A DNA stretch of 54,410 bases, from positions 1-54,410 of IMG/VR virus record IMGVR_UViG_3300044739_000092. One strand, given 5' to 3'. Below the pieces are notes generated by a model. It was given only the letters and a program-made list of their open reading frames with translations. It searched no databases and had not been told where the DNA came from. The DNA is from a virus. A program made the translations under genes and the position numbers. Shown one piece after another: positions 1 through 54,410 of this stretch. How positions within the stretch are numbered: position 1 is the first letter of the stretch; the number at the start of each line of letters is the position of its first letter.

Positions 1-696
1 GTGAACACCGTCCGCCAGCATGCCCGCCGAGTCCGGGACCGGTCCGCCCTCCGCGCGGACCGGTCCCGGCGGGACCTCCAGGCGATGCAGGTCCTCGCAC
101 CGCTGTCCACCGCGTACCTGCCGTGGAGCGCGTCCGCGCTCCGTCCGAGCGCGATCGTGGGCATCCTGAACGAGATCGTGATCCGGCGCCGGCGCCGTGT
201 CGTGGAGCTCGGCGGCGGCGTGTCGACGCTCTACCTCGGCCGGTTGCTGGGCCGCCACGGCGGCCGGCTCCACACGGTGGAGCACGACGCGGACTGGGCC
301 GCGCTGCTCGACGACCAGCTCTGCGCGGAGGGGCTCCGCGAGGTCGTGACCGTCGTGCTGGCCCCGCTCGCCCCCACCCCGGGCGGCTGGCCCGGCGCCC
401 CGCCCGAGTGGTACTCGGAGGCCGAGCTCGACTGCGTGCGCTCCGGCGGGCCGATCGAGCTGCTGCTGGTCGACGGTCCACCGGCGTGGCGGCGGGAGCT
501 GCGGCACTCCCGCTATCCCGCGGCCCGGTTCTTCCGGGACTCGCTGGCACCCGGCGCGACGGTGGTGCTCGACGACATCGACCGCCGCGGCGAGCGGGAC
601 ATCCTGGCGCGGTGGGAGGACGAGCTCGGCATCACGTTCGAGCGCCGCTTCGCCGACGGGTCCATCGCCGTCGGCCGCATGCCGGGCCGCCCCTAG
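1..696 (+). CDS. Class I SAM-dependent methyltransferase-like protein (host)
   Basis: A 231-residue protein read from a GTG at the first base of the window; the true start could lie upstream. The glycine-rich SAM-binding motif VELGGGVSTLYLG sits near residues 67-79, followed by an acidic strand end (HTVEHD) that would hold the SAM ribose, and LLLVDGPP and TVVLDDIDRR as later Rossmann strands. This pattern is that of the class I methyltransferases found in glycosyl-transfer or cell-envelope clusters. The substrate cannot be told. It lies 10 bases before the xthA start on the same strand and belongs to the host chromosome, outside the prophage. Confidence 0.75.
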   Translation: MNTVRQHARRVRDRSALRADRSRRDLQAMQVLAPLSTAYLPWSASALRPSAIVGILNEIVIRRRRRVVELGGGVSTLYLGRLLGRHGGRLHTVEHDADWAALLDDQLCAEGLREVVTVVLAPLAPTPGGWPGAPPEWYSEAELDCVRSGGPIELLLVDGPPAWRRELRHSRYPAARFFRDSLAPGATVVLDDIDRRGERDILARWEDELGITFERRFADGSIAVGRMPGRP

Positions 697-706
697 ACTC
701 GACCGG

Positions 707-1222
707 ATGCGAGTCGCCACCTGGAACGTGAACTCCGTCGGTGCCCGTCTTCCCCGGCTCCTCGACTGGCTGCGGGACGCGGTACCCGACGTCGTGTGCC
801 TGCAGGAGATCAAGTGCACGGCCGACGCGTTCCCGTACGAGGAGGTCCGCGACCTCGGCTACGAGACCGCCGCGCACGGCGACGGCCGCTGGAACGGGGT
901 GGCGATCCTGTCCCGGGTGGGGCTGGCCGAGGTCGCGGCGGGGCTGCCGGGCGACCCCGGCTACCCCACCCCCGAGACGCGGGAGGCCCGGGCCGTCGCG
1001 GCGACCTGCGGGCCGCTGCGGGTGTGGTCGGTGTACGTGCCGAACGGCCGGGAGCCCGGCCACGACCACTACGCGTACAAGCTCCGCTGGCTCGGCGCGC
1101 TCCGCGACGCGGTGGCCGGCGACGCCGCCGCGGACCGGCCCTTCGCGGTGCTCGGTGACTACAACGTGGCCCCCACCGACGACGACGTGTGGGACCCCGC
1201 CGCCTTCGTCGCCGCGCGCTAA
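707..1222 (+). pseudogene. xthA: Exonuclease III, 3'-truncated by prophage insertion
   Basis: The N-terminal 171 residues of an exonuclease III / AP endonuclease of the EEP superfamily. Visible motifs are the start TWNVNS, CLQEIK with the metal-binding Glu, WNGVAI, the YVPNG loop and GDYNVAPTDDDVWDP with the catalytic Asp and Asn. Family members run to about 260 residues and end with a second catalytic block (an Asp and the terminal SDH motif). Here the frame leaves the family after WDPAAF and stops three codons later, overlapping the integrase stop. The reading is that prophage insertion removed the C-terminal catalytic half, so this allele should be inactive unless the phage excises. The missing part should be next to attR, outside this window. 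Confidence 0.88.
1190..1222. other. attL junction (host/prophage boundary), inferred
   Basis: Similarity to exonuclease III ends at the codons for DPAAF, and the convergent serine integrase gene stops at 1219. The recombination point must lie in this short interval. Serine integrases of actinophages often cut inside protein-coding genes and leave a very short core (commonly a few bases), so the exact crossover cannot be set without the attR side. The boundary is an inference from protein homology; no repeated core is visible because the partner site is outside the window. Confidence 0.65.
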
Positions 1223-2676
1223 CCCACAGGCCACGTCGGCACAACCACCACCGACAACTCCACGGCCGCCGTCACCTCGACCCGGGCGATCACCGCCGCC
1301 AACAACGCCCGCCGATCCACCGCCGGAATCGTCTCCCACTCAGCCAACAAGCCCCCGTACACCGCGAAATCCAGGGCCGGCGCCGACTCCCGCATCTCCA
1401 CCTGCTCAAGCCTCGCGGCAACGAGGGACCTCGTCGCCACCAGCTCGTCTCTGGCGTCCCGGAACGCCTGCTCCGGGATCTCCCTCATCGCCCGGTCGAC
1501 CGCCAACTGGGCCAGCGCCTTGTCCAATTTCACGATGTCCCGCGCCAGGTGGCGGCCCTCATGTTCGGCGGTGACCTGCCGCACCACCGCGGCTTCCTTC
1601 GCAGCGGCCGCCGCATCGACGTCATCCACCAGCTCCCGCAGCCACCGCAGCACAGCCCGCTCCACCTTCGGTAGAGACGGAAGCCGGTTCCCGCACCCCG
1701 ACACGCCCTCCCGGCGGCGCCTCTCACAGCGGTACGACACCCCGCGGGCATGCGAGTTCGGATACATCGGCGCCCCGCACAGCCCGCAGAACACCAGCCC
1801 CGACAGCGAATACCGGGACCCCTTCGTCCGCGACGGCTGCCGACGCACCACACCCCGCCGAAACCGGTACGCCTGCCACTCCCCCACCGTGATCACCGGC
1901 TCTTGCGCACCAGGAACCCACCGGTGCTCCGCCAGGATGTGCAGCAGCCCGGCGCCGAACCCGGCGTCCATCATCCGCAGCAGATGACCCGACTTGAACC
2001 GGTTCCCCGCCGTCGACACATGCCCCTGCACGTCCAGCCACCGGGTCAACGCCCCCGCAGACTCCCCGGCGATGTACCGCCGGTACAGGTCGGCGAGCAC
2101 CGGACCCGTCTTCTCATCCGGCCGGTACCCGGCGCCCCGCTCATACGTGTAGCCCCACCGCGGCAGGCCGTCCGTGGGCAGCCCCATGGCGAGACGACGC
2201 GCGTGGGTTTCCTTCCACTGCTCGCCCTTGACCTCCGACTCCCACGCCGCGAGCTCGGCCAGCATCCCCCGCGCCAGCCGGCCCGTGGAGGTCGTGGTGT
2301 CGAGGCCCTCGGTGGCGGACTCGAGTGTCCCGCCGGCGACTTCGATGCGGTCCACGGCGATCGCCCACCTTCGGCGGTGCCGGGCGGCGCGGGAGAACTT
2401 CCACACGAGGACGACGTCGATGGGCCCGTCCTCGACCTTGCTGATGGCGTCGTCGAGTTTGCGCCACCACTTCGACCGGTCTCGTGACGCCGTCTCGTCG
2501 AGGGCTTCGACCCATTCGGTGATGTCGATGCCGCTGCGTGAGGCGTAGTCGGAGATGGCGGTTCGTTGCAGGGTTGGGGAGATGAGGTCTTCCCGGCCGC
2601 GGGCTTTCGACACCCGGACGAGGGCGATACCGCGGCGTGGGGTGTCCGGGACGGGGCGGAGTGGCGGAGCCGCCAC
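1219..2676 (-). CDS. int: Large serine recombinase (phage integrase)
   Basis: A 485-residue large serine integrase that would catalyse attP x attB recombination. The resolvase-type catalytic domain starts with GIALVRVSKARG, placing the nucleophile Ser near residue 23, and continues with VVLVWKFSRAAR. The recombinase domain follows (GLPRWGYTYERG, then the DEKTGPVLADLYRRYIAGES region). A zinc ribbon comes next, CGLCGAPM paired with YRCERRR and SGCGN, and then a coiled coil rich in Ala, Glu and Arg, as expected for directionality control. The GTG start lies three bases after the stop of the upstream 53-residue gene, so translation is probably coupled. The gene reads outward and ends at the attL junction, the usual int-att arrangement. 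Confidence 0.95.
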   Translation of the reverse strand: MAAPPLRPVPDTPRRGIALVRVSKARGREDLISPTLQRTAISDYASRSGIDITEWVEALDETASRDRSKWWRKLDDAISKVEDGPIDVVLVWKFSRAARHRRRWAIAVDRIEVAGGTLESATEGLDTTTSTGRLARGMLAELAAWESEVKGEQWKETHARRLAMGLPTDGLPRWGYTYERGAGYRPDEKTGPVLADLYRRYIAGESAGALTRWLDVQGHVSTAGNRFKSGHLLRMMDAGFGAGLLHILAEHRWVPGAQEPVITVGEWQAYRFRRGVVRRQPSRTKGSRYSLSGLVFCGLCGAPMYPNSHARGVSYRCERRRREGVSGCGNRLPSLPKVERAVLRWLRELVDDVDAAAAAKEAAVVRQVTAEHEGRHLARDIVKLDKALAQLAVDRAMREIPEQAFRDARDELVATRSLVAARLEQVEMRESAPALDFAVYGGLLAEWETIPAVDRRALLAAVIARVEVTAAVELSVVVVPTWPVG

Positions 2677-2679
2677 TAG

Positions 2680-2841
2680 TCAGCCGGCTTCCGGGAGTTC
2701 CACGTTCACGTCGCGGAGCATTTCGGCGAGGTCGGTCTTCACGTCCTCGTCCAGAACGCCGTGCCGGAACAGCAGCCACGTCTCGTCTCGGGTGGTCACT
2801 CGGACCAGGTTTGGGGTGATGTCGGCGGATCTGACGATCAT
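2680..2841 (-). CDS. 53-residue protein translationally coupled to the integrase
   Basis: An unrecognised small protein, MIVRSADITPNLVRVTTRD at the start, followed by a mixed strand and helix sequence ending VNVELPEAG. A very good ribosome site (GGGGAGG) lies about ten bases before the ATG. Its stop codon is separated from the integrase GTG by only three bases on the same strand, so the two proteins should be made together. An accessory role in integration, for example as a directionality factor, is possible but not shown; it has no visible helix-turn-helix. The longer ORFs on the other strand here have no support. Confidence 0.6.
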   Translation of the reverse strand: MIVRSADITPNLVRVTTRDETWLLFRHGVLDEDVKTDLAEMLRDVNVELPEAG

Positions 2842-2945
2842 GTGCTGAGCCTCCCCGGGGGGGTAGGGATGATCAACTCTGGCTGAGCCCCGAGGTTACG
2901 GCCTGTGTGGTGAAGATCACCAGCAATCACCCTAACGGTCCAGCG

Positions 2946-3317
2946 TTACTGACCGTTCGATCCTTTTTGCTCTGATTGTTCCGATTCCATGGCAATCACA
3001 GCTTCTGCCGCGCCTCGGGCGGCGGCCTCGGCTGCACGCCGGGCCTCAGGTGTGAGACGCCGCGGCACGACGATTGTGACGACCAGGTCCTCACGGACGT
3101 CCGGCATCGGGATGTCGAGGGTCACCCGGCCGCCGAGGTCGATCTCGAGAACGTCCTCGAGGGCGGCGATGCGGTTCTGAGGGATGAACTCGCCTCGTTC
3201 CCATCCCCCGATGGTCCGCAGGCTCTTGATGCCCACGGCCTCCGCTAGTTGGGCTTGCGTCCAGTGCCGTCGTTCGCGTCCAGCGCGGATCCGACGGCCG
3301 ATCTCCCCGGCGTCCAT
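2946..3317 (-). CDS. XRE-family HTH protein, candidate lysogeny repressor
   Basis: A 123-residue protein with an XRE/Cro-CI helix-turn-helix at residues ~5-60 (EIGRRIRAGRERRHWTQ, then QLAEAVGIKSLRTIGGWERG) and a C-terminal part with strands and an Ala-rich helix. The ATG at 3317 is chosen because the HTH begins directly there; a GTG two codons upstream (3323) is equally possible. It is on the integrase strand, diverges from the early operon, and its start lies next to one copy of the 15-bp repeat found twice before the divergent HTH gene. That makes it the best candidate for the immunity repressor. It lacks the autoproteolytic Ser/Lys domain of lambda CI, so induction would need another route. 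Confidence 0.75.
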   Translation of the reverse strand: MDAGEIGRRIRAGRERRHWTQAQLAEAVGIKSLRTIGGWERGEFIPQNRIAALEDVLEIDLGGRVTLDIPMPDVREDLVVTIVVPRRLTPEARRAAEAAARGAAEAVIAMESEQSEQKGSNGQ

Positions 3318-3332
3318 GCGCACATCGTGACA

Positions 3333-3347
3333 GGCAAGTTTAGGCAA
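3333..3347 (-). promoter_or_regulatory. Operator copy 1 (repressor side)
   Basis: On the minus strand this reads TTGCCTAAACTTGCC, differing by one base from two copies placed before the divergent gene. It lies 16-30 bases upstream of the candidate repressor start, and its TAAACT could act as the -10 of the repressor's own promoter. It is taken as an autoregulatory operator. The repeat is seen in the sequence; the role is inferred. Confidence 0.7.
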
Positions 3348-3451
3348 ATCCAATACCTGGGCGGCACGCATCTGTCGGATATCTCCCGTCTGTGTCCCCT
3401 CATGCCTACTCTTCCTGGTCTTGACCGATTCCGGCAAGCACCCACCGACGA

Positions 3452-3466
3452 TTGCCTAACTTTGCC
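3452..3466 (+). promoter_or_regulatory. Operator copy 2
   Basis: TTGCCTAACTTTGCC, identical to copy 3 which lies 54 bases further on. It contains the same TAACTT core, but no good -35 at the right distance, so it may be an auxiliary repressor site rather than a promoter. Confidence 0.7.
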
Positions 3467-3487
3467 GAGAAAGACCCGACAGAGGTA

Positions 3488-3520
3488 TTGACCTACAGCC
3501 GGACTTTGCCTAACTTTGCC
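3488..3520 (+). promoter_or_regulatory. Early promoter with overlapping operator copy 3; leaderless start
   Basis: A -35 TTGACC (3488-3493), a 17-base spacer and a -10 TAACTT (3511-3516) form a textbook promoter. The -10 lies inside operator copy 3, TTGCCTAACTTTGCC (3506-3520). The next gene's ATG is at 3523, about seven bases after the -10, so the transcript should start at or next to the ATG and be leaderless. A repressor on copy 3 would directly cover the -10. Operator identity is inferred from three matching copies around the divergent HTH genes. Confidence 0.75.
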
Positions 3521-3522
3521 GT

Positions 3523-3765
3523 ATGCCACCCACCACGAGAACCCGAGTCGCCAACGGCGCGGCCATCAAGGGCCTCCGTGAAGCCCTCGGCATGTCGCAG
3601 GGTGAACTCGCCACGGCCGCCGGATGGGAACACCAAGGTCACCTGTCCCGCATCGAAGCCGGCAAGGCGCAGCCCTCACCGCCGAAGCTCGCGCAGCTCG
3701 CGCAGCTCCTCCACGTCGATGTGGAGGCCATCTCCACTCCCGTCGATGAGTCGGTGGCGTCGTGA
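3523..3765 (+). CDS. Cro-like XRE HTH regulator
   Basis: An 80-residue protein that is almost only a helix-turn-helix domain (IKGLREALGMSQGELA, then GHLSRIEAGKAQPSPPKLAQLAQLL). Short single-domain XRE proteins that are first in the early operon and divergent from a longer HTH repressor usually act like Cro. The ATG follows the -10 so closely that translation is probably leaderless; no ribosome site is seen. It overlaps the next gene by four bases. Confidence 0.8.
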   Translation: MPPTTRTRVANGAAIKGLREALGMSQGELATAAGWEHQGHLSRIEAGKAQPSPPKLAQLAQLLHVDVEAISTPVDESVAS

Positions 3766-3947
3766 CCCGCGACGAGGCCGTGAACCAGGCGGCGCAGATC
3801 GCTGTCGACGCCTGCGCGCGCCGTGACGCGATGACTCCGCGGGAGGCCGCTGAGGCCGCGTGGTCACCGTGCTGTGGGCGGACGGTCGAGCAGCTGGAGG
3901 AACTGATCCGCGCCGGCCGACTCGGCACCCGTACTCGCACTGCCTGA
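3762..3947 (+). CDS. 61-residue protein of unknown function
   Basis: A mostly helical acidic/basic protein (TRDEAVNQAAQIAVDAC at the start) with a CC pair in SPCCGRTVEQLEELIRAGR. GTG start in a four-base overlap with the HTH gene, so it is translated with it. It resembles small helical proteins common beside actinophage immunity genes. No function is assigned. Confidence 0.65.
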   Translation: MTRDEAVNQAAQIAVDACARRDAMTPREAAEAAWSPCCGRTVEQLEELIRAGRLGTRTRTA

Positions 3948-3956
3948 ACAGACCGA

Positions 3957-3996
3957 GGGCCTGCGCCGCCCCTCCGACAGAGACCGGCGCAGGCCC
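3957..3996 (+). terminator. Strong hairpin, terminator or attenuator at the start of the early operon
   Basis: Arms GGGCCTGCGCCG and CGGCGCAGGCCC pair perfectly over 12 bp around a 16-base loop. No T-run follows, which is common for actinobacterial terminators. It separates the two regulator genes from the rest of the early operon and is followed within 20 bases by a short leader ORF, so it may act as an attenuator or antitermination target. Confidence 0.65.
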
Positions 3997-4015
3997 CAGA
4001 CATGAGGAGCATCGC

Positions 4016-4060
4016 ATGACCGACCAGTCCAGCACCACCGGGCCGCAGGTGCAGTCGTGA
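4016..4060 (+). CDS. 14-residue leader ORF
   Basis: A micro-ORF, MTDQSSTTGPQVQS, preceded at good spacing by GAGGAG. Its stop overlaps the GTG of the next gene by four bases, so it can carry ribosomes into the operon. It starts 20 bases after the strong hairpin. The peptide itself probably has no function; its value may be in loading ribosomes or sensing the hairpin. Confidence 0.45.
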   Translation: MTDQSSTTGPQVQS

Positions 4061-4251
4061 ACGGCCCAGAGCACTACCTCGACGCCGAGCGGGCGATGGG
4101 AGAGGCGAAAGAGCAGCCCGAGGGCAGCGCCGGGGAGAGGTTCTACCTCGACGTCGCTCAGGTGCACGCCACGCTCGCGCTCGCGGTGGCTGTCGCCGAC
4201 GCCAGTGGCCTCACCGGCACGGGCCCGTGGGCCAAGGCGGTGCAGTCGTGA
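4057..4251 (+). CDS. 64-residue phage protein of unknown function
   Basis: A predicted all-helical protein (EHYLDAERAMGEAKE, then a second Ala-rich helix around AQVHATLALAVAVAD). Such two-helix proteins are common in early regions of actinophages and their role is not known. GTG start in a four-base overlap with the leader ORF. Confidence 0.65.
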   Translation: MNGPEHYLDAERAMGEAKEQPEGSAGERFYLDVAQVHATLALAVAVADASGLTGTGPWAKAVQS

Positions 4252-4487
4252 GCGCCGCGGTGGTGAACGTGAACGCCCAGGCCCTGGCACGGGCTGTCGC
4301 AGCAGGTCAGCCGCACGGCCGGCCGTACACGGTGGTCTTTTTTCGGGACCACCGGAAGGTGAATGTGTTGCGTACGACGGCGCGGTCGCGTCGGGACGCG
4401 GTGGAGCACGCGCAGGTGATTGCGAATCATTCGGCGTGGTTCGCGCACATCGAGCTCACGTACTTGGTGTCGGCGGTGGCGTCATGA
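4248..4487 (+). CDS. 79-residue protein of unknown function
   Basis: GTG start in a four-base overlap with the previous gene. The middle (PYTVVFFRDHRKVNVLRTTARSRRDAVEHAQVIA) looks like two strands and a helix. Base use in this gene is less C-rich at third positions (GTG, GCG, TCG) than in its neighbours. No family recognised. Confidence 0.6.
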   Translation: MSAAVVNVNAQALARAVAAGQPHGRPYTVVFFRDHRKVNVLRTTARSRRDAVEHAQVIANHSAWFAHIELTYLVSAVAS

Positions 4488-4801
4488 CCGCCGACCTGAC
4501 CCAGCGCATCGCCGCCGCGATGGACCAAGCACAGAAGGCTGCCGAGCTGGCGAAGTGGCCCTACGGAAAGGACGCCAGGTCGGCACGGTGGGGCGGTGAC
4601 CACGAGTGGTCGCGTGCGCTCAGCACCGACGAGGGCCCGCACATCGCGTTCTGGTCTCCGGACCGTGTGCTGGCCATGATCGCCGCCGACCGGAACCTCC
4701 TCGACTACGCCACAGAGCTTGCCGCCAGCGGTGAGCCGAACGCCGTGGTGATCGCGGGCGGGCTGGTCAAGTACCTCGCCGCCCGGTGGGTGGCGTCATG
4801 A
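4484..4801 (+). CDS. DUF6221-like protein
   Basis: 105 residues. Starts with a helix (LTQRIAAAMDQAQKAAE), has a W-containing stretch and then HIAFWSPDRVLAMIAADRNLL, the block in which DUF6221 proteins of actinomycetes and their phages carry H-x-A...DP-x-R-VL-x-x-xxA...R. It lacks the long Cys-containing C-terminal part seen in the second copy at 44365-44781. Function unknown. Family placement is from memory of the motif and is moderate. Confidence 0.55.
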   Translation: MTADLTQRIAAAMDQAQKAAELAKWPYGKDARSARWGGDHEWSRALSTDEGPHIAFWSPDRVLAMIAADRNLLDYATELAASGEPNAVVIAGGLVKYLAARWVAS

Positions 4802-5148
4802 ACGCCTTCCAGCCCGGCGACAAGGTGCTCGTGGAGGCCGAGCTCGTGACGGCCGGCAGCGACCGGGCCGTCGTGCGCTTCTGGGTAGGCGACGCCAGCC
4901 CCACCAGGATCAGCGTCCCCCTCGCCACCGTCCACCCCGCGCCTGAGCCGCTGTACGTGGACCCGGAGTTGGTGCCCGGAATGGTCGTCGCGCCGCTCGA
5001 CGCGAACGACGACCGCGAGTGGTGGGTGGCGGCAGCCCCCTACGTCGGCGCGGACTGCTGGTTCATCGAGCGCTCCGGTTCCTGCGTCCGGCGTACCGGG
5101 CTTCCCGACGAGATCCGCGTCGTGCGCCCCCGCGAGGCGACGTCGTGA
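4798..5148 (+). CDS. 116-residue protein of unknown function
   Basis: Starts FQPGDKVLVEAELV and is rich in beta strands and tryptophan, suggesting a small beta-barrel of SH3 or KOW type in its first half. The C-terminal part has two cysteines (DCWFIERSGSCVRR). ATG in a four-base overlap with the preceding gene. No function can be given. Confidence 0.6.
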   Translation: MNAFQPGDKVLVEAELVTAGSDRAVVRFWVGDASPTRISVPLATVHPAPEPLYVDPELVPGMVVAPLDANDDREWWVAAAPYVGADCWFIERSGSCVRRTGLPDEIRVVRPREATS

Positions 5149-5309
5149 CGGCCGCTCCGTCTCGGGACCGGGTTGCGTCCGGCCCCGAGACACACCAACC
5201 CCGACACGCCATCGAAACGGACATCACCCTCATCGGCCGGCAGCTCCGCCCGACCGGCCGCCGCTTCTGGTTCTACGCCACCACCAAGCCCCGGAGGGAC
5301 GACCGATGA
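5145..5309 (+). CDS. 54-residue basic protein of unknown function
   Basis: A short protein with many Arg and Pro residues, ending in RRFWFYATTKPRRDDR. GTG start and stop both lie in four-base overlaps with neighbours, which is the main support for it being real. Confidence 0.5.
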   Translation: MTAAPSRDRVASGPETHQPRHAIETDITLIGRQLRPTGRRFWFYATTKPRRDDR

Positions 5310-5533
5310 GCACACGGAACACGTGGCGACTGCGCTGGTCGCCCGACGGGTCGATCGAGACGATGCCCAGCTTCAAGCGCGCCTACGAGGTCGTCGCCGA
5401 AGAAAGGGAGCGGGCCGAGGAGGGGCACAGCAGTGCCGCTGTGGCCGTCGTCGTTGAACTCGACACTGGCGACGGCCACGGCTTCCAGCCGTACGAGCGC
5501 ATCACGTTCAAGCCTGCGGGCGGTGCGTCGTGA
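5306..5533 (+). CDS. 75-residue protein of unknown function
   Basis: Pattern of strand (TWRLRWSPDGSIETM), helix (FKRAYEVVAEERERAEE) and strand (AVAVVVELDTGDGHGFQ), a small alpha/beta fold seen often in phage early genes. Start and stop are in four-base overlaps. No family recognised. Confidence 0.6.
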   Translation: MSTRNTWRLRWSPDGSIETMPSFKRAYEVVAEERERAEEGHSSAAVAVVVELDTGDGHGFQPYERITFKPAGGAS

Positions 5534-5835
5534 GCACTGTGGATGTTCTGCGGCAGGTGTGCGGGCTCATCGAGTACCGCTCCCTCCCCTCGCCCCGCAT
5601 CGTCTCCGTCACCCTCGCCACCACGTCCGACGTGGCGGACTTCGTGGCCCTGCACCTCACCGAGCACGGCGACGTGTGGCGGTGGGCCAACGAGTTCCAC
5701 GCCAACCCGCACCTCAGTGTCGCGAACGGTGTCCGGTTGTGGTCCGTGGACGTTGTCCACGACGGGCTGCACATTCGGGTCGCCTCGTACGAGCACCACG
5801 CGGCCGATGTCGAGCCCACCGCGGCGGTGGCCTGA
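5530..5835 (+). CDS. 101-residue protein of unknown function
   Basis: Alternating strands and helices (PRIVSVTLATTSDVADFVALHL; RLWSVDVVHDGLHIRVASYEHH). GTG start in a four-base overlap; stop shares one base with the next ATG (TGATG). No recognisable domain. Confidence 0.6.
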   Translation: MSTVDVLRQVCGLIEYRSLPSPRIVSVTLATTSDVADFVALHLTEHGDVWRWANEFHANPHLSVANGVRLWSVDVVHDGLHIRVASYEHHAADVEPTAAVA

Positions 5836-6278
5836 TGAGCGCCGAGACGCCCGGCACCGTAGTCCGTTACGACAGCGAGCGGCTGGATGGCTGGTGCCGC
5901 GAAGGCATGGCTGTCGCTGACGCGCAGGGCACGTTCGTCGACACGTACTGGAGCGTCGGTGTCGGCGACGACCACGTCCTCACCGCGAGCGAGGCAGCAA
6001 CCGCCCAGACCTTGTTCCACCTCGCGGCCTACCGCGAACTGCTGGACGCGGAGCGCCACTCGTGGCACAGCTACCACCCGGACGACCGGCAGGTCATCAC
6101 TTCCCAGCACGGCCTGGTGGTCCGGTACTTCGTTCGCATCGGCGCCGCGCCTGACCACGGCACGCGCGTCGAGAACGCCCGTGAAGCCGTCCTTGAAGCA
6201 GCGGAACAGGTCGAAAGCGCCCAGCGGGCACTGACCTACCGCCGCGAGGAACTGGCGCGGCTTGAGGCGACCTCGTGA
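5835..6278 (+). CDS. 147-residue protein of unknown function
   Basis: The first half is acidic with strands (VVRYDSERLDGWCREGMAV), the second ends in a coiled coil (NAREAVLEAAEQVESAQRAL). It opens MSAETPGT, nearly the same N-terminus as the gene at 8399 (MTAETPGT), hinting at copied translation-start cassettes. No function assigned. Confidence 0.6.
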   Translation: MSAETPGTVVRYDSERLDGWCREGMAVADAQGTFVDTYWSVGVGDDHVLTASEAATAQTLFHLAAYRELLDAERHSWHSYHPDDRQVITSQHGLVVRYFVRIGAAPDHGTRVENAREAVLEAAEQVESAQRALTYRREELARLEATS

Positions 6279-6592
6279 CTGCCGCGCCCATGGTGCCCCA
6301 GCGGCGCCGCACCGACACCCCACCCGTACCCCCCGCCGTCCTCCAAGACGCACTCACCGGACTCGCACGCGCCGCCGTCCACCACGACGACTCCGACCTG
6401 CTCACCATCGACGCCATCCTCGCCGTCGCCCTCCCCCACCTCACCCTCACCCAACGACACCTGCTCTTCCACGACGTGAAAGACCAAGTCGCCGCACTCG
6501 ACGACCCCGCCATCGGCACCGAAGACGACCTCGCCCGGGCAGTCGCCCAACACAACCTCGACGCCGCATTCCAGCAAGCAGGGGTGCAGTGA
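6275..6592 (+). CDS. 105-residue protein of unknown function
   Basis: A largely helical acidic protein (LQDALTGLARAAVHHDDSDL; IDAILAVALPHLTLTQRHLL). It uses CGA, CAC and CTC codons much more than the nuclease gene after it, so it may have a different history. It starts in a four-base overlap and ends in a TGATG junction before the exonuclease gene; a role with recombination genes is possible but only by position. Confidence 0.6.
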   Translation: MTAAPMVPQRRRTDTPPVPPAVLQDALTGLARAAVHHDDSDLLTIDAILAVALPHLTLTQRHLLFHDVKDQVAALDDPAIGTEDDLARAVAQHNLDAAFQQAGVQ

Positions 6593-7503
6593 TGGCCGTC
6601 TACCTCGGACAGTGGGAACCCGGATCGCCGAAGTGGCATGCCGCACGCGCCGGCCGGGTCGGCGGGTCCGACATCGCCGCCATCCTCGGCTTGTCGCCGT
6701 GGACGTCCCGGTTCTCCCTGTGGCACGAACGGAAAGGGCTGGTCCCGCAGCAGGCGGAGAAGCCGGAGATGACATGGGGCAAGCGCCTCGAACCCGTCAT
6801 CTGCGACGCCTTCCAGGAAGGGCACCCGGAGTTCACGGTGGTCCGAAAGTCCGGCGCCGTGTTCGCTCACCAACTCCGAGACTGGCAGGTCGCCTCACCG
6901 GACGCACTGCTCGCCCGGCACCAGATGCAGATGGGCGAGTCTCCGTCCGGCCTCGAAGTGAAAACAGACCGGTTCGACATCGGCTGGGGACCCACCGGCA
7001 GCGTCGAAATCCCCCTGTACTACAGGTGCCAAGTCCAGTGGTGCATGGACGTGTTCGACCTGCCCGAGTGGCACGTCGCGTTCCTGTGCTCCGGCTCCGA
7101 CTACCGCGAGTACCTGATCAAAGCCGACCCGGCAGACCAGCAGCTGATGCGCGACGCGGCCCGCGGGTTCCTCGACACGCTAGTCCGGGACGAGCGGCCG
7201 TCCATCGACGACCACGACGCCACATACGAGGCCGTCAAGGCACTGCACCCCGACATCGACACCGCCGACTTCCCCGTCCCACCCGAGCTCGCCGAGGAGT
7301 ACTGCACAGCCCGGCACAAGCTCGCCGCAGCCGAGAAGACAGCGAAGCTCGCCACCAGCCGCCTCGCCGACGCCATGGGCAACGCCCGCCGCGCCCTCCT
7401 CGGCGCACAAACAATCGCCACCCGCCAAGCACGCAACGGCGGCACCCCGTATCTCGTGGCAGGCAAGAACCTGCCCGACTTCAACTTGGAGCAGGCGTCA
7501 TGA
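6592..7503 (+). CDS. YqaJ-type phage exonuclease (lambda exo fold)
   Basis: A 303-residue nuclease of the YqaJ/lambda-exonuclease group, expected to resect dsDNA 5' ends and supply ssDNA to RecT. It shows WHAARAGRVGGSDIAAILGLSPW at residues ~15-37 (the G-x-S-D-x-A-x-x-x-G start of the family), a Glu-rich helix WGKRLEPVICDAFQE, and the metal-binding core SPDALL with LEVKT near residue 120 (Asp then E-x-K). The C-terminal third is helical with a likely coiled coil. It overlaps the RecT gene by four bases, the standard exonuclease-annealase pair. One of the most secure calls in the early region. Confidence 0.9.
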   Translation: MAVYLGQWEPGSPKWHAARAGRVGGSDIAAILGLSPWTSRFSLWHERKGLVPQQAEKPEMTWGKRLEPVICDAFQEGHPEFTVVRKSGAVFAHQLRDWQVASPDALLARHQMQMGESPSGLEVKTDRFDIGWGPTGSVEIPLYYRCQVQWCMDVFDLPEWHVAFLCSGSDYREYLIKADPADQQLMRDAARGFLDTLVRDERPSIDDHDATYEAVKALHPDIDTADFPVPPELAEEYCTARHKLAAAEKTAKLATSRLADAMGNARRALLGAQTIATRQARNGGTPYLVAGKNLPDFNLEQAS

Positions 7504-8399
7504 GCCAGTCCGTCAGCAACGCGGTCGCCACACGAGACAGCGGCCCCGCAGGACTCGTCAAGCAGTACAGCAGCGACTTCTCCAGCCTCCTCCCCTCCCA
7601 CGTCAAGCCCGACACGTGGATCAGACTCGCCGCCGGCGCGCTGAAGAGGGGCAAGCAGATCCAGACCGACCAGGGCCCCCGCTACGAGCTCGAGGTCGCC
7701 GCCGCGAACAACGTCGGCGTGTTCCTCGCCGCGCTCAAGGACGCCGCTCGCCTCGGCCTGGACCCCGGCACCGAGCAGTACTACCTCACACCCCGCAAGG
7801 AGAAGGGGCAGCTGCAGATCCTCGGGATCGTCGGCTACCAGGGCCTCGTCGAGCTGATGTACCGGGCCGGTGCCGTGTCCTCGGTGATCGTCGAGTGCGT
7901 CTACACGCACGACAGGTTCGACTACGTGCTCGGCAAGCACGACCGCCCGATCCACGAGATCAACTGGGACCTGGAGGACCGCGGTCAGCTTCGCCTCGCG
8001 TACGCGTACGCGATCATGCACGGCGGCGCGGTATCGAAGGTTGTCGTCATGAACCGGGCGGCCATCCAGCGGATCAAGGCGTCGTCGCAGGGCGCCACTT
8101 CCGAGCACTCCCCGTGGGTGAAGCACGAGCCGTCGATGTGGATGAAGTCCGCCGCCCGGCAGCTCGCGAAGTGGGTCCCCACCTCCTCGGAGTACATGCG
8201 GGAGCGGCTGAAGGTCGCCGCCGAGGTCGGTCAGGCCGAGTCCCCGGCGCCCGTGCCGGCCGGTCCGCCGATGCCCGGCTCAACCCCAGACGAGGCAGAT
8301 CGGTCGACGGGCGAGATCTTCGACGCCGAGATCGTGGACCCGCCGGCCGATCCGTGGGGCGACGTCAACGTCGCACAGCCGCCGCTGGACGGTGCGTGA
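7500..8399 (+). CDS. recT: RecT-family single-strand annealing protein
   Basis: 299 residues. The RecT core is clear: ARLGLDPGTEQYYLTPRK, LGIVGYQGLVELMYRAG, SVIVECVYTHDRFDY and HSPWVKHEPSMWMKSAARQLAKWVP. It anneals complementary single strands produced by the exonuclease coded just upstream, for phage recombination and concatemer formation. The last ~60 residues are acidic and Pro-rich (APVPAGPPMPGS, then DPPADPWGD), a disordered tail like that of SSB that may bind partners. Starts in a four-base overlap with the exonuclease gene. Confidence 0.93.
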   Translation: MSQSVSNAVATRDSGPAGLVKQYSSDFSSLLPSHVKPDTWIRLAAGALKRGKQIQTDQGPRYELEVAAANNVGVFLAALKDAARLGLDPGTEQYYLTPRKEKGQLQILGIVGYQGLVELMYRAGAVSSVIVECVYTHDRFDYVLGKHDRPIHEINWDLEDRGQLRLAYAYAIMHGGAVSKVVVMNRAAIQRIKASSQGATSEHSPWVKHEPSMWMKSAARQLAKWVPTSSEYMRERLKVAAEVGQAESPAPVPAGPPMPGSTPDEADRSTGEIFDAEIVDPPADPWGDVNVAQPPLDGA

Positions 8400-8986
8400 T
8401 GACCGCCGAGACTCCGGGCACACCAGCAACCACCTGGCCCACCGAGATCACCGCCCGCCGAGCCGCAGTCGCCCTCTGCCGCTTGAACCACGGTAGGCCT
8501 GAGGGTGCCTGCGGCATCTGCTGGACCACGGCGCGCACGGTCCTGGCGAACGTGAACGACGTGGTGGCTGGCCGTGAGGCGGCGGCCCGCGAGGAAGGAC
8601 GCGCCGAGGACCGAAACGAGGTGTACGCCCGAATTGCGGCCCCTATGGCAGAGAGTGATGCCGCGATCGCCCGCCTGCGTGCCGAGGTGGCTGCGGCGCA
8701 GCAGCTCCTCAACATCGCCCTCGACGGCGAGGAGGTCAGCCGCGGCGACCTGGCGTACGACGTGGACACCGTCGTTGACCAGCGCGACGAAGCCCGCCAA
8801 GAGATCGTCCGGCTGGCGCAGAAACGGCTGGAACTGCGCGCCGAGGTGGCGGCGGCCGAACAGCGAGCGACCGATCTTGTCAAGGGGCTCCGTAAGGCCG
8901 TGAAGAACCCTTCGACCGCGTGGGTCGACGCGAACATCATCCGGCTGCTGCTCCGCAACGCCCAGGTCGACGGCGGTGCGTCGTGA
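8399..8986 (+). CDS. 195-residue coiled-coil protein with N-terminal Cys motif
   Basis: The N-terminal part has a CRLNHGRPEGACGICWTTA stretch with three cysteines and a histidine, which could bind zinc. From residue ~50 on it is one long Ala/Glu/Arg coiled coil (AAREEGRAEDRNEVYARIA; ARLRAEVAAAQQLLNIAL; ELRAEVAAAEQRATDLV). Located between recT and the resolvase gene with one-base and four-base junctions, so it may take part in DNA metabolism. No family recognised. Confidence 0.6.
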   Translation: MTAETPGTPATTWPTEITARRAAVALCRLNHGRPEGACGICWTTARTVLANVNDVVAGREAAAREEGRAEDRNEVYARIAAPMAESDAAIARLRAEVAAAQQLLNIALDGEEVSRGDLAYDVDTVVDQRDEARQEIVRLAQKRLELRAEVAAAEQRATDLVKGLRKAVKNPSTAWVDANIIRLLLRNAQVDGGAS

Positions 8987-9543
8987 CTGCCGCCGCGAAC
9001 CGCTGGCCCACTGTGCTCGGCATCGACCCGAGTCTCACCGCGACCGGCATCAGTGACGGCTGCGCGACGTGGCTGGTCAAGTCCAAGGGAACCGGGGACG
9101 CGACGCTGTTCGACCGGTCCTGGCGGCTCGCTGAGCTTCGCGCCGCGATCACCAACCACATCGCGACCCGCCCACACGTCGACCTGGTCGTCATCGAGCA
9201 GCCCGCGTTCTCCCGGCAGAACGGCCACATGCATGACCGGTCTGGGCTGTGGTGGCTCGTCGTCGACTGGACCGTGTTCCACGGCATCCCCGTCGTCGAG
9301 GTGTCCCCGACCGCGCTCAAGAAGTACGCCACCGGGTCGGGCGCGGCGAAGAAGTCCGCTGTCATCGACGCGACCGCCCGCCGGTTCCCGGAGGTGGACA
9401 CGGGCGGCGGTGACGACAACCGCTGCGATGCCCTGTGGCTGTCCGTCATGGGCATCGACCACCTCGGTGGTGACTCCGTTGTCCCGGCCGCGCAGCGCGC
9501 CGTCCTCGACAAGGTCGCCTGGCCGAAGGCGGTGTCCGCATGA
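8983..9543 (+). CDS. RuvC-like Holliday junction resolvase
   Basis: 186 residues with the RuvC/RNase H order of acidic residues: LGIDPSLTATGI at ~11-22 (first Asp), LVVIEQPAFS (Glu), and GGGDDNRCDALWLSVMG with the C-terminal Asp pair. It should cut branched DNA made by the exonuclease/RecT system or during packaging. It is a little longer than E. coli RuvC (173) and is of the phage/actinobacterial type. GTG start in a four-base overlap. Confidence 0.85.
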   Translation: MTAAANRWPTVLGIDPSLTATGISDGCATWLVKSKGTGDATLFDRSWRLAELRAAITNHIATRPHVDLVVIEQPAFSRQNGHMHDRSGLWWLVVDWTVFHGIPVVEVSPTALKKYATGSGAAKKSAVIDATARRFPEVDTGGGDDNRCDALWLSVMGIDHLGGDSVVPAAQRAVLDKVAWPKAVSA

Positions 9544-9770
9544 CGATCGTCCTGTTGGCCGCGTTCGTGGTCCTCGCCGTCGGGTCGCTCGCCGGGCTCG
9601 GGGCCGCCGCGTGGCAGGGCTGGTGCGACGCATCCGCCCGGGTCACCACATGCCTCAACACCATCGAACCGCCGGACCTGTCCACGGAGTTCGACCAGTA
9701 CGTCGATGACGCGCTGCACCTCGTCGGCAACGACTGGGACACCGCATTCCGGAAGGAGCTGGCCCCGTGA
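9540..9770 (+). CDS. Small membrane protein, one N-terminal TM segment
   Basis: 76 residues. An N-terminal hydrophobic helix (IVLLAAFVVLAVGSLAGLGAAAW) is followed by an acidic soluble tail ending DTAFRKELAP. It could be a single-pass membrane protein with its tail outside or inside the cell. Both ends are in four-base overlaps. Function unknown. Confidence 0.6.
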   Translation: MTIVLLAAFVVLAVGSLAGLGAAAWQGWCDASARVTTCLNTIEPPDLSTEFDQYVDDALHLVGNDWDTAFRKELAP

Positions 9771-9988
9771 TCGCCACCGACCAGCGCACCAACGGCCACC
9801 AGTACCAGATCGCCTGGGTGCACGGGCACGCCACCGTCGGGCCCCGCTGCACTGATCCGTGCCCGTGGACCGGCACCCCGTGGCGCCCCGAACAGGGCAG
9901 CCCGGCACGCATCTACGAGGCCGCCCGCGAGTGGCACGAGCACGCCGCCACCGCCGCCCCCATCACCCGAGAGGAGATCGCGTCGTGA
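9767..9988 (+). CDS. 73-residue protein of unknown function
   Basis: Contains CTDPCPWTGTPWRPEQ with two Cys, His-rich flanks and a C-terminal helix. The W/P-rich centre resembles small actinophage proteins of unknown role. Start and stop lie in four-base overlaps. Confidence 0.55.
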   Translation: MIATDQRTNGHQYQIAWVHGHATVGPRCTDPCPWTGTPWRPEQGSPARIYEAAREWHEHAATAAPITREEIAS

Positions 9989-10383
9989 CCGGCCGCAGGA
10001 ACCCCACACGCATCGCATCCGGCGTCACCTACCGCGACGCAGAACGCCCCCTCGGCACCTGCGCCACCGGCCAATACGACACCGAAATGTGGACCGTCGA
10101 AAAAACCCGACTCACCGACAACAACCAAGCCGCCATCCACCTCTGCCACACCTGCCCCATCCACGACTGGTGCGCCACCCAACCCACCAACCCCGGCACC
10201 ATCCAAGCCGGCATCCACACCCCACACGGCAACCGCGACGGACGCCGCAAAACCGACAACGTGTGCGGCAGCAGCGCCGGCTACACCCGACACCGCAACC
10301 GCGGCGAAGAAGCCTGCCGCCCCTGCCTCAACGCCGAAGCCGCCGCCACCGCCTCACGCCGCGCCCGAAAGACCGCCGCATGA
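9985..10383 (+). CDS. WhiB-like iron-sulfur transcription factor
   Basis: 132 residues. The first domain carries the four cysteines of WhiB proteins: a Cys near residue 26 (GTCATG), then C-x27-C-x2-C-x5-C ending CHTCPIHDWC, which would hold a 4Fe-4S cluster. The usual G-V/I-W-G-G turn is replaced by AGIHTPHG, so contact with the host sigma factor may differ. A second Cys block (VCGSSAGYTRHRNRGEEACRPC) follows, a short motif seen alone in other actinobacterial proteins. WhiB-like proteins are restricted to actinobacteria and their phages; the phage TM4 one alters host division and superinfection. Codon use is strongly C-ending with many CGA and CAC codons. Confidence 0.8.
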   Translation: MTGRRNPTRIASGVTYRDAERPLGTCATGQYDTEMWTVEKTRLTDNNQAAIHLCHTCPIHDWCATQPTNPGTIQAGIHTPHGNRDGRRKTDNVCGSSAGYTRHRNRGEEACRPCLNAEAAATASRRARKTAA

Positions 10384-10775
10384 ACGTCGACCGGCGGTTC
10401 GACAACGCCATCCCCGACGCCCTCCGGCTCATCGACATCGTCCACGGCAACGGAAGCGCCAACGACGTTGCTCAGGCACTCCAGACCGCCGACATACCGG
10501 CCGTGCTCGTAGTGCTGGCAGCGCTGGTCCCCGACGACCAGACCGTCACCCAGCTCCTCGCCTGGAACCGGCCCCTCCACTCCACCAGCCGCACCAACAC
10601 AACCTGGTCCATCGCCCGCCGCACCGTCCCCGTCACCCCCGAGATCCGCGCCCTACACGCCGAACACCGGCGCCTCCGCGACTCCGGACGACCCGTCCCC
10701 CAGCACGTCGCCGACGGGGAACGCGCATACCAGCAGGTCAAGAAGCGCGGCCAGAGAGCGAGGACGGCCGCATGA
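10380..10775 (+). CDS. 131-residue protein of unknown function
   Basis: A helical N-terminal half (IPDALRLIDIVHGNGSANDVAQAL, then two hydrophobic helices AVLVVLAALVPDDQ) and a basic C-terminus with a helix and many Arg (GERAYQQVKKRGQRAR). This is the composition of a small DNA-binding protein, but no HTH is convincing. Four-base overlaps at both ends. Confidence 0.55.
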   Translation: MNVDRRFDNAIPDALRLIDIVHGNGSANDVAQALQTADIPAVLVVLAALVPDDQTVTQLLAWNRPLHSTSRTNTTWSIARRTVPVTPEIRALHAEHRRLRDSGRPVPQHVADGERAYQQVKKRGQRARTAA

Positions 10776-10945
10776 GGCCCGCCGCCCCCGTCACCTACAC
10801 CGCCGCATGCCCCAACTGCGGCCACGACACCACCTGGACCACCGTCGCCCACGACACCACATCCACACTCATGCCCACCGCCATAAGCGTCACCGACGGC
10901 GGCAACTGCGAATGCACCCCGCCAGCCGGAGACGTGGCCGCATGA
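10772..10945 (+). CDS. 57-residue zinc-ribbon-like protein
   Basis: A short protein with CPNCGHDTTW near the start and CECTPP near the end (C-x2-C and C-x-C), a likely zinc ribbon. ATG in a four-base overlap with the previous gene and stop in a four-base overlap with the methyltransferase start. No function assigned. Confidence 0.6.
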   Translation: MRPAAPVTYTAACPNCGHDTTWTTVAHDTTSTLMPTAISVTDGGNCECTPPAGDVAA

Positions 10946-11619
10946 GACCACTCCGAGTCCTCGACGCCTGCTGTGGCGCAGGTGGCGCCACCCGCGGCTA
11001 CCAGCAAGCCGGGTTCCATGTCACCGGGATCGACATCGAGCCCCAGCCCAACTACTGCGGCGACGAATTCATCCAAGGCGACGCCCTCGAGTACATCCGG
11101 CAGCACGGCCACGAGTACGACTTCATCCACGCCTCCTGGCCCTGCCAGGCCGGCTGCACCCTCACCGCCGGCACCAACCAGGGCCGCGAATATCCGCAGC
11201 TCATCCCCGACGGGCGCGCCGCCATGCAGACCACCGGACGTCCGTGGGTCATCGAGAACCCGCCCGGCCGGGCGCCGATGCGGCGCGACCTGATGCTGTG
11301 TGGCGACATGTTCGGCGGGCTCGCCGTCATCCGGCACCGCATCTTCGAACTCGACGGCATCACTGTCCCGCAGCCCGCCCACCCGAAGCACCGCGGCCGA
11401 GTCGCCGGCATGCGCCACGGCCAGTGGTTCGAGGGCCCGTACTTCGCCGTGTACGGCGACGGGGGCGGCAAGGGCACAGTCGCGCAGTGGCAGGCCGCTA
11501 TGGGCATTGACTGGACCGGCGTCCGCAAGGAGATCGCCGAAGCCATCCCGCCGGCGTACGCCCTCTACATCGGACTCCACGTCCGCGCGCAGCTCCTCAC
11601 CGCGGAGGTGGCCGCGTGA
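10942..11619 (+). CDS. Small C5-cytosine DNA methyltransferase-like protein
   Basis: 225 residues. Motif I is clear (LDACCGAGGATRGYQQAGF, residues ~7-25), GIDIEPQP is motif II, HASWPCQ (~65-71) is motif IV with the nucleophile Cys, and WVIENPPG takes the place of the ENV motif VI. RHRIFEL corresponds to motif VIII. Typical enzymes are 300-450 residues with a large target-recognition domain, which is nearly absent here. Phage versions of this size are probably solitary methylases protecting the phage from host restriction. No restriction partner is adjacent, so anti-restriction or regulation is the likely role. Confidence 0.8.
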   Translation: MRPLRVLDACCGAGGATRGYQQAGFHVTGIDIEPQPNYCGDEFIQGDALEYIRQHGHEYDFIHASWPCQAGCTLTAGTNQGREYPQLIPDGRAAMQTTGRPWVIENPPGRAPMRRDLMLCGDMFGGLAVIRHRIFELDGITVPQPAHPKHRGRVAGMRHGQWFEGPYFAVYGDGGGKGTVAQWQAAMGIDWTGVRKEIAEAIPPAYALYIGLHVRAQLLTAEVAA

Positions 11620-11804
11620 GCCGCGCCCGCCTCACGGTGCCGCCGCACGGCCACCAGCCCACCGGCTACGGCGCCATGCCCCACCTCGACCCCTGCGGAC
11701 GCGACGGCTGCGGCATGCCACCCGCACACCACATCCACCACACCGGCGACCAGCCCGTACGAGACCTCACCGAACCGACCCACCCACGCGAGGAGGAGAC
11801 GTGA
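11616..11804 (+). CDS. 62-residue His/Pro/Cys-rich protein
   Basis: A small protein with DPCGRDGCGMPPAHHIHHTG, a likely metal-binding cluster. GTG start in a four-base overlap with the methyltransferase gene and stop in a four-base overlap with the next. Found in a run of similar small proteins; no function known. Confidence 0.55.
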   Translation: MSRARLTVPPHGHQPTGYGAMPHLDPCGRDGCGMPPAHHIHHTGDQPVRDLTEPTHPREEET

Positions 11805-12001
11805 CCCCCTGCCCGCGGCCGGACAAGCTCCGGCACACCACCCCAGCCGCCGCATGGGCACACGCCCGAGCCCTCCGCCGCAACGGCGGCAGCCCCGACA
11901 TCAAGCCCTACTACTGCCGCGACCACCAAGCGTGGCACGTCGGACACGACCCCAGGTCGCTGCGCCGACGCATCCACCACGCACTCAGGAAGGCCGCCTG
12001 A
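11801..12001 (+). CDS. 66-residue protein of unknown function
   Basis: Basic protein with IKPYYCRDHQAWHVGH in the middle, matching a recurring short family in actinophages (YxCxxCxxWHxG-like), here with only one Cys. It lies before the HNH gene with a one-base stop/start junction. Function unknown. Confidence 0.6.
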   Translation: MTPCPRPDKLRHTTPAAAWAHARALRRNGGSPDIKPYYCRDHQAWHVGHDPRSLRRRIHHALRKAA

Positions 12002-12585
12002 TGGCCGTCAGCAGACGACTCCGCTACGAGATCCTGCGACGCGACAACCACGTCTGTCGCTACTGCGGTGTCGCGGCGCCCGACGTCCCGCTCACCGTGG
12101 ATCACGTCGTACCCGTCGCGCTCGGCGGCACCGACGACCCCACGAACCTGGTCGCCGCCTGCCAGCCCTGTAACGCCGGCAAGAGCTCGAGCTCACCTGA
12201 TGCCCCGCTCGTCGCCGACGTGGCTGCGGATGCCCTGCGGTGGTCCCAAGCCATGTATTGGGTCGCGTTCCACTTCGAGACTGAGCTGCTGTCTCGGCAG
12301 GGGTACCGGATGCACGTCGATCACGTCTGGTCTGAGTGGACCTACGGGCCGCAGAAGCTGCCAGTCCCCAGGCCGATCGACTGGCAGGACTCAGTGGACA
12401 GGTTCGTCATCGCCGGCATGACTGAGCAGCTTCTCACCGAAGCGATCCGCAAGGCCATGGCGGCCACCAATGTCAGCCCCGACAGCACCTGGCGGTACTT
12501 CTGTGGCATCGCCTGGCGGCAGATCAAGGAGATGCAGGAAGTCGCCCGCGAGGTCGTCACCATCGAAGACGGGGCGGTGGACTGA
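12001..12585 (+). CDS. HNH endonuclease
   Basis: 194 residues. The HNH domain covers the first ~65: RRLRYEILRRDNHVCRYCG, VDHVVPVALGGTDDPTNL and CQPCNAGKSS, with the C-x2-C and C-x2-C zinc pairs and the DH...N...K active site. The remaining 130 residues form a helical domain rich in Trp that is not part of the usual HNH. It stands directly before the replication initiator with a one-base junction, so it may be a helicase-loader-like accessory or a homing-type nuclease kept in the replication module. Confidence 0.82.
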   Translation: MAVSRRLRYEILRRDNHVCRYCGVAAPDVPLTVDHVVPVALGGTDDPTNLVAACQPCNAGKSSSSPDAPLVADVAADALRWSQAMYWVAFHFETELLSRQGYRMHVDHVWSEWTYGPQKLPVPRPIDWQDSVDRFVIAGMTEQLLTEAIRKAMAATNVSPDSTWRYFCGIAWRQIKEMQEVAREVVTIEDGAVD

Positions 12586-13634
12586 TGGCCCGCCACTTCG
12601 CCCAGCTCGAGGTCGCCATCTGGCGCGACCCCGACTTCAAGGCACGCAGTTCGGCGGCGCAGCGCATGTTCATGGTGCTGTTCTCCCAAGCTCCCCTCAG
12701 CCCGGCCGGCGTCCTGACCCTCGCCATCAAGAAGTGGTCCGGATTCGCGCCCGACACCACCCAGGACGACATCCGTGTCGCGCTGGCCGAGCTCGAGCAG
12801 CACCGGTTCGTGGTGGTCGATGAGGACACCGAGGAGCTGTTGGTGCGGTCGTTCATCCGCCGGGATGGGGGGTGGAAGAACCACCTGAAGATGTGGCCCG
12901 GGATCCGGGCTGCGGCGCTCCAGGTCGAGTCGCCGGTGCTTCGTCGGTCGATCGCTCGAGAGCTTCAGCGGCTACCTGCCGATCGCCGTCCGGGTGACGT
13001 GCCATCGGTGATCCGCGAGCTGTGCGTGAGTGATGGCATCGGTGATGGCATCGGTGATGCGATAGGCGACCGGCCCACAGATCCGGCTGTTTCTGTGGAT
13101 AACCCGGATAGCCGCAGGTCAATCGGTGATGACATCGGTGACCAGGTCAGTGATGCGGACGGTGATGGCATCGCCTCTGGTGTAGGTGAGTACTTACGTA
13201 GGAAGGAGACACCTGCACCTACACCAGGAACTACACCTCCACCGTCGCGTCCCGAACCGCAGGCACTTCCGGCCGATCTCGGCGAACAAGCGGGGGCGGA
13301 GGGGCAGCCTCGAGACCTCATGGGGAGCCTCATCGCTCAGGTGCAGGACGTCCGCCCTGAGTGGGGATCGACCGCGATCCGAACCACCCTCGAGCGGGCC
13401 CGTGCCGACGGCCGGCCGTGGCACCTGACCCGTGACGCCATGATCCGGGTCGCCAACGCCCCGGACTCCCGTGCGCCGGCACGGCTGCTCGAGCAGGGCC
13501 CGTGGTGGAACGAGGCCGCCAACGGCTCCGGGGTGAAGCCTCCGCGGCCGGCGGACCTGAAGAAGTGCCCGACCCATCCGGGTGAGCTGGCGTCGAACTG
13601 CCGTTGCTGTGCTGCGGATCGGAAGGCGTCGTGA
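12585..13634 (+). CDS. Phage replication initiator / replisome organiser with internal origin
   Basis: 349 residues. The N-terminal ~125 residues are a winged-helix domain of replisome organisers: FAQLEVAIWRDPDFKARS, AQRMFMVLFSQ, PDTTQDDIRVALAELEQ, FVVVDEDTEELLVRSF. A low-complexity linker follows with the tetrapeptide repeat GDGI/GDAI/GDDI, coded by 12-bp iterons, then a Pro-rich stretch. The C-terminal part (~230-349) is helical and ends with a Cys cluster (KKCPTHPGELASNCRCC). This order (DNA-binding domain, iteron-coded linker, protein-interaction tail) matches lambda O and other initiators that carry their origin inside the gene. It should load a host or phage helicase; no phage helicase gene is seen here. 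Confidence 0.75.
   Translation: MARHFAQLEVAIWRDPDFKARSSAAQRMFMVLFSQAPLSPAGVLTLAIKKWSGFAPDTTQDDIRVALAELEQHRFVVVDEDTEELLVRSFIRRDGGWKNHLKMWPGIRAAALQVESPVLRRSIARELQRLPADRRPGDVPSVIRELCVSDGIGDGIGDAIGDRPTDPAVSVDNPDSRRSIGDDIGDQVSDADGDGIASGVGEYLRRKETPAPTPGTTPPPSRPEPQALPADLGEQAGAEGQPRDLMGSLIAQVQDVRPEWGSTAIRTTLERARADGRPWHLTRDAMIRVANAPDSRAPARLLEQGPWWNEAANGSGVKPPRPADLKKCPTHPGELASNCRCCAADRKAS
13032..13227 (+). other. Putative phage replication origin: iterons, DnaA box, inverted repeat
   Basis: Within the initiator gene lie 9-bp near-palindromes of the form GATGNCATC in strict 12-bp phase. Set one is at 13032, 13044 and a weaker 13056; set two is at 13128, 13140 (GACCAGGTC), a weaker 13152, and 13164. Between them is TGTGGATAA (13094-13102), the exact complement of the classic DnaA box TTATCCACA. 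Downstream, the 12-bp arms CTGGTGTAGGTG (13177-13188) and CACCTACACCAG (13216-13227) form an inverted repeat around 27 bases that include an AT-richer stretch. Repeats are observed; origin function is inferred by analogy with lambda ori. Confidence 0.65.
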
Positions 13635-13672
13635 AGGACCGGCACGAGCTCACCGAGGGTGGTGCGGCGTGA
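13631..13672 (+). CDS. 13-residue relay micro-ORF
   Basis: VKDRHELTEGGAA, starting in a four-base overlap with the initiator gene and ending in a four-base overlap with the next start. It fills what would be the only gap in the overlap chain, and it contains the GAGGG purine run that can serve the next start. Most likely its translation, not its product, matters. Confidence 0.4.
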   Translation: MKDRHELTEGGAA

Positions 13673-13857
13673 TCCGTATCCAGCAGCGGTGTCTGCATTG
13701 CAGGCATCTGGTTTTGGTGACTGCCGCTGCTGTGGGGTTGGTGTGGACGTGTGATGCGTGTCCGGATTTGCGTGGTTGTAATGCGCGGCCGGGTCGTTGT
13801 GTGACCGGCCGTTCCCTGACCCAGCGAGTTCCAACCGAAGGAGACACCGAGTCATGA
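13669..13857 (+). CDS. 62-residue Cys-rich zinc-binding-like protein
   Basis: Contains CLHCRH, CDACPDLRGCNARPGRC, six cysteines in pairs typical of a small zinc ribbon. Unlike its neighbours it uses G/T-ending codons (GTG TGT GCG). GTG start in a four-base overlap with the relay ORF. Function unknown. Confidence 0.55.
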   Translation: MIRIQQRCLHCRHLVLVTAAAVGLVWTCDACPDLRGCNARPGRCVTGRSLTQRVPTEGDTES

Positions 13858-14144
13858 CCGTGTACGTGGACGACATGCGCCGCCCGCAGACCGTGGGACG
13901 AGTGCGCGGCAGCTGGTCGCACCTGTTCGCCGACACCCGCGAGGAACTGCATGCGTTCGCCGCCCAGCTCGGGCAGAAGCGGTCGTGGTTCCAGGATCAC
14001 CCGACGCGCTGGCACTACGACGTGACCGACTCCGTCCGAGCCCGGGCGTTGGCGCTCGGGGCACAGCCGATGGCTTACCCCCGCGAGGTCGGCGCGTTCT
14101 TCGCCGCGCGTTCCCGCGCTGCTCGCGCCGAGAACCCGTCGTGA
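13854..14144 (+). CDS. DUF4031-like protein
   Basis: 96 residues: MTVYVDDMRRP, SHLFADTREELHAFAAQLG, KRSWFQDHPTRWHYDVTD and RARALALGAQPM, which is the full DUF4031 pattern (YVDD, HLFADT, WFQ, HYDV). These proteins are common in actinobacteria and phages and have no proven function. Good ribosome site GAAGGAGA before the ATG, suggesting fresh initiation here within the coupled chain. Confidence 0.75.
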   Translation: MTVYVDDMRRPQTVGRVRGSWSHLFADTREELHAFAAQLGQKRSWFQDHPTRWHYDVTDSVRARALALGAQPMAYPREVGAFFAARSRAARAENPS

Positions 14145-14317
14145 CTGGCGTCGAGTTGGCGGCCAGCTACGACCCGCCCGTGATGTCCGACACGGTTCCC
14201 CGCCGGCGTGTGTGCCGTCTCCACCACGTCGGCTGGCCGTGCGGTGTTCCGGCCCGGCTGGACTTCGAGGTCCGCGCCTTCCACACCCTCACCGACCCCA
14301 CCGAGGAGACACCGTGA
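14141..14317 (+). CDS. 58-residue protein of unknown function
   Basis: Short protein with RRRVCRLHHVGWPCGVPARL, a Cys/His pair pattern that could bind metal. GTG start and stop both in four-base overlaps. No family recognised. Confidence 0.5.
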   Translation: MTGVELAASYDPPVMSDTVPRRRVCRLHHVGWPCGVPARLDFEVRAFHTLTDPTEETP

Positions 14318-14553
14318 TGATCCCCGTCCGAGTTCAGCGTGATCAAGCTCCGGTCCTCGCGAGCGGCGGGCGCGTGTTCCCGATGAAGCCCGGTCATCCG
14401 CTGCACGGCACGGAGTGCCCTGCGTGTGGCGAGGCCCTCGCCGGTGACGTGGTGCTTGTCTACGTCGGCCGGGAGCCGGACGGTCTCCGTGACGGGTGGA
14501 CGACTGGCGGGTCGGTGGCCGTCCACAAGCCGTGCGCCGAGGTGACCCCGTGA
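14314..14553 (+). CDS. 79-residue protein with CPAC motif
   Basis: The pattern MKPGHPLHGTECPACGEAL followed by DVVLVYVGREP and VAVHKPC resembles small zinc-binding proteins of phages in which C-x2-C and a distant H-x2-C bind one zinc. The GTG at 14314 overlaps the previous stop; ATG at 14317 is an equally possible start because GAGGAG lies 9 bases before it. Confidence 0.55.
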   Translation: MMIPVRVQRDQAPVLASGGRVFPMKPGHPLHGTECPACGEALAGDVVLVYVGREPDGLRDGWTTGGSVAVHKPCAEVTP

Positions 14554-14927
14554 CCGAGCCGACGCCGGACCCGCAGTGGCCGCGTCGGGTGGGTGAGCGG
14601 CACGCCGAGCTTCTTCGGCAGGTCGCTGACCTCACCGCCGAGCGGGACGCGCTCCGGCGGCAGGTCGACGCCGCGAAGCCCACGCCGACCCCGGACGACG
14701 ACCGGTACGTGATCGTGCCGATCCAGACACCCGACGGCGTGGTCCGCTGGCGCATCCCCCGGGCGCCGTTGACCATCCCGGCCCCGGAACAGGCCACCGC
14801 CGATCCACAGCGGACCGGCAAGCCTCCTCAGCCTGCCCAGGAGCCACGAACACCCGCCCCCGGGTCACCCAGTACCCCCGAAACGCTTAGCGAGCGGCTC
14901 AGCGCCCCAGACAGGGGCACGGCATGA
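14550..14927 (+). CDS. 125-residue coiled-coil protein with disordered tail
   Basis: Residues ~12-42 form a coiled coil (RHAELLRQVADLTAERDALRRQ); a short strand region (YVIVPIQTPDGVVRWRIP) and a long Pro/Ala/Thr-rich tail follow. Start and end are in four-base overlaps. No function assigned. Confidence 0.55.
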   Translation: MTEPTPDPQWPRRVGERHAELLRQVADLTAERDALRRQVDAAKPTPTPDDDRYVIVPIQTPDGVVRWRIPRAPLTIPAPEQATADPQRTGKPPQPAQEPRTPAPGSPSTPETLSERLSAPDRGTA

Positions 14928-15232
14928 CCCTCCACGGACAGGTCACCGCGCGCATCGACAGCATGGAACGGCAAGCCCGACGCGCCCTCGGCTGGACCGG
15001 GCGCGTCCACGGCTGGCGCGGCCGGAACGTGGAGATCGACGCCCAGTGGACGGTCGACGTGTGGGTGCCATCGCTGCGCCGCCGCGCCGAACGACACGAG
15101 CCGGTGGACCTGGGTCGTGTGGAGCACTGCTGCCAGTGGTGCTGCCATCCCGAGGACTGCGAGGACTGGCCATGCCCGGACTACCGGGATCTCTGCGCAG
15201 AGCTCGGCATCAACCCCGAGGAGACGACGTGA
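14924..15232 (+). CDS. 102-residue protein with a Cys-rich C-terminus
   Basis: N-terminal helix with many Arg, WTGRVHGWRGRNVEID and a C-terminal cluster HCCQWCCHPEDCEDWPCPDYRDLCAELG with seven cysteines. Proteins ending CxDYRDLCAELGI recur in actinophages. The Cys spacing suggests a metal site. Function unknown. Confidence 0.55.
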   Translation: MTLHGQVTARIDSMERQARRALGWTGRVHGWRGRNVEIDAQWTVDVWVPSLRRRAERHEPVDLGRVEHCCQWCCHPEDCEDWPCPDYRDLCAELGINPEETT

Positions 15233-15411
15233 AGAAGCCGCTGCTGTGCCGCCTCGGCTGGCACAGCACCTACGTGTGGGATCCGTACGGCGTCGAGTGC
15301 TGCAACTGGTGCGACTGGCGGAGCCGCGAGATCACCCCATCCGAGATCACCTTCTGGAACTCCGACGGCGTCATCGAAGCCATGCGACAGCGCTACAGCC
15401 CAGACGCGTAG
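15229..15411 (+). CDS. 60-residue protein of unknown function
   Basis: Small protein with LLCRLGWHSTYVWD and VECCNWCDWRSRE; the W-C-x2-C core resembles a one-zinc ribbon. GTG start in a four-base overlap; it ends the unbroken overlap chain, with 36 bases before the next gene. Confidence 0.55.
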   Translation: MKKPLLCRLGWHSTYVWDPYGVECCNWCDWRSREITPSEITFWNSDGVIEAMRQRYSPDA

Positions 15412-15447
15412 CCGCACCATCCGCACCGCCCGAGGGGGGCCCGCACC

Positions 15448-16173
15448 ATGCTCGAACCGACCGAACCCAACCGATGCGCACGCGGACACCGCTGCGCCAA
15501 CCGCCAAACCAACAACGGACCCCAAGGCCAAGAACACGTCGGCGCCACCTGCGACCGGCCACTCTGCGACCCATGCCTCGACCACCTCTCCCGCATCCTC
15601 CGCGACCTCCCCAACCTCTACGCCCAACTCCACGCCCACCTCGGCACCCAACAACCAGGCGACGGACGCGGCGGCACCACCGGCCTCAAAGTCCCCATCA
15701 ACCTCGGCGTCGAAGCCCTCATGGCACGCATGATCATGATCGTCACCTCCTGGGAAGAAGTCGTCCGCGACCGCGCCGGCCACCTCCCCGCCTACGCCGA
15801 CCGAGTCCGATCCGGCACCCAACTCCTCACCGCCTGCGGCTACCTCGCCCAACGCACCACCGCCCTCGTGGCCCTCGACTGGTGCCTCGTCACCCGCATG
15901 ACTGGCATCGAATGGGAGTGGGTCGAGATGAACGGGCCTGGCGCCGCCCTGGAACTGTTCGCGTTGGAGTACTCGGTGCGGCGCGCGATCGGCACCGCCA
16001 AAGAGACCGAGCTCCTCGCCGAGCCGTGCTGGACATGCGGTGTCCGGGCCCTCGTGAGGGACACCGGCAGCAACACCATCCAGTGCGCCGGATGCGGTGT
16101 CACAATCAGCCTGGACGAACACGAGGCGTTCAAGTACCGGCAGGCACACATGACCGGGAGGCTCACGTCGTGA
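15448..16173 (+). CDS. 241-residue zinc-ribbon protein of unknown function
   Basis: The N-terminus has RCARGHRCANRQ and CDRPLCDPCLDHL, a Cys4-Cys4 like arrangement; the C-terminus has a second ribbon (CWTCGVRAL, then IQCAGCGVTISL) typical of host RNA polymerase or Mu Com-like ribbons. The middle is helical. Related proteins of similar length are common in actinophage early regions near a small HTH gene, as here. Third-position C use is extreme in the first 450 bases and drops afterwards, which may mean two joined pieces. A role in transcription control is possible. Confidence 0.6.
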   Translation: MLEPTEPNRCARGHRCANRQTNNGPQGQEHVGATCDRPLCDPCLDHLSRILRDLPNLYAQLHAHLGTQQPGDGRGGTTGLKVPINLGVEALMARMIMIVTSWEEVVRDRAGHLPAYADRVRSGTQLLTACGYLAQRTTALVALDWCLVTRMTGIEWEWVEMNGPGAALELFALEYSVRRAIGTAKETELLAEPCWTCGVRALVRDTGSNTIQCAGCGVTISLDEHEAFKYRQAHMTGRLTS

Positions 16174-16454
16174 TCCTGGAACACAACGACCAGGTGTTCC
16201 TGCTGGAACGCCAGATCATGCGCATCTCCCGAGCAGCAGAAGCCGCCCACGTGACCCCCCAGACCATCCACGGATGGATCACCCGCGGCTACCTCAACGC
16301 CAGCGGCGAACGGGCCTTCGTCACAGCGCACATCGAGGACGGCCGGCGGTACGTGATCCTCGCCGACGTGCTCCGCGCCGAAGCTGTCACGTCAACCCGT
16401 GGCCGCGGTAGAACCCGGGCCCGGCCGGAGCTTCCACCGCGTGTCGCTGCTTGA
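16170..16454 (+). CDS. Helix-turn-helix protein (MerR/excisionase type)
   Basis: 94 residues. FLLERQIMRISRAAEAAHV then TPQTIHGWITRGYL is a helix-turn-helix of the MerR/Xis DNA-binding type, used by many phage excisionases and by regulators that read a B-like recognition helix with a short wing. The tail is Arg-rich. As last gene of the early operon it could be the recombination directionality factor or a switch to late genes. GTG start in a four-base overlap. Confidence 0.65.
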   Translation: MILEHNDQVFLLERQIMRISRAAEAAHVTPQTIHGWITRGYLNASGERAFVTAHIEDGRRYVILADVLRAEAVTSTRGRGRTRARPELPPRVAA

Positions 16455-16542
16455 CCGTTCAAAGTCATTGTGAGAGCCTCCCCGTGGGAGAAGTCTGCCC
16501 ATAGGCGCTGAACCGAGGCCACTGCCCGGTGTAGATGCCACC

Positions 16543-16573
16543 AAAGCCCCCGCCTCCCCCCGGCGGGGGCTTT
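16543..16573 (+). terminator. Intrinsic terminator at end of early operon
   Basis: Arms AAAGCCCCCGCC and GGCGGGGGCTTT, 12 bp perfect, loop of seven bases, then TCTC. Stem and U-rich end are those of a factor-independent terminator. The 188 bases between the HTH gene and the sigma gene otherwise contain no ORF that can be supported. Confidence 0.85.
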
Positions 16574-16641
16574 CTCATGCCCAACCCCCGGAGGTGCGCT
16601 GTGGCTGCCTCCTGCGCCGAAACTTGCGCCTCCCCGGGCTG

Positions 16642-17244
16642 ATGCGAACTACCAACCCGGACCCGCACCGCACCATCCGAGCGGCCCGCACGCTGGTCTC
16701 CGACTTCCTCCGAGCCACGCCGCTACTCGAGCACCACCGCGACGAGATGCTGTCCGACGCTCTCCACGCCGCCGTCGTGTACCTGCCCAGATGGCAGTCG
16801 GACCGCGGATGCACGGTGCACACGTTCCTGAGGATGAAGATGCGGTACGCCGTCATCGACGGCATCCGCGACCGGGCGCCGATCGGGCGCGGCCGGTACC
16901 AGCGCGGTGTCCGCCTCGAACACCTACCGGACTGGCAGCTGGACTCCCTGTCGCTGGAATACGTCCTCGACTGCGCGGCGTCACACGGGAAGTCCGGTGA
17001 CCGGCCGGAGGGCATGTTCCCCGACCCGCAGGCTGAGCGTGCCTACGCCGAAGTGGACGCGCGTCTGGCCGTGCGGCAGCTGCTGGCGATGCTGTCGGAC
17101 AGGCAACGTGAAGTCATCATCCGCATCGACCTCGGCGGTGAGACGGGCCGCGACGTGGCAGCCGACTGGGGTGTCTCCGAGTCGGCAGTCAGCCAAGTCC
17201 ACACGCAGGCCATGAGGCGCATGCGGAAGGAGCTGGAACGGTGA
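16642..17244 (+). CDS. Sigma-70 family RNA polymerase sigma factor (phage)
   Basis: 200 residues. Region 2 is seen in RWQSDRGCTVHTFLRMKMRYAVIDGIRD, with the conserved Y-x-x-I-D-x-x-R helix; region 4 is RQLLAMLSDRQREVIIRIDLGGET, then VAADWGVSESAVSQVHTQAMRRMR, an HTH. It resembles FliA/SigB-type short sigma factors. ATG 16642 gives a start at the domain; a GTG at 16594 in frame is possible, but GGAGG lies too near it. Placement right after the early terminator and before packaging genes suggests that it directs middle or late transcription, a scheme that is rare in siphophages of actinobacteria. Confidence 0.8.
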   Translation: MRTTNPDPHRTIRAARTLVSDFLRATPLLEHHRDEMLSDALHAAVVYLPRWQSDRGCTVHTFLRMKMRYAVIDGIRDRAPIGRGRYQRGVRLEHLPDWQLDSLSLEYVLDCAASHGKSGDRPEGMFPDPQAERAYAEVDARLAVRQLLAMLSDRQREVIIRIDLGGETGRDVAADWGVSESAVSQVHTQAMRRMRKELER

Positions 17245-17834
17245 TCCCCCAAGCGGGCGACATCGGGCTCACCGTCATCACCGGGCCCCTGGGTTGGCTG
17301 ATCCGTGTCGGACAGTGGGCCAGCCTCGACGGCGCCCCGTACCAGCACGCGTTCCTCGTCACCGACGACGACGGCGGCACGATCGAAGCGATGCCCGGCC
17401 GGCGCGGTGTTCGCCCCAACCACGCCGACAACTACGACCCGGCGCGCACCGTCTACCTCCGCGTCGAGCAGAGCGACGACGACCGGCGGGAAGTCGCCCG
17501 GCAAGGCTCCGCGCTCCTCGGCCGCCGCTACTCCTACGCCCAGTACCCGGCACTCGGGCTCCTCGCCGCATCCGAATGGGCGGCGAAGCTCACCGGCCAG
17601 CCGAAGCAGGAACTGCGCCCCGGGTGGCTGCTGCGGTACATCGCCGACAGCCGCCGGGTCATCTGCTCACAGACAGTCGACGAGGCGTTCGTGCAGGCCC
17701 GGAAGGTGCGGGCCACCGTCGCCGAGCTGTTCGACGACCAGCGCGCTCCGGGTGATGTCAGCCCGGGTGACCTGTGGCTGGACGTGACCGCCCCGCACAT
17801 CCGGTTCAACCCGTACGCCGCGGAGGCGTCGTGA
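17241..17834 (+). CDS. NlpC/P60-like (permuted papain fold) hydrolase
   Basis: 197 residues. Pattern of permuted NlpC/P60 (YaeF/YiiX-like): GDIGLTVITGP then PYQHAFLVTDDDGGTIEAMP with the active-site His, and RRVICSQTVDEAF with the Cys late in the chain. Substrates of this group are amide or ester bonds in lipids, peptides or the cell wall. It has no signal peptide. Gene starts with GTG in a four-base overlap with the sigma gene. Activity against the cell wall or a host protein is possible. Confidence 0.65.
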   Translation: MIPQAGDIGLTVITGPLGWLIRVGQWASLDGAPYQHAFLVTDDDGGTIEAMPGRRGVRPNHADNYDPARTVYLRVEQSDDDRREVARQGSALLGRRYSYAQYPALGLLAASEWAAKLTGQPKQELRPGWLLRYIADSRRVICSQTVDEAFVQARKVRATVAELFDDQRAPGDVSPGDLWLDVTAPHIRFNPYAAEAS

Positions 17835-18028
17835 TCCTGATCCACGAACTCGACCTGACCGCGCACGAGACACGCCGGCGGGCCGAGGTACTCAACGCCG
17901 TCCCCGACTGGGACCCTGCTGCTGTCCTCGACGGTGAGGCCGAGGCGTACGCCCTGCTGTACTCGGGCCTGGACCCGGCGCAGACCGCCATCTACGACGA
18001 GCTCCGTTCGGCTGGGGTGTTTCCCTGA
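17831..18028 (+). CDS. DUF6400-like small protein
   Basis: 65 residues: LDLTAHETRRRAEVLNAV, PDWDPAAVLDGEAEAYALLYSGLDPAQTAIYDELRSAGV. The helix pair with YxLLYSGLDxxQ is a pattern seen in small actinobacterial proteins grouped as DUF6400; family name is from memory. No function known. Four-base overlap at the start, one-base junction at the end. Confidence 0.6.
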   Translation: MILIHELDLTAHETRRRAEVLNAVPDWDPAAVLDGEAEAYALLYSGLDPAQTAIYDELRSAGVFP

Positions 18029-18240
18029 TGCCGCTCGACCCCACCGCTGACCGTGCGCGCCGCGCCTGGCTCCCCTGCCCCGCCTGCAACCACGGCGGGA
18101 ACTGCGACACCTGCGAAGCCGGCCGCACCTGCTCCAGCCACTGGCAGTTCCTCCTCGCGAACACCGGCCACGTGCTGCACCTGCAATGCCCCGCCTGCGC
18201 GCACCTCTGGGACCACGACACGCCCCGAACGGCAGCGTGA
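18028..18240 (+). CDS. 70-residue zinc-ribbon-like protein
   Basis: Seven cysteines: CPACNHGGNCDTCEAGRTC and CPACAHLW. Proteins of this type are very common in actinomycetes and phages (H-C rich ribbon with VLHLQCPACxHLW) and lack a known role. One-base stop/start junctions on both sides. Confidence 0.65.
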   Translation: MPLDPTADRARRAWLPCPACNHGGNCDTCEAGRTCSSHWQFLLANTGHVLHLQCPACAHLWDHDTPRTAA

Positions 18241-18458
18241 TGGCCTACCCGAACGGGCCACTCAACCGGCTCCCCCGCAACATCCGCGCCGAGATGTGGC
18301 TCATCGACCACCTCATCGCCCGCACACCCCTCGAAGAACGCGCCACCGCCTGGATGGAGACGAACATGCGGCACCTACTCCGTACCGCCGCCGTCCTCGC
18401 CCTCCTCGGCGTCGTCTGGCTCACCGCCCCACAGCTCACCGCCCTGGCCGTGGCCTGA
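18240..18458 (+). CDS. 72-residue small membrane protein
   Basis: A basic, helical N-terminal part (RNIRAEMWLIDHLIART) and a single C-terminal hydrophobic helix (LLRTAAVLALLGVVWLTAPQL). It would be a tail-anchored membrane protein. Unknown function. Confidence 0.55.
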   Translation: MAYPNGPLNRLPRNIRAEMWLIDHLIARTPLEERATAWMETNMRHLLRTAAVLALLGVVWLTAPQLTALAVA

Positions 18459-18628
18459 TGACCACCGTCCACACGTACCCCGTGAACGACCTCATCGAGC
18501 ACGACACCGACGGTGGCGACTGTCCATGCGGACCCGCCACCGAACCCGTGCCGCGCGACGACGGCACCATCGGCTGGCAGGTCATCCACCACAGCCTCGA
18601 CGGACGCGAACAGACCGAGGCCCAGTGA
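18458..18628 (+). CDS. 56-residue protein of unknown function
   Basis: Sequence TYPVNDLIEHDTDGGDCPCGPATEP followed by WQVIHHSLDGRE. This is a recurring small actinobacterial/phage family with a C-x-C motif and conserved HDT. No function known. Sits in a one-base junction with the membrane-protein gene. Confidence 0.65.
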   Translation: MTTVHTYPVNDLIEHDTDGGDCPCGPATEPVPRDDGTIGWQVIHHSLDGREQTEAQ

Positions 18629-18900
18629 GGACCCCAGAACAGCAGGCCGCGGACGACGCGCTCACGGCAGCCATCCAGCAATGCCACGAGGCCTACGACT
18701 GGGACGCGGGAGTCCTCACCGAGTACGTCGTCGTCACAGCCTCAATGCGATGGGACGACGACGGCACAGGCATCACAGCCATCGGCACGATCTTCCGGGA
18801 CAGCAACCTGCCGTACCACCACGCGCTCGGCCTCACCGACTACGCGAGCACGCGCTTTCGGGCCACCATCGCCGGGAACGCCGACCTCGACACAGACTGA
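18625..18900 (+). CDS. 91-residue protein of unknown function
   Basis: Helix (QQAADDALTAAIQQCHEAY) then strands (LTEYVVVTASMRW, GITAIGTIFRD) and LPYHHALGLTDYASTRFRATIAG. Similar proteins recur near terminase genes in actinophages. GTG start in a four-base overlap. Confidence 0.6.
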   Translation: MRTPEQQAADDALTAAIQQCHEAYDWDAGVLTEYVVVTASMRWDDDGTGITAIGTIFRDSNLPYHHALGLTDYASTRFRATIAGNADLDTD

Positions 18901-18917
18901 CCCGGTGAAGGCCCTGA

Positions 18918-19040
18918 CTACCGCTGGGCCTGCTGCTTCTCCACCGCGGCGAGCAGCTTCTCCAGCAGCTCATTCGTCCGCTTCTGCTCCTCGAGCTGCT
19001 TCTTCGTCCACCACAAGATCTGCGTCTCATTGAAGCCCAT
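18918..19040 (-). CDS. 40-residue helical protein on the opposite strand
   Basis: MGFNETQILWWTKKQ then LEEQKRTNELLEKLLAAVEK, a single amphipathic helix of a kind seen as tiny genes in other actinophages. It lies antisense in the 172-base gap before the HNH gene and has no clear ribosome site. Composition argues for a real peptide; expression is unsure. Confidence 0.45.
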   Translation of the reverse strand: MGFNETQILWWTKKQLEEQKRTNELLEKLLAAVEKQQAQR

Positions 19041-19072
19041 CACGCGAGAGTAGCCACGAACAAGGACACGCC

Positions 19073-19354
19073 GTGACCGCATGGGCGAACAGCACCCGAG
19101 CCCAGCGCCTACCCGGCAACTGGCAGACCCTCCGCCGGCGCATCCTCGCCCGCGACAAAGGCATCTGCCAGCTGCGCCTACCTGGGTGCACACACAGGGC
19201 CACCGACGTCGACCACATCGACAACCGTGACGACCACGGAGACGGCAACCTGCAAGCCGCATGCTCCCCGTGCAACCAGGCCAAGAACCTGCTCACCCGA
19301 CCCAAGCCGCCCAGCACACGACGACCAGTCGAACAGCACCCCGGACTCAGGTAG
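19073..19354 (+). CDS. HNH endonuclease of the packaging module
   Basis: 93 residues: WQTLRRRILARDKGICQLRLPGC, TDVDHIDNRDDHGDGNL and CSPCNQAKNLLTRP. All HNH elements (two Cys pairs, DH, N, K) are present. HNH genes of this length placed immediately before the terminase genes are known to assist cos cleavage by the terminase in HK97-like phages. GTG start. Confidence 0.88.
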   Translation: MTAWANSTRAQRLPGNWQTLRRRILARDKGICQLRLPGCTHRATDVDHIDNRDDHGDGNLQAACSPCNQAKNLLTRPKPPSTRRPVEQHPGLR

Positions 19355-19368
19355 GGGGCACCACCCCC
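19352..19368. other. Candidate cos region
   Basis: The 126-base gap between HNH and terminase small subunit starts with a palindrome, AGGGGG-CACCA-CCCCCT. cos sites of HK97-type phages usually lie in this gap, and the HNH points to a cos mechanism. No overhang can be derived from an integrated copy, so this is a guess at the position. The rest of the gap (to 19480) shows no ORF. Confidence 0.35.
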
Positions 19369-19480
19369 TCCCCCACCACGCCGGAACACCGTGAGGTGCT
19401 GCGGCTAGGGCTGGTTCCGGGTCTGGGACTTTTCGCACCCCTGCCCGACATGGGCTCTTTCCCGACACGGGAGGCACGTC

Positions 19481-19954
19481 ATGGCTGGTCATGGGCCTGC
19501 TCCGAAGGATCCCAGTAGGCGTGTACGGAAGGGCTCTGATCCTGTTCCGCTGCGGGTGATCTCCGCGGAGCCTGTCGCTCAGCCCGCGTTGCCGACGTTC
19601 GAGGTCGAGGTCGACGGGGAGCTGAACGAGTTCCGGTGGCCGCCGCGCACTGTCGAGTGGTGGCAGATGTGGGCGGACTCTCCGCTGTCGGCGGAGTTCA
19701 CGTCGACGGATTGGTCGGAGCTGCTGGACACCGCTCTCCTGCATGCGCGGTTCTGGTCGGGGCAGCTGTCGTTGGCGTCGGAGTTGCGGCTGCGGGTGGC
19801 GAAGTTCGGTGCGACTCCGGAGGACCGGGCTCGGTTGCGGATCACGTTCGCGCAGGCGGATGAGGCTGAGGACAAGCGGCCGAAGTCGCCGTCGTCTAGG
19901 GCGCGCCGCGGTGGGCTGCAGGGTCTTCCGGGGGCCGAGTCTCAGGGCGCGTGA
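19481..19954 (+). CDS. Terminase small subunit
   Basis: 157 residues. Begins AGHGPAPKDPSRRVRKGSD, the basic start of actinophage small terminases of P27-like type, then WPPRTVEWWQMWADSPLSAEF and a helical core, with an Arg/Lys/Ser-rich tail. Binds the packaging site and recruits the large subunit. It lies between HNH and the ATPase-nuclease gene, as expected. Confidence 0.85.
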   Translation: MAGHGPAPKDPSRRVRKGSDPVPLRVISAEPVAQPALPTFEVEVDGELNEFRWPPRTVEWWQMWADSPLSAEFTSTDWSELLDTALLHARFWSGQLSLASELRLRVAKFGATPEDRARLRITFAQADEAEDKRPKSPSSRARRGGLQGLPGAESQGA

Positions 19955-19957
19955 CGC

Positions 19958-21619
19958 GTGCCGTGGAAGCCGTCTGAGCCGGGTGAGGTGCCGACACTCG
20001 GCTGGATCGTGATCGACTGGATCACCGAGTTTCTGGCCGCGCCCGATCGGGGCGAGTATGAGCCGTTCGTGCTGTACCGCGAGCAGGAGGACTTCGTTCT
20101 CCGGTTCTACGAGATCAACCCTCACACCGGCCGGCGGCGACGCCGGCGCGGGGTGTACTCGCGGCCACGAGGGCACGGCAAGAGCCCGTTTCTGGCTGCG
20201 CTGGCTCTGGCGGAGGCGTTGGCCCCGGTGGTTCCGGATGGCTGGGACTCCGATGGTCAGCCGGTGGGGCGGCCGTGGTCGACGGTGCGGACGCCGCTGG
20301 TGCAGATCTTGGCTGTCTCGGAGAAGCAGACGACGAACACGTGGTCGCCGCTGCTCGAGATGACCGCCGGCCCGGTTCTGGATGCGTATCCGGGGCTTGA
20401 GCCGCTGGACACGATGGTGAACCTGCCGCGGGGGCGTATCGAGCCGATCACGAGCTCGGCTCGGACGGTGAAGGGTAACCGGGCCGTGTTCGCGGTGATG
20501 GACCAGACCGAGGAGTGGGTGCCTTCCAACGGGGGGCTGAAGCTGTTCGAGAACGTGAAGAACAACACCGCGAAGGTCGGCGGTAGTTTCGTCGAGTCGC
20601 CGAACGCGTTCACGCCGGGCGACGGGTCGGTTGCGGAGCAGTCGGCGGCGTTCTGGTCGGCGATCCGTGAGGGCCGCGCGAGGGACGACGGCTTGTACTA
20701 CGACCACCGTGAGGCGCCGCCCGAGACGGACATGACGGACCGGGAATCGTTGGTGATCGGGCTGCGGGCGGCGTACGGCGACTCGTCGGACCACCCGGGC
20801 GGGTGCGTGCTGCACGACCCGCCGTGCCTACCGGGGCATGTGAACTTGGACCATCTCGTGGCGACGATCTGGGACCCGACGTCGGATCCGCAGGTGTCGC
20901 GCGCGGACTTCCTGAACCAGATCACGCACGCGTCGAACTCGTGGTTGTCGCAGCCTGAGTGGGCCGGGTGCGCGAAGCCGGCCCTGGTGGTTTCGGACGG
21001 GGATCCGATCACGATCGGTTTCGACGGGTCGAAGGGCCGCAAGAGGGGTGTCGCGGACTCGACGGCGCTCGTTGGGTGCCGCGTCTCGGACGGTCACATG
21101 TGGCCGATCGCGGTGTGGGAGCAGCCTGAGGGTCTTGCCGGCAAGGGCTGGGAGGTTCCGGTCGTCGAGGTCGACGCGGCCGTGCACTCCACGTTCGCCA
21201 GCCGGAACGTGGTCGGGTTCTACGCGGACCCGGCGAAGTACGAGTCGTACGTGGCGGCGTGGGAAGCGAAGTACCACCCGCGGCTGAAGGTGAAGGCCAG
21301 CCAGAAGCACCCCATCGAGTGGTGGATCAACGGCGGCCGGTCGCGGATCGTGACGCAGGCGATCGAGCAGCTGCACTCGGCGGTCGTGGGGCAGGAGATG
21401 TCCCACGACGGGTCGTTCGTGCTGACGCGGCACTTCCTGAACGCCCGCCGGGTCAAGGGCCCGGGTAACGGCATCTGGATCGGCAAGGAGCACCCGGACT
21501 CCGCGAACAAGGTCGACGCCGCGTGGGCTGGCGTTGCCGCGTACGCGGCCCGCCTGGACGCTGTGGCCGCCGGCCTGGCGACCCAAACCGAGTTCGTGAT
21601 GCCGCGCCGGTTGCGCTGA
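19958..21619 (+). CDS. Terminase large subunit
   Basis: 553 residues. The ATPase half has SRPRGHGKSP near residues 68-77 (Walker A) and AVMDQTEEW near 178-186 (Walker B with catalytic Glu). The nuclease half has IGFDGSKGRKRGVADSTALVG (first Asp), VDAAVHSTFAS and HPDSANKVDAAWAGVAAYA (last Asp). This is an HK97/P27-type packaging motor. GTG start three bases after the small subunit stop. Confidence 0.95.
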   Translation: MPWKPSEPGEVPTLGWIVIDWITEFLAAPDRGEYEPFVLYREQEDFVLRFYEINPHTGRRRRRRGVYSRPRGHGKSPFLAALALAEALAPVVPDGWDSDGQPVGRPWSTVRTPLVQILAVSEKQTTNTWSPLLEMTAGPVLDAYPGLEPLDTMVNLPRGRIEPITSSARTVKGNRAVFAVMDQTEEWVPSNGGLKLFENVKNNTAKVGGSFVESPNAFTPGDGSVAEQSAAFWSAIREGRARDDGLYYDHREAPPETDMTDRESLVIGLRAAYGDSSDHPGGCVLHDPPCLPGHVNLDHLVATIWDPTSDPQVSRADFLNQITHASNSWLSQPEWAGCAKPALVVSDGDPITIGFDGSKGRKRGVADSTALVGCRVSDGHMWPIAVWEQPEGLAGKGWEVPVVEVDAAVHSTFASRNVVGFYADPAKYESYVAAWEAKYHPRLKVKASQKHPIEWWINGGRSRIVTQAIEQLHSAVVGQEMSHDGSFVLTRHFLNARRVKGPGNGIWIGKEHPDSANKVDAAWAGVAAYAARLDAVAAGLATQTEFVMPRRLR

Positions 21620-21632
21620 GAGGGGGTTTCGG

Positions 21633-23159
21633 GTGCCGATCAATGTCGATGCGCCCCGGTCGCCCGGGTGGTGGCTGAATCGGCTGTCGGGGCGGCTGAT
21701 GGACCGTGAGCGGCAGCGGCGGTTCCAGGAGTTGGCGGATCGGCTGGACGGGAAGCCGCCGCTGCCTGTTGGGGCGGCGAATGCGCGGAAGGCGTTCGAG
21801 GCGTTCCAGCGGAAGGCGTGTTCGAACCTGGCGGAGCTGATCGTGGAGGCTACGCGGGAGCGGATGCGCCCGACGGGGATCCGGACGTCGGCCGACGGGG
21901 ATGAGACGGGTGACACGGAGGCGTGGCGGATCTACCGCCGCGCCGGTCTGACGGTGGAGACCGCCGAGGTCCTGGACCTGATGCTGGGCATGTCCGAGGG
22001 CTACATGCTGGTCGGGCCGGTGGATGAGGGCACGGGTGCTCCGGTGGTCACGGCGGAGGATCCGCGGTGGGCGATCACGGAGAACGATCCGGCGCAGCCT
22101 GCGAAGGTGTTGGCGTCGCTGAAGATGCTCCACGACGATGCGGATGACGTGGACCGGGCGTACCTGATCTTGGCGCCGGACGTTGAGGCGGGCCGGCCGA
22201 AGGTGACCCAGTTCGTGGCGTCCCGTGAGGCGCGGAAGCTCACCGGCTGGCGGATGGAGTTCAACGCGCGGACCTGGGGCTGGGACACCGACCGGGGCGG
22301 CGTGGATGGTGCGGCGCTGGTCGTGGACCGGGTGCCTATGGTGCGGTTCCTGAACCGGCGCGGTCTGGGCGAGTTCGAGCCGCACACGGATCTGCTGGAC
22401 CGGATCAACCACACCATCCTTGACCGGATGGTTGTGAGCGCGATGCAGGCGTTCCGGCAGCGGGCGATCAAGGGTTTGCCGACGGTCTACCCGGCCGGGC
22501 ATCCGAAGGCCGGGGAGGAGATCGACTACGAGGGCATGTTCATCGCGGACCCGGCGGCGTTCTGGCTTCTGCCGGAAGCGGCGGAGGTGTGGGAGTCGGG
22601 GCAGCTGGATCTGACGCCGATCCTGGCGTCGGTGAAGGACGACTTTCAGCACGTCAGCGCGGTGACGCGGACACCGATGCACATGCTTCAGCCAGCGGGT
22701 GAGAACCAGTCGGCGGAGGGCGCCGGCCTGGCTCGTGAGGGTCTGGTGTTCAAGACGGAGGACCGGATCGACCGGGCGGACAATCCGCTGACGTCGGTGG
22801 TGTCGCTGTGCTTCCAGTACATGCCGGATGAGGTGCGGTACGCGGATGGTCCTGACGGGCGGCTGGACCGGGCCGACATGGACAAGTTGCAGATCATCTG
22901 GGCGCCGGTGGAGCGCCTGTCGTTGATGGAACGCGCGGATGCGTGGTCGAAGACGCAGGACATGCCGTTCCGGACGCGGCTGGTGAAGATTTTCGGGATG
23001 GCGCCGCACGAGGCGGATCAGGTGGTGGCGGAGCAGACCGCGGACCTGGCCCGGTTGGCGGCGTTCGCACCCCGCCCGCAGCTGGTGCAGCCGCAGCAGT
23101 CCGCGGCCGTGCAGCCGCAGTCCACCGAGGCGGCGCGGGCCAGTGGCGCTGTCGCCTGA
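21633..23159 (+). CDS. Portal protein
   Basis: 508 residues with SPP1 gp6-like portal features: WWLNRLSGRLMDRERQRRF at the N-terminus, GYMLVGPVDEGTGAPVVTAEDP, strand-rich stem residues, FNARTWGWD, VPMVRFLNRRGLGEFEPHTDLLDRINHTILDRM (the long portal helix), and a Gln-rich tail. It forms the twelve-fold ring at the capsid vertex. The end overlaps the MuF gene by 17 bases. Confidence 0.93.
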   Translation: MPINVDAPRSPGWWLNRLSGRLMDRERQRRFQELADRLDGKPPLPVGAANARKAFEAFQRKACSNLAELIVEATRERMRPTGIRTSADGDETGDTEAWRIYRRAGLTVETAEVLDLMLGMSEGYMLVGPVDEGTGAPVVTAEDPRWAITENDPAQPAKVLASLKMLHDDADDVDRAYLILAPDVEAGRPKVTQFVASREARKLTGWRMEFNARTWGWDTDRGGVDGAALVVDRVPMVRFLNRRGLGEFEPHTDLLDRINHTILDRMVVSAMQAFRQRAIKGLPTVYPAGHPKAGEEIDYEGMFIADPAAFWLLPEAAEVWESGQLDLTPILASVKDDFQHVSAVTRTPMHMLQPAGENQSAEGAGLAREGLVFKTEDRIDRADNPLTSVVSLCFQYMPDEVRYADGPDGRLDRADMDKLQIIWAPVERLSLMERADAWSKTQDMPFRTRLVKIFGMAPHEADQVVAEQTADLARLAAFAPRPQLVQPQQSAAVQPQSTEAARASGAVA

Positions 23160-23997
23160 GCAGGCCGCGGCGGTGGCCGCCGGGTATCAGCAGGCGATGT
23201 CGCAGGTCCGTGAGCAGGTGGCGGCGGCGGTTGAGGCGGCGTGGCGGGCGTTGACGGCGTGGCGGGATGAGGACATCGACGGGTTCGTCCGCCAGGTGGT
23301 GCCGGTGGTGCTGGGTGGTCAGCAGGCGATGGCGGCGCTCGTGGACGCCTATTTCGCGGATCTGCGGTCGGCGGCTCTGGGTTTGCCGGCGCGGCCGTCG
23401 GGTGTGCGGATGGCGCGGGTGACTGGTGCGGCGGCCCGGAACGGCACGGCGCCGGAGGTGGTGTACCGGCGCGCGGGTGAGCAGGTGTGGACGGACCTGT
23501 CGCGCGGGAAGCCGCTCGAGGAGGCCGTTCAGCACGGGCTGGATCGGGCGACGAAGGCCGCGGAGACGGACCTGCAGCGGACGAAGACGTTGGCGGCGCG
23601 GGAGGTCCTGGCGAACGACCGCGAGGTGAGCGGTTTCCGCCGGGTCCTGGTCGGCGAGGAGAACTGCGGACTGTGCGTGGTGGCTTCGACGCAGCGGTAC
23701 CACCGCAAGGAACTGCTGCCGATCCACCCGGGCTGTGACTGTGGTGTCGCCCCGGACTACGGGGGCGACTCGGGTCAGGTCATAGACGAGGGCATCCTCG
23801 CGGCTGCGCATGAGGCGATCCGGTCGACGTTCGGGATCTCGGATGCCGCAGCGCGGAACCCGGACTACCGGAAGCTGATTCTGGTGCGTGAGCACGGGGA
23901 GCTCGGTCCGCAGTTGACGGTCCGGTCCCACCGGTTCACGGGCCCGGAGGCGTTGCGCTCCAAGTTGGACCTGTCCGGCCTCCCTGGGGGCCGCTGA
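23143..23997 (+). CDS. MuF-like minor capsid protein
   Basis: 284 residues, helical N-terminal half and a C-terminal domain with LVGEENCGLCVVASTQRYHRKE and LLPIHPGCDCGVAP, the Cys/His pattern of MuF/SPP1 gp7 heads. Such proteins bind the portal and enter the capsid, and may be ejected. No toxin domain is fused here. GTG start overlaps the portal stop. Confidence 0.85.
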   Translation: MALSPEQAAAVAAGYQQAMSQVREQVAAAVEAAWRALTAWRDEDIDGFVRQVVPVVLGGQQAMAALVDAYFADLRSAALGLPARPSGVRMARVTGAAARNGTAPEVVYRRAGEQVWTDLSRGKPLEEAVQHGLDRATKAAETDLQRTKTLAAREVLANDREVSGFRRVLVGEENCGLCVVASTQRYHRKELLPIHPGCDCGVAPDYGGDSGQVIDEGILAAAHEAIRSTFGISDAAARNPDYRKLILVREHGELGPQLTVRSHRFTGPEALRSKLDLSGLPGGR

Positions 23998-24002
23998 GAC
24001 TT

Positions 24003-24018
24003 CCCCGCGTTCGCGGGG
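24003..24018 (+). terminator. Hairpin before scaffold operon
   Basis: CCCCGC-GTTC-GCGGGG, six pairs with a four-base loop, in the 65-base gap behind the MuF gene. It is too short and lacks a T-run for a strong terminator; a processing or attenuation site is more likely. Confidence 0.45.
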
Positions 24019-24062
24019 GCCGCCCGTCAGGGCATCCATCCATCCCGACATGGGAGACACGC

Positions 24063-24224
24063 ATGAGCCGACCGATCGTCGAGCCGTCCGCAGATTTGCG
24101 GCAGGCCGCTGCCCAGATGCGGCAGATGTTTATCGCGCTGCTGAACGAGGGATTCGAAGAGCGACAGGCTCTCGCGATCCTCGGACAGGTCATCGCGGCA
24201 GGCTCCAAGCAGCAGGACCAGTGA
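24063..24224 (+). CDS. 53-residue helical protein
   Basis: MSRPIVEPSADLRQAAAQ, MRQMFIALLNEGFEERQALAIL and a Gln-rich end. GGGAGA precedes the ATG at good spacing, and the stop shares a base with the scaffold ATG (TGATG). It resembles tiny proteins found before scaffold genes in several actinophages (pattern FxALxxxGFxxxQAxxIL), role unknown. Confidence 0.7.
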   Translation: MSRPIVEPSADLRQAAAQMRQMFIALLNEGFEERQALAILGQVIAAGSKQQDQ

Positions 24225-24946
24225 TGGGCGGGCAGCCGTACCTGCGGCATCCGCTGACCGGTGCGCCCCTCGTTCCGCTCGGCATGAGCCGTCGGGGGCC
24301 GATCTGGCCGATCCTCGGCGCCGCGGGAGACGGAGACGGTGGGGACGGCAACAACGACCAGGGTGGTGACGCCGGGAGCTCTGGTGACGGCGGTGGCGGG
24401 TCCGACAAGGGCTTCCCGGCCGACACGCCCGTCGCCGAGATGACGGACGCCCAGCAGGCGGCGTACTGGAAGCACCAGTCCCGCAAGCACGAGAACACCG
24501 CCAAGGCGCGCGCCGATTACGACGCGTTGAAGGCCCGCGCGGCAAAGGCCGACGAACTGGAAGCTGCGACCGCCACCGAGACCGACAAGGCGATCAAGGC
24601 GGCCCGTGACGAGGCCGCCGCCGAAACCCTGCGCGCCACGGCGCCCCGGCTGGTCCGGGCCGAGTTCCGTGCGGCAGCGAAGGGTGTCCTGTCCGACGAG
24701 CAGCGCGATGCGCTCCTCGAGGACCTGGACCTCACGAAGTACCTCACCGACAAGGGCGAGGTGGACGAGGACAAGGTCGCAAGGAAGGTGAAGGCGTTCG
24801 CGCCGGCCGGCAACAACGGCGGGTCGGGTGGCCGCCCCGACATGGGGCAGGGCCGCCGAGCAGGTGCGGCGCAGTCCAAGGCATCTGCCGGCAAGGCCGA
24901 GGCCGCTCGCCGGTTCGGCGAGAAAACGACAGCAGCAACCCAGTAA
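24224..24946 (+). CDS. Capsid scaffolding protein
   Basis: 240 residues. Acidic Gly/Asp-rich linker (GDGDGGDGNNDQGGDAGSSG), the pattern AAYWKHQSRKHENTAKARADYDAL, which is a hallmark of actinophage scaffolds, long coiled coil, and a basic Gly/Arg-rich tail that would contact the capsid shell. It precedes the decoration and capsid genes. It is expected to be removed on maturation. Confidence 0.88.
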   Translation: MGGQPYLRHPLTGAPLVPLGMSRRGPIWPILGAAGDGDGGDGNNDQGGDAGSSGDGGGGSDKGFPADTPVAEMTDAQQAAYWKHQSRKHENTAKARADYDALKARAAKADELEAATATETDKAIKAARDEAAAETLRATAPRLVRAEFRAAAKGVLSDEQRDALLEDLDLTKYLTDKGEVDEDKVARKVKAFAPAGNNGGSGGRPDMGQGRRAGAAQSKASAGKAEAARRFGEKTTAATQ

Positions 24947-24950
24947 CTAC

Positions 24951-24972
24951 GCGGTTCGGAGCCTCCGACCGC
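24951..24972 (+). terminator. Small hairpin upstream of the capsid genes
   Basis: GCGGTTCGGA-gcc-TCCGACCGC, nine pairs with one bulge, in the 45-base gap after the scaffold gene and before AAGGAG of the next gene. It probably sets mRNA stability or decay around the highly expressed capsid genes. Confidence 0.4.
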
Positions 24973-24991
24973 CGATACCTAAGGAGTACGC

Positions 24992-25420
24992 ATGACCTAC
25001 ATCGGGGTCGAGAGCACCGCGTACCAGGTCGAGAAGCGGTCGTGGCTGCTGAGCCAGCACGGCACCGACCCCGGTACGACTCCGTCGATCACGCTCGACG
25101 TGTCCGCGTTCACCGCGGCCACGCACTACCCGGACGGGTACCTGAAGTCGGGGATCGTCCTCGGGCCGATCACGGCGACGGGTCTGTACGGCCCGTACGA
25201 CGACTCGCTCACCACCGGGCAGCAGGTCGCCGCAGGGATCCTGTTCAGCTCCGTCAAGGTGCCGAGCCTGAGCGACACCACCAAGGACGTGGGCGGGGCG
25301 ATGGTCGTTCACGGCTTCGTGAAGCGGTCGAAGCTCCCCATCGCGAACGCCGCCACGGGCCGCGGGTACATCGACACCGCAGGCGAGACCGACCTCAAGC
25401 TCATCCACTTCTCTGCCTGA
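24992..25420 (+). CDS. Head decoration protein (lambda gpD-like)
   Basis: 142 residues: LLSQHGTDPGTTPSITLDVSAFT, YLKSGIVLGPITATGLYGPYD, GILFSSVKVPSLS. Beta-strand pattern and position directly before a lambda gpE-like capsid gene match decoration proteins. AAGGAG ribosome site. It stabilises the shell after expansion. Confidence 0.8.
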   Translation: MTYIGVESTAYQVEKRSWLLSQHGTDPGTTPSITLDVSAFTAATHYPDGYLKSGIVLGPITATGLYGPYDDSLTTGQQVAAGILFSSVKVPSLSDTTKDVGGAMVVHGFVKRSKLPIANAATGRGYIDTAGETDLKLIHFSA

Positions 25421-25447
25421 CCGGCCGAAAAAGGAGACTGAACCAGC

Positions 25448-26485
25448 ATGGCTATCTTCTTCGACGCGCCGGTTGCCCCGGATGCGCTCACTGCGTTCGT
25501 CCGTGAGGTGCCGACCCCGTCGGTCCTCGCCCTGTCCAGCCTGTTCCCCACAAGGTTCGTGGACAGCAACACCGTGGACTTCGCGGAGATCGTCCGTACC
25601 AACCGCACGGCCCGGTACCGGTCGTTCGACGGCCGGATCCACGTGTCCGAGCGGGACACCGGCAGCGAGAAGCGCGTCAAGCTCCTCCCGCTGTCGTCCT
25701 CGCTGAGCATGGGCGAGTACGAGCGGCTCCAGCTGGAGTTCGCCCGCACCTCGGGCACCAACCAGCAGGCCCTCGCGAACGCGGTCTACAACGACGCGGA
25801 GAGCCTGACCCGTGAGGTCCAGAACCGGCTCGAGCAGGCCTGGGGCGATGTCGTCACCGACGGGAAGCTGACGATCAACGAGAACGGCTACGCCGGTGAG
25901 GCCGACTTCGGCGTGCCGGGGACTCACATCGTCACCGCGGGCACGGTGTGGACGAACCCGGCGGCGCTGATGTTCACGGACATCCGCACGTGGACGGACG
26001 TGTACATCGCAACGAACGGCTTCGCGCCCGGCTCGATGCGCACGTCGACCCGGATCCTGCGTGCGGCGCAGACGAACACCGAGTTCATCAACGCGATCCG
26101 CGGTGCTGCCGCGGGTGCGACGCGGGTGTCCCTGCAGGAGATCAACGATCTCCTGTCGGGTGAGGGTCTGCCGACGTTCGACCTGCCGTACGACACGATG
26201 GTCAGCATCGATGACGTGAGTACGCGGGTGGTCGGTGACGACAAGGTGGTGTTCGTGCCGCCGAACATCGCGGACCTGGGGTACACGGCGTTCGGGCTGT
26301 CGGCGACTGCGCTGGAGCTCGTGAACTCCAACGTGTCGGACCTCTCGTTCTCCGAGGCGCCGGGGATCGTCGGCGTGGTCATCAAGGACGGGCCTCCGTT
26401 CCGGCAGTTCACGTACGTGGACGCGGTGGCGATGCCGATCCTGGCGAACGCCAAGCTCCTCATGGTCGCCGACGTGGCTGCGTGA
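25448..26485 (+). CDS. Major capsid protein (gpE family)
   Basis: 345 residues with the gpE family pattern: FFDAPVAPDALTAFVREVP, LSSLFPTRFVDSNTVDFAEI, RTARYRSFDGRIHVSERD, the central MGEYERLQLEFAR spine helix, and a C-terminal FVPPNIADLGYTAFGLSATALEL. This group of HK97-fold proteins uses a separate scaffold and a decoration protein, both present here. Strong ribosome site AAGGAGA. Confidence 0.93.
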   Translation: MAIFFDAPVAPDALTAFVREVPTPSVLALSSLFPTRFVDSNTVDFAEIVRTNRTARYRSFDGRIHVSERDTGSEKRVKLLPLSSSLSMGEYERLQLEFARTSGTNQQALANAVYNDAESLTREVQNRLEQAWGDVVTDGKLTINENGYAGEADFGVPGTHIVTAGTVWTNPAALMFTDIRTWTDVYIATNGFAPGSMRTSTRILRAAQTNTEFINAIRGAAAGATRVSLQEINDLLSGEGLPTFDLPYDTMVSIDDVSTRVVGDDKVVFVPPNIADLGYTAFGLSATALELVNSNVSDLSFSEAPGIVGVVIKDGPPFRQFTYVDAVAMPILANAKLLMVADVAA

Positions 26486-26500
26486 GAGGGCTGATCTGAG

Positions 26501-26854
26501 ATGGCGAAGCTGACGAGCACGGTCCACGTGCACCGCATGGAGAAGAACGAGCAGGGCCGCGAGTACGTGGCGGAGACGCGCGTGTTCGGGCCGGACGACA
26601 AGGTCCCGGCGGAGTGGGCGAAGCTGATCACGAACCCGGCTGCCTGGGAGGGCGGCGAGCCTCCGAAGTCCGCTGATGCCGGTGACGGCGGGCCCGCCGC
26701 GTCGGCGGATCCGAGTGCGGAGCCGCCGCGGTCGGGCAAGGGCTCCGGCGTCGAGGTGTGGCGGGCGCACGCTGCCCACCTCGGCGTGGTGGTTCCGGAG
26801 GATGCGTCGCGGGACGACATCGTCGCGGCGGTCGACGCGCACAACGCCGCCTGA
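26501..26854 (+). CDS. 117-residue head-region protein with SAP/HeH-like C-terminus
   Basis: N-terminal strands (STVHVHRMEKNEQGREYVAETRVFGP), a disordered Gly/Pro/Ser stretch, and a C-terminal helix-extension-helix (VEVWRAHAAHLGVVVPEDASRDDIVAAVDAHN), a fold often found at the end of phage head proteins. Role is not known. It follows the capsid gene by 15 bases. Confidence 0.7.
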   Translation: MAKLTSTVHVHRMEKNEQGREYVAETRVFGPDDKVPAEWAKLITNPAAWEGGEPPKSADAGDGGPAASADPSAEPPRSGKGSGVEVWRAHAAHLGVVVPEDASRDDIVAAVDAHNAA

Positions 26855-26860
26855 TCTGTC

Positions 26861-26892
26861 GCCCGGCGGGACGGGACCTGTTCCCGCCGGGC
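26861..26892 (+). terminator. Strong hairpin after the head genes
   Basis: GCCCGGCGGGA and TCCCGCCGGGC pair over 11 bp around ten bases. It starts only seven bases after the stop codon. No T-run. It is a good candidate for partial termination or 3'-end protection of the capsid mRNA. Confidence 0.7.
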
Positions 26893-26928
26893 GGCCGTCA
26901 CACCAACTTGCTCGAAAGGGGATCCGCC

Positions 26929-27159
26929 ATGGCGGACGTGATCGACCCTGCCCGCCCTGTGCGGACCTGCATCGGATGCGGGCAGTCCGACGACCACCCG
27001 AAGGACCAGGTGGTGCTCGGCGCCGGCGAATCGGTGTTCTGGCACATGGACTGCCACGTCATCGCCACCGGCTGCGAGTCGTGCCGGGCGCAGATCGACG
27101 GCGCGGATGGTGCGACCGGTTCGGCGCTTCACCGGCACCTGATGACGAAGGGCGGCTGA
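26929..27159 (+). CDS. 76-residue zinc-ribbon protein
   Basis: Pattern CIGCGQSDDHPKDQVVL, FWHMDCH and CESCRAQIDG: a single zinc site of actinophage proteins situated after the capsid genes. It ends two bases before the next GTG. The function is unknown; it may be a minor virion protein or assembly helper. Confidence 0.65.
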   Translation: MADVIDPARPVRTCIGCGQSDDHPKDQVVLGAGESVFWHMDCHVIATGCESCRAQIDGADGATGSALHRHLMTKGG

Positions 27160-27160
27160 C

Positions 27161-27544
27161 GTGGCGAACATCGTGCAGGCGGAGTCGAACCGGCTCCTCG
27201 ACGCGTCTCTCGGCACCGCGGCGTTCGTCGCTCCGACGACGCCGATGAAGCTGGCCCTGGACACTGTGAACGGCACCGCCACGGCGGCCGGTACGGAGGT
27301 CACGGGCGGCTCGTACGCGCGGCAGACGGTCGCGTTCACGGCGGCGTCGGCTGGTGCGACGGCGAACACGGCGCTGATCTCGTTCACGAACATGCCCGCG
27401 GCGACTGTGACCGGTGTCGAGGTCTTCGACTCGGCGGGGTCGCCTCGGCGGGTGTGGTTCGGTGCGCTGACCGCGTCTAAGACGACCGCGTCCGGTGACA
27501 CCCTGTCGTTCGCGGTGTCGGCCATCACGGTCGCCCTGTCGTGA
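27161..27544 (+). CDS. 127-residue structural protein
   Basis: Starts with a helix (QAESNRLLDASLGTAAF), then beta strands with TPMKLALDTVNGTATAAGTEVTGGSYARQTVAF. This is a common actinophage virion family that is found right after head genes or beside fibres (often named tail fibre). It probably decorates the capsid or neck. GTG start; four-base overlap with the next gene. Confidence 0.7.
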   Translation: MANIVQAESNRLLDASLGTAAFVAPTTPMKLALDTVNGTATAAGTEVTGGSYARQTVAFTAASAGATANTALISFTNMPAATVTGVEVFDSAGSPRRVWFGALTASKTTASGDTLSFAVSAITVALS

Positions 27545-28350
27545 GCCTGTACGGGTTCTGCGTCGCAACGCAGTCGGGTGAGTCGTTCCAGCAGGCGCAC
27601 GCCCGGCAGGTCGGGGTGTACGGGCAGCCGAGCGTGGTGCGCTGGTTCGACTCCGGCAGTGCGTCGGCGGGCGCGTGGAACCCGGGGAACGCGAACCTGC
27701 GGTGGCTCCTGGCCCAGCCGGCGGCCGTGTTCCCGACGTTCAAGTGCGATCCCGAGCTGATCAGCAACGGGTCGCAGGACGCGAAGCTGCGGACCCACAT
27801 CGGGCAGCTCCGCGCCGGCCGGGACGTGTTCGGCTACTGGCACGAGCGGGAAGACGAGGTCCTCGCCGGCACCTACAGCGTCGCGGACTTTCAGCGCGCG
27901 GACGCCCGCATTCGGGCGATCATCGACGCCACGAACCCGGGCCTGGACTTCGGTGCCGTGGTCATGGAGTACTCGATGCGCCCGGAGCGGGGCCCCACGC
28001 GTCCGCTGTCGGACTACTTCGTGCCGGGTGTGCACACGTCCCTGTGGTTCGACGTGTACTCGGGGTACGCGGAGGGTTCCGGGTATGTGCTGGATCCGCA
28101 GACGCAGTTCGGGAAGCTCGCGGCGCTGGCGCTGAAGCACGGTGTGCAGTGGGGCATCGGGGAGCTCGGGTCGGGTGTGCGGCCGGCGGGTCGGCCGGAG
28201 TTCCCGACGCGGGCTCAGTGGTTGGAGACCCGGACCGGGTGGCTGCTGTCGTGTGCGCGTCCGCCGCGGTGGGTGTGCTATTTCGCGAAGGGCGGCAGCG
28301 TGCTGGATGGCGATCCGGCTGCGGCGGCTGTCATGCAGAAGGTGGCCTGA
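27541..28350 (+). CDS. Glycoside hydrolase-like (GH26-like TIM barrel) virion protein
   Basis: 269 residues. It looks like a clan A (beta/alpha)8 hydrolase: RDVFGYWHEREDEV places the acid/base Glu near residue 102 in the H-E context of GH26, and WGIGELGSGVRP places the nucleophile Glu at residue 208. Typical spacing and both strand contexts fit; LDFGAVVMEYSMRP fits strand 5. No signal peptide. The gene is coupled by four bases to the upstream structural gene, and three bases separate it from a pectate-lyase-like gene. It could digest a surface polysaccharide before adsorption. Substrate cannot be read from the sequence; the fold is sure only to a moderate degree. Confidence 0.65.
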   Translation: MSLYGFCVATQSGESFQQAHARQVGVYGQPSVVRWFDSGSASAGAWNPGNANLRWLLAQPAAVFPTFKCDPELISNGSQDAKLRTHIGQLRAGRDVFGYWHEREDEVLAGTYSVADFQRADARIRAIIDATNPGLDFGAVVMEYSMRPERGPTRPLSDYFVPGVHTSLWFDVYSGYAEGSGYVLDPQTQFGKLAALALKHGVQWGIGELGSGVRPAGRPEFPTRAQWLETRTGWLLSCARPPRWVCYFAKGGSVLDGDPAAAAVMQKVA

Positions 28351-28353
28351 CCG

Positions 28354-30153
28354 GTGGATGCGTTCGCCAATGAGGCGACGACGACGCTGAACGGTGCGGT
28401 CCTGGCCGGTGCCACGTCGATGGTCGTCACCTCCGCCACGGGGTTCCCGGCTACGGCGCCGTACCTGGCCCGTGTCTCCGGGACGTTGACGGCGGGCGGG
28501 ACTGGCGTCGAGTACGTGCGGGTCACCGCCGGGGCGGGCACGACCACGTGGACGGTCGCGCGTGGCGTGGAGGCGCCGTACAGCACCGGGCTGGGGTTCG
28601 CGACCGCCGCGAAGGTCGAGGCGGTCTTCACCGCGGCGCAGCTCTCCGCGCTCGGCGGCCGGTTCGTGTCGGTGAAGGACCCGCAGTACGGCGCGAAGGG
28701 CGACAACGCCACCTCCGACACGGCGGCGATCAACGCGGCGATCACCGCGGCCAACGCTGCTGGTGGCGGTGTGGTGTTCATGCCACCCGGCACGTACTAC
28801 AACACCGGCACGATCGCGATGAAGGCGAACGTGGTCCTCCTCGGTTCCGGCCGGCAGGCCACCGTCATCCGGTGTGCGGCCGCCGCGACGGTGGGTGTGT
28901 CGATCTACGGCACGGACACGGCGAACCACCTGTACTACGCCGGCATCGAGCACCTGACCCTTGATGGTGACGACGGGACCGGGACGATCCTCGACGTGGC
29001 GTACGCGTCCGAGGTTCACCTTCGGGCCCTGTACATCCACAACAACCAGGGCTACGGCATGGATCTGGTCGAGGTGTGGGACTCGACGTTCTTCGACCTG
29101 TTCCTCGAGTTCACCGGCGGGACGACCGCCGGTGTCTCGTCCTTGCGTGTCATCGACTCCCGCGCCGCATCGGGGTTCGGGGCGGGTAACGACAGCTCCA
29201 ACGAGCTGTACTTCAAGAACCTGCACATCGAGCATTTCCGCGGCGGCGCGATCAAGGTCGAGCACGGGCCCGGCACCGGCGGGAACAACGGCATCTACTT
29301 CGACACGGTGAAGGTCGAGACGGCGTTCCTCGTTCAAGGCTCCACCGCGATCGAGGTCCAGCAGCAGACCGCGCGGATCCACCTGAAGAACGTCTACATG
29401 TACCTGGCGGCGTTCCTGACGGGGACGACGGTGGCGACCGGCATCAAGATGAACTCGGCGGGGCAGTCGTCGCTGAGGGACTGCTTCATCGGCAACGACG
29501 CGGTGGCGACGATCGGCGCCGCGGTGGACTTGGCGAACGGGTCGGCGCAGTCGTGCGTGATCGACAACGTCACCGGCGGCTACGGCACCGCGCCGACTGT
29601 GGCGCATCTGCGGCGCACGTCCGGTAGCGGGTACGTGGTCAACAACGTGAACGCCAACCTCGGGACGCTGTCGACCGGGCTGGAGGACGTGCAGAACCCG
29701 GCGTTGAAGTCGACAGCGGAAGCCTTCCGGTCGATCTCGGCGAATCAGACCACGACGTCCACCGCGGCGGTGGACCTGACGAACTTCGTGTTCCAGGTCG
29801 AGTCCGGGGCGACGTACATCCTCGAGGTGAACTTCATCAACCAGTCGTCCATCACGACGGCGGGGCCGCGGTACGCGATCGGCGGTACCGGTTCGGTTGC
29901 GGCGGCGGTGGGTGGGTGGTTGCGGATGTGGACGTCTACGTCGGCTGCGGTGAACACGATGATCACTGCGACGGGTGCTTCGACGGGGACGAATGTGGGG
30001 ACGGCGACGACGTCGTTTGTGACGGAGGGCCGGTTCCGGATTGTGCCGTCCGCGGCGGGGGCGTTGGCGATTCGGTGGAACATGTCGGCGGCTGGGACGG
30101 CGACGCTGGTGGCCGGTTCGTATGCGCGGTTGACGCGCGTCGGCGCGGTCTGA
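28354..30153 (+). CDS. Pectate-lyase superfamily beta-helix protein (tailspike-like)
   Basis: 599 residues. Residues ~1-100 are an adaptor (EATTTLNGAVLAGATSMVV, TWTVARGVEAPYSTG) found at the N-terminus of many phage appendages. The pectate-lyase-3 start VSVKDPQYGAKGDNATSD and AAINAAITAANAAGGG, VVFMPPGTYYNTGTI then follow near residues 110-155, and a right-handed beta-helix ends near residue 450. The C-terminal ~130 residues are a beta-rich receptor-type domain (VEVNFINQSS, ending SYARLTRVGAV). It should bind and perhaps cleave a polysaccharide. Its position between capsid and connector genes, not behind the tail genes, is unusual. Confidence 0.82.
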   Translation: MDAFANEATTTLNGAVLAGATSMVVTSATGFPATAPYLARVSGTLTAGGTGVEYVRVTAGAGTTTWTVARGVEAPYSTGLGFATAAKVEAVFTAAQLSALGGRFVSVKDPQYGAKGDNATSDTAAINAAITAANAAGGGVVFMPPGTYYNTGTIAMKANVVLLGSGRQATVIRCAAAATVGVSIYGTDTANHLYYAGIEHLTLDGDDGTGTILDVAYASEVHLRALYIHNNQGYGMDLVEVWDSTFFDLFLEFTGGTTAGVSSLRVIDSRAASGFGAGNDSSNELYFKNLHIEHFRGGAIKVEHGPGTGGNNGIYFDTVKVETAFLVQGSTAIEVQQQTARIHLKNVYMYLAAFLTGTTVATGIKMNSAGQSSLRDCFIGNDAVATIGAAVDLANGSAQSCVIDNVTGGYGTAPTVAHLRRTSGSGYVVNNVNANLGTLSTGLEDVQNPALKSTAEAFRSISANQTTTSTAAVDLTNFVFQVESGATYILEVNFINQSSITTAGPRYAIGGTGSVAAAVGGWLRMWTSTSAAVNTMITATGASTGTNVGTATTSFVTEGRFRIVPSAAGALAIRWNMSAAGTATLVAGSYARLTRVGAV

Positions 30154-30157
30154 CCTG

Positions 30158-31912
30158 ATGGCCCTCCTCGGCGCTGTCCTGCCCGGTGCGGCTGTGCCGG
30201 GGGCTGGCACGGTCGGTGCCACTTTGACCGGCGCGGCGGCATTGTCCGGTGCCGGGGCCCTGACGGCCGGCGGGACGCTCGCGCTGCCGGGTGCGGTCAC
30301 GATGTCCGGTGCCGGCGCGGTCACGGCGGGCGGCACCCTGGGCGTGGCTGCTGCGGTCACGATGTCCGGTGCTGCCGCGCTGGCGGCGGATGCGACGGTC
30401 CCGGGGCCGTTCTTCGTGGAGCGGTACGAGGGCGGCACGCAGGGCGCGACGGCGACCACCAGCAACACGGGCTGGTCGTCGTTCTCGTCGGCGTCGCAGC
30501 AGACGTTCGACAACACGCATTCGGTGTCCGGTGGCCTGGCGGTGAAGGTCGCGGTCACGGCGAACACGGCCTACGCGACGAAGACGTTCACCGCCGCGAG
30601 TTTGCAGTCGCAGCGCTTCTACCTGTGGATGGACGCCTTCCCGTCGGCGGCCACACTGCTCGCGCGGCTGCTGTCTGGCACGACGGAGCGCGCGGCGTTG
30701 CGGATGAACGCCGACGGGACGGTCACGGTCCGGAACGCGCTCGTCGCCACCGGCACCGCCACCGGGGCCCTGCCGCTGGGGCAGTGGGTGCGGTTGGAGT
30801 GGAAGGTCGACGGGCCGGGCGGCGTGCAGGAGTTGCGCGCGTTCTGGGGCGCGAACATCGACGGCACCGTCCCGAACACTGCCGCGGGGTCTCCGGTGTT
30901 CACGAACGCGACGTTCGACACGTACCGGCTGGGGTCGCAGACGGCGGCGGACTGGACCGTTTGGTACGACGATGTGGCGCTGTCGGACCTGGCGGCATAC
31001 CCGGCGCCCACCTTGTTCCCCGCGACGGTGGGAATGGCCGCGGCGGGCGCGCTGGGCGCGGCGGCCGGGCAGACCCACGGCGGGGCTGTCGCCATGACAG
31101 CCGGCGGGACACTGTCCACGGGCGGCCTGGTCACCAAGCCGGCCGCGGTCGCCATGTCGGCGGACGGGGCGCTCTCGGCTGCGGCGGTGCGAACGGTCGG
31201 GGCTTCGGTCACGATGACGGCGACGGCCGCGCTGTCCGCGGACGCGGCGGTCACCAAACCGGCCGCTGTCGGCCTGTCGGCTGACGGTTCGATGTCCGTG
31301 TCCGGTATAGCTGTCCGCCCGGCGGCGGTCACGCTGTCGGGGCTGGGCGTGCTGTCGGCTGGCGCGGTGAACACGACCGCGGCCGCGGTGTCACTGTCTG
31401 GGTCCGGCAGCCTGTCGGCCGTGTCCGGCGGGCTCGTGTCCGGCGGGGCGACGTTCACGGCCGGTGGCACGCTCGCCGCCGCGGGAGCCCGCGCGGCGGT
31501 GACGGCTGTCGCCTTGTCGGCGGACGGAACGATGACGGCGGCGGCGCTGCGTGCCGCGGTCTCCGGCGTCACCCTGTCGGCGACCGGTGCGCTCCTGGCG
31601 ACCGCGTTGCGGACCACGTCCGGTTCGGTACCGATGGCCGCAGTGGGAACGCTGACTGTCGGGGCGTTGCTGAACCGGCCGGGCTCGGTGTCGCTGTCGG
31701 CCGACGGGCTGCTGACGGCGTCGGGAACCGGTACCCCGCCGCCGGTGTCCGGCCGAACCCGGATCCGGCGGACGCAAGCCACGGCCACCGTCCGAGACAC
31801 ATCCCCGCGACCGCTGGTCAGCGCCATGTCCGCACGCGGGCCTGTCACCGACACAACGAGCCGGACGCGTGTCTATGTCACCTCGGCCCCGGGAAGGGTG
31901 TCACATGACTGA
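30158..31912 (+). CDS. Repetitive beta-rich protein with a LamG-like domain
   Basis: 584 residues. Two repeat blocks flank a jelly-roll-like domain. The N-terminal block has three 20-residue units; the middle (residues ~85-285, from VERYEGGTQGATATT to DWTVWYDDVALSDLA) has the pattern of concanavalin/LamG-type lectins; the C-terminal block has ten exact 20-residue units with consensus A-V-x-M/L-S-A-x-G-x-L-S-A. A basic tail ends with VSHD. It is the third in a row of surface-type genes. A fibre or a sheath on the virion is likely. Gly, Ala, Ser and Thr dominate, there is no Cys, and no signal peptide is seen. Confidence 0.7.
   Translation: MALLGAVLPGAAVPGAGTVGATLTGAAALSGAGALTAGGTLALPGAVTMSGAGAVTAGGTLGVAAAVTMSGAAALAADATVPGPFFVERYEGGTQGATATTSNTGWSSFSSASQQTFDNTHSVSGGLAVKVAVTANTAYATKTFTAASLQSQRFYLWMDAFPSAATLLARLLSGTTERAALRMNADGTVTVRNALVATGTATGALPLGQWVRLEWKVDGPGGVQELRAFWGANIDGTVPNTAAGSPVFTNATFDTYRLGSQTAADWTVWYDDVALSDLAAYPAPTLFPATVGMAAAGALGAAAGQTHGGAVAMTAGGTLSTGGLVTKPAAVAMSADGALSAAAVRTVGASVTMTATAALSADAAVTKPAAVGLSADGSMSVSGIAVRPAAVTLSGLGVLSAGAVNTTAAAVSLSGSGSLSAVSGGLVSGGATFTAGGTLAAAGARAAVTAVALSADGTMTAAALRAAVSGVTLSATGALLATALRTTSGSVPMAAVGTLTVGALLNRPGSVSLSADGLLTASGTGTPPPVSGRTRIRRTQATATVRDTSPRPLVSAMSARGPVTDTTSRTRVYVTSAPGRVSHD
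31085..31733 (+). repeat. Ten tandem 60-bp units plus a part unit, coding 20-residue repeats
   Basis: Units begin at 31085 and recur at each 60 bases to 31684, with a partial unit after that. Bases have diverged while the length never changes, so the period is kept by protein structure. Each unit gives two beta strands (AVxMSA and xLSAxA) and a variable turn. Two units of the same length lie upstream at 30293 and 30353, and share the 12-mer GATGTCCGGTGC in the same place. Confidence 0.85.
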
Positions 31913-32567
31913 CGTAGGCGACGCTGTCACCCTGACGATGGAGACGACAACCGGCGCCACTGTCACCGCCACGGTGACACACCCAGGTGGCGTGACGGAC
32001 AACCCGGTGACCGTGGCAGAGTCCCCCGCCAGTTCGGGCCTGTACCCGTTCACGTATGTCCGCGAGGCCGGGCGCGCGGTCGTCACGTTCGTCGCCGCCG
32101 GCACAGTCACCGCGCGAGAGCGGTACGTCGTACTGACGGAGGACGGCCCGCTGCCGTACGCGACGGTCGACGATGTGCAGGCCGTGTTCGGCGGGCAAGA
32201 CGACGCGCAGGTGACGCTGACGGAGCAGATGCTGGAACGGGCGTCACGCCAGATGCGCCGCGCGGTCCCCTCGCTGGAAGCGAACCTCGCCGCGGGCACC
32301 GTGTCGTGGTTCGACGCGCGGGACGTGGCGGTGGCGATGGTGCTGCGGGTGCTGCGGAACCCGGCAGCGTTGCAGAACGAAAGCGCCGGACCGTTCTCCG
32401 TGAACTACAACTTCCGGCTGGCGGCAGGGTTCCTGTTCGTCGGCCAAGACGAGCTGACGCAGATCGCGCCGCCGGCCCCGGCCTCGAGCATGGGCGGGGT
32501 CGGTTCGGTCGGCTTCGGGCTGCGCGACCGCTGCACAACCGGGCTCGACTGGCCGGTGCCGCGGTGA
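31905..32567 (+). CDS. Head-tail adaptor with N-terminal Ig-like domain
   Basis: 220 residues. The first ~85 are a beta sandwich (DAVTLTMETTTGATVTATVT, VTFVAAGTVTARERYVV) related to polypeptides on other phage heads. The rest (YATVDDVQAVFGGQDDAQVT, LTEQMLERASRQMRRAVP, VAVAMVLRVLRNP) is a helical adaptor of the HK97 gp6/SPP1 gp15 type. ATG overlaps the repeat-protein stop by eight bases. Confidence 0.75.
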   Translation: MTDVGDAVTLTMETTTGATVTATVTHPGGVTDNPVTVAESPASSGLYPFTYVREAGRAVVTFVAAGTVTARERYVVLTEDGPLPYATVDDVQAVFGGQDDAQVTLTEQMLERASRQMRRAVPSLEANLAAGTVSWFDARDVAVAMVLRVLRNPAALQNESAGPFSVNYNFRLAAGFLFVGQDELTQIAPPAPASSMGGVGSVGFGLRDRCTTGLDWPVPR

Positions 32568-32893
32568 GGTTCCAGCACGGGCAGACGATCATCCGGATCC
32601 GCCGCACCTCGACGGGAACGGACGACTACGGCAACGAGGAGTTCACGACCGACGAGGTCGCGGTCCACGGTGTCGGTGTGGCACCGCGGTCGTCGTCGGA
32701 ACGCGAGCAGGGCGAGACGACGGTGATCGTCGGGAAGGCCCTGTACGTGCCGCCCGGGGTGTCGATCCTCGCGTCGGACCAGTTCCGCATCGGCGACATC
32801 GTGTATCAGGTCGAGGGCGAGCCGGGCGAGTGGACGTCACCGTTCACCGGCACCCAGTTCGGGACCGAAGTCGCGATCCGGAGGGTGTACTGA
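32564..32893 (+). CDS. Head-tail connector (stopper) protein
   Basis: 109 residues, all beta: FQHGQTIIRIRRTSTGTDDYG, VAPRSSSEREQGETTVIVGK, ALYVPPGVSILASDQFRIGD, VYQVEGEPGEW. Matches HK97 gp7/SPP1 gp16-like stoppers by pattern and position. Four-base overlap with the adaptor gene. Confidence 0.75.
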   Translation: MRFQHGQTIIRIRRTSTGTDDYGNEEFTTDEVAVHGVGVAPRSSSEREQGETTVIVGKALYVPPGVSILASDQFRIGDIVYQVEGEPGEWTSPFTGTQFGTEVAIRRVY

Positions 32894-33216
32894 TGGCCGA
32901 CGGCTACGACGCAAACTACGCGGGAATCGGCGAGATGCTGTGCATGCCGGGAATGGTCGCCGACATGCGGCGCCGCGCCGAGAAGGTCAAGGACTTCGCC
33001 GAGGCCACCGCCCCCGTGGACGACAGTGGGCCGCACCCCGGCCGGTACAAGGCCGCGTTCCACGTCGACTCCGGCATCCAGCAGGGCAAGACCCGCCGAG
33101 CGTTCGGCCGGGTCACCAACGACTCCCCCGAAGCGTTCTACGTCGAATACGGCAACCGGAACGTCCCCAAGCACCGCACCCTCGGCACAGCCCTCACCGC
33201 CGCAGCAGGAGACTAA
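32893..33216 (+). CDS. HK97 gp10-like tail-completion protein
   Basis: 107 residues: helix MRRRAEKVKDFAEATAPVDD, then KAAFHVDSG, TRRAFGRVTNDSPEAFYVEYG and HRTLGTALTAAAG. The pattern A...AP...G..K......E.G......P.LG.AL is that of HK97 gp10-type proteins, which finish the tail end. Confidence 0.82.
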   Translation: MADGYDANYAGIGEMLCMPGMVADMRRRAEKVKDFAEATAPVDDSGPHPGRYKAAFHVDSGIQQGKTRRAFGRVTNDSPEAFYVEYGNRNVPKHRTLGTALTAAAGD

Positions 33217-33228
33217 GGAGCCCGCAGC

Positions 33229-33456
33229 ATGAAGAAGATCCGCATCAGCTACAGCCCCGACAACAGCCAGATCGGCACCGTCCGGGAAGTCGAAGACGAC
33301 GAGGCCCGCACGATGGTCCGTGAAGGCCGGGGCGTCCTCGTCGACTCCGACAAGGGGCCCAAGGCCGCCGGCCGATCCGCCGCGACCGGGTCACCCGGAA
33401 CGGCCACCGTGTCCTCCCCCGCGGGCACGTCGAGCTCGACCGCCACGGGTTCCTGA
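33229..33456 (+). CDS. 75-residue neck-region protein
   Basis: KKIRISYSPDNSQIG then VREVEDDEARTMVREGRGVLVD, followed by a low-complexity Gly/Ser/Thr/Ala tail. Small proteins with this beta-beta-alpha core are found near connector genes. ATG after AAGGAG. Confidence 0.6.
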   Translation: MKKIRISYSPDNSQIGTVREVEDDEARTMVREGRGVLVDSDKGPKAAGRSAATGSPGTATVSSPAGTSSSTATGS

Positions 33457-33459
33457 CCG

Positions 33460-33852
33460 ATGCCGTACGCCAGCGTCGAGAAGCTGCTCGTCGCATGGCT
33501 GGAAACGCATCTGACCGCCGAAGCGCGGGTGGTCACGGAGCTGCCCGCCGACCTGGCGTCGAAGCTGCCCGTTGTTCGCGTCACGAAGTTCGGTGGGGCC
33601 GACGATGTGCTGACCATCGACCGGCCGACCGTGGACGTCGACTGCTACGCCGTGAGCCGTGGAGCTGCCGAAGACCTCGCCGAGCAGGTGCGTGACCTGC
33701 TGCGGTTCACACTCCGGGGTCAGACCGTCGGCGGTGTGACCGTGTCACGGACACGGACGATGGTCGGCCCCCACTGGCTGCCGTACGACGACACGGCCCT
33801 GCGCCGCAGCGGCGCGTCGTACGAGCTGACCATCCGCCGACCACTGAACTGA
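33460..33852 (+). CDS. Tail terminator protein
   Basis: 130 residues: ASVEKLLVAWLETHLTAEARVV, LPVVRVTKFGGADDVLTIDRPTVDVDCYAVS, AEDLAEQVRDLLRFTL. Alternating strands and helices of the lambda gpU/SPP1 gp17 group, which caps the tail tube and joins it to the head. It is directly before the major tail protein. Confidence 0.8.
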   Translation: MPYASVEKLLVAWLETHLTAEARVVTELPADLASKLPVVRVTKFGGADDVLTIDRPTVDVDCYAVSRGAAEDLAEQVRDLLRFTLRGQTVGGVTVSRTRTMVGPHWLPYDDTALRRSGASYELTIRRPLN

Positions 33853-33867
33853 TTCCCAACCCTCTGT

Positions 33868-33888
33868 CACCCCGGCCCGACCGGGGTG
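33868..33888 (+). terminator. Hairpin before the major tail protein
   Basis: CACCCCGG-CCCGA-CCGGGGTG, eight perfect pairs and a five-base loop, then TTCCC, 16 bases behind the tail terminator stop. Likely attenuator or RNA-end stabiliser. Confidence 0.6.
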
Positions 33889-33921
33889 TTCCCGCCTGCC
33901 CGCACGAAGGAGACCTGAGAC

Positions 33922-34491
33922 ATGGCGAGCAACGAAGACTTCATGCGAGCCGGCGCAACCGGCGTCGGGTGGACGGGCGCCGTCGGCGTCACGTTCCCCA
34001 CCGGCTTCGCGACACCCGCGACGGGCTGGACCGATGTCGGCTACATCTCCGACGACGGTCTGACGCAGGGCATGTCCGAGGAGCGGAAGTCGTGGACGCC
34101 GTGGGGCCGTACCGCCCCGGTGAAGACGCAGCTCACGAAGGCCGAGAAGACGTTCAAGATCGTCATGTGGGAGACGAACGTCACGACGCTGGGCCTGTAC
34201 TACAAGCAGCCCGCGTCCGCACTGATCCCGGACGTGACGACGGACATCATCAACTTCACCGACGCGAACGGCCTGGACCAGGACCAGCGGGCGTTCCTGT
34301 TCGACGTCGCGGACGGCGCGAACAACCTGATCCGGCACGCTATCCCGCTCGGTGAGGTCACCGGCCGCGGGGACATCGTGAACAAGACCGACGAGATCAT
34401 CGCCTACGAGATCACGATCACCGCCTACCCGGGTTCCGACGGCGTGTCCGTGCACTCCTACTTCAAGCTCGCCGGGATCGAGGGCGCCTGA
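33922..34491 (+). CDS. Major tail (tube) protein
   Basis: 189 residues: WTDVGYISDDGLTQGMSEE, KSWTPWGRTAPVKTQLTKAEKTFKIVMWETN, TGRGDIVNKTDEIIAYEITITAYP. The first motif is standard for actinophage tube proteins (xLGYVSEDGVT...). AAGGAGA before the ATG. It overlaps the chaperone start by one base. Confidence 0.92.
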   Translation: MASNEDFMRAGATGVGWTGAVGVTFPTGFATPATGWTDVGYISDDGLTQGMSEERKSWTPWGRTAPVKTQLTKAEKTFKIVMWETNVTTLGLYYKQPASALIPDVTTDIINFTDANGLDQDQRAFLFDVADGANNLIRHAIPLGEVTGRGDIVNKTDEIIAYEITITAYPGSDGVSVHSYFKLAGIEGA

Positions 34492-34835
34492 TGGCCGCGG
34501 AAAAGGCACTGGCGGCTGTGCAGGCCGAGGTCGAGGCCGAGGACAACGACGGTTCGGTCGTCGTGGAGCTTGTCACCGACGACGGCGCGGAGGACATCAG
34601 CGTTCCGTCGCCGGGCAGGTGGAAGGCGCGGGCGCAGCGGATGCTCGCGCAGGGCGACTTCGACTCGTGGGCCGAGGTTGTGCTGCCCGAGGCTGACCGG
34701 GCGAAGTGGGTCGAACTCGACCCGACGAACGATGACGTGCAGGCGTTCTTCGAGAAGTGGAAGGACGTGGGCGGGCAGGACACGGGAAAATCGTCGAGCT
34801 CGCGGCGCTCCTCGAAGGGCACAGCGAGGCGGTAG
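34491..34835 (+). CDS. Tail assembly chaperone, short form
   Basis: 114 residues: ISVPSPGRWKARAQRMLAQGDFDSWAEVVL, KWVELDPTNDDVQAFFEKW. Equivalent of lambda gpG; it keeps the tape measure soluble. The short form ends with a Ser/Arg-rich stretch (TGKSSSSRRSSKG) that is read after passing the slippery site in frame. Confidence 0.9.
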   Translation: MAAEKALAAVQAEVEAEDNDGSVVVELVTDDGAEDISVPSPGRWKARAQRMLAQGDFDSWAEVVLPEADRAKWVELDPTNDDVQAFFEKWKDVGGQDTGKSSSSRRSSKGTARR

Positions 34836-35311
34836 AAGCCGACATCGCCCACCACTATCCGGGCCGGGACCTGCGGGACCTGTTCCGGGGGCGGATGACG
34901 TGGCGCGAGCTCGGGGTGCTGATCGACCATCTGCCGTCGGAGTCGGCGACGGTGACCGCGATCCGTGACGGCATGACCCCGGAGCAGTTGGCGGCGTTGC
35001 CGAAGCCTGATGGTCACGGGCCGTGGTCGCGGGTGGAGGCCCTCCTGGCCGATGTCTACGACCAGCTGGGGTGGCTGATCTACGCGGTCGCCGCGGCGAA
35101 TGGCGGGAAGCCGCAGGAGCCGAAGCCGATGGCCCGGCCCGGTGTGGGTTCGTCGTTCCGGGTGCCGCCGTCGGCCGAGGTCATGGGCCACATGGTGGCG
35201 ATGCGGAACCGGCCCGGCGCCACACCGCTGCGGGGCGCCGGCCCGAAGGACCGTGCCGCGGCGGCACGTCACCTGACCGAGATGCGGAACCGTGAAGGGG
35301 GTGGCCCGTGA
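34491..35311 (+). CDS. Tail assembly chaperone, long form by -1 frameshift
   Basis: Ribosomes that slip back at G-GGA-AAA read on in the -1 frame from 34790 (IVELAALLEGHSEAVEADIA) to the stop at 35311, giving a fusion of about 273 residues like lambda gpGT. The C-terminal part has HYPGRDLRDLFRGRMTWRELGVLIDHLP and DQLGWLIYAVAAANGGK, which are typical of siphophage gpT-type domains, and it has no plausible start codon of its own at the needed place. It ends overlapping the tape measure start by four bases. Confidence 0.88.
34784..34790 (+). promoter_or_regulatory. -1 ribosomal frameshift slippery site
   Basis: GGGAAAA, read in the zero frame as G-GGA-AAA, the same class as lambda's G-GGA-AAG. 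After slipping, both tRNAs re-pair (GGG, AAA). Position close to the 3' end of the short gene fits the family. No clear pseudoknot was worked out by eye. Confidence 0.88.
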
Positions 35312-38300
35312 CGTCTCCCATCAACGTCGGCTCCGTCGGGGTCACGGTCGTCCCCGACGCGCGCCGGTTCGCGCCGATGATGCGGCAGCAACTGAACCCG
35401 CAGGCGAAGAAGCTCGGCGAGGACATCGGCCGGGACATCTCCGACGGCATCGCGAAGAAGCTGCGTGCGGGGAAGACGCCGACGATCGGCGTGGACGCGG
35501 ACACAGGCAAGGCGCGGGCGGAGCTCGACCGGGTCGGCGCGCAGGCGGACCGGCTGGGCCGGTCGTCGCCGACCATCGGGGTCGACGTCGACACCGGTGG
35601 TGCGCACGCCAAGCTGACCGCTTTGCAGTCGCAGGCGGCGTTCACGGGTATCGGGCTGGCCGGCCTGGCCGGGGCGGGGCTGCTGATCGGCGGCGCGATC
35701 GTCCCCGCAGCGGCGGCCGCGGCGGTCGCGGTGGCCGGTATCGGAACGGCCGCCCTGGCCGCCGGTGTGGGCCTGGGCACGCTGGCGTTGGGGTTCGCCG
35801 GCATCGGCGGGGCGGTGAAGGCGCTGGGTGAGGCTCAGCGGGACGCCGGGAAGAACACTGCCACGGTGGCGGCCCGGCAGACGCAGGTCGCCGCGGCCGT
35901 GGATCAGGTCCGGTCGGCCGAGTCGTCGCTGGCGAATGCGCGCGCGAACGCCGCGGACGGCGCCCGCCGGGCCGCGGAGCAGGTCCGCACCGCGGAACAG
36001 GCACTCGCGCAGGCGCAGCAGCAGGCCCGTGCCGCGCAGGAAGGGCTCACGCAGGCCCGGCGGGACGCCCGGCAGGCCATGCAGGACCTGGCGTTGCAGG
36101 TCGCCGGCGGGGCCCTCGCGCAGCGGCAGGCGAACCTGGATGTGCGGCGGGCGAAGATCGAACTCGACCGGGTGATCGCGGACCCGAAGGCGACTTTGAT
36201 GCAGCGGCAGCAGGCGCAGCTGTCGTACGAGCAGGCCGTGCAGCAGCTCGACGAGCAGACGGTGCGGAATCAGCGGCTCCGGCAGGAGAAGACTGCCTCG
36301 GACCGGGCTGGTGTGAACGGGTCGCGGCAGGTCGCTGCGGCGCAGGACCAGATCGTGACGGCAACCGAACGTGTCCGTGCCGCCCGCCGCGATGTGGCGC
36401 AGGCCCGCATTCAGCAGGCGACGCAGGAGCGGCAGTCGGCGTTCGCGATCGCGCAGGCGCAGCAGGCCGTGGTGTCGGCGCAGCGTTCCCTTCAGACGGC
36501 GACCGTGTCCGCGGGGACGGCGGGGTCGGCGGCGATGCTGAAGCTGAAGCAGGAGATGGACGGCTTGTCGCCGGTCGGGCAGCGGTTCGCCCGGTTCCTG
36601 TTCTCGCTGAAGCCGCGCCTGGACGCGCTCCGTGCGACCGCGCAGGCCGGGATCCTCCCCGGGGTCCACGCTGGGATCGTCTCGCTGCTGCCGCTGTTCC
36701 CGCAGCTGAACCGTCTCGTCGCGTCCGTCGCCGGCGTGTTCGGCGACATGTTCGCCTCAGCTGGGCGGGCGCTGACGTCGCCGTTCTGGCGCGGCTTCTT
36801 CGACTACCTGGTTGCCACCGCGGCGCCGACGCTGATGCAGATGGGTCAGGTCGTCGGGAACTTGATGCGCGCGTTCGCGGGCCTGTTCATGGCGTTCGAC
36901 CCGGCGGCGAAGGACTTCGGCGGCGGCCTGGTGGAGATGACCGGCCGGTTCGCCGACTGGTCGGCGGGGCTGCGGGACAACCGGGGGTTCCAGGAGTTCC
37001 TGGCCTACATCCGGGAGCAGGGCCCGAAGGTCGTCGCGGTGATCGCGTCGGTCGCCGCGGGTGGTGCGCAGCTGGTTCAGGCGTTGGCCCCGATCGGCGG
37101 GGTCATTCTGGACGGGATCAGTGCTCTCGGTGACGGCCTGTCGGCGATCCCGGCCGAGGTTCTGACGGTCATCGCCATCGGCATCGGCGTGACGACCGTG
37201 GCCGTGTGGGGGCTGAACATCGCGCTCGGTGTGATCGCGGCGAACCCGGTGGTGTTGTGGGCCCTGGCGGTCGGTGTGGCGATCACGGCCCTGGCCGCGG
37301 CGGTGGTGTTCGCGTGGAACAAGTTCCCGGCGTTCCGGGCCGCGGTGATGGCCGCTTGGCAGGGCATCGTTGCCGCGTCGAAGTGGGCGTGGGAGAACGT
37401 CCTCAAGCCCACGTTCAACGCGATCTCGGACGTGATCATGCACGTCATCGTGCCCGCCGTGATGTGGCTGTGGCGCAACGTCGTCGAGCCGGCGTTCACA
37501 GCGATCGGCGCCATCGTGTCGTTCTGGTGGAACAACATCGTCAGGCCCTACTTCACCGCCGTCATGTGGCTGATCCGCAACGTCGTGGGCCCGGTCTTCC
37601 TGTGGCTGTGGCGCAACGTGATCCAGCCCGCGTTCACCGGAATTCGGGTCGCGATCTCAATCGCGTGGGCGTCGATCCGGGTCGTCTTCGGGCTGATCCA
37701 GATCGGTCTCAAGGTCCTGTCGGCGCCGTTCCTGTGGCTGTGGCGCGGCGTCGTCCGCCCTGTGTTCGAGGGCATCGGCTTGCTCATCGGAGTCACATGG
37801 CGGAACGTGATCCGACCCATCTTCCAGGCGTTGGGCGGGTTCATCGAAAAGTACGTGGCGCCCGGGTTCGCCGCCGGCGTGAAGGCCGTCGGGAAGGCGT
37901 GGGACAAGATCCGGGACATCGCGAAGGTCCCGGTGAAGTTCGTCATCGACACCGTGCTGAACAAGGGCATCCTGGCCGGGTACAACAAGGTCGCGAAGCT
38001 GTTCAAGGTCAAGCCGGACAACGTGCAGATCCCGTTGCCGAAGGGCTTCGCCGAGGGCGGCATCTTCCCCGGGTACACGCCGGGGCGGGACGTGGGCATG
38101 ATCGGCGTCTCCGGTGGTGAGGCGATCATGCGGCCGGAGTGGACCCGCGCCGTCGGGCCCGGCTACGTGGATGCCGCGAACCAGGCCGCGCGGGTCGGCG
38201 GCACCGAGGGTGTGCGCCGGTGGATGGGCGGGTTCGCCGACGGCGGGATCGTCGGCTGGATCACCAAGCCCCTCGACGCGCTGAAGGAACTCGGCAATTC

Positions 38301-39015
38301 GGAGTTCGCGCGGGCGATCGCGGCGATCCCGAAGAACATCGCCGACACGATCGTCGACAAGGTGAAGGGCTTCGTCGGTCTCGGCGCGGACGGGAAGGGC
38401 CCGGCGCCGAGCGGGGTCGTCAACGCCGGTGCGGGTGCGGCGTCGTGGCCGTCGATCGTGTCCCTCGCCCGCGCATCCGGGGTGCCGTTCAACGTCACCT
38501 CGACACAGCGGAACACGGACGACTACCACGGCCGCGGTCTCGCGGTGGACATGGCGTCGTCGACGGCGAACATGGCGAAGCTGGCGCGGTTCTTCTACAA
38601 CATGTCGTCGTTCGAACTGGAGCTGATCCACTCGGGTGGCGGCGGGTTCTTCGTGAAGAACGGGCGCCGGGTCGGAGCGGACTTCTACCGGTCGGTGATC
38701 GGGCAGCACTACAACCACGTGCACGTCGCGATGACGAACCCGGCGGTCGCGTCGGCCCGGTCGGCGTTCGCGTACGACTCGGGCGGCTACCTCCCTCCCG
38801 GCCTGTCGACGGTCTACAACGGCACCGGCAGGCCGGAGCCGGTGCTGACCGGCCATCAGTGGGACCGGATGCAGAGCTCCGCCTCGGGCGGAACGTTCAC
38901 CGGGAACCTGACGCTCGAGGACGGGACGTTCATGGGCCGGGTTCGCGGGGAGATGCACGCGGTGGTGGACCAGTTCGCTGGGCAGATGGCCGATGCGCGC
39001 ATCTACGGGGGCTGA
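35308..39015 (+). CDS. Tape measure protein with embedded M15-like peptidase
   Basis: 1235 residues. Long Ala/Gln coiled coils occupy ~160-460. Hydrophobic helices follow near 110-170 and 580-690, and a Trp-rich repeat (W-x-W-R-N-V/I-x-x-P-x-F, about eight times) spans ~690-840. Near 1040-1150 lies a D-Ala-D-Ala peptidase-type domain, HGRGLAVDMASS (H-x-x-G-x-A-x-D) and NHVHVAM (the second zinc ligand). It should thin the peptidoglycan as DNA enters. A GTG start overlaps the chaperone stop. The length suggests a tail of roughly 180 nm using the usual 1.5 angstrom per residue rule. By far the longest gene here. Confidence 0.93.
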   Translation: MTSPINVGSVGVTVVPDARRFAPMMRQQLNPQAKKLGEDIGRDISDGIAKKLRAGKTPTIGVDADTGKARAELDRVGAQADRLGRSSPTIGVDVDTGGAHAKLTALQSQAAFTGIGLAGLAGAGLLIGGAIVPAAAAAAVAVAGIGTAALAAGVGLGTLALGFAGIGGAVKALGEAQRDAGKNTATVAARQTQVAAAVDQVRSAESSLANARANAADGARRAAEQVRTAEQALAQAQQQARAAQEGLTQARRDARQAMQDLALQVAGGALAQRQANLDVRRAKIELDRVIADPKATLMQRQQAQLSYEQAVQQLDEQTVRNQRLRQEKTASDRAGVNGSRQVAAAQDQIVTATERVRAARRDVAQARIQQATQERQSAFAIAQAQQAVVSAQRSLQTATVSAGTAGSAAMLKLKQEMDGLSPVGQRFARFLFSLKPRLDALRATAQAGILPGVHAGIVSLLPLFPQLNRLVASVAGVFGDMFASAGRALTSPFWRGFFDYLVATAAPTLMQMGQVVGNLMRAFAGLFMAFDPAAKDFGGGLVEMTGRFADWSAGLRDNRGFQEFLAYIREQGPKVVAVIASVAAGGAQLVQALAPIGGVILDGISALGDGLSAIPAEVLTVIAIGIGVTTVAVWGLNIALGVIAANPVVLWALAVGVAITALAAAVVFAWNKFPAFRAAVMAAWQGIVAASKWAWENVLKPTFNAISDVIMHVIVPAVMWLWRNVVEPAFTAIGAIVSFWWNNIVRPYFTAVMWLIRNVVGPVFLWLWRNVIQPAFTGIRVAISIAWASIRVVFGLIQIGLKVLSAPFLWLWRGVVRPVFEGIGLLIGVTWRNVIRPIFQALGGFIEKYVAPGFAAGVKAVGKAWDKIRDIAKVPVKFVIDTVLNKGILAGYNKVAKLFKVKPDNVQIPLPKGFAEGGIFPGYTPGRDVGMIGVSGGEAIMRPEWTRAVGPGYVDAANQAARVGGTEGVRRWMGGFADGGIVGWITKPLDALKELGNSEFARAIAAIPKNIADTIVDKVKGFVGLGADGKGPAPSGVVNAGAGAASWPSIVSLARASGVPFNVTSTQRNTDDYHGRGLAVDMASSTANMAKLARFFYNMSSFELELIHSGGGGFFVKNGRRVGADFYRSVIGQHYNHVHVAMTNPAVASARSAFAYDSGGYLPPGLSTVYNGTGRPEPVLTGHQWDRMQSSASGGTFTGNLTLEDGTFMGRVRGEMHAVVDQFAGQMADARIYGG

Positions 39016-39018
39016 CGG

Positions 39019-39795
39019 GTGGCGACGCTGACCGCGACGGTGCAGCCGGGGAATGTGCCGCCGCGGGTGTTCCTTCAGCTGACCGGTGCGACGGGTACGA
39101 CGGTGGAGGTTGGCCGGCAGGACGCGGATGGCCGGACCAGGCCGGTGCGGGGCGGTGACCCGGGGACGTTGTCGGGTGGGACGTGGGTGGGCTACGACTA
39201 TGAGTCGTGGTTCGGGCAGCCGATGGTGTACGAGGCTGTGACGTCCGGTGGCACGACCCTGTCCGCGTCCGTGCAGCTGGATGTGGCCGATGTGTGGCTG
39301 CGGCACCCGGGGGCCCCGGATCTGTCGGTGATCGTGGAGATCCACGGTGAACCGGACGAGACGTACGCCTTGAATCGTCTGGTCACTGCGCCTCTGGGCC
39401 GGACCTACCCGATCGTGACGACCGACGGCCGGCGGAAGGCGAAGACCGCGACGATGGTCGTGGCGACGTGGGACGACGACCAGCGGAACGCGCTGCACAA
39501 CATCGTTGCCGATGGGGCGCCGCTGCTGCTCGATGTGCCCCCGGCGAAGGGCTGGGGCCTGGAGCACCAGTACATGGCGATCGCGGATGTGACCGCGGCG
39601 CGTGCGACACCGGAGCTGGCGGAGTTCGGTGGGCGTCTGTGGTCGCTGCCGTATGACGAGGTGGACCGTCCGGTGGGCGGCCAGCAGGCGCAGTGGACGT
39701 ACGCCGACGTGCTCGCCCGGTACGCCACCTACAACGCGGTGAAGGCCGCATACCTGACGTACAACGATCTGCTCGCGAACACGCCGAGCCCCTGA
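39019..39795 (+). CDS. Distal tail-like protein
   Basis: 258 residues, beta-rich: TLTATVQPGNVPPRVFLQLTG, GDPGTLSGGTWVGYDYE, VWLRHPGAPDLSVIVEIHGEPD. Pattern and place after the tape measure fit Dit-like minor tail proteins of actinophages, which form the hub at the tail tip. GTG start. Confidence 0.75.
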   Translation: MATLTATVQPGNVPPRVFLQLTGATGTTVEVGRQDADGRTRPVRGGDPGTLSGGTWVGYDYESWFGQPMVYEAVTSGGTTLSASVQLDVADVWLRHPGAPDLSVIVEIHGEPDETYALNRLVTAPLGRTYPIVTTDGRRKAKTATMVVATWDDDQRNALHNIVADGAPLLLDVPPAKGWGLEHQYMAIADVTAARATPELAEFGGRLWSLPYDEVDRPVGGQQAQWTYADVLARYATYNAVKAAYLTYNDLLANTPSP

Positions 39796-40889
39796 TGCGG
39801 GCACAGACGACCGGTTTCTTCGATGCCCTGCGTTACTCGCACACCGTCGCCACGAAGGTGGAGTTATGGTCCGGGCTCACGCTCATCGAAGGCGATGTGC
39901 CGATCAGCGGCGGGTCGGTGACGGTGTCATCCGACCGTGGGGTGCGCCGGAAACTCGATGTGACGATCACCGACACGACGCTGTGGGACCTGCTGGTCCC
40001 GGGCGTGGAGCTGCGCGCGTACAGGGGTGTTGCGTTCCTGAACGGGCAGACCGAGTACTCGGCCCTCGGGGTGTTCCGGGTGGACCGCCGGTCGATCAGT
40101 GCGGGGATCTCCGACAGCATCGTGGTGTCGTCGGCGCCGGACCGGTTCGCCCGCGTCCAACGGGCCCGGTTCACCTCGCCCGAGGCGTCCACGCTCGGCG
40201 CGCTGGTGCGGGACGAGATCCGGCGCCTGATGGTCGCCGCGGTGCCCGCCGCCGGGTACGAGGTGACGGCCACGTCGGCGGCAACGGTCGGCGCGCTGGT
40301 GTGGGACCGGGACCGAGACGAGGCGATCAACAAGGACCTGGCGCCGGCGATCGGCGCCGAGGCGTACTTCGACCCGGACGGGAACATCGTGGTCCGGGAC
40401 GAGCCGACGATCGTGACGGCACCGGTGTGGACGGTCGACGCCGGTGTGTCGTCGGCGGTGCTCGTTGCCGGTAGCCGCAGCGTGGACGACTCCCGCACGT
40501 ACAGCGGGGTGGTGGTGCGCCCGTCGAACGTGGACGGCGCGGTGCCGTTCACGCCGCAGATCGTGTGGGACACCGACCCGCTCTCACCCACCTACGTGAG
40601 CGTGTACGGGCAGGTGCCGTACTTCTACTCCTCCCCGGTCATCACCACCGCGGCACAAGCGTTGGCGGCGGCGAACACGCTGCTCCCGAAGGTGACGAGC
40701 TTCAACTCCCAGCTGGACCTGACGGTGGCGGCGAACCCGGCGCTCGAGCCGGGGGATGTGCTGACGGTGCGGTTCCTCGATGGGCTGGAGCAGCGGCACA
40801 TGGTCGACTCGTTGACGATTCCGCTGGGCTTGGGCGACATGACGATCGCGACGCGGTCGTCCAGCCCCGAGATTCCTGAGGAGCCGTAA
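39795..40889 (+). CDS. Tail hub protein (DUF5047-like)
   Basis: 364 residues: KVELWSGLTLIEGDVPISGGSVTVSSDRGVRRKLDVTITD, YSALGVFRVDRRSIS, YEVTATSAATVGALVWDRDRDEAINKDLAPAIGAEAYFDPDGN. This matches DUF5047 tail proteins, which correspond to the N-terminal hub half of Tal/gp27 proteins. One-base junction with the Dit-like gene. Confidence 0.82.
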   Translation: MRAQTTGFFDALRYSHTVATKVELWSGLTLIEGDVPISGGSVTVSSDRGVRRKLDVTITDTTLWDLLVPGVELRAYRGVAFLNGQTEYSALGVFRVDRRSISAGISDSIVVSSAPDRFARVQRARFTSPEASTLGALVRDEIRRLMVAAVPAAGYEVTATSAATVGALVWDRDRDEAINKDLAPAIGAEAYFDPDGNIVVRDEPTIVTAPVWTVDAGVSSAVLVAGSRSVDDSRTYSGVVVRPSNVDGAVPFTPQIVWDTDPLSPTYVSVYGQVPYFYSSPVITTAAQALAAANTLLPKVTSFNSQLDLTVAANPALEPGDVLTVRFLDGLEQRHMVDSLTIPLGLGDMTIATRSSSPEIPEEP

Positions 40890-41165
40890 GTGGCGTCGGG
40901 GCAGCAGCGGCTCGCCGCTGAGCTGACGGGCCGGCACACGCCGGGGCTGGCGGCGCCCGGCAGGTTCCAGCAGGGCGTTGTCGCCACTGTGACCGCGGGG
41001 GCGGCGGCGGACGGGAACGCGCGTGTGACCGTGAACTGCGACGACGGGGTGACCGTCGCCATGCCCTACAACGCGAACTACACCCCGACCGTCGGGCACG
41101 TGGTGCTGCTGGCGGTTCAGGGCACGCAGCGGGTCGTCATCTGCCGCGTCATCGGCACACCCTAG
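40890..41165 (+). CDS. Baseplate OB-fold (gp5/gpV-like) protein
   Basis: 91 residues: QQGVVATVTAGAAADGNARVTVNCDDGVTVAMPYNANYTPTVGHVVLLAV. A small OB barrel like the N-terminus of gpV/gp5 spikes; it would seal the tail tip. The GTG start follows the hub stop directly. Confidence 0.7.
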   Translation: MASGQQRLAAELTGRHTPGLAAPGRFQQGVVATVTAGAAADGNARVTVNCDDGVTVAMPYNANYTPTVGHVVLLAVQGTQRVVICRVIGTP

Positions 41166-41183
41166 GCAGAAGGAGGTCCCTCT

Positions 41184-41912
41184 GTGGGTACCACTGTGGG
41201 CGGGGTTCCGTACCCCGAAGGCACCGACGCGCCGAATCCGCCGCTGCACATCAAGAACGCGGTGCAGGCGCAGGACCCGATGCTGGTCCGCAAGTTCACG
41301 TCGTCGGCGAACCGGACGACCCTCGTCCCGGCGCCCACCGAGGGGCAGGTGTCGTACCTGTCCGACGTGAACCACGTGTACCTGTACAACGGGACGACGC
41401 ACCGGCAGCTCGCCGAGCAGACCGACGTGGACGCGTACACGTCGTTCCTCATGGCGCCGCCGAGGGCCCACGTGCACCGCGACGCGAACATGACGCTCAC
41501 CTCGGGTACGACCCCGCAGCTGGTCACCTTCGACCATGAGGTGACGGACAGCAACAGCATGTGGGCCGCCGGCGCCCCGACGCGGGTCGTGTTCACCAGC
41601 GCGGGCAGGTACCTGATCATCGCGCAGGCCATGTTCGGCAACTACCAGCCGCCGATCCGGAACGTGCAGCTGCGGATGAACGCCGCCGGTGCCCCCGCCG
41701 GGGGGACGCAGTTGATGAACGTGAGCGACAACCCGGGAGGCGCGTCTTCGTCCCCGATCGGCACGACCTTCGAACGGGACATGGCCGCGGGTGACTACAT
41801 CGAAATGTTCGTGTTCCAGAACTCGGGGTCGACGATCTCCGCCGGGCTGAACAACGCGGTGATGCCGGAGCCGTTCAACACGTTCATCCAGACTCGGTGG
41901 GTGTCGAGCTGA
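41184..41912 (+). CDS. Tail fibre / receptor-binding protein
   Basis: 242 residues: N-terminal anchor with PEGTDAPNPPLHIKNAVQA and VPAPTEGQVSYLSDVNHVYLYNGTTHRQL (common in actinophage fibres), then a jelly-roll C-terminus (TPQLVTFDHEVTDSNSMW, VVFTSAGRYLIIAQAMFGNY, GDYIEMFVFQNSGS) like C1q/TNF heads that bind receptors. AGAAGGAGG precedes the GTG. Confidence 0.75.
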   Translation: MGTTVGGVPYPEGTDAPNPPLHIKNAVQAQDPMLVRKFTSSANRTTLVPAPTEGQVSYLSDVNHVYLYNGTTHRQLAEQTDVDAYTSFLMAPPRAHVHRDANMTLTSGTTPQLVTFDHEVTDSNSMWAAGAPTRVVFTSAGRYLIIAQAMFGNYQPPIRNVQLRMNAAGAPAGGTQLMNVSDNPGGASSSPIGTTFERDMAAGDYIEMFVFQNSGSTISAGLNNAVMPEPFNTFIQTRWVSS

Positions 41913-41931
41913 TGCCCCGCTTCCAAGGCTG

Positions 41932-42405
41932 GTGCCCGTGACGGCCCATTCGCCGATGCGGCCGGTGGTCATCAACTCCGGGCGCAACGAGTTCGAGGTC
42001 GCGTCGATGGCCGTGTTCGTGATCATCGGGCTGGTCTATCTGACCCGGTCGGCGCCGACACCGAACAGTGTGGACGAACTGCTGTCGCCTTGGTTCGTGG
42101 CCTTGTGGAAGCTGATGTTGGCGTGGGGTGCCGCGGTCAGCTTGGTGGGGATCGTGATGCCGCAGGACAGCATCGTGCGGATCATCCGCGCCCAGACGGT
42201 GGAGCGTACGGGAATGCTGCTGATCGCCGCGGCGGCGTTGGCGTATGCGGTGGCGTTGAGCGCGATCGGTCTGGGCGCGGGGGCGGTGGCGGCGATTGGC
42301 TACGCGAGTGCGTACGGCCTCGCCGGGGTGGTACGCGCGGTGAGGATCACCTACGACCTGGGGCGGATACGTATGGCGGTTGACGACCGGCATTGTGACC
42401 CGTGA
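41932..42405 (+). CDS. Four-TM membrane protein of the lysis region
   Basis: 157 residues with four hydrophobic helices (FVIIGLVYLT; LWKLMLAWGAAVSLVGIVM; GMLLIAAAALAYAVALSAIGLG; AIGYASAYGLAGVVRAV). GTG 41938 is an alternative start with better ribosome-site spacing (AAGG). This could be a holin component or an anti-superinfection membrane protein. Ends in a four-base overlap. Confidence 0.6.
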   Translation: MPVTAHSPMRPVVINSGRNEFEVASMAVFVIIGLVYLTRSAPTPNSVDELLSPWFVALWKLMLAWGAAVSLVGIVMPQDSIVRIIRAQTVERTGMLLIAAAALAYAVALSAIGLGAGAVAAIGYASAYGLAGVVRAVRITYDLGRIRMAVDDRHCDP

Positions 42406-42818
42406 GCGCCGCGGGGGGGCTTGTGGCGCAGGTCGTGCTGGCCATCGGGGCGCTGCTCGGCGGGGGCGGCTTGTGGGGGCTGTACTCGGCTGTCCAGGTG
42501 AAACGGAAGTTGGCCGCGGAGGGTGTCAAAACTGAGGCCGAGGGTGCGCAGGTCATCACGTCCACAGCGCTGACTCTCCTGGCGCCGTTGCGTGCCGAAG
42601 TTGAGGAGGCACGCAAGGAGGCGACGGAGGCACGTCGGGAGGCCACGGATGCGCGGCGGGAGTTGGACGACGTGAACCGCAAGGCCCGCGCCCTGGTGAA
42701 GGCCTTGGACGAGTCCCACGACCGGGAGCGCCAGTACCAGCAGGAGAACACCGAACTGCGGGCGACGAACGCGCGGCTCGAGGACGAGCTGACCCGCCGA
42801 CGTGAACGCCACAACTGA
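42402..42818 (+). CDS. Membrane-anchored coiled-coil protein
   Basis: 138 residues: one N-terminal TM helix (GGLVAQVVLAIGALLGGGGLWGLYSA), then a long coiled coil (LRAEVEEARKEATEARREAT, LDDVNRKARALVKALDE). This resembles Rz/i-spanin-like or holin-like proteins found near actinophage lysins. It lies between the four-TM protein and the lysin. Confidence 0.65.
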   Translation: MSAAGGLVAQVVLAIGALLGGGGLWGLYSAVQVKRKLAAEGVKTEAEGAQVITSTALTLLAPLRAEVEEARKEATEARREATDARRELDDVNRKARALVKALDESHDRERQYQQENTELRATNARLEDELTRRRERHN

Positions 42819-42827
42819 GGAGATCGG

Positions 42828-43625
42828 ATGGTCTACGGGACGATGCGGAAGGTCACCTCCGAGGGAGTGACCGGAACGTTGTGTCAGCCTGTCGCCGACG
42901 TGCTGGCGCAGCTGGCCGCGAATGGTGGCCGGAACGTTGGGACGATCGGCAACGCGACGCACCTGTGGAACAACGGAGCTCCGCGGACGGCGGCGAATCG
43001 GCGCCACGGCGACCACACCCCGTGGTCAGCCGATGGGCCTGCCGGGTTCGTGATGGCTGTGGATGTGAAGTCTCTGCCGGGGGTGACGCCGGTGGATCTG
43101 TGGCACCGGTTTGTGACGCCGTGCGTGAAGGCGGGCCTGTACCCGGAGTTCAAGTACGGGATCTCGGACTATGTGCTGCGGGATTCCCGGCCGCCGTTCA
43201 ACATGCGGGACCAGAAGGGCGGCGACGGGCCGGGGTGGCTGCATCTGTCGTTCCGGCCGTCGCATGTCCGCGCGCATTCGACGCTCATCGCTGACGCGGT
43301 GGCGTGGCACAAGGCCGGGCGGCCTAGCCCGGTGACGTTCGTGAAGCGCCTGCGCACCCCCCCGAAGCCGCCCCCGAAGGAGCCCACTGTGGCGCAGCCG
43401 AAGTACGACACGTTCAAGGACTGGTATGGCGACTGGTTCGGTCCGGTTCAGTCCCTCATCCACTGGTGGACGAAGACCCGCCCGGTCGAGCAGGCAGCGA
43501 ACACCGGCCGGGATCAGAAGCTCGCCGATCTGCGTGATGACGTGGATGCCGTGTCCACGAACCTCGAATCCCTCGAAGCGCGGGTCGCCGCGCTCGAACC
43601 CCAGAATGGAGCACCCAAGTCATGA
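42828..43625 (+). CDS. Endolysin-like peptidase
   Basis: 265 residues. RRHGDHTPWSADGPAGFVMAVDVKS (His and Asp zinc ligands) and GWLHLSF (last His) point to a VanY/M15-type fold similar to that of the tape-measure domain. LWHRFVTPCVKAGLYPEFKYGISDYVLRD fits a substrate groove. A Pro/Lys-rich linker near residue 180 (TPPKPPPKEPT) leads to a C-terminal segment with W-rich and coiled-coil parts, perhaps a wall-binding or membrane-tethering module. It is followed by a holin gene with a four-base overlap. No signal peptide. Confidence 0.7.
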   Translation: MVYGTMRKVTSEGVTGTLCQPVADVLAQLAANGGRNVGTIGNATHLWNNGAPRTAANRRHGDHTPWSADGPAGFVMAVDVKSLPGVTPVDLWHRFVTPCVKAGLYPEFKYGISDYVLRDSRPPFNMRDQKGGDGPGWLHLSFRPSHVRAHSTLIADAVAWHKAGRPSPVTFVKRLRTPPKPPPKEPTVAQPKYDTFKDWYGDWFGPVQSLIHWWTKTRPVEQAANTGRDQKLADLRDDVDAVSTNLESLEARVAALEPQNGAPKS

Positions 43626-43873
43626 GTGGACACGCGAGCCGTGCGCTTCCCACCGGCCCGGTCGAGCTGAAGGTCAAGGTCGCCGCGTGGGCGACCTACC
43701 TCGGTGGCGTCGGCCTGCTGGCGATCCTCAACGCGTTCTCGGACGCGAACCTGATCGCTGGTCTGCCGGACGCGATCGAGGTGTTCGTCGCGCCGATGCT
43801 GCCGACTGCGATCACGACCGCCGCAGCGTGGCTGGCGAAGCACACCCCGCGGCCGGACCTCGGCCAGCAGTGA
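43622..43873 (+). CDS. Holin
   Basis: 83 residues with two hydrophobic helices (VAAWATYLGGVGLLAILNAF; VFVAPMLPTAITTAAAWLAK) split by a short polar loop and a charged C-terminus. Typical of actinophage class II holins that lie directly after the lysin gene. Confidence 0.78.
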   Translation: MSGHASRALPTGPVELKVKVAAWATYLGGVGLLAILNAFSDANLIAGLPDAIEVFVAPMLPTAITTAAAWLAKHTPRPDLGQQ

Positions 43874-44298
43874 CCGCCGTCGTCCGCTCGGATGTTCCGG
43901 CTGATGATCCGGTTCGGGAGCCGTGGTGTCTGCCGGCGAAGTTGGTGGACGGTCTGCTGTTCCGGGCTTGTGTGATCCGGTTCGAGGATCATGCGGATGG
44001 GCCGTATGTTCACGCCGATTCGTCGCACCGCAACTACGGTGTGGGGAAGGTTCAGGTGCTGGACTCGGGCCGCATCGAGATTTACGCGGCGGGCCCGGTG
44101 GGTGCGATCGCCTCGGTGCACCTGAACGTCGATGAGTCGTTCGCGAAGGACGGGTACTCGGTGGGCGCGTCGGGTGGCGCCGGCCTGACGGTGGCGGTGT
44201 TCGGTCACCGGTCGGGTACCTCGGTGACTGGCATGAACACTGGCTTGTATGCGCCGGGGCGGAACATCTGGTGTTCGTGGTGGGGACTGCCCGCCTGA
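43870..44298 (+). CDS. 142-residue beta-rich protein at the end of the late operon
   Basis: Mostly beta strands: VDGLLFRACVIRFEDHADGPYV, VQVLDSGRIEIYAAGPVGAIASVHL and YAPGRNIWCSWWGLP at the end. GTG in a four-base overlap with the holin gene. It might be a small fibre or a receptor-blocking protein. Not recognised with certainty. Confidence 0.6.
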   Translation: MTAVVRSDVPADDPVREPWCLPAKLVDGLLFRACVIRFEDHADGPYVHADSSHRNYGVGKVQVLDSGRIEIYAAGPVGAIASVHLNVDESFAKDGYSVGASGGAGLTVAVFGHRSGTSVTGMNTGLYAPGRNIWCSWWGLPA

Positions 44299-44312
44299 CC
44301 TGCTGTACGACT

Positions 44313-44356
44313 GCGGCCCCTCTCTTGTCCTTCGGGACGGGAGAGGGGCCGCTTTT
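44313..44356 (+). terminator. Late operon terminator with UUCG tetraloop
   Basis: Twelve perfect pairs, GCGGCCCCTCTC with GAGAGGGGCCGC, two U-G pairs, four more pairs (GTCC/GGAC) and a TTCG loop, followed by TTTT. This is a nearly ideal intrinsic terminator. It separates the phage late genes from the convergent minus-strand operon and may serve both. Confidence 0.93.
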
Positions 44357-44364
44357 CGTCGTGC

Positions 44365-44781
44365 CTAGGGTCGCCAGGTCTCGTCGTAGTCCTCGTGGTC
44401 GGCGTACGGCAGGGCGAGGAGGCGCAGGGTCGGGCACCAGCCGCTCTCGATGAGTCCGTAGTCGCGGTCCTCGTGGCACGTCCAGCACCCCGCCTCGTCG
44501 CCGCTCAGTTCGTGCTCGTGCTCCTCCACGATCCGCCGCTTCGCCTCGACGTCCCGCAGCGCTCGGGAGCGCTGGTGGATGGTTTCGGCGTGTTCCTCGG
44601 CGGAGCTAGTTATCGCCTCAACGGTGCCGCCGTAGACCGGTGATGGGTCGCAGTAGCGACACTGCGACCCCACCCAGCCCGCCGGGGCGCAGCATCCTGG
44701 CTCGCACGCGTATGGACTCAAGGTCCAGGTCGGCGCCTCGTCCCGGTCGAGCCGCGCGGTCAGGAACTCCACCAGCGTCAT
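44365..44781 (-). CDS. DUF6221-family protein
   Basis: 138 residues. LVEFLTARLDRDEAPTW at the start, two Cys groups (CEPGCCAPAGWVGSQCRYC, GCWTCHEDRD), and LRDVEAKRRIVEEHE, the usual block of DUF6221 proteins, ending CPTLRLLALPYADHEDYDE. Common in actinomycetes and their mobile elements; function unknown. ATG start two bases after the previous stop. Confidence 0.85.
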   Translation of the reverse strand: MTLVEFLTARLDRDEAPTWTLSPYACEPGCCAPAGWVGSQCRYCDPSPVYGGTVEAITSSAEEHAETIHQRSRALRDVEAKRRIVEEHEHELSGDEAGCWTCHEDRDYGLIESGWCPTLRLLALPYADHEDYDETWRP

Positions 44782-44783
44782 GA

Positions 44784-45098
44784 CTAGGCCACAGCAGCAG
44801 CGCGGGCGAGGCGGCTGGCGTGGTTGTAAGCGAGCCGAGCGGCGAGGTTCCGCTCCCGCTTCGGGTCAGTCGACGGCGGGATGCCGGGACGGGCGGCGTC
44901 GATGGCCGTCGCGATGCGCTCGCGCTCCTTCTCGGCTCCTCGCTGTTCGGCTGCCGCCTCACGGGCGGCCACGAATGGGGCCAGCGCGTCGAGCACGTCG
45001 AGCACGTCGTCGCCCGAGTCCGCAGCGTTCCACGCCGCCCCTTCCTCCTCGTCTGTCCACTGCCAGGTGGTTGCCTGCTCGTCCGGCGTCTCGCTCAC
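44784..45098 (-). CDS. 104-residue acidic coiled-coil protein
   Basis: N-terminal acidic patch (QWTDEEEGAAWNAADSGDD), then a coiled coil (FVAAREAAAEQRGAEKERERI), ending in a helix YNHASRLARAAAVA. GTG start in a four-base overlap with the RHH gene. Unknown function. Confidence 0.6.
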   Translation of the reverse strand: MSETPDEQATTWQWTDEEEGAAWNAADSGDDVLDVLDALAPFVAAREAAAEQRGAEKERERIATAIDAARPGIPPSTDPKRERNLAARLAYNHASRLARAAAVA

Positions 45099-45373
45099 GG
45101 TTCGACCTTCCTGAGTGTCACGACTGTCTCCCCGAGGGTGCCGTGGATCGGACCTTCCTCGACCACGTACAGGCCGTCGTCGCCGTGCCTGAGCTTCACG
45201 AGGTCCACCGTGTCCCCAGGTGCCAGGACCGGGGCCGCCGCATACCGTTGCAACGACTCACGCACCACACTGCTCACCGTCTCACCGTGCCTCTCCGCCT
45301 TCGCGGCAGCGGCATCCCACGTGTCATCGGGGATGCGGATGTTGTGGTTCGGCGTGTGTGAAGGGTTCGGCAC
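45095..45373 (-). CDS. Ribbon-helix-helix regulator
   Basis: 92 residues. The start HNIRIPDDTWDAAAAKAERHGETVSSVVRESLQRY is a ribbon-helix-helix DNA-binding fold (the strand HNIRIP contacts the major groove), followed by a beta-rich C-terminal part (VDLVKLRHGDDGLYVVEE). GTG start. Divergent from the membrane/FtsK operon with palindromic repeats in between, so it is the likely controller of both operons. Confidence 0.8.
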   Translation of the reverse strand: MPNPSHTPNHNIRIPDDTWDAAAAKAERHGETVSSVVRESLQRYAAAPVLAPGDTVDLVKLRHGDDGLYVVEEGPIHGTLGETVVTLRKVEP

Positions 45374-45419
45374 GCCGACATCCTCTCAGCCGACCGGCTT
45401 CCATGCCACGACCATACAG

Positions 45420-45486
45420 CGTGTACCTACACGATCAAGCATGGCACGCTCGAAAACCTGGCGCGTGTACCCACACGACGTGTACC
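45420..45486. promoter_or_regulatory. Palindromic operators between divergent accessory operons
   Basis: CGTGTA-CC-TACACG (45420-45433) is a perfect palindrome. A second, CGTGTACCCACACG (45464-45477), is one base off, and CGTGTACC recurs at 45479-45486. The spacing of 44 then 15 bases and the shared CGTGTACC mark binding sites for a dimeric regulator, most simply the ribbon-helix-helix protein coded next to them. The rest of the 122-base gap has no ORF; the last site ends nine bases before the ATG. Confidence 0.7.
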
Positions 45487-45495
45487 GTCACCGCC

Positions 45496-46221
45496 ATGAC
45501 ACAACAGTCATCAGGAGCCGTACCGGCGGTGCCGCCAACGCAGACCACCGTCGGCACGGCCCTGCCAACAGGCCGAGGCTGGGCCTACACCGGCGCCATC
45601 CTCGGCATCACCGTCTCCGTCACCGCCAACATCGCCCACGCCCGCATCCCCACCCACCCCCACACCGGTGCCGTCGCATTCGCCGCCCTCTGGCCCCTGT
45701 TCCTGTTCGTCACCATCGAAATCATGGCCCGCACCCCGTGGCCCCACCTCCACCGCTGGAAGTGGGTCCGCTTCGGCGGACTCACCATCGTCGGCGTCGT
45801 CGCAGCGATCGTGTCGTACCGGCACCAGGCCGGGCTCCTCGCCTTCTACGGCGAAGACAGACTCACCACGATCATCGGACCCTTGGCGGTGGACGGGCTA
45901 CTGCTGACAGCGACAGGCGCGCTGATCGCCACGTCACGGACACGACAGTCCACGCCAGCACCCGCCACGACCGCCACGGCTGTCACCCCCACGCCGGCGC
46001 CTGTCCGGGTCGCCCAGGACAAGGCCGCCACAGCCCCGCCACCTGTCACCACGCCCCGGCCGCCCCTGTCACCCCCCGACCAGTCCCGCGCCTACGTCGC
46101 GTCCCACCCCGACATGACACGCGACCAGCAGGCCGCCGCGCTCGGCATCTCCCCCCGCACACTCGCCCGCCACCTCGCACAGCCCACGAAGCTCACCGCC
46201 GTCAACGGAGGCACATCGTGA
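45496..46221 (+). CDS. DUF2637-like membrane protein with C-terminal HTH
   Basis: 241 residues. Four TM helices: WAYTGAILGITVSVTANIAH, AVAFAALWPLFLFVTIEIMA, GGLTIVGVVAAIVSYRHQAG, IIGPLAVDGLLLTATGAL. The pair IVSYRH...L and PLAVDGLL is the DUF2637 signature. After a Thr/Pro linker comes TRDQQAAALGISPRTLARHLA, an HTH. DUF2637 proteins are first in transfer operons of actinomycete integrative elements and plasmids, where they lie upstream of the FtsK/TraB-like gene, as here. They may serve spread through the mycelium (Spd-like). ATG nine bases after the last operator half-site. Confidence 0.8.
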   Translation: MTQQSSGAVPAVPPTQTTVGTALPTGRGWAYTGAILGITVSVTANIAHARIPTHPHTGAVAFAALWPLFLFVTIEIMARTPWPHLHRWKWVRFGGLTIVGVVAAIVSYRHQAGLLAFYGEDRLTTIIGPLAVDGLLLTATGALIATSRTRQSTPAPATTATAVTPTPAPVRVAQDKAATAPPPVTTPRPPLSPPDQSRAYVASHPDMTRDQQAAALGISPRTLARHLAQPTKLTAVNGGTS

Positions 46222-46415
46222 CCCCGACCCGCAGAGTCCTGATCTTCACTGGGGAGTGGGCGGCGATCCTCGCCTTCTGCCTTCTCCTCCTGGCGCTCTT
46301 CCTCAAGTCGGTGCCCGCCGTCTTCTGGGCACTGGGGCTGGTCGGTGTCACCATCGTCACGTCGCTGGTCGAGGAGTTCCTCCGGGGCGACGAGGAAGAG
46401 GAGGCGGCCCGATGA
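46218..46415 (+). CDS. 65-residue membrane protein
   Basis: Two hydrophobic helices (EWAAILAFCLLLLALFLKSV and VFWALGLVGVTIVTSLVEEFL), then an acidic end (GDEEEEAAR). GTG in a four-base overlap with the DUF2637 gene. Small two-TM proteins at this place resemble Spd proteins of Streptomyces plasmids by position only. Confidence 0.65.
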   Translation: MTPTRRVLIFTGEWAAILAFCLLLLALFLKSVPAVFWALGLVGVTIVTSLVEEFLRGDEEEEAAR

Positions 46416-46621
46416 TCACCGAGGCCCTCGCGATCCTGGTCCTCCTCGCTGCTGGCCTGTGGTTCGGCTACCGCGGTCGCAGCTTCTTCGCCCCGATCTG
46501 CTACATCCTGATCGGCGTCATCCTCGCGGGCGGCACGTTCACCGGGGCAGCGAGTCACGGCGGCCACATCGTCACGACCGTGGCGACCCAGCTCGCCAGC
46601 TACGTCGGGGGGAAGGCGTGA
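46412..46621 (+). CDS. 69-residue membrane protein
   Basis: Two hydrophobic segments (ALAILVLLAAGLWFGYRG; ICYILIGVILAGGTFTGAA) and a Thr/Ala-rich end. Four-base overlaps on both sides. Second small membrane protein of the same putative transfer operon. Confidence 0.65.
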   Translation: MITEALAILVLLAAGLWFGYRGRSFFAPICYILIGVILAGGTFTGAASHGGHIVTTVATQLASYVGGKA

Positions 46622-48255
46622 CCGCGCCCACCGAACCCCCCGCCCCGGCGCCCGAGGTGTCGAGGCCCCGCCCTACCGTGTCCCGGACGCCCCGCCCGTC
46701 GCGTACCAAGCGGCGGGCCATCGCCGTGCCTGTGCTCCTTGCCGGCGGTCTGCTCGCGTTGGTTGCGTCGCAGGGCGGTTGGCTGCTGCTCCTCGCGGCG
46801 GCGGGTGGTACGGCTGCGGTGGGCGGCGGCCTGTGGGTGTCGGCTCGGCGACGTGCCGGGATGCGGTCGGGTCGTGGTTCTCGTCGGCAGCAGCGGTTCC
46901 GGCGTCCTCAGCGGGCGCCGCGCCAGTTCGGCGGGTTCGCTCCCCGCCGCCCGGCCGCCGCGGGGATCCGTCACGTCGGCGGCAACGCCGGGCGCGGCAT
47001 GGGCCGGGCAGCTGGTCGCGCGGCGGGTGGTGTCGGTGCGGTCGGCCGTCGCGCTGCTGGTGCGGGCCGGGGCGCCGCGTCGCGCGTCGATGCGTCGGCT
47101 CGACGCGGCAAGCAGGCGGCCGGTTCGGTTGCGGCGTCTGGCCGGAAGAAGGCGCAGTCCGCGCTGCGGATCCCGGGCCGGTCGAGCACCGGGCGCCCCG
47201 CGAAGCCCGCGAGCTCGGCAGCTGGTCATCGGCCGTCGTTCGCCAGGGGCCGGAAGTCGGCCACGCCGCGCGCTACGGGCGCGGCGAGCAAGACCGGACG
47301 CTCGGGCCGCGGCGGCGGGTTCCGGATTCCCGGCATGTCGAGCGGCCGGACCGGTGGCCGCACTGGTGGCAGGGCAGGTGGCGGCCGGATGTTCGGCGGC
47401 AAGGCGACACCCCGCCGCGCCCCCGGCATGTCGGCCGGGCGTCTCGGCAACGCGGCGCGACGGCTCACCGGACGGACACGACCCGCCGCCGGTGCCACCC
47501 CAGGCGCCGGCACGGCACGGGCACCCGGGCAGCGCGTCCGTGGTGTTCGGGGTGTCCTCGGCCGGACACGCGGTCGGCTGACCGGACGCCCCGCGCCGAC
47601 ACGGACACGGACACGACGCAAGGTGACACCCGGCAAGACGACCCAGGCACCGACGCTGACACGGCGCGCCGCCCGCCGAGCCATGACAGCCACCCGGGCA
47701 GGTGCCCTGCGGACCGGACGCGGCACCCGATCACTCGCCCGACGCATAGCCCGCCGCCTGTGGAACGCCCCCGCCGCCGCTGTCACCGCACTCACCGGAC
47801 CCGCCTACCCCCGAACCCCGGCCGCCACCCTCGGCACCCCACCTGTCACCACCCCGGCCGCCACTGCCAGGCCGACACCGCAACTCGCCACCGCTGGAGG
47901 ACCCGCCATGTCCCACCCCGCCATCGACCCATCCGTCGAAGCCGCGAACAGCCTCGGCGGCTACGAATTCCGCCACATGAGCGACATCCGGAACTTCACC
48001 TCCGCCGCCCCCGAATCCATCGCCGCCCTCGCCGCCGCCTACGCCGCCGTCGCCAACCGGCTCGCCGACACCCCCGCCGCATCCGGTGTCGCCGAGGTGT
48101 ACTCCCAGATCGCCGGCAGCCTCTCCGCCTCCGCCGACACCGCCGGGGAAGCCTCCGGGCTCCTTGCCGCCGCGAACCAGGACGACTTCCAGCGCATCGA
48201 CAACCCCCGCCCCAACGAGGGCATGGCCGACTACGGCCCCAACGCCGCAGGCTGA
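46618..48255 (+). CDS. 545-residue basic membrane protein of the transfer operon
   Basis: N-terminal Pro-rich cytoplasmic part, two TM helices (IAVPVLLAGGLLALVASQGG and LLLLAAAGGTAAVGGGLWVS), then ~350 residues extremely rich in Arg, Gly, Ala, Pro and Ser with repeats such as RTGGRTGGRAGGG. The last 115 residues (from MSHPAIDPSVEAANSLGGYEF) are an ordinary helical domain. A DNA-coating, Arg-rich membrane protein just before an FtsK/TraB-like pump suggests a role in holding or feeding DNA. No homolog is recognised by name, though actinomycete elements often have such a protein here (SpdA/SpdB-like). An internal ATG at 47908 with a strong ribosome site may yield the helical domain alone. Confidence 0.65.
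   Translation: MTAPTEPPAPAPEVSRPRPTVSRTPRPSRTKRRAIAVPVLLAGGLLALVASQGGWLLLLAAAGGTAAVGGGLWVSARRRAGMRSGRGSRRQQRFRRPQRAPRQFGGFAPRRPAAAGIRHVGGNAGRGMGRAAGRAAGGVGAVGRRAAGAGRGAASRVDASARRGKQAAGSVAASGRKKAQSALRIPGRSSTGRPAKPASSAAGHRPSFARGRKSATPRATGAASKTGRSGRGGGFRIPGMSSGRTGGRTGGRAGGGRMFGGKATPRRAPGMSAGRLGNAARRLTGRTRPAAGATPGAGTARAPGQRVRGVRGVLGRTRGRLTGRPAPTRTRTRRKVTPGKTTQAPTLTRRAARRAMTATRAGALRTGRGTRSLARRIARRLWNAPAAAVTALTGPAYPRTPAATLGTPPVTTPAATARPTPQLATAGGPAMSHPAIDPSVEAANSLGGYEFRHMSDIRNFTSAAPESIAALAAAYAAVANRLADTPAASGVAEVYSQIAGSLSASADTAGEASGLLAAANQDDFQRIDNPRPNEGMADYGPNAAG
47908..48255 (+). CDS. Possible separate translation of the C-terminal helical domain
   Basis: In frame inside the previous gene, an ATG lies six bases after GGAGGA, much better than the start of the long gene. 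It would give a 115-residue acidic, helical protein (FTSAAPESIAALAAAYAAVA; VAEVYSQIAGSLSASADTA). This repeats the plan of phage and ICE genes in which a C-terminal domain is also made alone. Only ribosome-site quality supports it. Confidence 0.4.
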   Translation: MSHPAIDPSVEAANSLGGYEFRHMSDIRNFTSAAPESIAALAAAYAAVANRLADTPAASGVAEVYSQIAGSLSASADTAGEASGLLAAANQDDFQRIDNPRPNEGMADYGPNAAG

Positions 48256-48270
48256 GGAAGGACAACAACC

Positions 48271-50403
48271 GTGCGCGAGTCCGAACGGCAGCGGATCGTC
48301 GCCGAGGAGACCGCCGACGAATGGCCCTACGAGGCCTGGTCGAACCCCGTCAGCGCGATGCTCGGCACGTACCTCCTCGGCGTCCTGCTGCACATGGCGG
48401 ACGTGTCACCGTGGTGGCCGCTGCTGACCGGGCTCGCTGTCACCGTCACGTGGGTCGGCTGCACCGTGTCACTCGGCACCAAGGACCTTGGTGTCGGGTA
48501 CGCGGCGGCAGTGTCCCTGTCGGTGACAGGGTGGCTGACATGGGCCGCCGGACACCCGACACTCGACATCCGGAACTGGCCTGTCACCCGCGACTCGTGG
48601 TGGATCCTCGCCACCGCCACCGCCATCCTCGCCGTCGTGTGGGGTGTCCTCATCCGGCAACGCGCGAACGCTGTCGCTGACGTGGCCGACCGTCTCCGCG
48701 GTGTCACCGGACAGGGCGACAGTTGGGAAGACGCCTGCCGGCAGGCCGGGATCGCCGGCTGGGAGTACGAGTCGCAGGAGACGACACCCGGCGGCATGAA
48801 GGTGACGATGCGGATCCGCCCGGGTGGCACCACGTACCGGCAGGCCCTCGGCTCGGTGGAACGGTTGGAGTCGTGCGTCGAGGCCCCGTACCACGGCGCG
48901 GTGCGAATCGAGAAGGGCGCGAACGCCGCCCGGGCGGTCATCGTGTGGAACGAGCGGAACATGCTCGCCGAGGTCCTGCCGTACCCGGACGACATGTCGC
49001 CGACGGACATCGTGAAGCCGATGACGACCGGCATGTTCGAGGACCGCATCCCGGCGACCGTCACTTACGCGTACCGGTCGAGCCTCACCCTGGGGCAGCG
49101 GGACGGCGGCAAGAGCAACGAGAACGCGGTGAAGATCGCGAACCTCGTCCGCGCCCCCAACGTCCTCATCTGGCTGTCGTGTTTCAAGCAGGGCTCGGCC
49201 GCGAAGCCGTGGCTGGCCCCGTACGCCGCCGGGCAGGCCGCCGCGCCCGCCCTCGACTGGGTGACCGTGTGCACCCCCGCCGACATGGCTGGTGTTGAAG
49301 CGCAACTCGACGCGCTCGACCGGATCGGGAACGAACGCGCCCGACGGCGCACCAGCGACAAGATCGTGCCCACCCCGGAGCAGCCCGCGATCCGCCTCAA
49401 CATCGACGAAATCGCCGACCTGCTGGCCGACCCGCGGAACTACCGCATCGCCGCGAAACTCGTCCTCGTCCTGCGTAAGCACAGGTCAGAGGGCATCGAC
49501 CTTGATCTTGCTTCCCAGCGGGGCACCATGTCGTTCCTCGGACAGTGGGCCCGCGACATCGCCTCCCAGGTCAGCATCGTCAACGTGTTCAAGGTCGACA
49601 ACCCCGCCGAGGTGTGGAACGCCCTCGGCTTGGACCGGTCCCGGATCGGCGGCATCGACCCGTCCACATTCGAGTACCAGGGCACGATGCTCACCGTGGC
49701 GCCCGGCGCCCGGATCGCGCCGCAGAAGGTGTTCCGCATCAACCACGACGACCCCCTCGCCGTCCCCAAGCTGGCGGCTGCCGGCGCCGCGCACCGGCCC
49801 CAGCTCGAGCAGTCGGCTGTGGCGGCGGCGGGGCCGCAGTACGCGCGCCGTTGGCAGACCGACCAGGTCCGGGCCCTGCTGGTGGATGCGGCGCGGATCG
49901 TCGGCGGCCAGTATCAGCCCGCGCACGTTCCCGCCGTCGGCCACGCGACCGTCCCCGCCTCGGTCCCCGTGCAGGTGGCGGGTCCGCCGCGGTTGCGTGC
50001 CGTGCCGTACCTCGACCCCACCAGCAGCGTCCCCGTCGAACGGCAACTCGGCCTCCACAAGATCGACGGCCGGCAGATCCTCGTTGACCAGTTCGGGCCG
50101 GTGGAGGGCGAGAAGGCGTGGCAGTTCGCGCAGGGCTACAACCTGCTCGTCGAGGCCCGCCGGATCCTCGCCGCCACCCCCGACCGGGCGTTGCCGACGC
50201 GGGACCTCCTCGACCAGTTGGCGTTGCGGCCGAAGTGGGACGGGCTCACCCCGGAACGCCTCGCCGAGCTCGTCCGCCCGCACGGCGTGAGGCCTGACCA
50301 GCTGGGGGCGTCGCGGTTCCCGGGGAACCCGCGCGGCTACCGCCTCTCCAGCGTCGAGGAGGCGCTGCGGCAGCCCGCCGAGGACTCCCCGACACCGGCG
50401 TAG
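48271..50403 (+). CDS. FtsK/TraB-like DNA translocase of conjugative-element type
   Basis: 710 residues. Four N-terminal TM helices (AMLGTYLLGVLLHMADVSPW; LLTGLAVTVTWVGCTV; YAAAVSLSVTGWLTWAAG; WWILATATAILAVVWGVLI). The FtsK/HerA ATPase has GQRDGGKS (275-282, a full Walker A) and AIRLNIDEIADLL (Walker B, near 370). The C-terminal part has two helical segments and a winged-helix-like end (RRILAATPDRALPTRDLLDQL, PERLAELVRPHGVRPDQLG, GYRLSSVEEAL), in the place of the FtsK gamma/TraB wHTH that reads DNA repeats. Length and layout fit TraB/Tra of Streptomyces plasmids and AICEs, which move double-stranded DNA between cells with this one protein. The 8-mer repeats just after the stop support that. 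AGGAAGGA ribosome site; GTG start. Confidence 0.82.
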   Translation: MRESERQRIVAEETADEWPYEAWSNPVSAMLGTYLLGVLLHMADVSPWWPLLTGLAVTVTWVGCTVSLGTKDLGVGYAAAVSLSVTGWLTWAAGHPTLDIRNWPVTRDSWWILATATAILAVVWGVLIRQRANAVADVADRLRGVTGQGDSWEDACRQAGIAGWEYESQETTPGGMKVTMRIRPGGTTYRQALGSVERLESCVEAPYHGAVRIEKGANAARAVIVWNERNMLAEVLPYPDDMSPTDIVKPMTTGMFEDRIPATVTYAYRSSLTLGQRDGGKSNENAVKIANLVRAPNVLIWLSCFKQGSAAKPWLAPYAAGQAAAPALDWVTVCTPADMAGVEAQLDALDRIGNERARRRTSDKIVPTPEQPAIRLNIDEIADLLADPRNYRIAAKLVLVLRKHRSEGIDLDLASQRGTMSFLGQWARDIASQVSIVNVFKVDNPAEVWNALGLDRSRIGGIDPSTFEYQGTMLTVAPGARIAPQKVFRINHDDPLAVPKLAAAGAAHRPQLEQSAVAAAGPQYARRWQTDQVRALLVDAARIVGGQYQPAHVPAVGHATVPASVPVQVAGPPRLRAVPYLDPTSSVPVERQLGLHKIDGRQILVDQFGPVEGEKAWQFAQGYNLLVEARRILAATPDRALPTRDLLDQLALRPKWDGLTPERLAELVRPHGVRPDQLGASRFPGNPRGYRLSSVEEALRQPAEDSPTPA

Positions 50404-50405
50404 CA

Positions 50406-50487
50406 CCCGCTATAGCGGGCCCGTAGCGCCCCACCCGGGGGCCCGCTACGGGGCGTCCCGCTACGGCCCCCGCTACTGGCCCGCTAC
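50406..50487. repeat. Array of CCCGCTAC 8-mers behind the FtsK/TraB-like gene (clt-like)
   Basis: CCCGCTAC occurs exactly at 50442, 50457, 50469 and 50480; CCCGCTAT at 50406 overlaps its own inverse to make the perfect 14-bp palindrome CCCGCTATAGCGGG (50406-50419); an imperfect inverted copy lies at 50423. All start within two bases of the stop codon and spacing drops from 36 to 15, 12 and 11. Streptomyces clt loci hold such 8-bp repeats next to traB, to which the TraB winged helix binds (for example GACCCGGA in pSVH1). The transfer-origin role is an inference. The remaining 143-base gap has no ORF. Confidence 0.72.
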
Positions 50488-50546
50488 ACCCGGCTTGGCC
50501 TGCGAGGTAGCACCCACATGACCGCATCGGAGAAGGGGGGCCAACC

Positions 50547-51149
50547 GTGGCTCGGAGACGTCGTTCCAGACGGCGCCGCAGTGACGCGAGGGTGGTGCTC
50601 GCCCTGGGCGGTCTGATGGCCGTGTACTGGGGTCTGTTGCAGGCGTACCGGTGGGTGCTCGGGCACCGGGTCACAGCGGCCGGGATTGGCGCCGGGGTGG
50701 TGGCCGTCGGCGTGTTCGCGTTGCGGGTGTGGTGGCGTCGTCGTCGCGGCCGGAGGGCGGCGGTGCGGCGTCTGGCCTCGTTGGGTGATGGGACGGGGAA
50801 GGCCGCGGAGGAGCTGGTCGCCGAGTTGCTGCGCCGGGACGGTTGCACCGGCGTGGAGGTGCGCGGCGGGGGTGGTGATCTGGGTGCGGATGTGACGGGG
50901 ATGTTGCCGGGTGGTGGCCGGGTTGTGGTGCAGGTGAAGGACTACGCGAAGCCGATCGGTAGCCCGGCGTTGCAGACGTTCAATGGGACGTGTTGGGCGG
51001 AGCATGGGGCGGATGTGGCGGTGTTCGTGACGACGTCCAGCTTCACCAGTGCCGCGGTGGCGTTCGCTGGCCGGTCGGGTATCGAGTTGGTGGATGGGGC
51101 TGGGTTGGCGGCGTGGATGGGCGGGGAGTCGATGGGCTCGGCGGCGTGA
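50547..51149 (+). CDS. Membrane-anchored Mrr-like restriction endonuclease
   Basis: 200 residues. A very basic N-terminus, two TM helices (VVLALGGLMAVYWGLLQAY; AAGIGAGVVAVGVFALRVWW), then a Mrr_cat-type nuclease: GKAAEELVAELLRRDG with Glu, GGGDLGADVTGML with the catalytic Asp, RVVVQVKDYAKPIGSPALQTFNG with Q-x-K. Similar membrane Mrr-like proteins are widespread in actinomycetes. It would cleave DNA close to the membrane, for instance unprotected DNA entering by conjugation or phage injection. It directly follows the clt-like array. GTG start with GAAGGGGGG before it. Confidence 0.8.
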   Translation: MARRRRSRRRRSDARVVLALGGLMAVYWGLLQAYRWVLGHRVTAAGIGAGVVAVGVFALRVWWRRRRGRRAAVRRLASLGDGTGKAAEELVAELLRRDGCTGVEVRGGGGDLGADVTGMLPGGGRVVVQVKDYAKPIGSPALQTFNGTCWAEHGADVAVFVTTSSFTSAAVAFAGRSGIELVDGAGLAAWMGGESMGSAA

Positions 51150-51164
51150 AGACGTTAATTCCGG

Positions 51165-51194
51165 TTGACGGGGCGAGGCCCGATACGGTAAAGT
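51165..51194 (+). promoter_or_regulatory. Promoter for the last small-gene operon
   Basis: -35 TTGACG (51165-51170), 18-base spacer, -10 TAAAGT (51189-51194). A GAGAGGA ribosome site follows before the ATG at 51234. The second TTGACA-like hexamer at 51199 has no partner at the right distance. The strength suggests expression in the lysogen. Confidence 0.7.
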
Positions 51195-51233
51195 CGAGTT
51201 GACAGAAAGAGCCGAACGAGAGGACATCTCCCC

Positions 51234-51590
51234 ATGACCACCCGCTACGACCTCGATCCGGTCACCACCGACCCTCCGATGGCCTACACCACCACCGCTG
51301 GCGTCAAGATCGCCGACCTCGGCGAAGACGGCGCGTACCTGGCGATCGGACACCTCACCGCCGAGGGGATGGTGGCCGCCGTCATCGACATGCAGAACTA
51401 CCAGGGGACGAGACCCGACGAGGAGTTCAGCGACGCCGAGATGGCCGAGCTCGTCGTTCGCACCCGCGTCGTGTTCCACAACCCCCAGGAAACCGACGCC
51501 GAGGCCGACTACAACTGGTGGATCGAGACCGGCCCGGATGTCGAGGCCAGCCCGAACGCCCTCGACGTGACCATCTGGGACCCGTCATGA
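51234..51590 (+). CDS. 118-residue acidic protein of unknown function
   Basis: Alternating strands (VKIADLGEDGAYLAIGHLTAEG, NWWIETGPDVEASP, ALDVTIWDP) with a middle helix FSDAEMAELVVRTRVVF. Net charge strongly negative, a property of DNA-mimic anti-restriction proteins, but this is not established. It has its own promoter, so it is probably made in the lysogen. Confidence 0.6.
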   Translation: MTTRYDLDPVTTDPPMAYTTTAGVKIADLGEDGAYLAIGHLTAEGMVAAVIDMQNYQGTRPDEEFSDAEMAELVVRTRVVFHNPQETDAEADYNWWIETGPDVEASPNALDVTIWDPS

Positions 51591-51643
51591 CCACCGGCCG
51601 CGGCGCCCGCGTGTTCTCCGACGGCAAGGAGTGGACCCCGTGA
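51587..51643 (+). CDS. 18-residue relay micro-ORF
   Basis: MTTGRGARVFSDGKEWTP. The ATG overlaps the previous stop and the stop overlaps the next GTG, each by four bases. AAGGAG within it serves the next gene at eight-base spacing. Third such ORF in the window, after 4016-4060 and 13631-13672. Confidence 0.4.
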   Translation: MTTGRGARVFSDGKEWTP

Positions 51644-51861
51644 CCCCGACGACGCCGGGCGCTCCGACGACCACCGACCGGCGCGGGGAATGCCGGGAGT
51701 GCGGTCGCGTGATGACGCTCAAGGTGGACGGCACCCTCCGCCAGCACCGGAGTGACATCTGGGTCAACGGGCACCCGCTCCGCTGCTGCGCTGGTTCCGG
51801 TGCCCTCCCGGCCCCCGCCGGTGGCACGCGCGCCGCCGACCGCGACACCGCCGATGGCTGA
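51640..51861 (+). CDS. 73-residue zinc-ribbon-like protein
   Basis: Cysteines in CRECGRVMTL and LRCCAGSGAL, with a HRSDIWVNGHP loop. This C-x2-C...H...C-C pattern recurs in actinophage early proteins. GTG 51640 is chosen over GTG 51631 because of the ribosome-site spacing. Overlaps the next gene by eight bases. Confidence 0.6.
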   Translation: MTPTTPGAPTTTDRRGECRECGRVMTLKVDGTLRQHRSDIWVNGHPLRCCAGSGALPAPAGGTRAADRDTADG

Positions 51862-52054
51862 TCCGCTGGCCGCGGTGAAAGCCGCCACCGACGCCCGCAC
51901 CCGAGGCATCCAACGCCTCGACACCCGCTGGCACACCGCGATCCGCGCCGCCGTCGACGGTGGACAGTCGCAGGCCGCCGTCGCCCGGGCAGCCGGCGTC
52001 ACACGAGCCCGGATCAACCAAATCATGCGCAACCGCGAGGAGGAACAGGGATGA
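51854..52054 (+). CDS. 66-residue HTH protein
   Basis: Helices TRWHTAIRAAVDGGQSQAAVARAAGV then TRARINQIMRNRE form a homeodomain/XRE-like helix-turn-helix. Acts probably as a small DNA-binding regulator of the right-end operon. ATG start, four-base overlap with the next gene. Confidence 0.75.
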   Translation: MADPLAAVKAATDARTRGIQRLDTRWHTAIRAAVDGGQSQAAVARAAGVTRARINQIMRNREEEQG

Positions 52055-52344
52055 GCGCAGCGAGAACAGTCCACCGGCACAAGCTCGACCACGGCATCAA
52101 CAGGCTCCGCGTCCCCATGGGGTGGAGGTTCCTCAGCACGGCGGTGAGACCGCTCGAAGCGGAGCCGTCTGTTTGGCTGGAAGTTCCCGGAGGCTCTGGC
52201 GTCCCGATGGAGACCCTGGTCCTGGAATTCATCGGGACCGGGCACATCGTACCGGGCAACGCGGCCGAGTTCCTAGGCACCGCGATCGTCCCTATCGCAT
52301 CTCCCCTGGTGTGGCACGTGTACCGCATCGAGGAGGACCGATGA
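52051..52344 (+). CDS. DUF7352-like phage protein
   Basis: 97 residues. LDHGINRLRVPMGWRFLSTAVR, then EPSVWLEVPGG and LVLEFIGTGHIVPGNAAEFLGTAI, VWHVYRIEE. These are the turns of the small all-beta family often annotated DUF7352 in actinophage early regions. Its role is unknown. Found in the accessory region, so the operon has phage roots. Confidence 0.72.
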   Translation: MSAARTVHRHKLDHGINRLRVPMGWRFLSTAVRPLEAEPSVWLEVPGGSGVPMETLVLEFIGTGHIVPGNAAEFLGTAIVPIASPLVWHVYRIEEDR

Positions 52345-52853
52345 GCGGGCAAGCCTGGCCGACCCGCGAGGAGGTCGCGCAGGTGCTCGACTTCGACGAC
52401 TTCCCGAGCGGCGTGGCCCTGGAACTGATCGCGGCTCAGGTGGCGGCGCGGGAGAAGGCGGCAGCCGAGAAGGCATGCGAGACCGCGCGGGGCGAGGTCG
52501 AACGTCTGCGCGCCAGGCTTGCCCAGGCGACGGTGTTCACCCTGCTGCCGGACACCTCCCCGTACCCACCGCACCAGGACATCCACACCTGGGGCATCCG
52601 TGTGGAGCAGCGCGGCCCCGATTCGTGGGCCGTGGTTGAAAGGTCCTGGTGTCTCGACCGGGACGGCCACCGCGAGTACGAGTCGACGCCATCCGAGCGA
52701 ACAGACGACTTCAAGGCCAGATTCCGGTTCACCCTCGATGACGCATTCGACATCGCCGAGCGGGCACTGCCTAACATCCGGATCAACGGCGCGACAGCAG
52801 TCGAGGCAGCCGCGTGGGTTGCCGCCAGACAGGCCAGGGACCCGCGCGCATAA
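52341..52853 (+). CDS. 170-residue protein of unknown function
   Basis: A helical N-terminus (REEVAQVLDFDDFPSGVALELIAAQ; coiled coil AREKAAAEKACETARGEVE), then a beta part with WGIRVEQRGPDSWAVVERSW and a helix TLDDAFDIAERALPNIRING. The second half resembles short phage proteins that begin in the same way without the coiled coil. No function known. Confidence 0.6.
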   Translation: MSGQAWPTREEVAQVLDFDDFPSGVALELIAAQVAAREKAAAEKACETARGEVERLRARLAQATVFTLLPDTSPYPPHQDIHTWGIRVEQRGPDSWAVVERSWCLDRDGHREYESTPSERTDDFKARFRFTLDDAFDIAERALPNIRINGATAVEAAAWVAARQARDPRA

Positions 52854-52916
52854 CGCCCGCCTCAGGTGCTGCCGGTGATCGCTTACGAGAACTTGGCTTC
52901 CGGGTATCAGTGGAGT

Positions 52917-52937
52917 CACATAAGATAGGATTATGTG
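52917..52937. promoter_or_regulatory. AT-rich palindromic operator before the tyrosine recombinase
   Basis: CACATAA-GATAGGA-TTATGTG, seven perfect pairs around seven bases, in a locally AT-rich stretch unlike its surroundings. It ends 16 bases before the recombinase GTG, and possible -10 hexamers (TAAGAT, TAGGAT) overlap it. It looks like a site where a dimeric repressor would block the recombinase promoter. The 100-base gap holds no ORF. Confidence 0.65.
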
Positions 52938-52953
52938 GACCTAGGGGGACTCC

Positions 52954-53982
52954 GTGGAAGACCTGGACGCTGAACTGCTCCCCGCGGTACCCGACGCACC
53001 CCCAGGAAACATCGTCCACGCGGGGGAAATCGAGCGGGCCAACCGCTACCTCAAGCGCGCCAAGTCCGACGCCACCCACGGCGCCTACGCCCAGGACTGG
53101 GCCCGGTGGACAGAGTGGTGCGCCGAAACCGGCCGCGACCCAGGCGTCCCCGCGGACCCGTTCGCGGTCGTCGCCTACGTCACCGCTCTCGCCGACGCAG
53201 GCTCCCCGCCCTCCACGATCCTGCGCCGACTGTCCGGACTCGGATACGAACACCGTCGCCGCGGCCACGACTCCCCCGCCCGGCACCCCGCCGTGTCCGA
53301 GGTCATGTCCGGAATCCGCAACGTCGCCGCCGACGGCGGCCACCGCACCCGCCAGGCCGCCCCCCTCGACACCGCCACCGTGCGACTGCTCGTAGAGGAC
53401 ATGCCCACCGGACTGGCCGGCGCCAGAGACCGGGCCATGCTCCTCCTCGGCTACGGACTCGGACTCCGGTCACGGGAGATCGTCCGCCTCAGCGTCCGAG
53501 ACATCACCGACATCGGAGCCGGGGGCGTCGAAGTCTTCATCGCGCAGTCGAAGACCGACCAGGGAGGCGCCGGAGTCACGCTGGCCCTCCCCCGGTCACC
53601 GCGGGAATCCACCTGCCCAGCCCGCGCAGTCCTCGCGTGGATCGAGGCCGCCCAGCTCACCGACGGGCCGCTGTTCCGCAACATCGACCGACACGGCAAC
53701 CTCGTCCCGCCCGGACTGGACAGCCGCGGACGTCACCGCGGCGACCGGATGGCCCGAGAGTCGGTCGGCCGGATCATCCACCGCGCCTGCCTGAACGCCG
53801 GGATCCTGTCCGGAGGATTCTCCGCTCACTCGCTGCGGCGCGGCTTCGCGACCACGGCGTACCGCATCGGCAAGGACGAGAAGGAGATCAGCCGCACCGG
53901 CAGATGGCGCCACCTGCCCACCCAGCGCCGATACGACGCGAGCAGCCGGTGGGAGAAACCAGCTGGCGGACTGGACCTGTAG
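52954..53982 (+). CDS. Tyrosine recombinase
   Basis: 342 residues. SAM-like N-terminal domain (YLKRAKSDATHGAYAQDWARWTEWC, VAYVTALADAGSPPSTILRRLSGL). Catalytic residues: Arg in GLGLRSREIVRL (near 175), Lys in QSKTDQ, H-S-L-R-R in the HxxR motif, W/H in GRWRHLP and Tyr in QRRYD. All six are present. Its tail is short. It is most similar in outline to actinomycete plasmid/transposon integrases, not to arm-binding phage integrases, since it lacks an N-terminal arm-type domain. It gives the element a second recombination enzyme besides the serine integrase. GTG after AGGGGGA; four-base... the stop shares a base with the next start (TAGTG). Confidence 0.92.
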   Translation: MEDLDAELLPAVPDAPPGNIVHAGEIERANRYLKRAKSDATHGAYAQDWARWTEWCAETGRDPGVPADPFAVVAYVTALADAGSPPSTILRRLSGLGYEHRRRGHDSPARHPAVSEVMSGIRNVAADGGHRTRQAAPLDTATVRLLVEDMPTGLAGARDRAMLLLGYGLGLRSREIVRLSVRDITDIGAGGVEVFIAQSKTDQGGAGVTLALPRSPRESTCPARAVLAWIEAAQLTDGPLFRNIDRHGNLVPPGLDSRGRHRGDRMARESVGRIIHRACLNAGILSGGFSAHSLRRGFATTAYRIGKDEKEISRTGRWRHLPTQRRYDASSRWEKPAGGLDL

Positions 53983-54410
53983 TGAGCGACCTGGACCCGG
54001 ACGTACCCGCGTGCTGGTCGTGGCCCATCCACCCGGAGGACCGAGCGAGCGTCGCGAAGAACGGCACCGAAGGGCTCCGGCGGTGGCACACGTGGACGTG
54101 CGGGCTGTGCGGGAAGGCGAGTCTTCCGCTACGGGGTATCCGGACCGACGAGCTGGTGCTCGACCACGATCACGACACCGGACTCGCCCGGGGCTACCTG
54201 TGCCGGTCCTGCAACCGGCGAGAGACGTACGGGCGCGGCGCATTCGACCTGTGGCGTAGCTGTCCGTCCGCGGCGCTGTTCGGGCTGATCTTCGAGTACG
54301 ACCTGCCGCAGTTACAGGCGTCCGACTACGACGTGGCGGCGACGGTCGGGTCGTGGACCCAGTTCCCGCGCCGGCCGTCCCCGTGGGAACGGTTGCGGGA
54401 GGTGGGTTAG
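53982..54410 (+). CDS. Recombination endonuclease VII-like HNH nuclease
   Basis: 142 residues. TWTCGLCGKASLPL, LVLDHDHDTGLARGYLCRSCNRRE is the T4 endonuclease VII core (Cys4 zinc and the DHDH-x-T...N active site), followed by a helical region ending ERLREVG. These enzymes resolve branched DNA. It is coupled to the tyrosine recombinase gene. The gene is complete and its TAG is the last codon of the window. Confidence 0.88.
   Translation: MSDLDPDVPACWSWPIHPEDRASVAKNGTEGLRRWHTWTCGLCGKASLPLRGIRTDELVLDHDHDTGLARGYLCRSCNRRETYGRGAFDLWRSCPSAALFGLIFEYDLPQLQASDYDVAATVGSWTQFPRRPSPWERLREVG

Follow-up and report, generated by a model that had tools for sequence, protein, structure and literature searches.

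The DNA between positions ~13030 and ~13230 of the virus studied here is very probably the replication origin of a temperate actinophage, located inside the gene for its own initiator and working in the manner of lambda O and the RepA_N initiators, with a role in replication that we infer. The window, by which we mean the entire IMG/VR record of 54,410 bp, has a GC content of 70% and appears to come from a virus of high-GC actinobacteria. Origins in comparable positions have been described elsewhere. That of lambdoid phages is situated midway along gene O (PMC7466680), and the RepA_N origin of the plasmid pSK41 is central in rep, where it encodes the linker of the protein (PMC5703833). For RepA of the extrachromosomal mycobacteriophage prophages Miko and Rachaly, a lambda-like origin just upstream of or within repA was suggested by the authors, who found no repeated motifs in the regions they examined (PMC7157519). 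In the literature that we searched, whose scope excluded most subscription journals, we found neither a reported origin for the protein family to which the present initiator is assigned nor an experiment on the replication initiation activity of that family.

Results

The initiator and its predicted structure

The initiator gene (12585-13634, plus strand) codes for 349 residues, which the structural model divides into an N-terminal winged-helix domain, a linker predicted to be disordered, and a C-terminal domain of helices. The protein matches PHROG 3171 over residues 1-348 (E 9e-45) and PHROG 8064 over residues 2-137 (E 1e-33), both of which are described as 'replication initiation protein'. 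Relatives were found by tblastn in 136 phage records (Gordonia, Arthrobacter, Mycobacterium, Thermobifida, Corynebacterium), several of which carry the annotation 'RepA-like replication initiator'. Judged by these matches, the protein belongs to an actinophage 'replication initiation / RepA-like' family, the function of which is given by annotation. Sequence searches with the initiator gave no match in Pfam, NCBIfam, or the PDB, and neither the lambda O profile (PF04492, Phage_rep_O) nor the RepA_N profile (PF06970) matched anything in the whole record at E <= 10. An HNH endonuclease gene (12001-12585; PHROG 14314, E 1.8e-73) lies immediately upstream, and in several relatives an HNH or endonuclease gene likewise adjoins the initiator.

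An AlphaFold2 model, built with 52 sequences in the input, folds the N-terminal domain into a winged helix with high confidence (pLDDT ~95 for residues 10-150). Confidence is low in stretches between residues 163 and 240, which are mostly coded by the origin-like DNA, and C-terminal helices start at residue 243. The N-terminal part (residues 1-149; 12585-13031, plus strand) is conserved in 125 loci and is the proposed iteron binder, while the C-terminal part (residues 233-349; 13281-13631, plus strand), which is 28-36% identical to stand-alone proteins of relatives with a split gene, is the proposed recruiter of the host replisome. In a VIA-align comparison, the N-terminal domains of RepA_N proteins (4pql, 4pta, 4pt7, 5kbj) were among the top rows with Z 6.0-6.3, a level that is too low to demonstrate kinship and may reflect only a common arrangement; the CRP-like structure 2oz6 ties with them, and DnaD follows at Z 4.8. 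Foldseek returned no match in the PDB at E <= 0.001 and a match to a viral 'replisome organizer' model at E 3.5e-6.

Elements of the putative origin

A sequence-only reading of this DNA had described units of the type GATGNCATC in 12-bp phase in two clusters, an exact TTATCCACA on the complement strand between them, and a 12-bp inverted repeat on their 3' side, and all three are present as described. There are just four exact copies of GATGNCATC in the 54,410-bp record (13032-13040, 13044-13052, 13128-13136, and 13164-13172), and they share one 12-bp phase (13128 = 13032 + 96), into which degenerate units at 13056 and 13152 also fall. The first cluster (13032-13067) consists of two copies of GATGGCATCGGT and a degenerate unit; the second (13128-13175), phased with the first, is made up of GATGACATCGGT, two degenerate units, and GATGGCATC. 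The DnaA-box-like TTATCCACA (13094-13102, minus strand) is the sole exact copy in the record, against a chance expectation of 0.06, and it is found in two relatives as well (L047 and L058). It opens a block, TGTGGATAACCCGGATAGCCGCAGGTCAAT (13094-13123, plus strand), that is partly common to the same two relatives, in the same place ahead of the second iteron cluster. We agree with the earlier remark that such a box is out of the ordinary for a high-GC host: in M. tuberculosis and S. coelicolor, the high-affinity DnaA boxes read TTGTCCACA (PMC4285127).

The inverted repeat (13177-13227) is perfect over 12 bp, with CTGGTGTAGGTG at 13177-13188 and CACCTACACCAG at 13216-13227 around a loop of 27 nt. 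It is unexceptional as a foldback (z -1.8), and its arms carry a GTAGG-type repeat that is found in other members of the family. Within the loop lies TACTTACGTAGG (13191-13202, plus strand), an element that the sequence-only reading did not mention, as it did not mention the hexamer tracts described below; its TTACGT(A) motif is enriched in relatives. The surrounding segment (13090-13239) is a local GC minimum, with only two 150-bp windows of the record lower than it, and may be the opening region, yet at 55% GC against 70% it is not AT-rich. No switch in GC skew is seen at 13 kb, which counts against an origin, and a DNA similarity search with 12940-13300 in phage records found no match. The iteron region codes for residues 150-207, inside the low-confidence linker of the model.

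Repeats in the linkers of relatives

The window protein by itself retrieved no relatives from viral contigs, and an alignment of the N-terminal domain was needed. The resulting set of 125 loci, from genome contigs, viral contigs, phages, and one plasmid, was reduced to 72 clusters at 80% N-terminal identity. Motifs were counted in gene positions 400-800, directly after the N-terminal domain, and expectations were taken from the flanks. AACCCTT occurs 113 times in the linkers of 32 members, compared to 1.1 copies expected (103-fold over flanks). All three reading frames and both strands are represented, and the spacing is mostly 12 or 11 bp. Other clades have AACCCC, GATGsCAT, or TATCCGAT as their linker repeat, and the nearest relative (L046, 54% identity) carries GATGGCATS units followed by GGTGTAGGTGGTTACGTAAG. 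The iteron sequence is specific to the clade: AACCCTT dominates the family, and GATGNCATC is a minority class. Iteron class also clusters on the tree, with 8 changes compared to 20 in shuffles, a result that says little alone because the iterons and the N-terminal domain are parts of one gene.

Further elements often accompany the iterons across the family, namely hexamer tracts, among which GTAGGNGTAGG is enriched 61-fold in linkers, and the TTACGT element, with 24 copies compared to 1.5 expected. In 42 of the 72 loci, the strongest segment with a period of 11/12 bp falls in the linker, where chance would place it in 4.3% of cases each, and inverted repeats of at least 10 bp are present in 46% of linkers compared to 11% of control blocks. 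The DnaA box does not characterize the family, being found in exact form in only four of the 72 members; L047 and L058 share with the window both the box and the sequence after it. GCAGGTC, tested as a family-wide element, was not enriched, and so only the longer block common to these two relatives was retained. None of the counted iteron classes is present in 20 of the 72 members, though some of these carry other repeats, and this counts against the origin reading. The gene neighbourhood of the relatives resembles that of the window, with RecE/RecT-type recombination genes, HNH, and RuvC/RusA-like nucleases.

The motifs exceed what the encoded proteins require. In synonymous shuffles of 64 family genes, AACCCTT was retained in 26 +/- 4 copies compared to 103 observed, GATGsCAT in 6.3 compared to 25, TTACGTA in 1.4 compared to 14, and TTATCCACA in 0.3 compared to 4. 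The linker elements are under selection at the DNA level across the family.

Relatives with a split gene

Several Arthrobacter and Propionibacterium phages divide the initiator between two genes, with the C-terminal domain as a stand-alone protein. In Mufasa8, gp49 corresponds to the N-terminal domain of the family and gp51 is a protein like the C-terminal domain of the window. The 374-bp gap between them holds twelve AACCCTT/AAGGGTT sites at an exact spacing of 12 bp, in clusters of five and seven, and there are none in the remainder of the fetched Mufasa8 locus; gp50, an annotated hypothetical ORF, spans most of the gap in another frame. The corresponding gap contains GGTAAGC repeats, four CCCGTA hexamers, and CTTACGTAAG in B22, TAGCA repeats and TTACGTAA in TripleJ, and CCTACTTACGTAGG in both Phrank15 and Auxilium, and TACTTACGTAGG is identical in the window and the latter two phages. 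In B22, TripleJ, and Phrank15, the N-terminal gene matches PHROG initiator families other than that of the window, so the TTACGT element is not confined to a single type of initiator. In Phrank15 (L132 1546-1980) and Auxilium (L134 1549-1980), an HNH endonuclease gene lies between the origin-like gap and the gene for the C-terminal domain.

The sequence-only reading had put an origin within the coding sequence of the initiator, on the pattern of lambda O. Two observations support this placement: dozens of relatives carry iterons in the equivalent linker, with every reading frame represented, and split relatives carry them between the half-genes. That reading was largely right.

Other features of the record

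At 707-1222, the window contains the first 170 codons, at the 5' end, of an exonuclease III gene (xthA), 79% identical to an intact, actinomycete-like protein of 267 residues. This fragment ends where a serine integrase gene (1219-2676) begins, and the 3' part of xthA was sought in the window and not found, so the phage has probably integrated into xthA. A second integrase, of the tyrosine type (52954-53982; PF00589, E 3e-13), is encoded near the right end of the record. A sigma-70-like factor (16594-17244; region 4, E 9e-10) is found among the early genes, and a 710-residue FtsK/SpoIIIE-like protein (48271-50403; PHROG 31069, E 3e-18) is encoded outside the structural gene block.

Discussion

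Alternative explanations

The repeats might be a mere by-product of a repetitive, disordered GDGI linker and include no cis-acting element. The earlier claim that the iterons also code for a GDGI linker is correct as regards coding, and for the window gene this explanation is adequate: when the codons were shuffled synonymously with the protein kept, the 12-bp periodicity recurred in 334 of 2000 shuffles (17%), because the peptide itself repeats GDGI. A repeat in the DNA and one in the peptide are therefore not separable from the window alone, and the case rests on the comparison with relatives. Codon choice in the region favours a constraint on the DNA, in a manner that is suggestive, not decisive: GAT makes up 9 of 13 codons compared to 80 of 468 elsewhere (P 7e-5), GGT is also preferred (P 1e-3), and a lone TTA codon stands at 13194, with none among 622 Leu codons in the other genes counted. 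For the family, we reject the peptide explanation on the grounds that the motifs appear in all frames and on both strands, far above synonymous shuffles, and between the half-genes of split relatives, which makes it extremely improbable for the window too.

The same winged-helix protein could also use the repeats for autoregulation, partition, or silencing while replication starts elsewhere in the genome. Operators or parS, too, typically consist of bound repeats within or close to a regulator gene, and GC skew leaves 13 kb unmarked. We nevertheless consider such a role unlikely. The sites are ~450 bp downstream of the start codon and not at a promoter, and they are accompanied by tracts of the GTAGG type, TTACGT, and, for some members, a DnaA box. 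The annotation of the protein family is that of replication initiators, and the protein is similar to RepA_N initiators, which have their ori at this position. An origin of the proposed kind could, moreover, have become inactive if the record represents a decaying prophage. Only four units keep the full core, two others in phase are degenerate, and some relatives hold more units, such as the 12 AACCCTT sites in L004. The odds are strongly against such decay, given that the initiator reading frame is intact, the four cores are still phased, and the early genes (RecT, RuvC-like, methyltransferase, HNH) continue to match their families clearly.

Proposed model of initiation and comparison with known systems

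In our model for the gene-embedded origin, the N-terminal winged-helix domain would bind the 12-bp GATGNCATC iterons in the two phased clusters, possibly assisted by host DnaA at the single box between them. The resulting complex would strain the adjoining segment of lower GC content, with its GTAGG-type repeat and TACTTACGTAGG, and lead to opening, after which the C-terminal domain would recruit host helicase or primase. This last step is proposed because DnaB and family A polymerase (PolA) matches were sought in the record and none was found, as would be expected of a phage that depends on the host replisome. The peptide joining the two domains would simply be whatever the origin DNA happens to code for. 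A 92-kb circular Prescottella equi record (NZ_CP027794.1; L014, L137, L138), labelled as a plasmid, has genes for capsid, tail, terminase, integrase, a ParB-like protein, and the family initiator, and is likely a phage-plasmid; no other product in its incomplete annotation is named initiator, which counts in favour of the origin reading.

The earlier comparison with lambda O stands for the arrangement, namely iterons in the middle of the initiator gene, an N-terminal DNA-binding part, and use of the host replisome, the last two being predicted here (PMC7466680). It does not extend to the protein, for which the Pfam lambda O profile gave no match and the best structural likenesses include RepA_N plasmid initiators, at modest Z. 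Moreover, the window has 12-bp units where lambda has long iterons, possesses a TTACGT element and no truly AT-rich region, and contains no identified partner P. With RepA_N initiators such as pSK41 Rep, it shares a predicted N-terminal winged helix, a putative central ori encoding the linker, and a separate C-terminal domain (PMC5703833), but it lacks a PF06970 match, and pSK41 is a plasmid of low-GC Firmicutes. As the arrangement is the same and neither profile is matched, we say only that the initiator would work like these systems, not that it is a member of either. Miko and Rachaly RepA is likewise a phage-coded initiator, and the likeness is one of description. The actinophage initiators of PHROG 3171/8064 are homologous over the N-terminal domain; in contrast to them, the window has the rare iteron class GATGNCATC and a C-terminal domain that is otherwise a separate protein.

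Conclusions

We tentatively suggest, as an idea that is plausible though somewhat short of probable, that temperate phages of actinobacteria have a modular gene-embedded origin, in which the iterons change with the N-terminal domain, TTACGT(A) and a hexamer tract recur across N-terminal families as a common site for opening or host-factor docking, and the gene can split around the origin while the origin is kept. If the origin reading is true, origins could be predicted to within a few hundred bases in many actinophages and prophages of Gordonia, Mycobacterium, Arthrobacter, and Streptomyces, and would provide candidate small replicons for genetic tools in Actinobacteria. The fused and split genes would form an evolutionary series in which the same stretch of DNA is either a protein linker or intergenic, and the recurring TTACGT element would point to a further factor in origin opening.

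Follow-up and report, generated by a model that had tools for sequence, protein, structure and literature searches.

A putative TraB-clt DNA transfer module inside the genome of an integrating actinomycete siphophage

The DNA analysed here (the window), linear and 54,410 bp long, is a virus record from IMG/VR that holds an integrated siphophage. It is best explained as an integrating siphophage that carries a clt-dependent module for the transfer of double-stranded DNA, a TraB-clt system of the type found on actinomycete plasmids and AICEs, a reading to which we assign a probability of roughly 0.58. The phage and its attachment site were delimited by the following features.

1..1204, plus strand: host DNA, with a methyltransferase ORF at 1-696 (Methyltransf_24, Pfam) and the 5' part of xth (exonuclease III) from 707
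1205..1212, plus strand: attL core TTCGTCGC, common to the host attB and the phage attP; the point at which host sequence switches to phage sequence
1219..2676, minus strand: serine integrase, adjoining attL (PHROG 95, E=6e-77; 97% amino acid identity in the sister phage)
19958..40889, plus strand: siphophage packaging, head and tail genes (PHROGs), namely TerL (19958-21619), portal (21633-23159), protease (23143-23997), major head (25448-26485), major tail (33922-34491), tape measure (35308-39015) and tail proteins (39019-40889)
52954..53982, plus strand: tyrosine recombinase (PF00589, E=3e-13; 99% amino acid identity in the sister phage)

TerL, portal, major head, major tail and tape measure genes, together with an integrase and att sites, indicate a temperate siphophage. 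A phage-plasmid is extrachromosomal and carries plasmid replication or partition genes, whereas this element is integrated at xth, with attL and a serine integrase. Bases 1-1212 of the window were identical (1212/1212) to a contig of the MAG 'Actinomycetota bacterium BP_184', and the prophage cuts xth after about codon 171. One contig of this MAG ends precisely at TTCGTCGC, while a second starts with the same 127 bases, runs on into an uninterrupted xth and represents the empty attB. These 127 shared bases resemble a break made by the assembler at a branch point, which would be expected if occupied and empty sites coexisted. The xth of the host, an uncultured actinomycete, has its nearest relative in Motilibacter (80%), and no TraB match was found in the host MAG. 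The preliminary description had called the prophage complete. Its packaging, head and tail genes bear this out, but its right side does not: the remainder of xth is absent from the 54,410-bp window, so that no attR lies inside it, and alignment with a sister phage contig places the right edge about 0.55 kb short of attR. The tyrosine recombinase, a second recombinase besides the serine integrase, lies between the module and attR.

The module and its immediate surroundings comprise the following features.

44313..44352, plus strand: intrinsic-terminator-like hairpin of 18 pairs, before the module
45095..45373, minus strand: small protein, encoded divergently from the module and weakly similar to FitA-like ribbon-helix-helix proteins
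45496..46221, plus strand: DUF2637-like membrane protein with a C-terminal HTH (Pfam, E=1.8e-4)
46218..46415, plus strand: small TM protein (ORF and hydrophobic segment analysis)
about 46412..46621, plus strand: small TM protein (ORF and hydrophobic segment analysis)
46618..48255, plus strand: large basic protein of 545 aa, net charge +77, with two N-terminal hydrophobic (TM) segments
48271..50403, plus strand: TraB/FtsK-type DNA translocase (ATPase) of 710 aa
50400..50512, plus strand: clt-like array with nine GCTA/TAGC cores and the consensus CCCGCTAC, beginning within the traB stop codon
50494..50505, plus strand: CTTGGCCTGCGA box within the array, resembling TTTGACCTGCGA of other arrays
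50547..51149, plus strand: Mrr-type nuclease (Mrr_cat, E=1e-24) with two N-terminal hydrophobic segments

The gene list first proposed for the module was thus recovered in full, from the DUF2637-like protein through to the membrane nuclease. The DUF2637 assignment scored 21.9 bits, slightly below the Pfam cut-off of 22.8, in a protein with three hydrophobic segments. The terminator said to precede the module is present, but the module does not follow it directly, as three minus-strand ORFs (44365-45373) intervene. Relatives of the last of these (45095-45373) occupy the same place in the sister phage and also lie upstream of the module of a prophage in genome G264. The nuclease shows 88% conservation with its counterpart in the sister phage and is similar to type IV restriction enzymes. 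On a Streptomyces plasmid, a gene annotated as a restriction endonuclease (locus L100, 6635-7348) lies downstream of an FtsK gene, which recalls this arrangement.

The ATPase carries an intact Walker A motif (GQRDGGKS, at residue 275) and a Walker B-like motif (IRLNIDE), as had been described. Searched singly it gave no match to Pfam FtsK, and it matched PHROG 31069, 'FtsK/SpoIIIE-like', with E=3.4e-18. A profile of the family recovered the FtsK motor in the PDB (E=8e-11), and a profile of seven family members matched the motor of pIJ101 TraB (hhalign, 97.8%). Its matches in Streptomyces phages and on 25 to 34 actinomycete plasmids are translocases with about 25% identity. The protein therefore combines the FtsK/SpoIIIE-type motor and the hydrophobic N-terminus of a TraB-type transfer system. 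Membrane segments are indeed present, although the count of four given previously is uncertain: hydropathy revealed two strong segments, and an AF2 model built from a two-sequence alignment (pLDDT 35) was too poor for counting them. At the C-terminus, where a winged-helix domain was sought, there was weak similarity to the C-terminal part of DUF3631 (E=0.013).

The place of the module within the phage was established with the sister contig IMGVR_UViG_3300044808_000022 (whole record 42.6 kb), which is colinear with the window from about 17.9 kb onward in the order major head, post-tail region, module, tyrosine recombinase, attP, integrase and early genes. The preliminary question of whether the block recurs with the same serine integrase is answered by this phage, whose major head protein is 59% identical to that of the window. 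Its module lies between the lysis genes and an intact attP (CTGTGTGGGTTAGCG...TTCGTCGC...CGCTAACCCACAG) followed by the integrase, and host DNA is absent between module and integrase. This arrangement firmly supports a module that is part of the phage genome. We also considered an attR between 44.3 and 45.4 kb, or between the lysis genes and the module, and rejected it, as the module side of the sister contig reaches attP.

Conservation between the two phages is uneven. The right end and integrase (window 52881-54387 and 1196-2661) are 95-98% identical, the module is 73% identical at the DNA level, and TerL is 31% identical, a pattern of strong mosaicism around attP. In the sister contig a 160-bp inverted repeat (5397-5557 versus 13334-13494, 89.5%) flanks the module; this is perhaps a duplicated small gene.

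Directly at the end of traB, the array of 8-mer repeats noted at the outset was confirmed. Within about 110 bp it contains four exact copies of CCCGCTAC and six of CCCGCTA, the latter being the highest 7-mer copy number among all 163-bp stretches of the record. A repeat-coverage score alone was indecisive, since the window also contains GC-rich coding stretches with scores as high, and we therefore relied on copy number, position and concerted change. The last of these came from comparison with the sister phage, in which the cores read GTTA instead of GCTA at nine of nine positions and the unit is CCCGTTAC instead of CCCGCTAC; eight of the nine carry the identical base change in the alignment, and the ninth lies nearby, out of register. 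The remaining core bases are conserved at 25 of 27 positions, compared with 88 of 129 in the surroundings, and CCCGTTA is confined to the array within the whole sister contig. Such a concerted switch is the pattern expected for the sites of one DNA-binding protein whose specificity is shifting. Because the HTH of the DUF2637 protein is almost unchanged between the two phages while the motor and C-terminal part of TraB are only 51-58% identical (N-terminus, 89%), TraB would be the better candidate for the reader of the array. In plasmid pWTY27, clt spans the final 16 bp of traA plus 159 bp beyond it, contains 7-bp repeats that are protected by the Tra protein in footprints, and is required for transfer (PMC3583192). 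The window array shares this layout and position and, by analogy, is a putative clt. Together with the homology of the ATPase to plasmid and AICE transfer ATPases, it upholds the kinship to transfer loci that had been proposed.

Arrays of this kind were common among relatives. Searches of 395 genomes of the host's class gave 18 TraB-like matches, 16 of them with a 3' end that could be read. In 15 of the 16, some 7-mer occurs three or more times in the 163 bp past the stop, a test that was backed by shuffling for part of the loci. The repeat units vary (for example GACAAGC, CTGGGAC, GAGACGA, CGTCCAC and GTGTGCA), and arrays also follow traB on plasmid pFQ12 (GACGCAA, seven copies) and on an S. 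mobaraensis plasmid (GGTGCGA). By the repeat test an array after traB was absent from several other plasmids and from the phages Hiyaa, PIS 136, ZL12 and NootNoot. A box with at most three mismatches from TTTGACCTGCGA occurs in or beside the array at nine loci (window 50494-50505, L002 on the sister contig, L115, L129, L130, L132, L133, L136 and L143), on the same strand and about 48-110 bp past the traB stop, next to repeat units that differ from one another. As TTTGACCTGCGA was chosen by eye from six of the nine loci, with P1312, L130 and L136 unseen at that point, we regard this recurrent box as a lead.

In phylogenetic trees the ATPase grouped with plasmid and AICE translocases, and phage and plasmid copies interleaved. 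Five changes of the phage label were counted, at least three of them forced by well-supported branches; a tree from a larger set gave four, at least two of them forced. This topology points to repeated exchange of the translocase between phages and plasmids. Where the clade of the window TraB falls among the plasmid clades is poorly supported, and the donor is therefore not named. A pattern search with the window TraB alone returned no genome relatives, and a seven-sequence TraB alignment held no stretch conserved enough to serve as a search pattern. Searches with the TraB of the G264 prophage or of pFQ12 yielded no viral contigs, and one with the P1312 TraB found near-identical contigs. A further siphoprophage, with genes for a serine integrase, TerL, a head protease and a tape measure protein, lies in the G264 chromosome (C19, 330001-390000). 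Its TraB, on a pTH1-like branch that differs from that of the window, is followed by an array. Further phage carriers of such a translocase are ZL12/pZL12, Hiyaavirus, PIS 136, the NootNoot group and three Streptomyces phage-plasmids.

From these features we infer how binding, pumping and transfer might proceed, and what the accessory proteins and perhaps the nuclease might contribute. The serine integrase would excise the prophage as a circle. TraB, anchored by its N-terminal membrane segments, would dock on the CCCGCTAC array through a winged-helix-like C-terminal domain, form a ring and, at a septum or where cells touch, drive the double-stranded circle across the membranes. Passage through cross-walls may be aided, in the manner of Spd proteins, by the DUF2637-like protein, the two small TM proteins and the basic membrane protein, and in the recipient the integrase would insert the circle into xth.

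Three findings weigh against transfer: the ATPase is distant from experimentally proven TraB proteins (long branches, and the low identity to plasmid relatives given above), several phages retain a related translocase without an array, and some plasmids, such as pTH1, carry the ATPase family beside relaxase and T4SS-type genes. Plasmids of the last kind imply that a TraB-like protein is not always a conjugation engine. The main rival, which we consider unlikely, is that the module serves as a spreading or partition device, by which the excised phage DNA crosses septa and enters spores but stays inside a single mycelium. Besides pTH1, the presence of related translocases on lytic-type phages and the proposal of DNA segregation by the P1312 authors (PMC4569894) favour it, and in Streptomyces plasmids spreading is hard to tell from stability (PMC4170104). 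A clt-like array at the end of traB is nevertheless a hallmark of transfer-type Tra proteins, and no par genes were recognised in the module.

A captured translocase with a phage-specific job appears distinctly improbable; on this reading it would bring incoming phage DNA into the cell, exclude superinfecting phages or act in defence alongside the Mrr-type nuclease, and the array would be an operator. The conservation of the nuclease and its likeness to type IV restriction enzymes would suit such a role, as would the PHROGs category of the ATPase family (moron/host takeover), but plasmids and an AICE that lack phage genes have the same gene group and array, and PADLOC recognised no complete system here. 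That the module is decaying, functionless cargo of plasmid origin is very improbable: its lower conservation (73% against 95-98% for the right end and integrase) could be read that way, yet all of its frames are open, the Walker motifs are intact, and the array has been both retained and switched in concert. Least credible of all is a separate integrative element next to the phage, as the preliminary description had allowed, for although attR itself falls outside the window, the sister contig joins the module side through an intact attP to the same integrase with no intervening host DNA, which excludes a neighbour unless that contig is misassembled.

If the reading as a TraB-clt transfer module is true, the prophage has two ways out of the cell, as a particle and by conjugation, the latter needing neither receptor nor lysis; gene flow in actinobacteria would be wider, and the boundary between phages and conjugative elements blurred. 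One element may thus spread both as a phage and by conjugation, and up to now such dual spread has mainly been reported for a single Streptomyces plasmid-phage. A broader proposal, that integrating siphophages of several lineages independently acquired a complete, working traB-clt module and exist as a prophage, as a virion and as a conjugative circle of AICE type, the specificities of array and TraB shifting together between sister phages, is tentative and in our judgement falls somewhat short of even odds. The TraB/array pairs form a data set for how TraB reads its repeats, and since the sister phages differ by one base per repeat, the recognition rule is directly testable. The presence or absence of a clt-like array can likewise be used to divide up the phage proteins annotated only as 'FtsK-like translocase'.

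Among known systems, pZL12/ZL12 (GQ919031) resembles the window in having a membrane protein, a large protein and an FtsK/SpoIIIE-like protein in a row beside structural genes. As cited by later articles, replication, transfer and a lytic cycle were reported for it (Zhong et al. 2010, J Bacteriol 192:3747; via PMC4487206, PMC3583192), which makes it a precedent for the dual idea (Zhong et al. 2010, cited in PMC4487206, PMC7157519). Unlike the window element, it lives as a plasmid, its TraB sits on a long separate branch, and an array directly after traB was not detected. Thermobifida fusca phage P1312 (KT021004), which was isolated and forms virions, shares the serine integrase, a TraB-like gene and downstream repeats (GTGAC/GTCAC, with a TCTGACCTGCGG box), but its TraB is of the pTH1-like branch; it behaved as lytic, and its authors discussed neither conjugation nor the array (PMC4569894). 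The Streptomyces Hiyaavirus phages Hiyaa, Galactica, Spocter and Keanu have a homologous FtsK-like translocase with membrane-protein genes upstream, one of them weakly similar to DUF2637, but no comparable array after the gene and a TraB of a different branch. Streptomyces phage-plasmids of 90-99 kb (NZ_CP108279 from S. atratus, NZ_CP108469 from NBC_01259 and NZ_CP108353 from NBC_01353) combine phage head or tail genes with a traB homologue on one circular molecule; they differ in their plasmid-type par genes (ParA or ParB), in a separate TraB clade and in the absence of a significant post-traB array.

AICEs likewise unite a site-specific integrase and a single TraB-type transfer ATPase on one integrated element, and a related TraB with an array occurs in an AICE-like element with a DUF3631 Rep and a tyrosine integrase. 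AICEs have no virion genes, unlike the window, and initiate replication with RepSA, RepAM/DUF3631 or Prim-Pol (Ghinet et al. 2011, PMC3218068). A Pfam scan of ten proteins of the early region and flanks recognised no AICE-type Rep, and the window element is not filed as an AICE. The traA-clt locus of pWTY27 has an FtsK-like Tra with N-terminal TM segments and an array over the end of tra and the adjacent DNA (PMC3583192); it and other Streptomyces tra-clt loci differ in being experimentally proven, in their repeat sequence and in residing on plasmids. With pZL12, P1312, Hiyaavirus and the phage-plasmids already known, the combination is less unprecedented than the preliminary description suggests and its novelty is lowered. 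What is new is a putative traB-clt module in siphophages that integrate into the chromosome, seemingly acquired more than once.

Follow-up and report, generated by a model that had tools for sequence, protein, structure and literature searches.

The phage genome analysed here carries, in addition to a serine integrase, a second, intact recombination system in which a Cre-like tyrosine recombinase is accompanied by a probable lox-like site. The analysed stretch, referred to as the window, is the complete virus record IMGVR_UViG_3300044739_000092 (54,410 bases), and its sequence identifies it as the provirus of an actinobacterial tailed phage inside the exodeoxyribonuclease III (exoIII) gene of the host. 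Both systems belong to the phage itself, and we consider it reasonably probable that the serine integrase serves for integration and the Cre-like enzyme with its lox-like site for making monomer circles, helped by the nuclease encoded next to it. The features are listed in the table.

Table. Features of the window that concern the two recombination systems.
Feature	Position	Strand	Basis
Host exodeoxyribonuclease III-like gene that contains attB and is truncated by the provirus	707..1222	+	Pfam Exo_endo_phos
attL, where host exoIII meets phage DNA	1192..1228	.	Alignment with L003 attP 7983-8026; truncated exoIII
Serine integrase, 485 aa	1219..2676	-	phrog_95, E 6e-77; Pfam Resolvase and Zn_ribbon_recom
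FtsK/SpoIIIE-like DNA translocase, same right-hand region	48271..50403	+	phrog_31069
Putative lox-like site, CACATAA-GATAGGA-TTATGTG	52917..52937	.	Perfect inverted repeat; position as in relatives
Cre-like tyrosine recombinase, 342 aa	52954..53982	+	Pfam/PHROGs; PDB search; catalytic residues
Endonuclease VII-like nuclease	53982..54410	+	Pfam Endonuclease_7; DHDHDTGLARGYLCRSC motif
Start of attR: left arm (GTGGGTTAG) of the site used by the serine integrase	54402..54410	.	Same as L003 attP left arm (7983)

Bases 1 to about 1200 are host DNA, with a methyltransferase gene and the exoIII-like gene, which covers positions 1-167 of the 225 of its Pfam profile, is then broken off and has its stop codon within phage DNA. 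The serine integrase gene comes immediately after it. The truncation could affect DNA repair in the host. Both ends of the window are gene ends, as in trimmed proviruses, with the methyltransferase start codon at the left and the nuclease stop codon at the right. The attP of the related locus L003, which belongs to the 42,634-base record G001, reads GTGGGTTAG...CTAACCCAC. Its right arm occurs in the window once, at 1219, and its left arm also once, as the last nine bases, so the record spans the provirus almost exactly. Both attL and attR can thus be derived from an attP beside the integrase, as in serine-integrase prophages, attR being known by its left arm alone as the record ends there. The placement of the arms also implies that in the unintegrated phage the two recombinases adjoin across attP. 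The right-hand end that the initial annotation gave the element holds up, and it represents attR of the serine integrase provirus.

The recombinase gene runs from a GTG start to a TAG stop, and its product matches Pfam Phage_integrase (E 3.3e-13). The catalytic residues R172, K200, H292, R295, W318 and Y327 are all in place, bearing out the earlier description of a complete tyrosine recombinase, and R172, K200, H292, R295 and Y327 are invariant across 15 aligned sequences. All 17 sequences found below E 0.001 in a PDB search were Cre or Tre recombinase, the best match being Cre (E 1.2e-21, residues 49-323). By its homology to these structures and by its catalytic residues, the enzyme is classified as Cre-like. 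The XerC and XerD equivalog models scored 41-49 bits against cut-offs of 330-335. Matches were found in 28 phage records, where P1-type Cre and Streptomyces phage ZL12 are prominent, and in 2,825 plasmid records, all with less than 60% identity. The viral contigs contained a single close relative, that of L003 (99% identity), and the genome collection distant relatives only (31-35% identity).

The palindrome upstream of this gene is a perfect 7-bp inverted repeat with seven bases between the arms (nine in the ATA register), 16 bp before the recombinase start. The window holds one instance of arms of at least 6 bp ending in ATA/TAT with a spacing of 8-9 bp, against none in 60 Markov simulations of it, and this is the one lox-like site in the 54 kb. 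Among viral contigs the exact 21-bp palindrome was present in the relative L003 only, an identity that carries no information, since the two sequences agree at 98% throughout the block. A test for 10-bp arms, passed by many homologues, was negative for the window palindrome, and a spacing of 7 (or 9) bp cannot give the 8-bp symmetric spacer of loxP. The strict lox definition in PMC4957104 comprises 34 bp, with 13-bp arms containing at most two mismatches and an 8-bp spacer; with 7-bp arms and an odd spacing, the window palindrome falls outside it. The definition that applies to the recombinase family, a palindrome with inner ATA/TAT and a spacing of 8-9 bp close upstream of the gene, does describe it. 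The site is therefore named lox-like, given its short arms and its departure from the strict loxP architecture.

Upstream regions of related recombinase genes had been fetched before the motif was noticed in them as palindromes with arms ending in ATA/TAT and 8 or 9 bases between. Under a fixed rule (arms matching perfectly over 5 bp or more, ATA/TAT at their inner ends, spacing of 8-9, start at most 120 bp upstream of the gene or 20 bp into it), 12 of 27 related recombinase genes had a lox-like palindrome a short distance upstream. These were 6 of the 14 genes of the discovery set and 6 of 13 among loci fetched after the motif had been fixed. The other 15 homologues have no such site within 120 bp upstream. 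Carriers in the later set come from Streptomyces cellulosae, Nocardiopsis, Pseudomonas hygromyciniae, Sinorhizobium, Pseudosulfitobacter and Hymenobacter qilianensis; the Hymenobacter site has perfect arms of 14 bp. The background in the surveyed loci was four sites per 109 kb (0.5% per 140-base window), and the binomial p for 6/13 is 3e-11, a value that overstates independence because the set is made up of relatives. Sites beyond 120 bp, at -549 in L017 and at -350 in L033, were scored as background, a choice that works against the lox-like reading. The count of 27 omits the window, L003 (a 98% copy), P1 (whose record begins within lox), L018 (without annotation), and L004-L007 and L039-L041 (without an annotated start). 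When the omitted loci were scanned apart, L004 showed a single site with 10-bp arms, about 0.9 kb upstream, L041 one site (its record is as long as the plasmid of L033), L007 one downstream of its match and L040 one far downstream; L039, L005, L006 and L018 had no lox-like site.

Four actinobacterial lox-like sites (L016, L033, L035 and L036) have the 8-base spacer AGCTCACA in common, which is kept although three of these recombinases are only 50-82% identical to that of ZL12. The Pseudomonas spacer is AGCTCAGT, and the right half of the annotated P1 lox starts with ACAT-TATACG, with the inner TAT of the lox-like sites. The window site falls in an ATAA-N7-TTAT class together with those of Alicyclobacillus, Bradyrhizobium, Hymenobacter, Sinorhizobium and Pseudosulfitobacter.

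Judged by this positional evidence across the family, the palindrome is more probably a site at which the Cre-like enzyme recombines DNA than a simple operator, and it may possibly also serve autoregulation, with the enzyme binding near the start codon. The initial annotation had described a TTATGTG palindrome over the promoter, an AT-rich operator of the two genes. The palindrome stands as a perfect 7-bp repeat, whereas the promoter lacks support, since a sigma-70 scan of 52800-54410 returned none, and operator is probably too narrow a term given the family-wide position. A pure operator, bound by the recombinase or by a phage repressor, with the real recombination site elsewhere or lost, would be consistent with the closeness of the palindrome to the start codon, with its short arms and with the TAGGAT between them, which we take to resemble an actinobacterial -10 box. 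We nevertheless regard this as unlikely, since the same architecture precedes related recombinases in unrelated plasmids, the scan found no sigma-70 promoter there, and the experimentally proven Cre-type sites in PMC4957104 also lie near their genes.

The GTG of the nuclease gene overlaps the recombinase stop codon by one base (53982). Its product matches Endonuclease_7 with E 6.7e-10 and 39.2 bits, above the cut-off of 23.6, and the DHDHDTGLARGYLCRSC motif has the same form in ZL12. These data agree with the earlier view of an endonuclease VII coupled to the recombinase, its Holliday-junction activity being a prediction. An EndoVII gene 3' of the Cre-like gene was found only in the window and G001 and in ZL12. 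EndoVII was thus rejected as a general partner of Cre-like enzymes, since a Pfam search of the downstream genes at other Cre-like loci recovered it in ZL12 only: the Sphingobium neighbour, annotated as GIY-YIG, scores under the cut-off, and the genes after the remaining Cre-like genes gave nothing convincing.

Record G001 holds, in one stretch, the lox-like site, the recombinase, EndoVII, about 0.5 kb of further sequence, attP and the same serine integrase. Comparison with the window by blastn showed 97.7% identity over 52881-54387 and 95.5% over the integrase block (1196-2661), and the remaining blocks longer than 250 bases are 77-90% identical. The conserved block begins 36 bases to the left of the palindrome, and the comparison suggests that the lox-like site, the recombinase, the nuclease, attP and the integrase may move as one unit. 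The idea of a composite of two mobile elements is contradicted by this arrangement and by the right end of the window, which is an attachment arm of the serine integrase. We consider it extremely improbable that the recombinase and nuclease come from a separate element starting to the right of the window: the pair does lie within the last 1.5 kb of the record, but the window ends in the serine integrase arm, and attP and the same integrase come after the pair in G001. An attachment pair assigning the recombinase to an unrelated right-hand element had been named as the finding that would speak for such an origin, and the opposite was found at 54402-54410. Between EndoVII and attP, L003 has a small frame (7501-8043, minus strand) that looks DNA-binding-like by eye, and G001 contains a 162-bp inverted repeat (26729-26889 and 34666-34826, 89.5% identical).

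We also compared 13 terminase-related virus records, that is 12 of the 26 terminase relatives plus L003, several of them fragments. A Cre-like enzyme was found in two (G001 and G005), the other 11 being without a match, and a serine recombinase in two (G001 and G011). G005 thus has the Cre-like enzyme without a serine recombinase, and its sole lox-like site, in the 58 of 70 kb examined, lies about 0.9 kb upstream of the Cre-like gene. Beside that site there is another small frame, DNA-binding-like by eye (L137, 15598-15816, minus strand).

In the mechanism that we propose, the serine integrase would insert the phage at the host exoIII gene and remove it from there. The Cre-like enzyme would most likely act on the lox-like sites of phage DNA in tandem or terminally redundant form and recombine them to give monomer circles, and the single circles would then be available to the serine integrase or to replication. 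Multimers could be generated by the RecE-like exonuclease and the RecT-like annealing protein, whose genes adjoin at 6262-8399 of the window, and the EndoVII-like nuclease would probably clear branched or Holliday-junction DNA of the same phase. With only one site, a monomer can undergo neither inversion nor deletion, but multimers can be resolved and terminally redundant DNA can be circularized, which makes the monomer-circle role likely; the single lox-like site of the window fits these reactions and not a second integration. Thus, of the division of labour proposed in the initial annotation, integration versus dimer resolution is favoured by the Cre-like enzyme, the integrase-owned ends and the single site, and the idea of a second insertion site is not. 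The genes, the attachment sites, the presence of both systems in one phage and the statistical association of the palindrome with the recombinase family are observed; recombination at the palindrome, monomer formation as its purpose and a part for the nuclease are inferred. More tentatively, and with less confidence than in the role itself, the site, the Cre-like enzyme, EndoVII, attP and the serine integrase might form an exchangeable two-recombinase cassette, whose Cre-like enzyme would belong to a widespread branch using ATAA-N7-TTAT cores instead of the 8-bp spacer of loxP, and in which the monomer circle made by the Cre-like enzyme would be inserted by the integrase.

A function of the recombinase as a second integrase, inserting at another chromosomal site or at the host dif, seems to us very unlikely. 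The ATAA-N-TTATGT core does resemble the suggested F. alni (Frankia) dif, with TTATGT similar to the XerD arm (PMC3025954), but the serine integrase accounts for the ends of the provirus, the likeness of the two arms fits one enzyme and not XerC plus XerD, and the Xer models stay far below their cut-offs near 330. The pair might also be a relic of a plasmid-phage ancestor, with little present use in an integrating phage. ZL12, extrachromosomal according to PMC7157519, has the same pair, the window has no ParA gene, and 11 of the 13 terminase-related records, several of them fragments, have no Cre-like match. Both genes are intact, however, and their block is 98% identical between two phages that have diverged elsewhere, and we hold a relic to be improbable.

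Other genes bear on the monomer-circle role. A ParA partition gene (PF13614) is absent from the window (G000), G001 and G005, which leaves the window outside the phage-plasmid definition, and without ParA there is no sign of a plasmid state in which dimers would have to be resolved. HNH genes near the terminase are associated with cos packaging, and a weak HNH match near the terminase of the window (19073-19351) might mean cos packaging, in which case circularization by Cre would be unnecessary. The FtsK-like translocase shares about 25% identity with proteins encoded by Streptomyces plasmids and by a few actinophages, and its joint action with the recombinase is hypothetical. After its gene lies that of an Mrr-type endonuclease (50547-51149), and upstream of it (45220-48255) are a weak DUF2637-like frame and a long frame without a family match (46345-48255), both conserved in G001.

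In the titles and abstracts of the open-access literature we found no description of this two-recombinase combination. If our reading is correct, a temperate phage splits the handling of its DNA between two unrelated recombinases, and the upstream-palindrome rule would locate the targets of many uncharacterised Cre-like enzymes, including a differently spaced class. New recombinase/site pairs would also become available as candidates, and the reason why an integrating phage retains Cre-like resolution could be tested directly.

Among known systems, XerCD/dif shares the ATAA...TTATGT core with the window site and differs in the weak model scores, the symmetric arms and the single, phage-borne enzyme of the window. 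Cre/loxP of P1 agrees with the window system in recombinase length, domain order, catalytic residues, the inner TAT of lox and the location of the site near the gene; the recombinases are 29-31% identical, and the window site has 7-bp arms and an odd spacing. The P1 prophage is a plasmid, whereas the window phage is integrated by its serine integrase. The Cre-like recombinases of Sphingobium, Bradyrhizobium, Sinorhizobium, Hymenobacter and Alicyclobacillus plasmids are 29-37% identical to that of the window and are also preceded by lox-like palindromes, several of them with the ATAA-N7-TTAT spacing; their arms are 8-14 bp long, mostly tccgATA, and no EndoVII was found after them. The Streptomyces plasmid-phage ZL12 has the same order, a Cre-like gene and then EndoVII (pZL12.36c and 35c), with a lox-like palindrome 25 bp upstream, and differs in its recombinase (31-34% identity) and in a short gap between the two genes, which overlap in the window.
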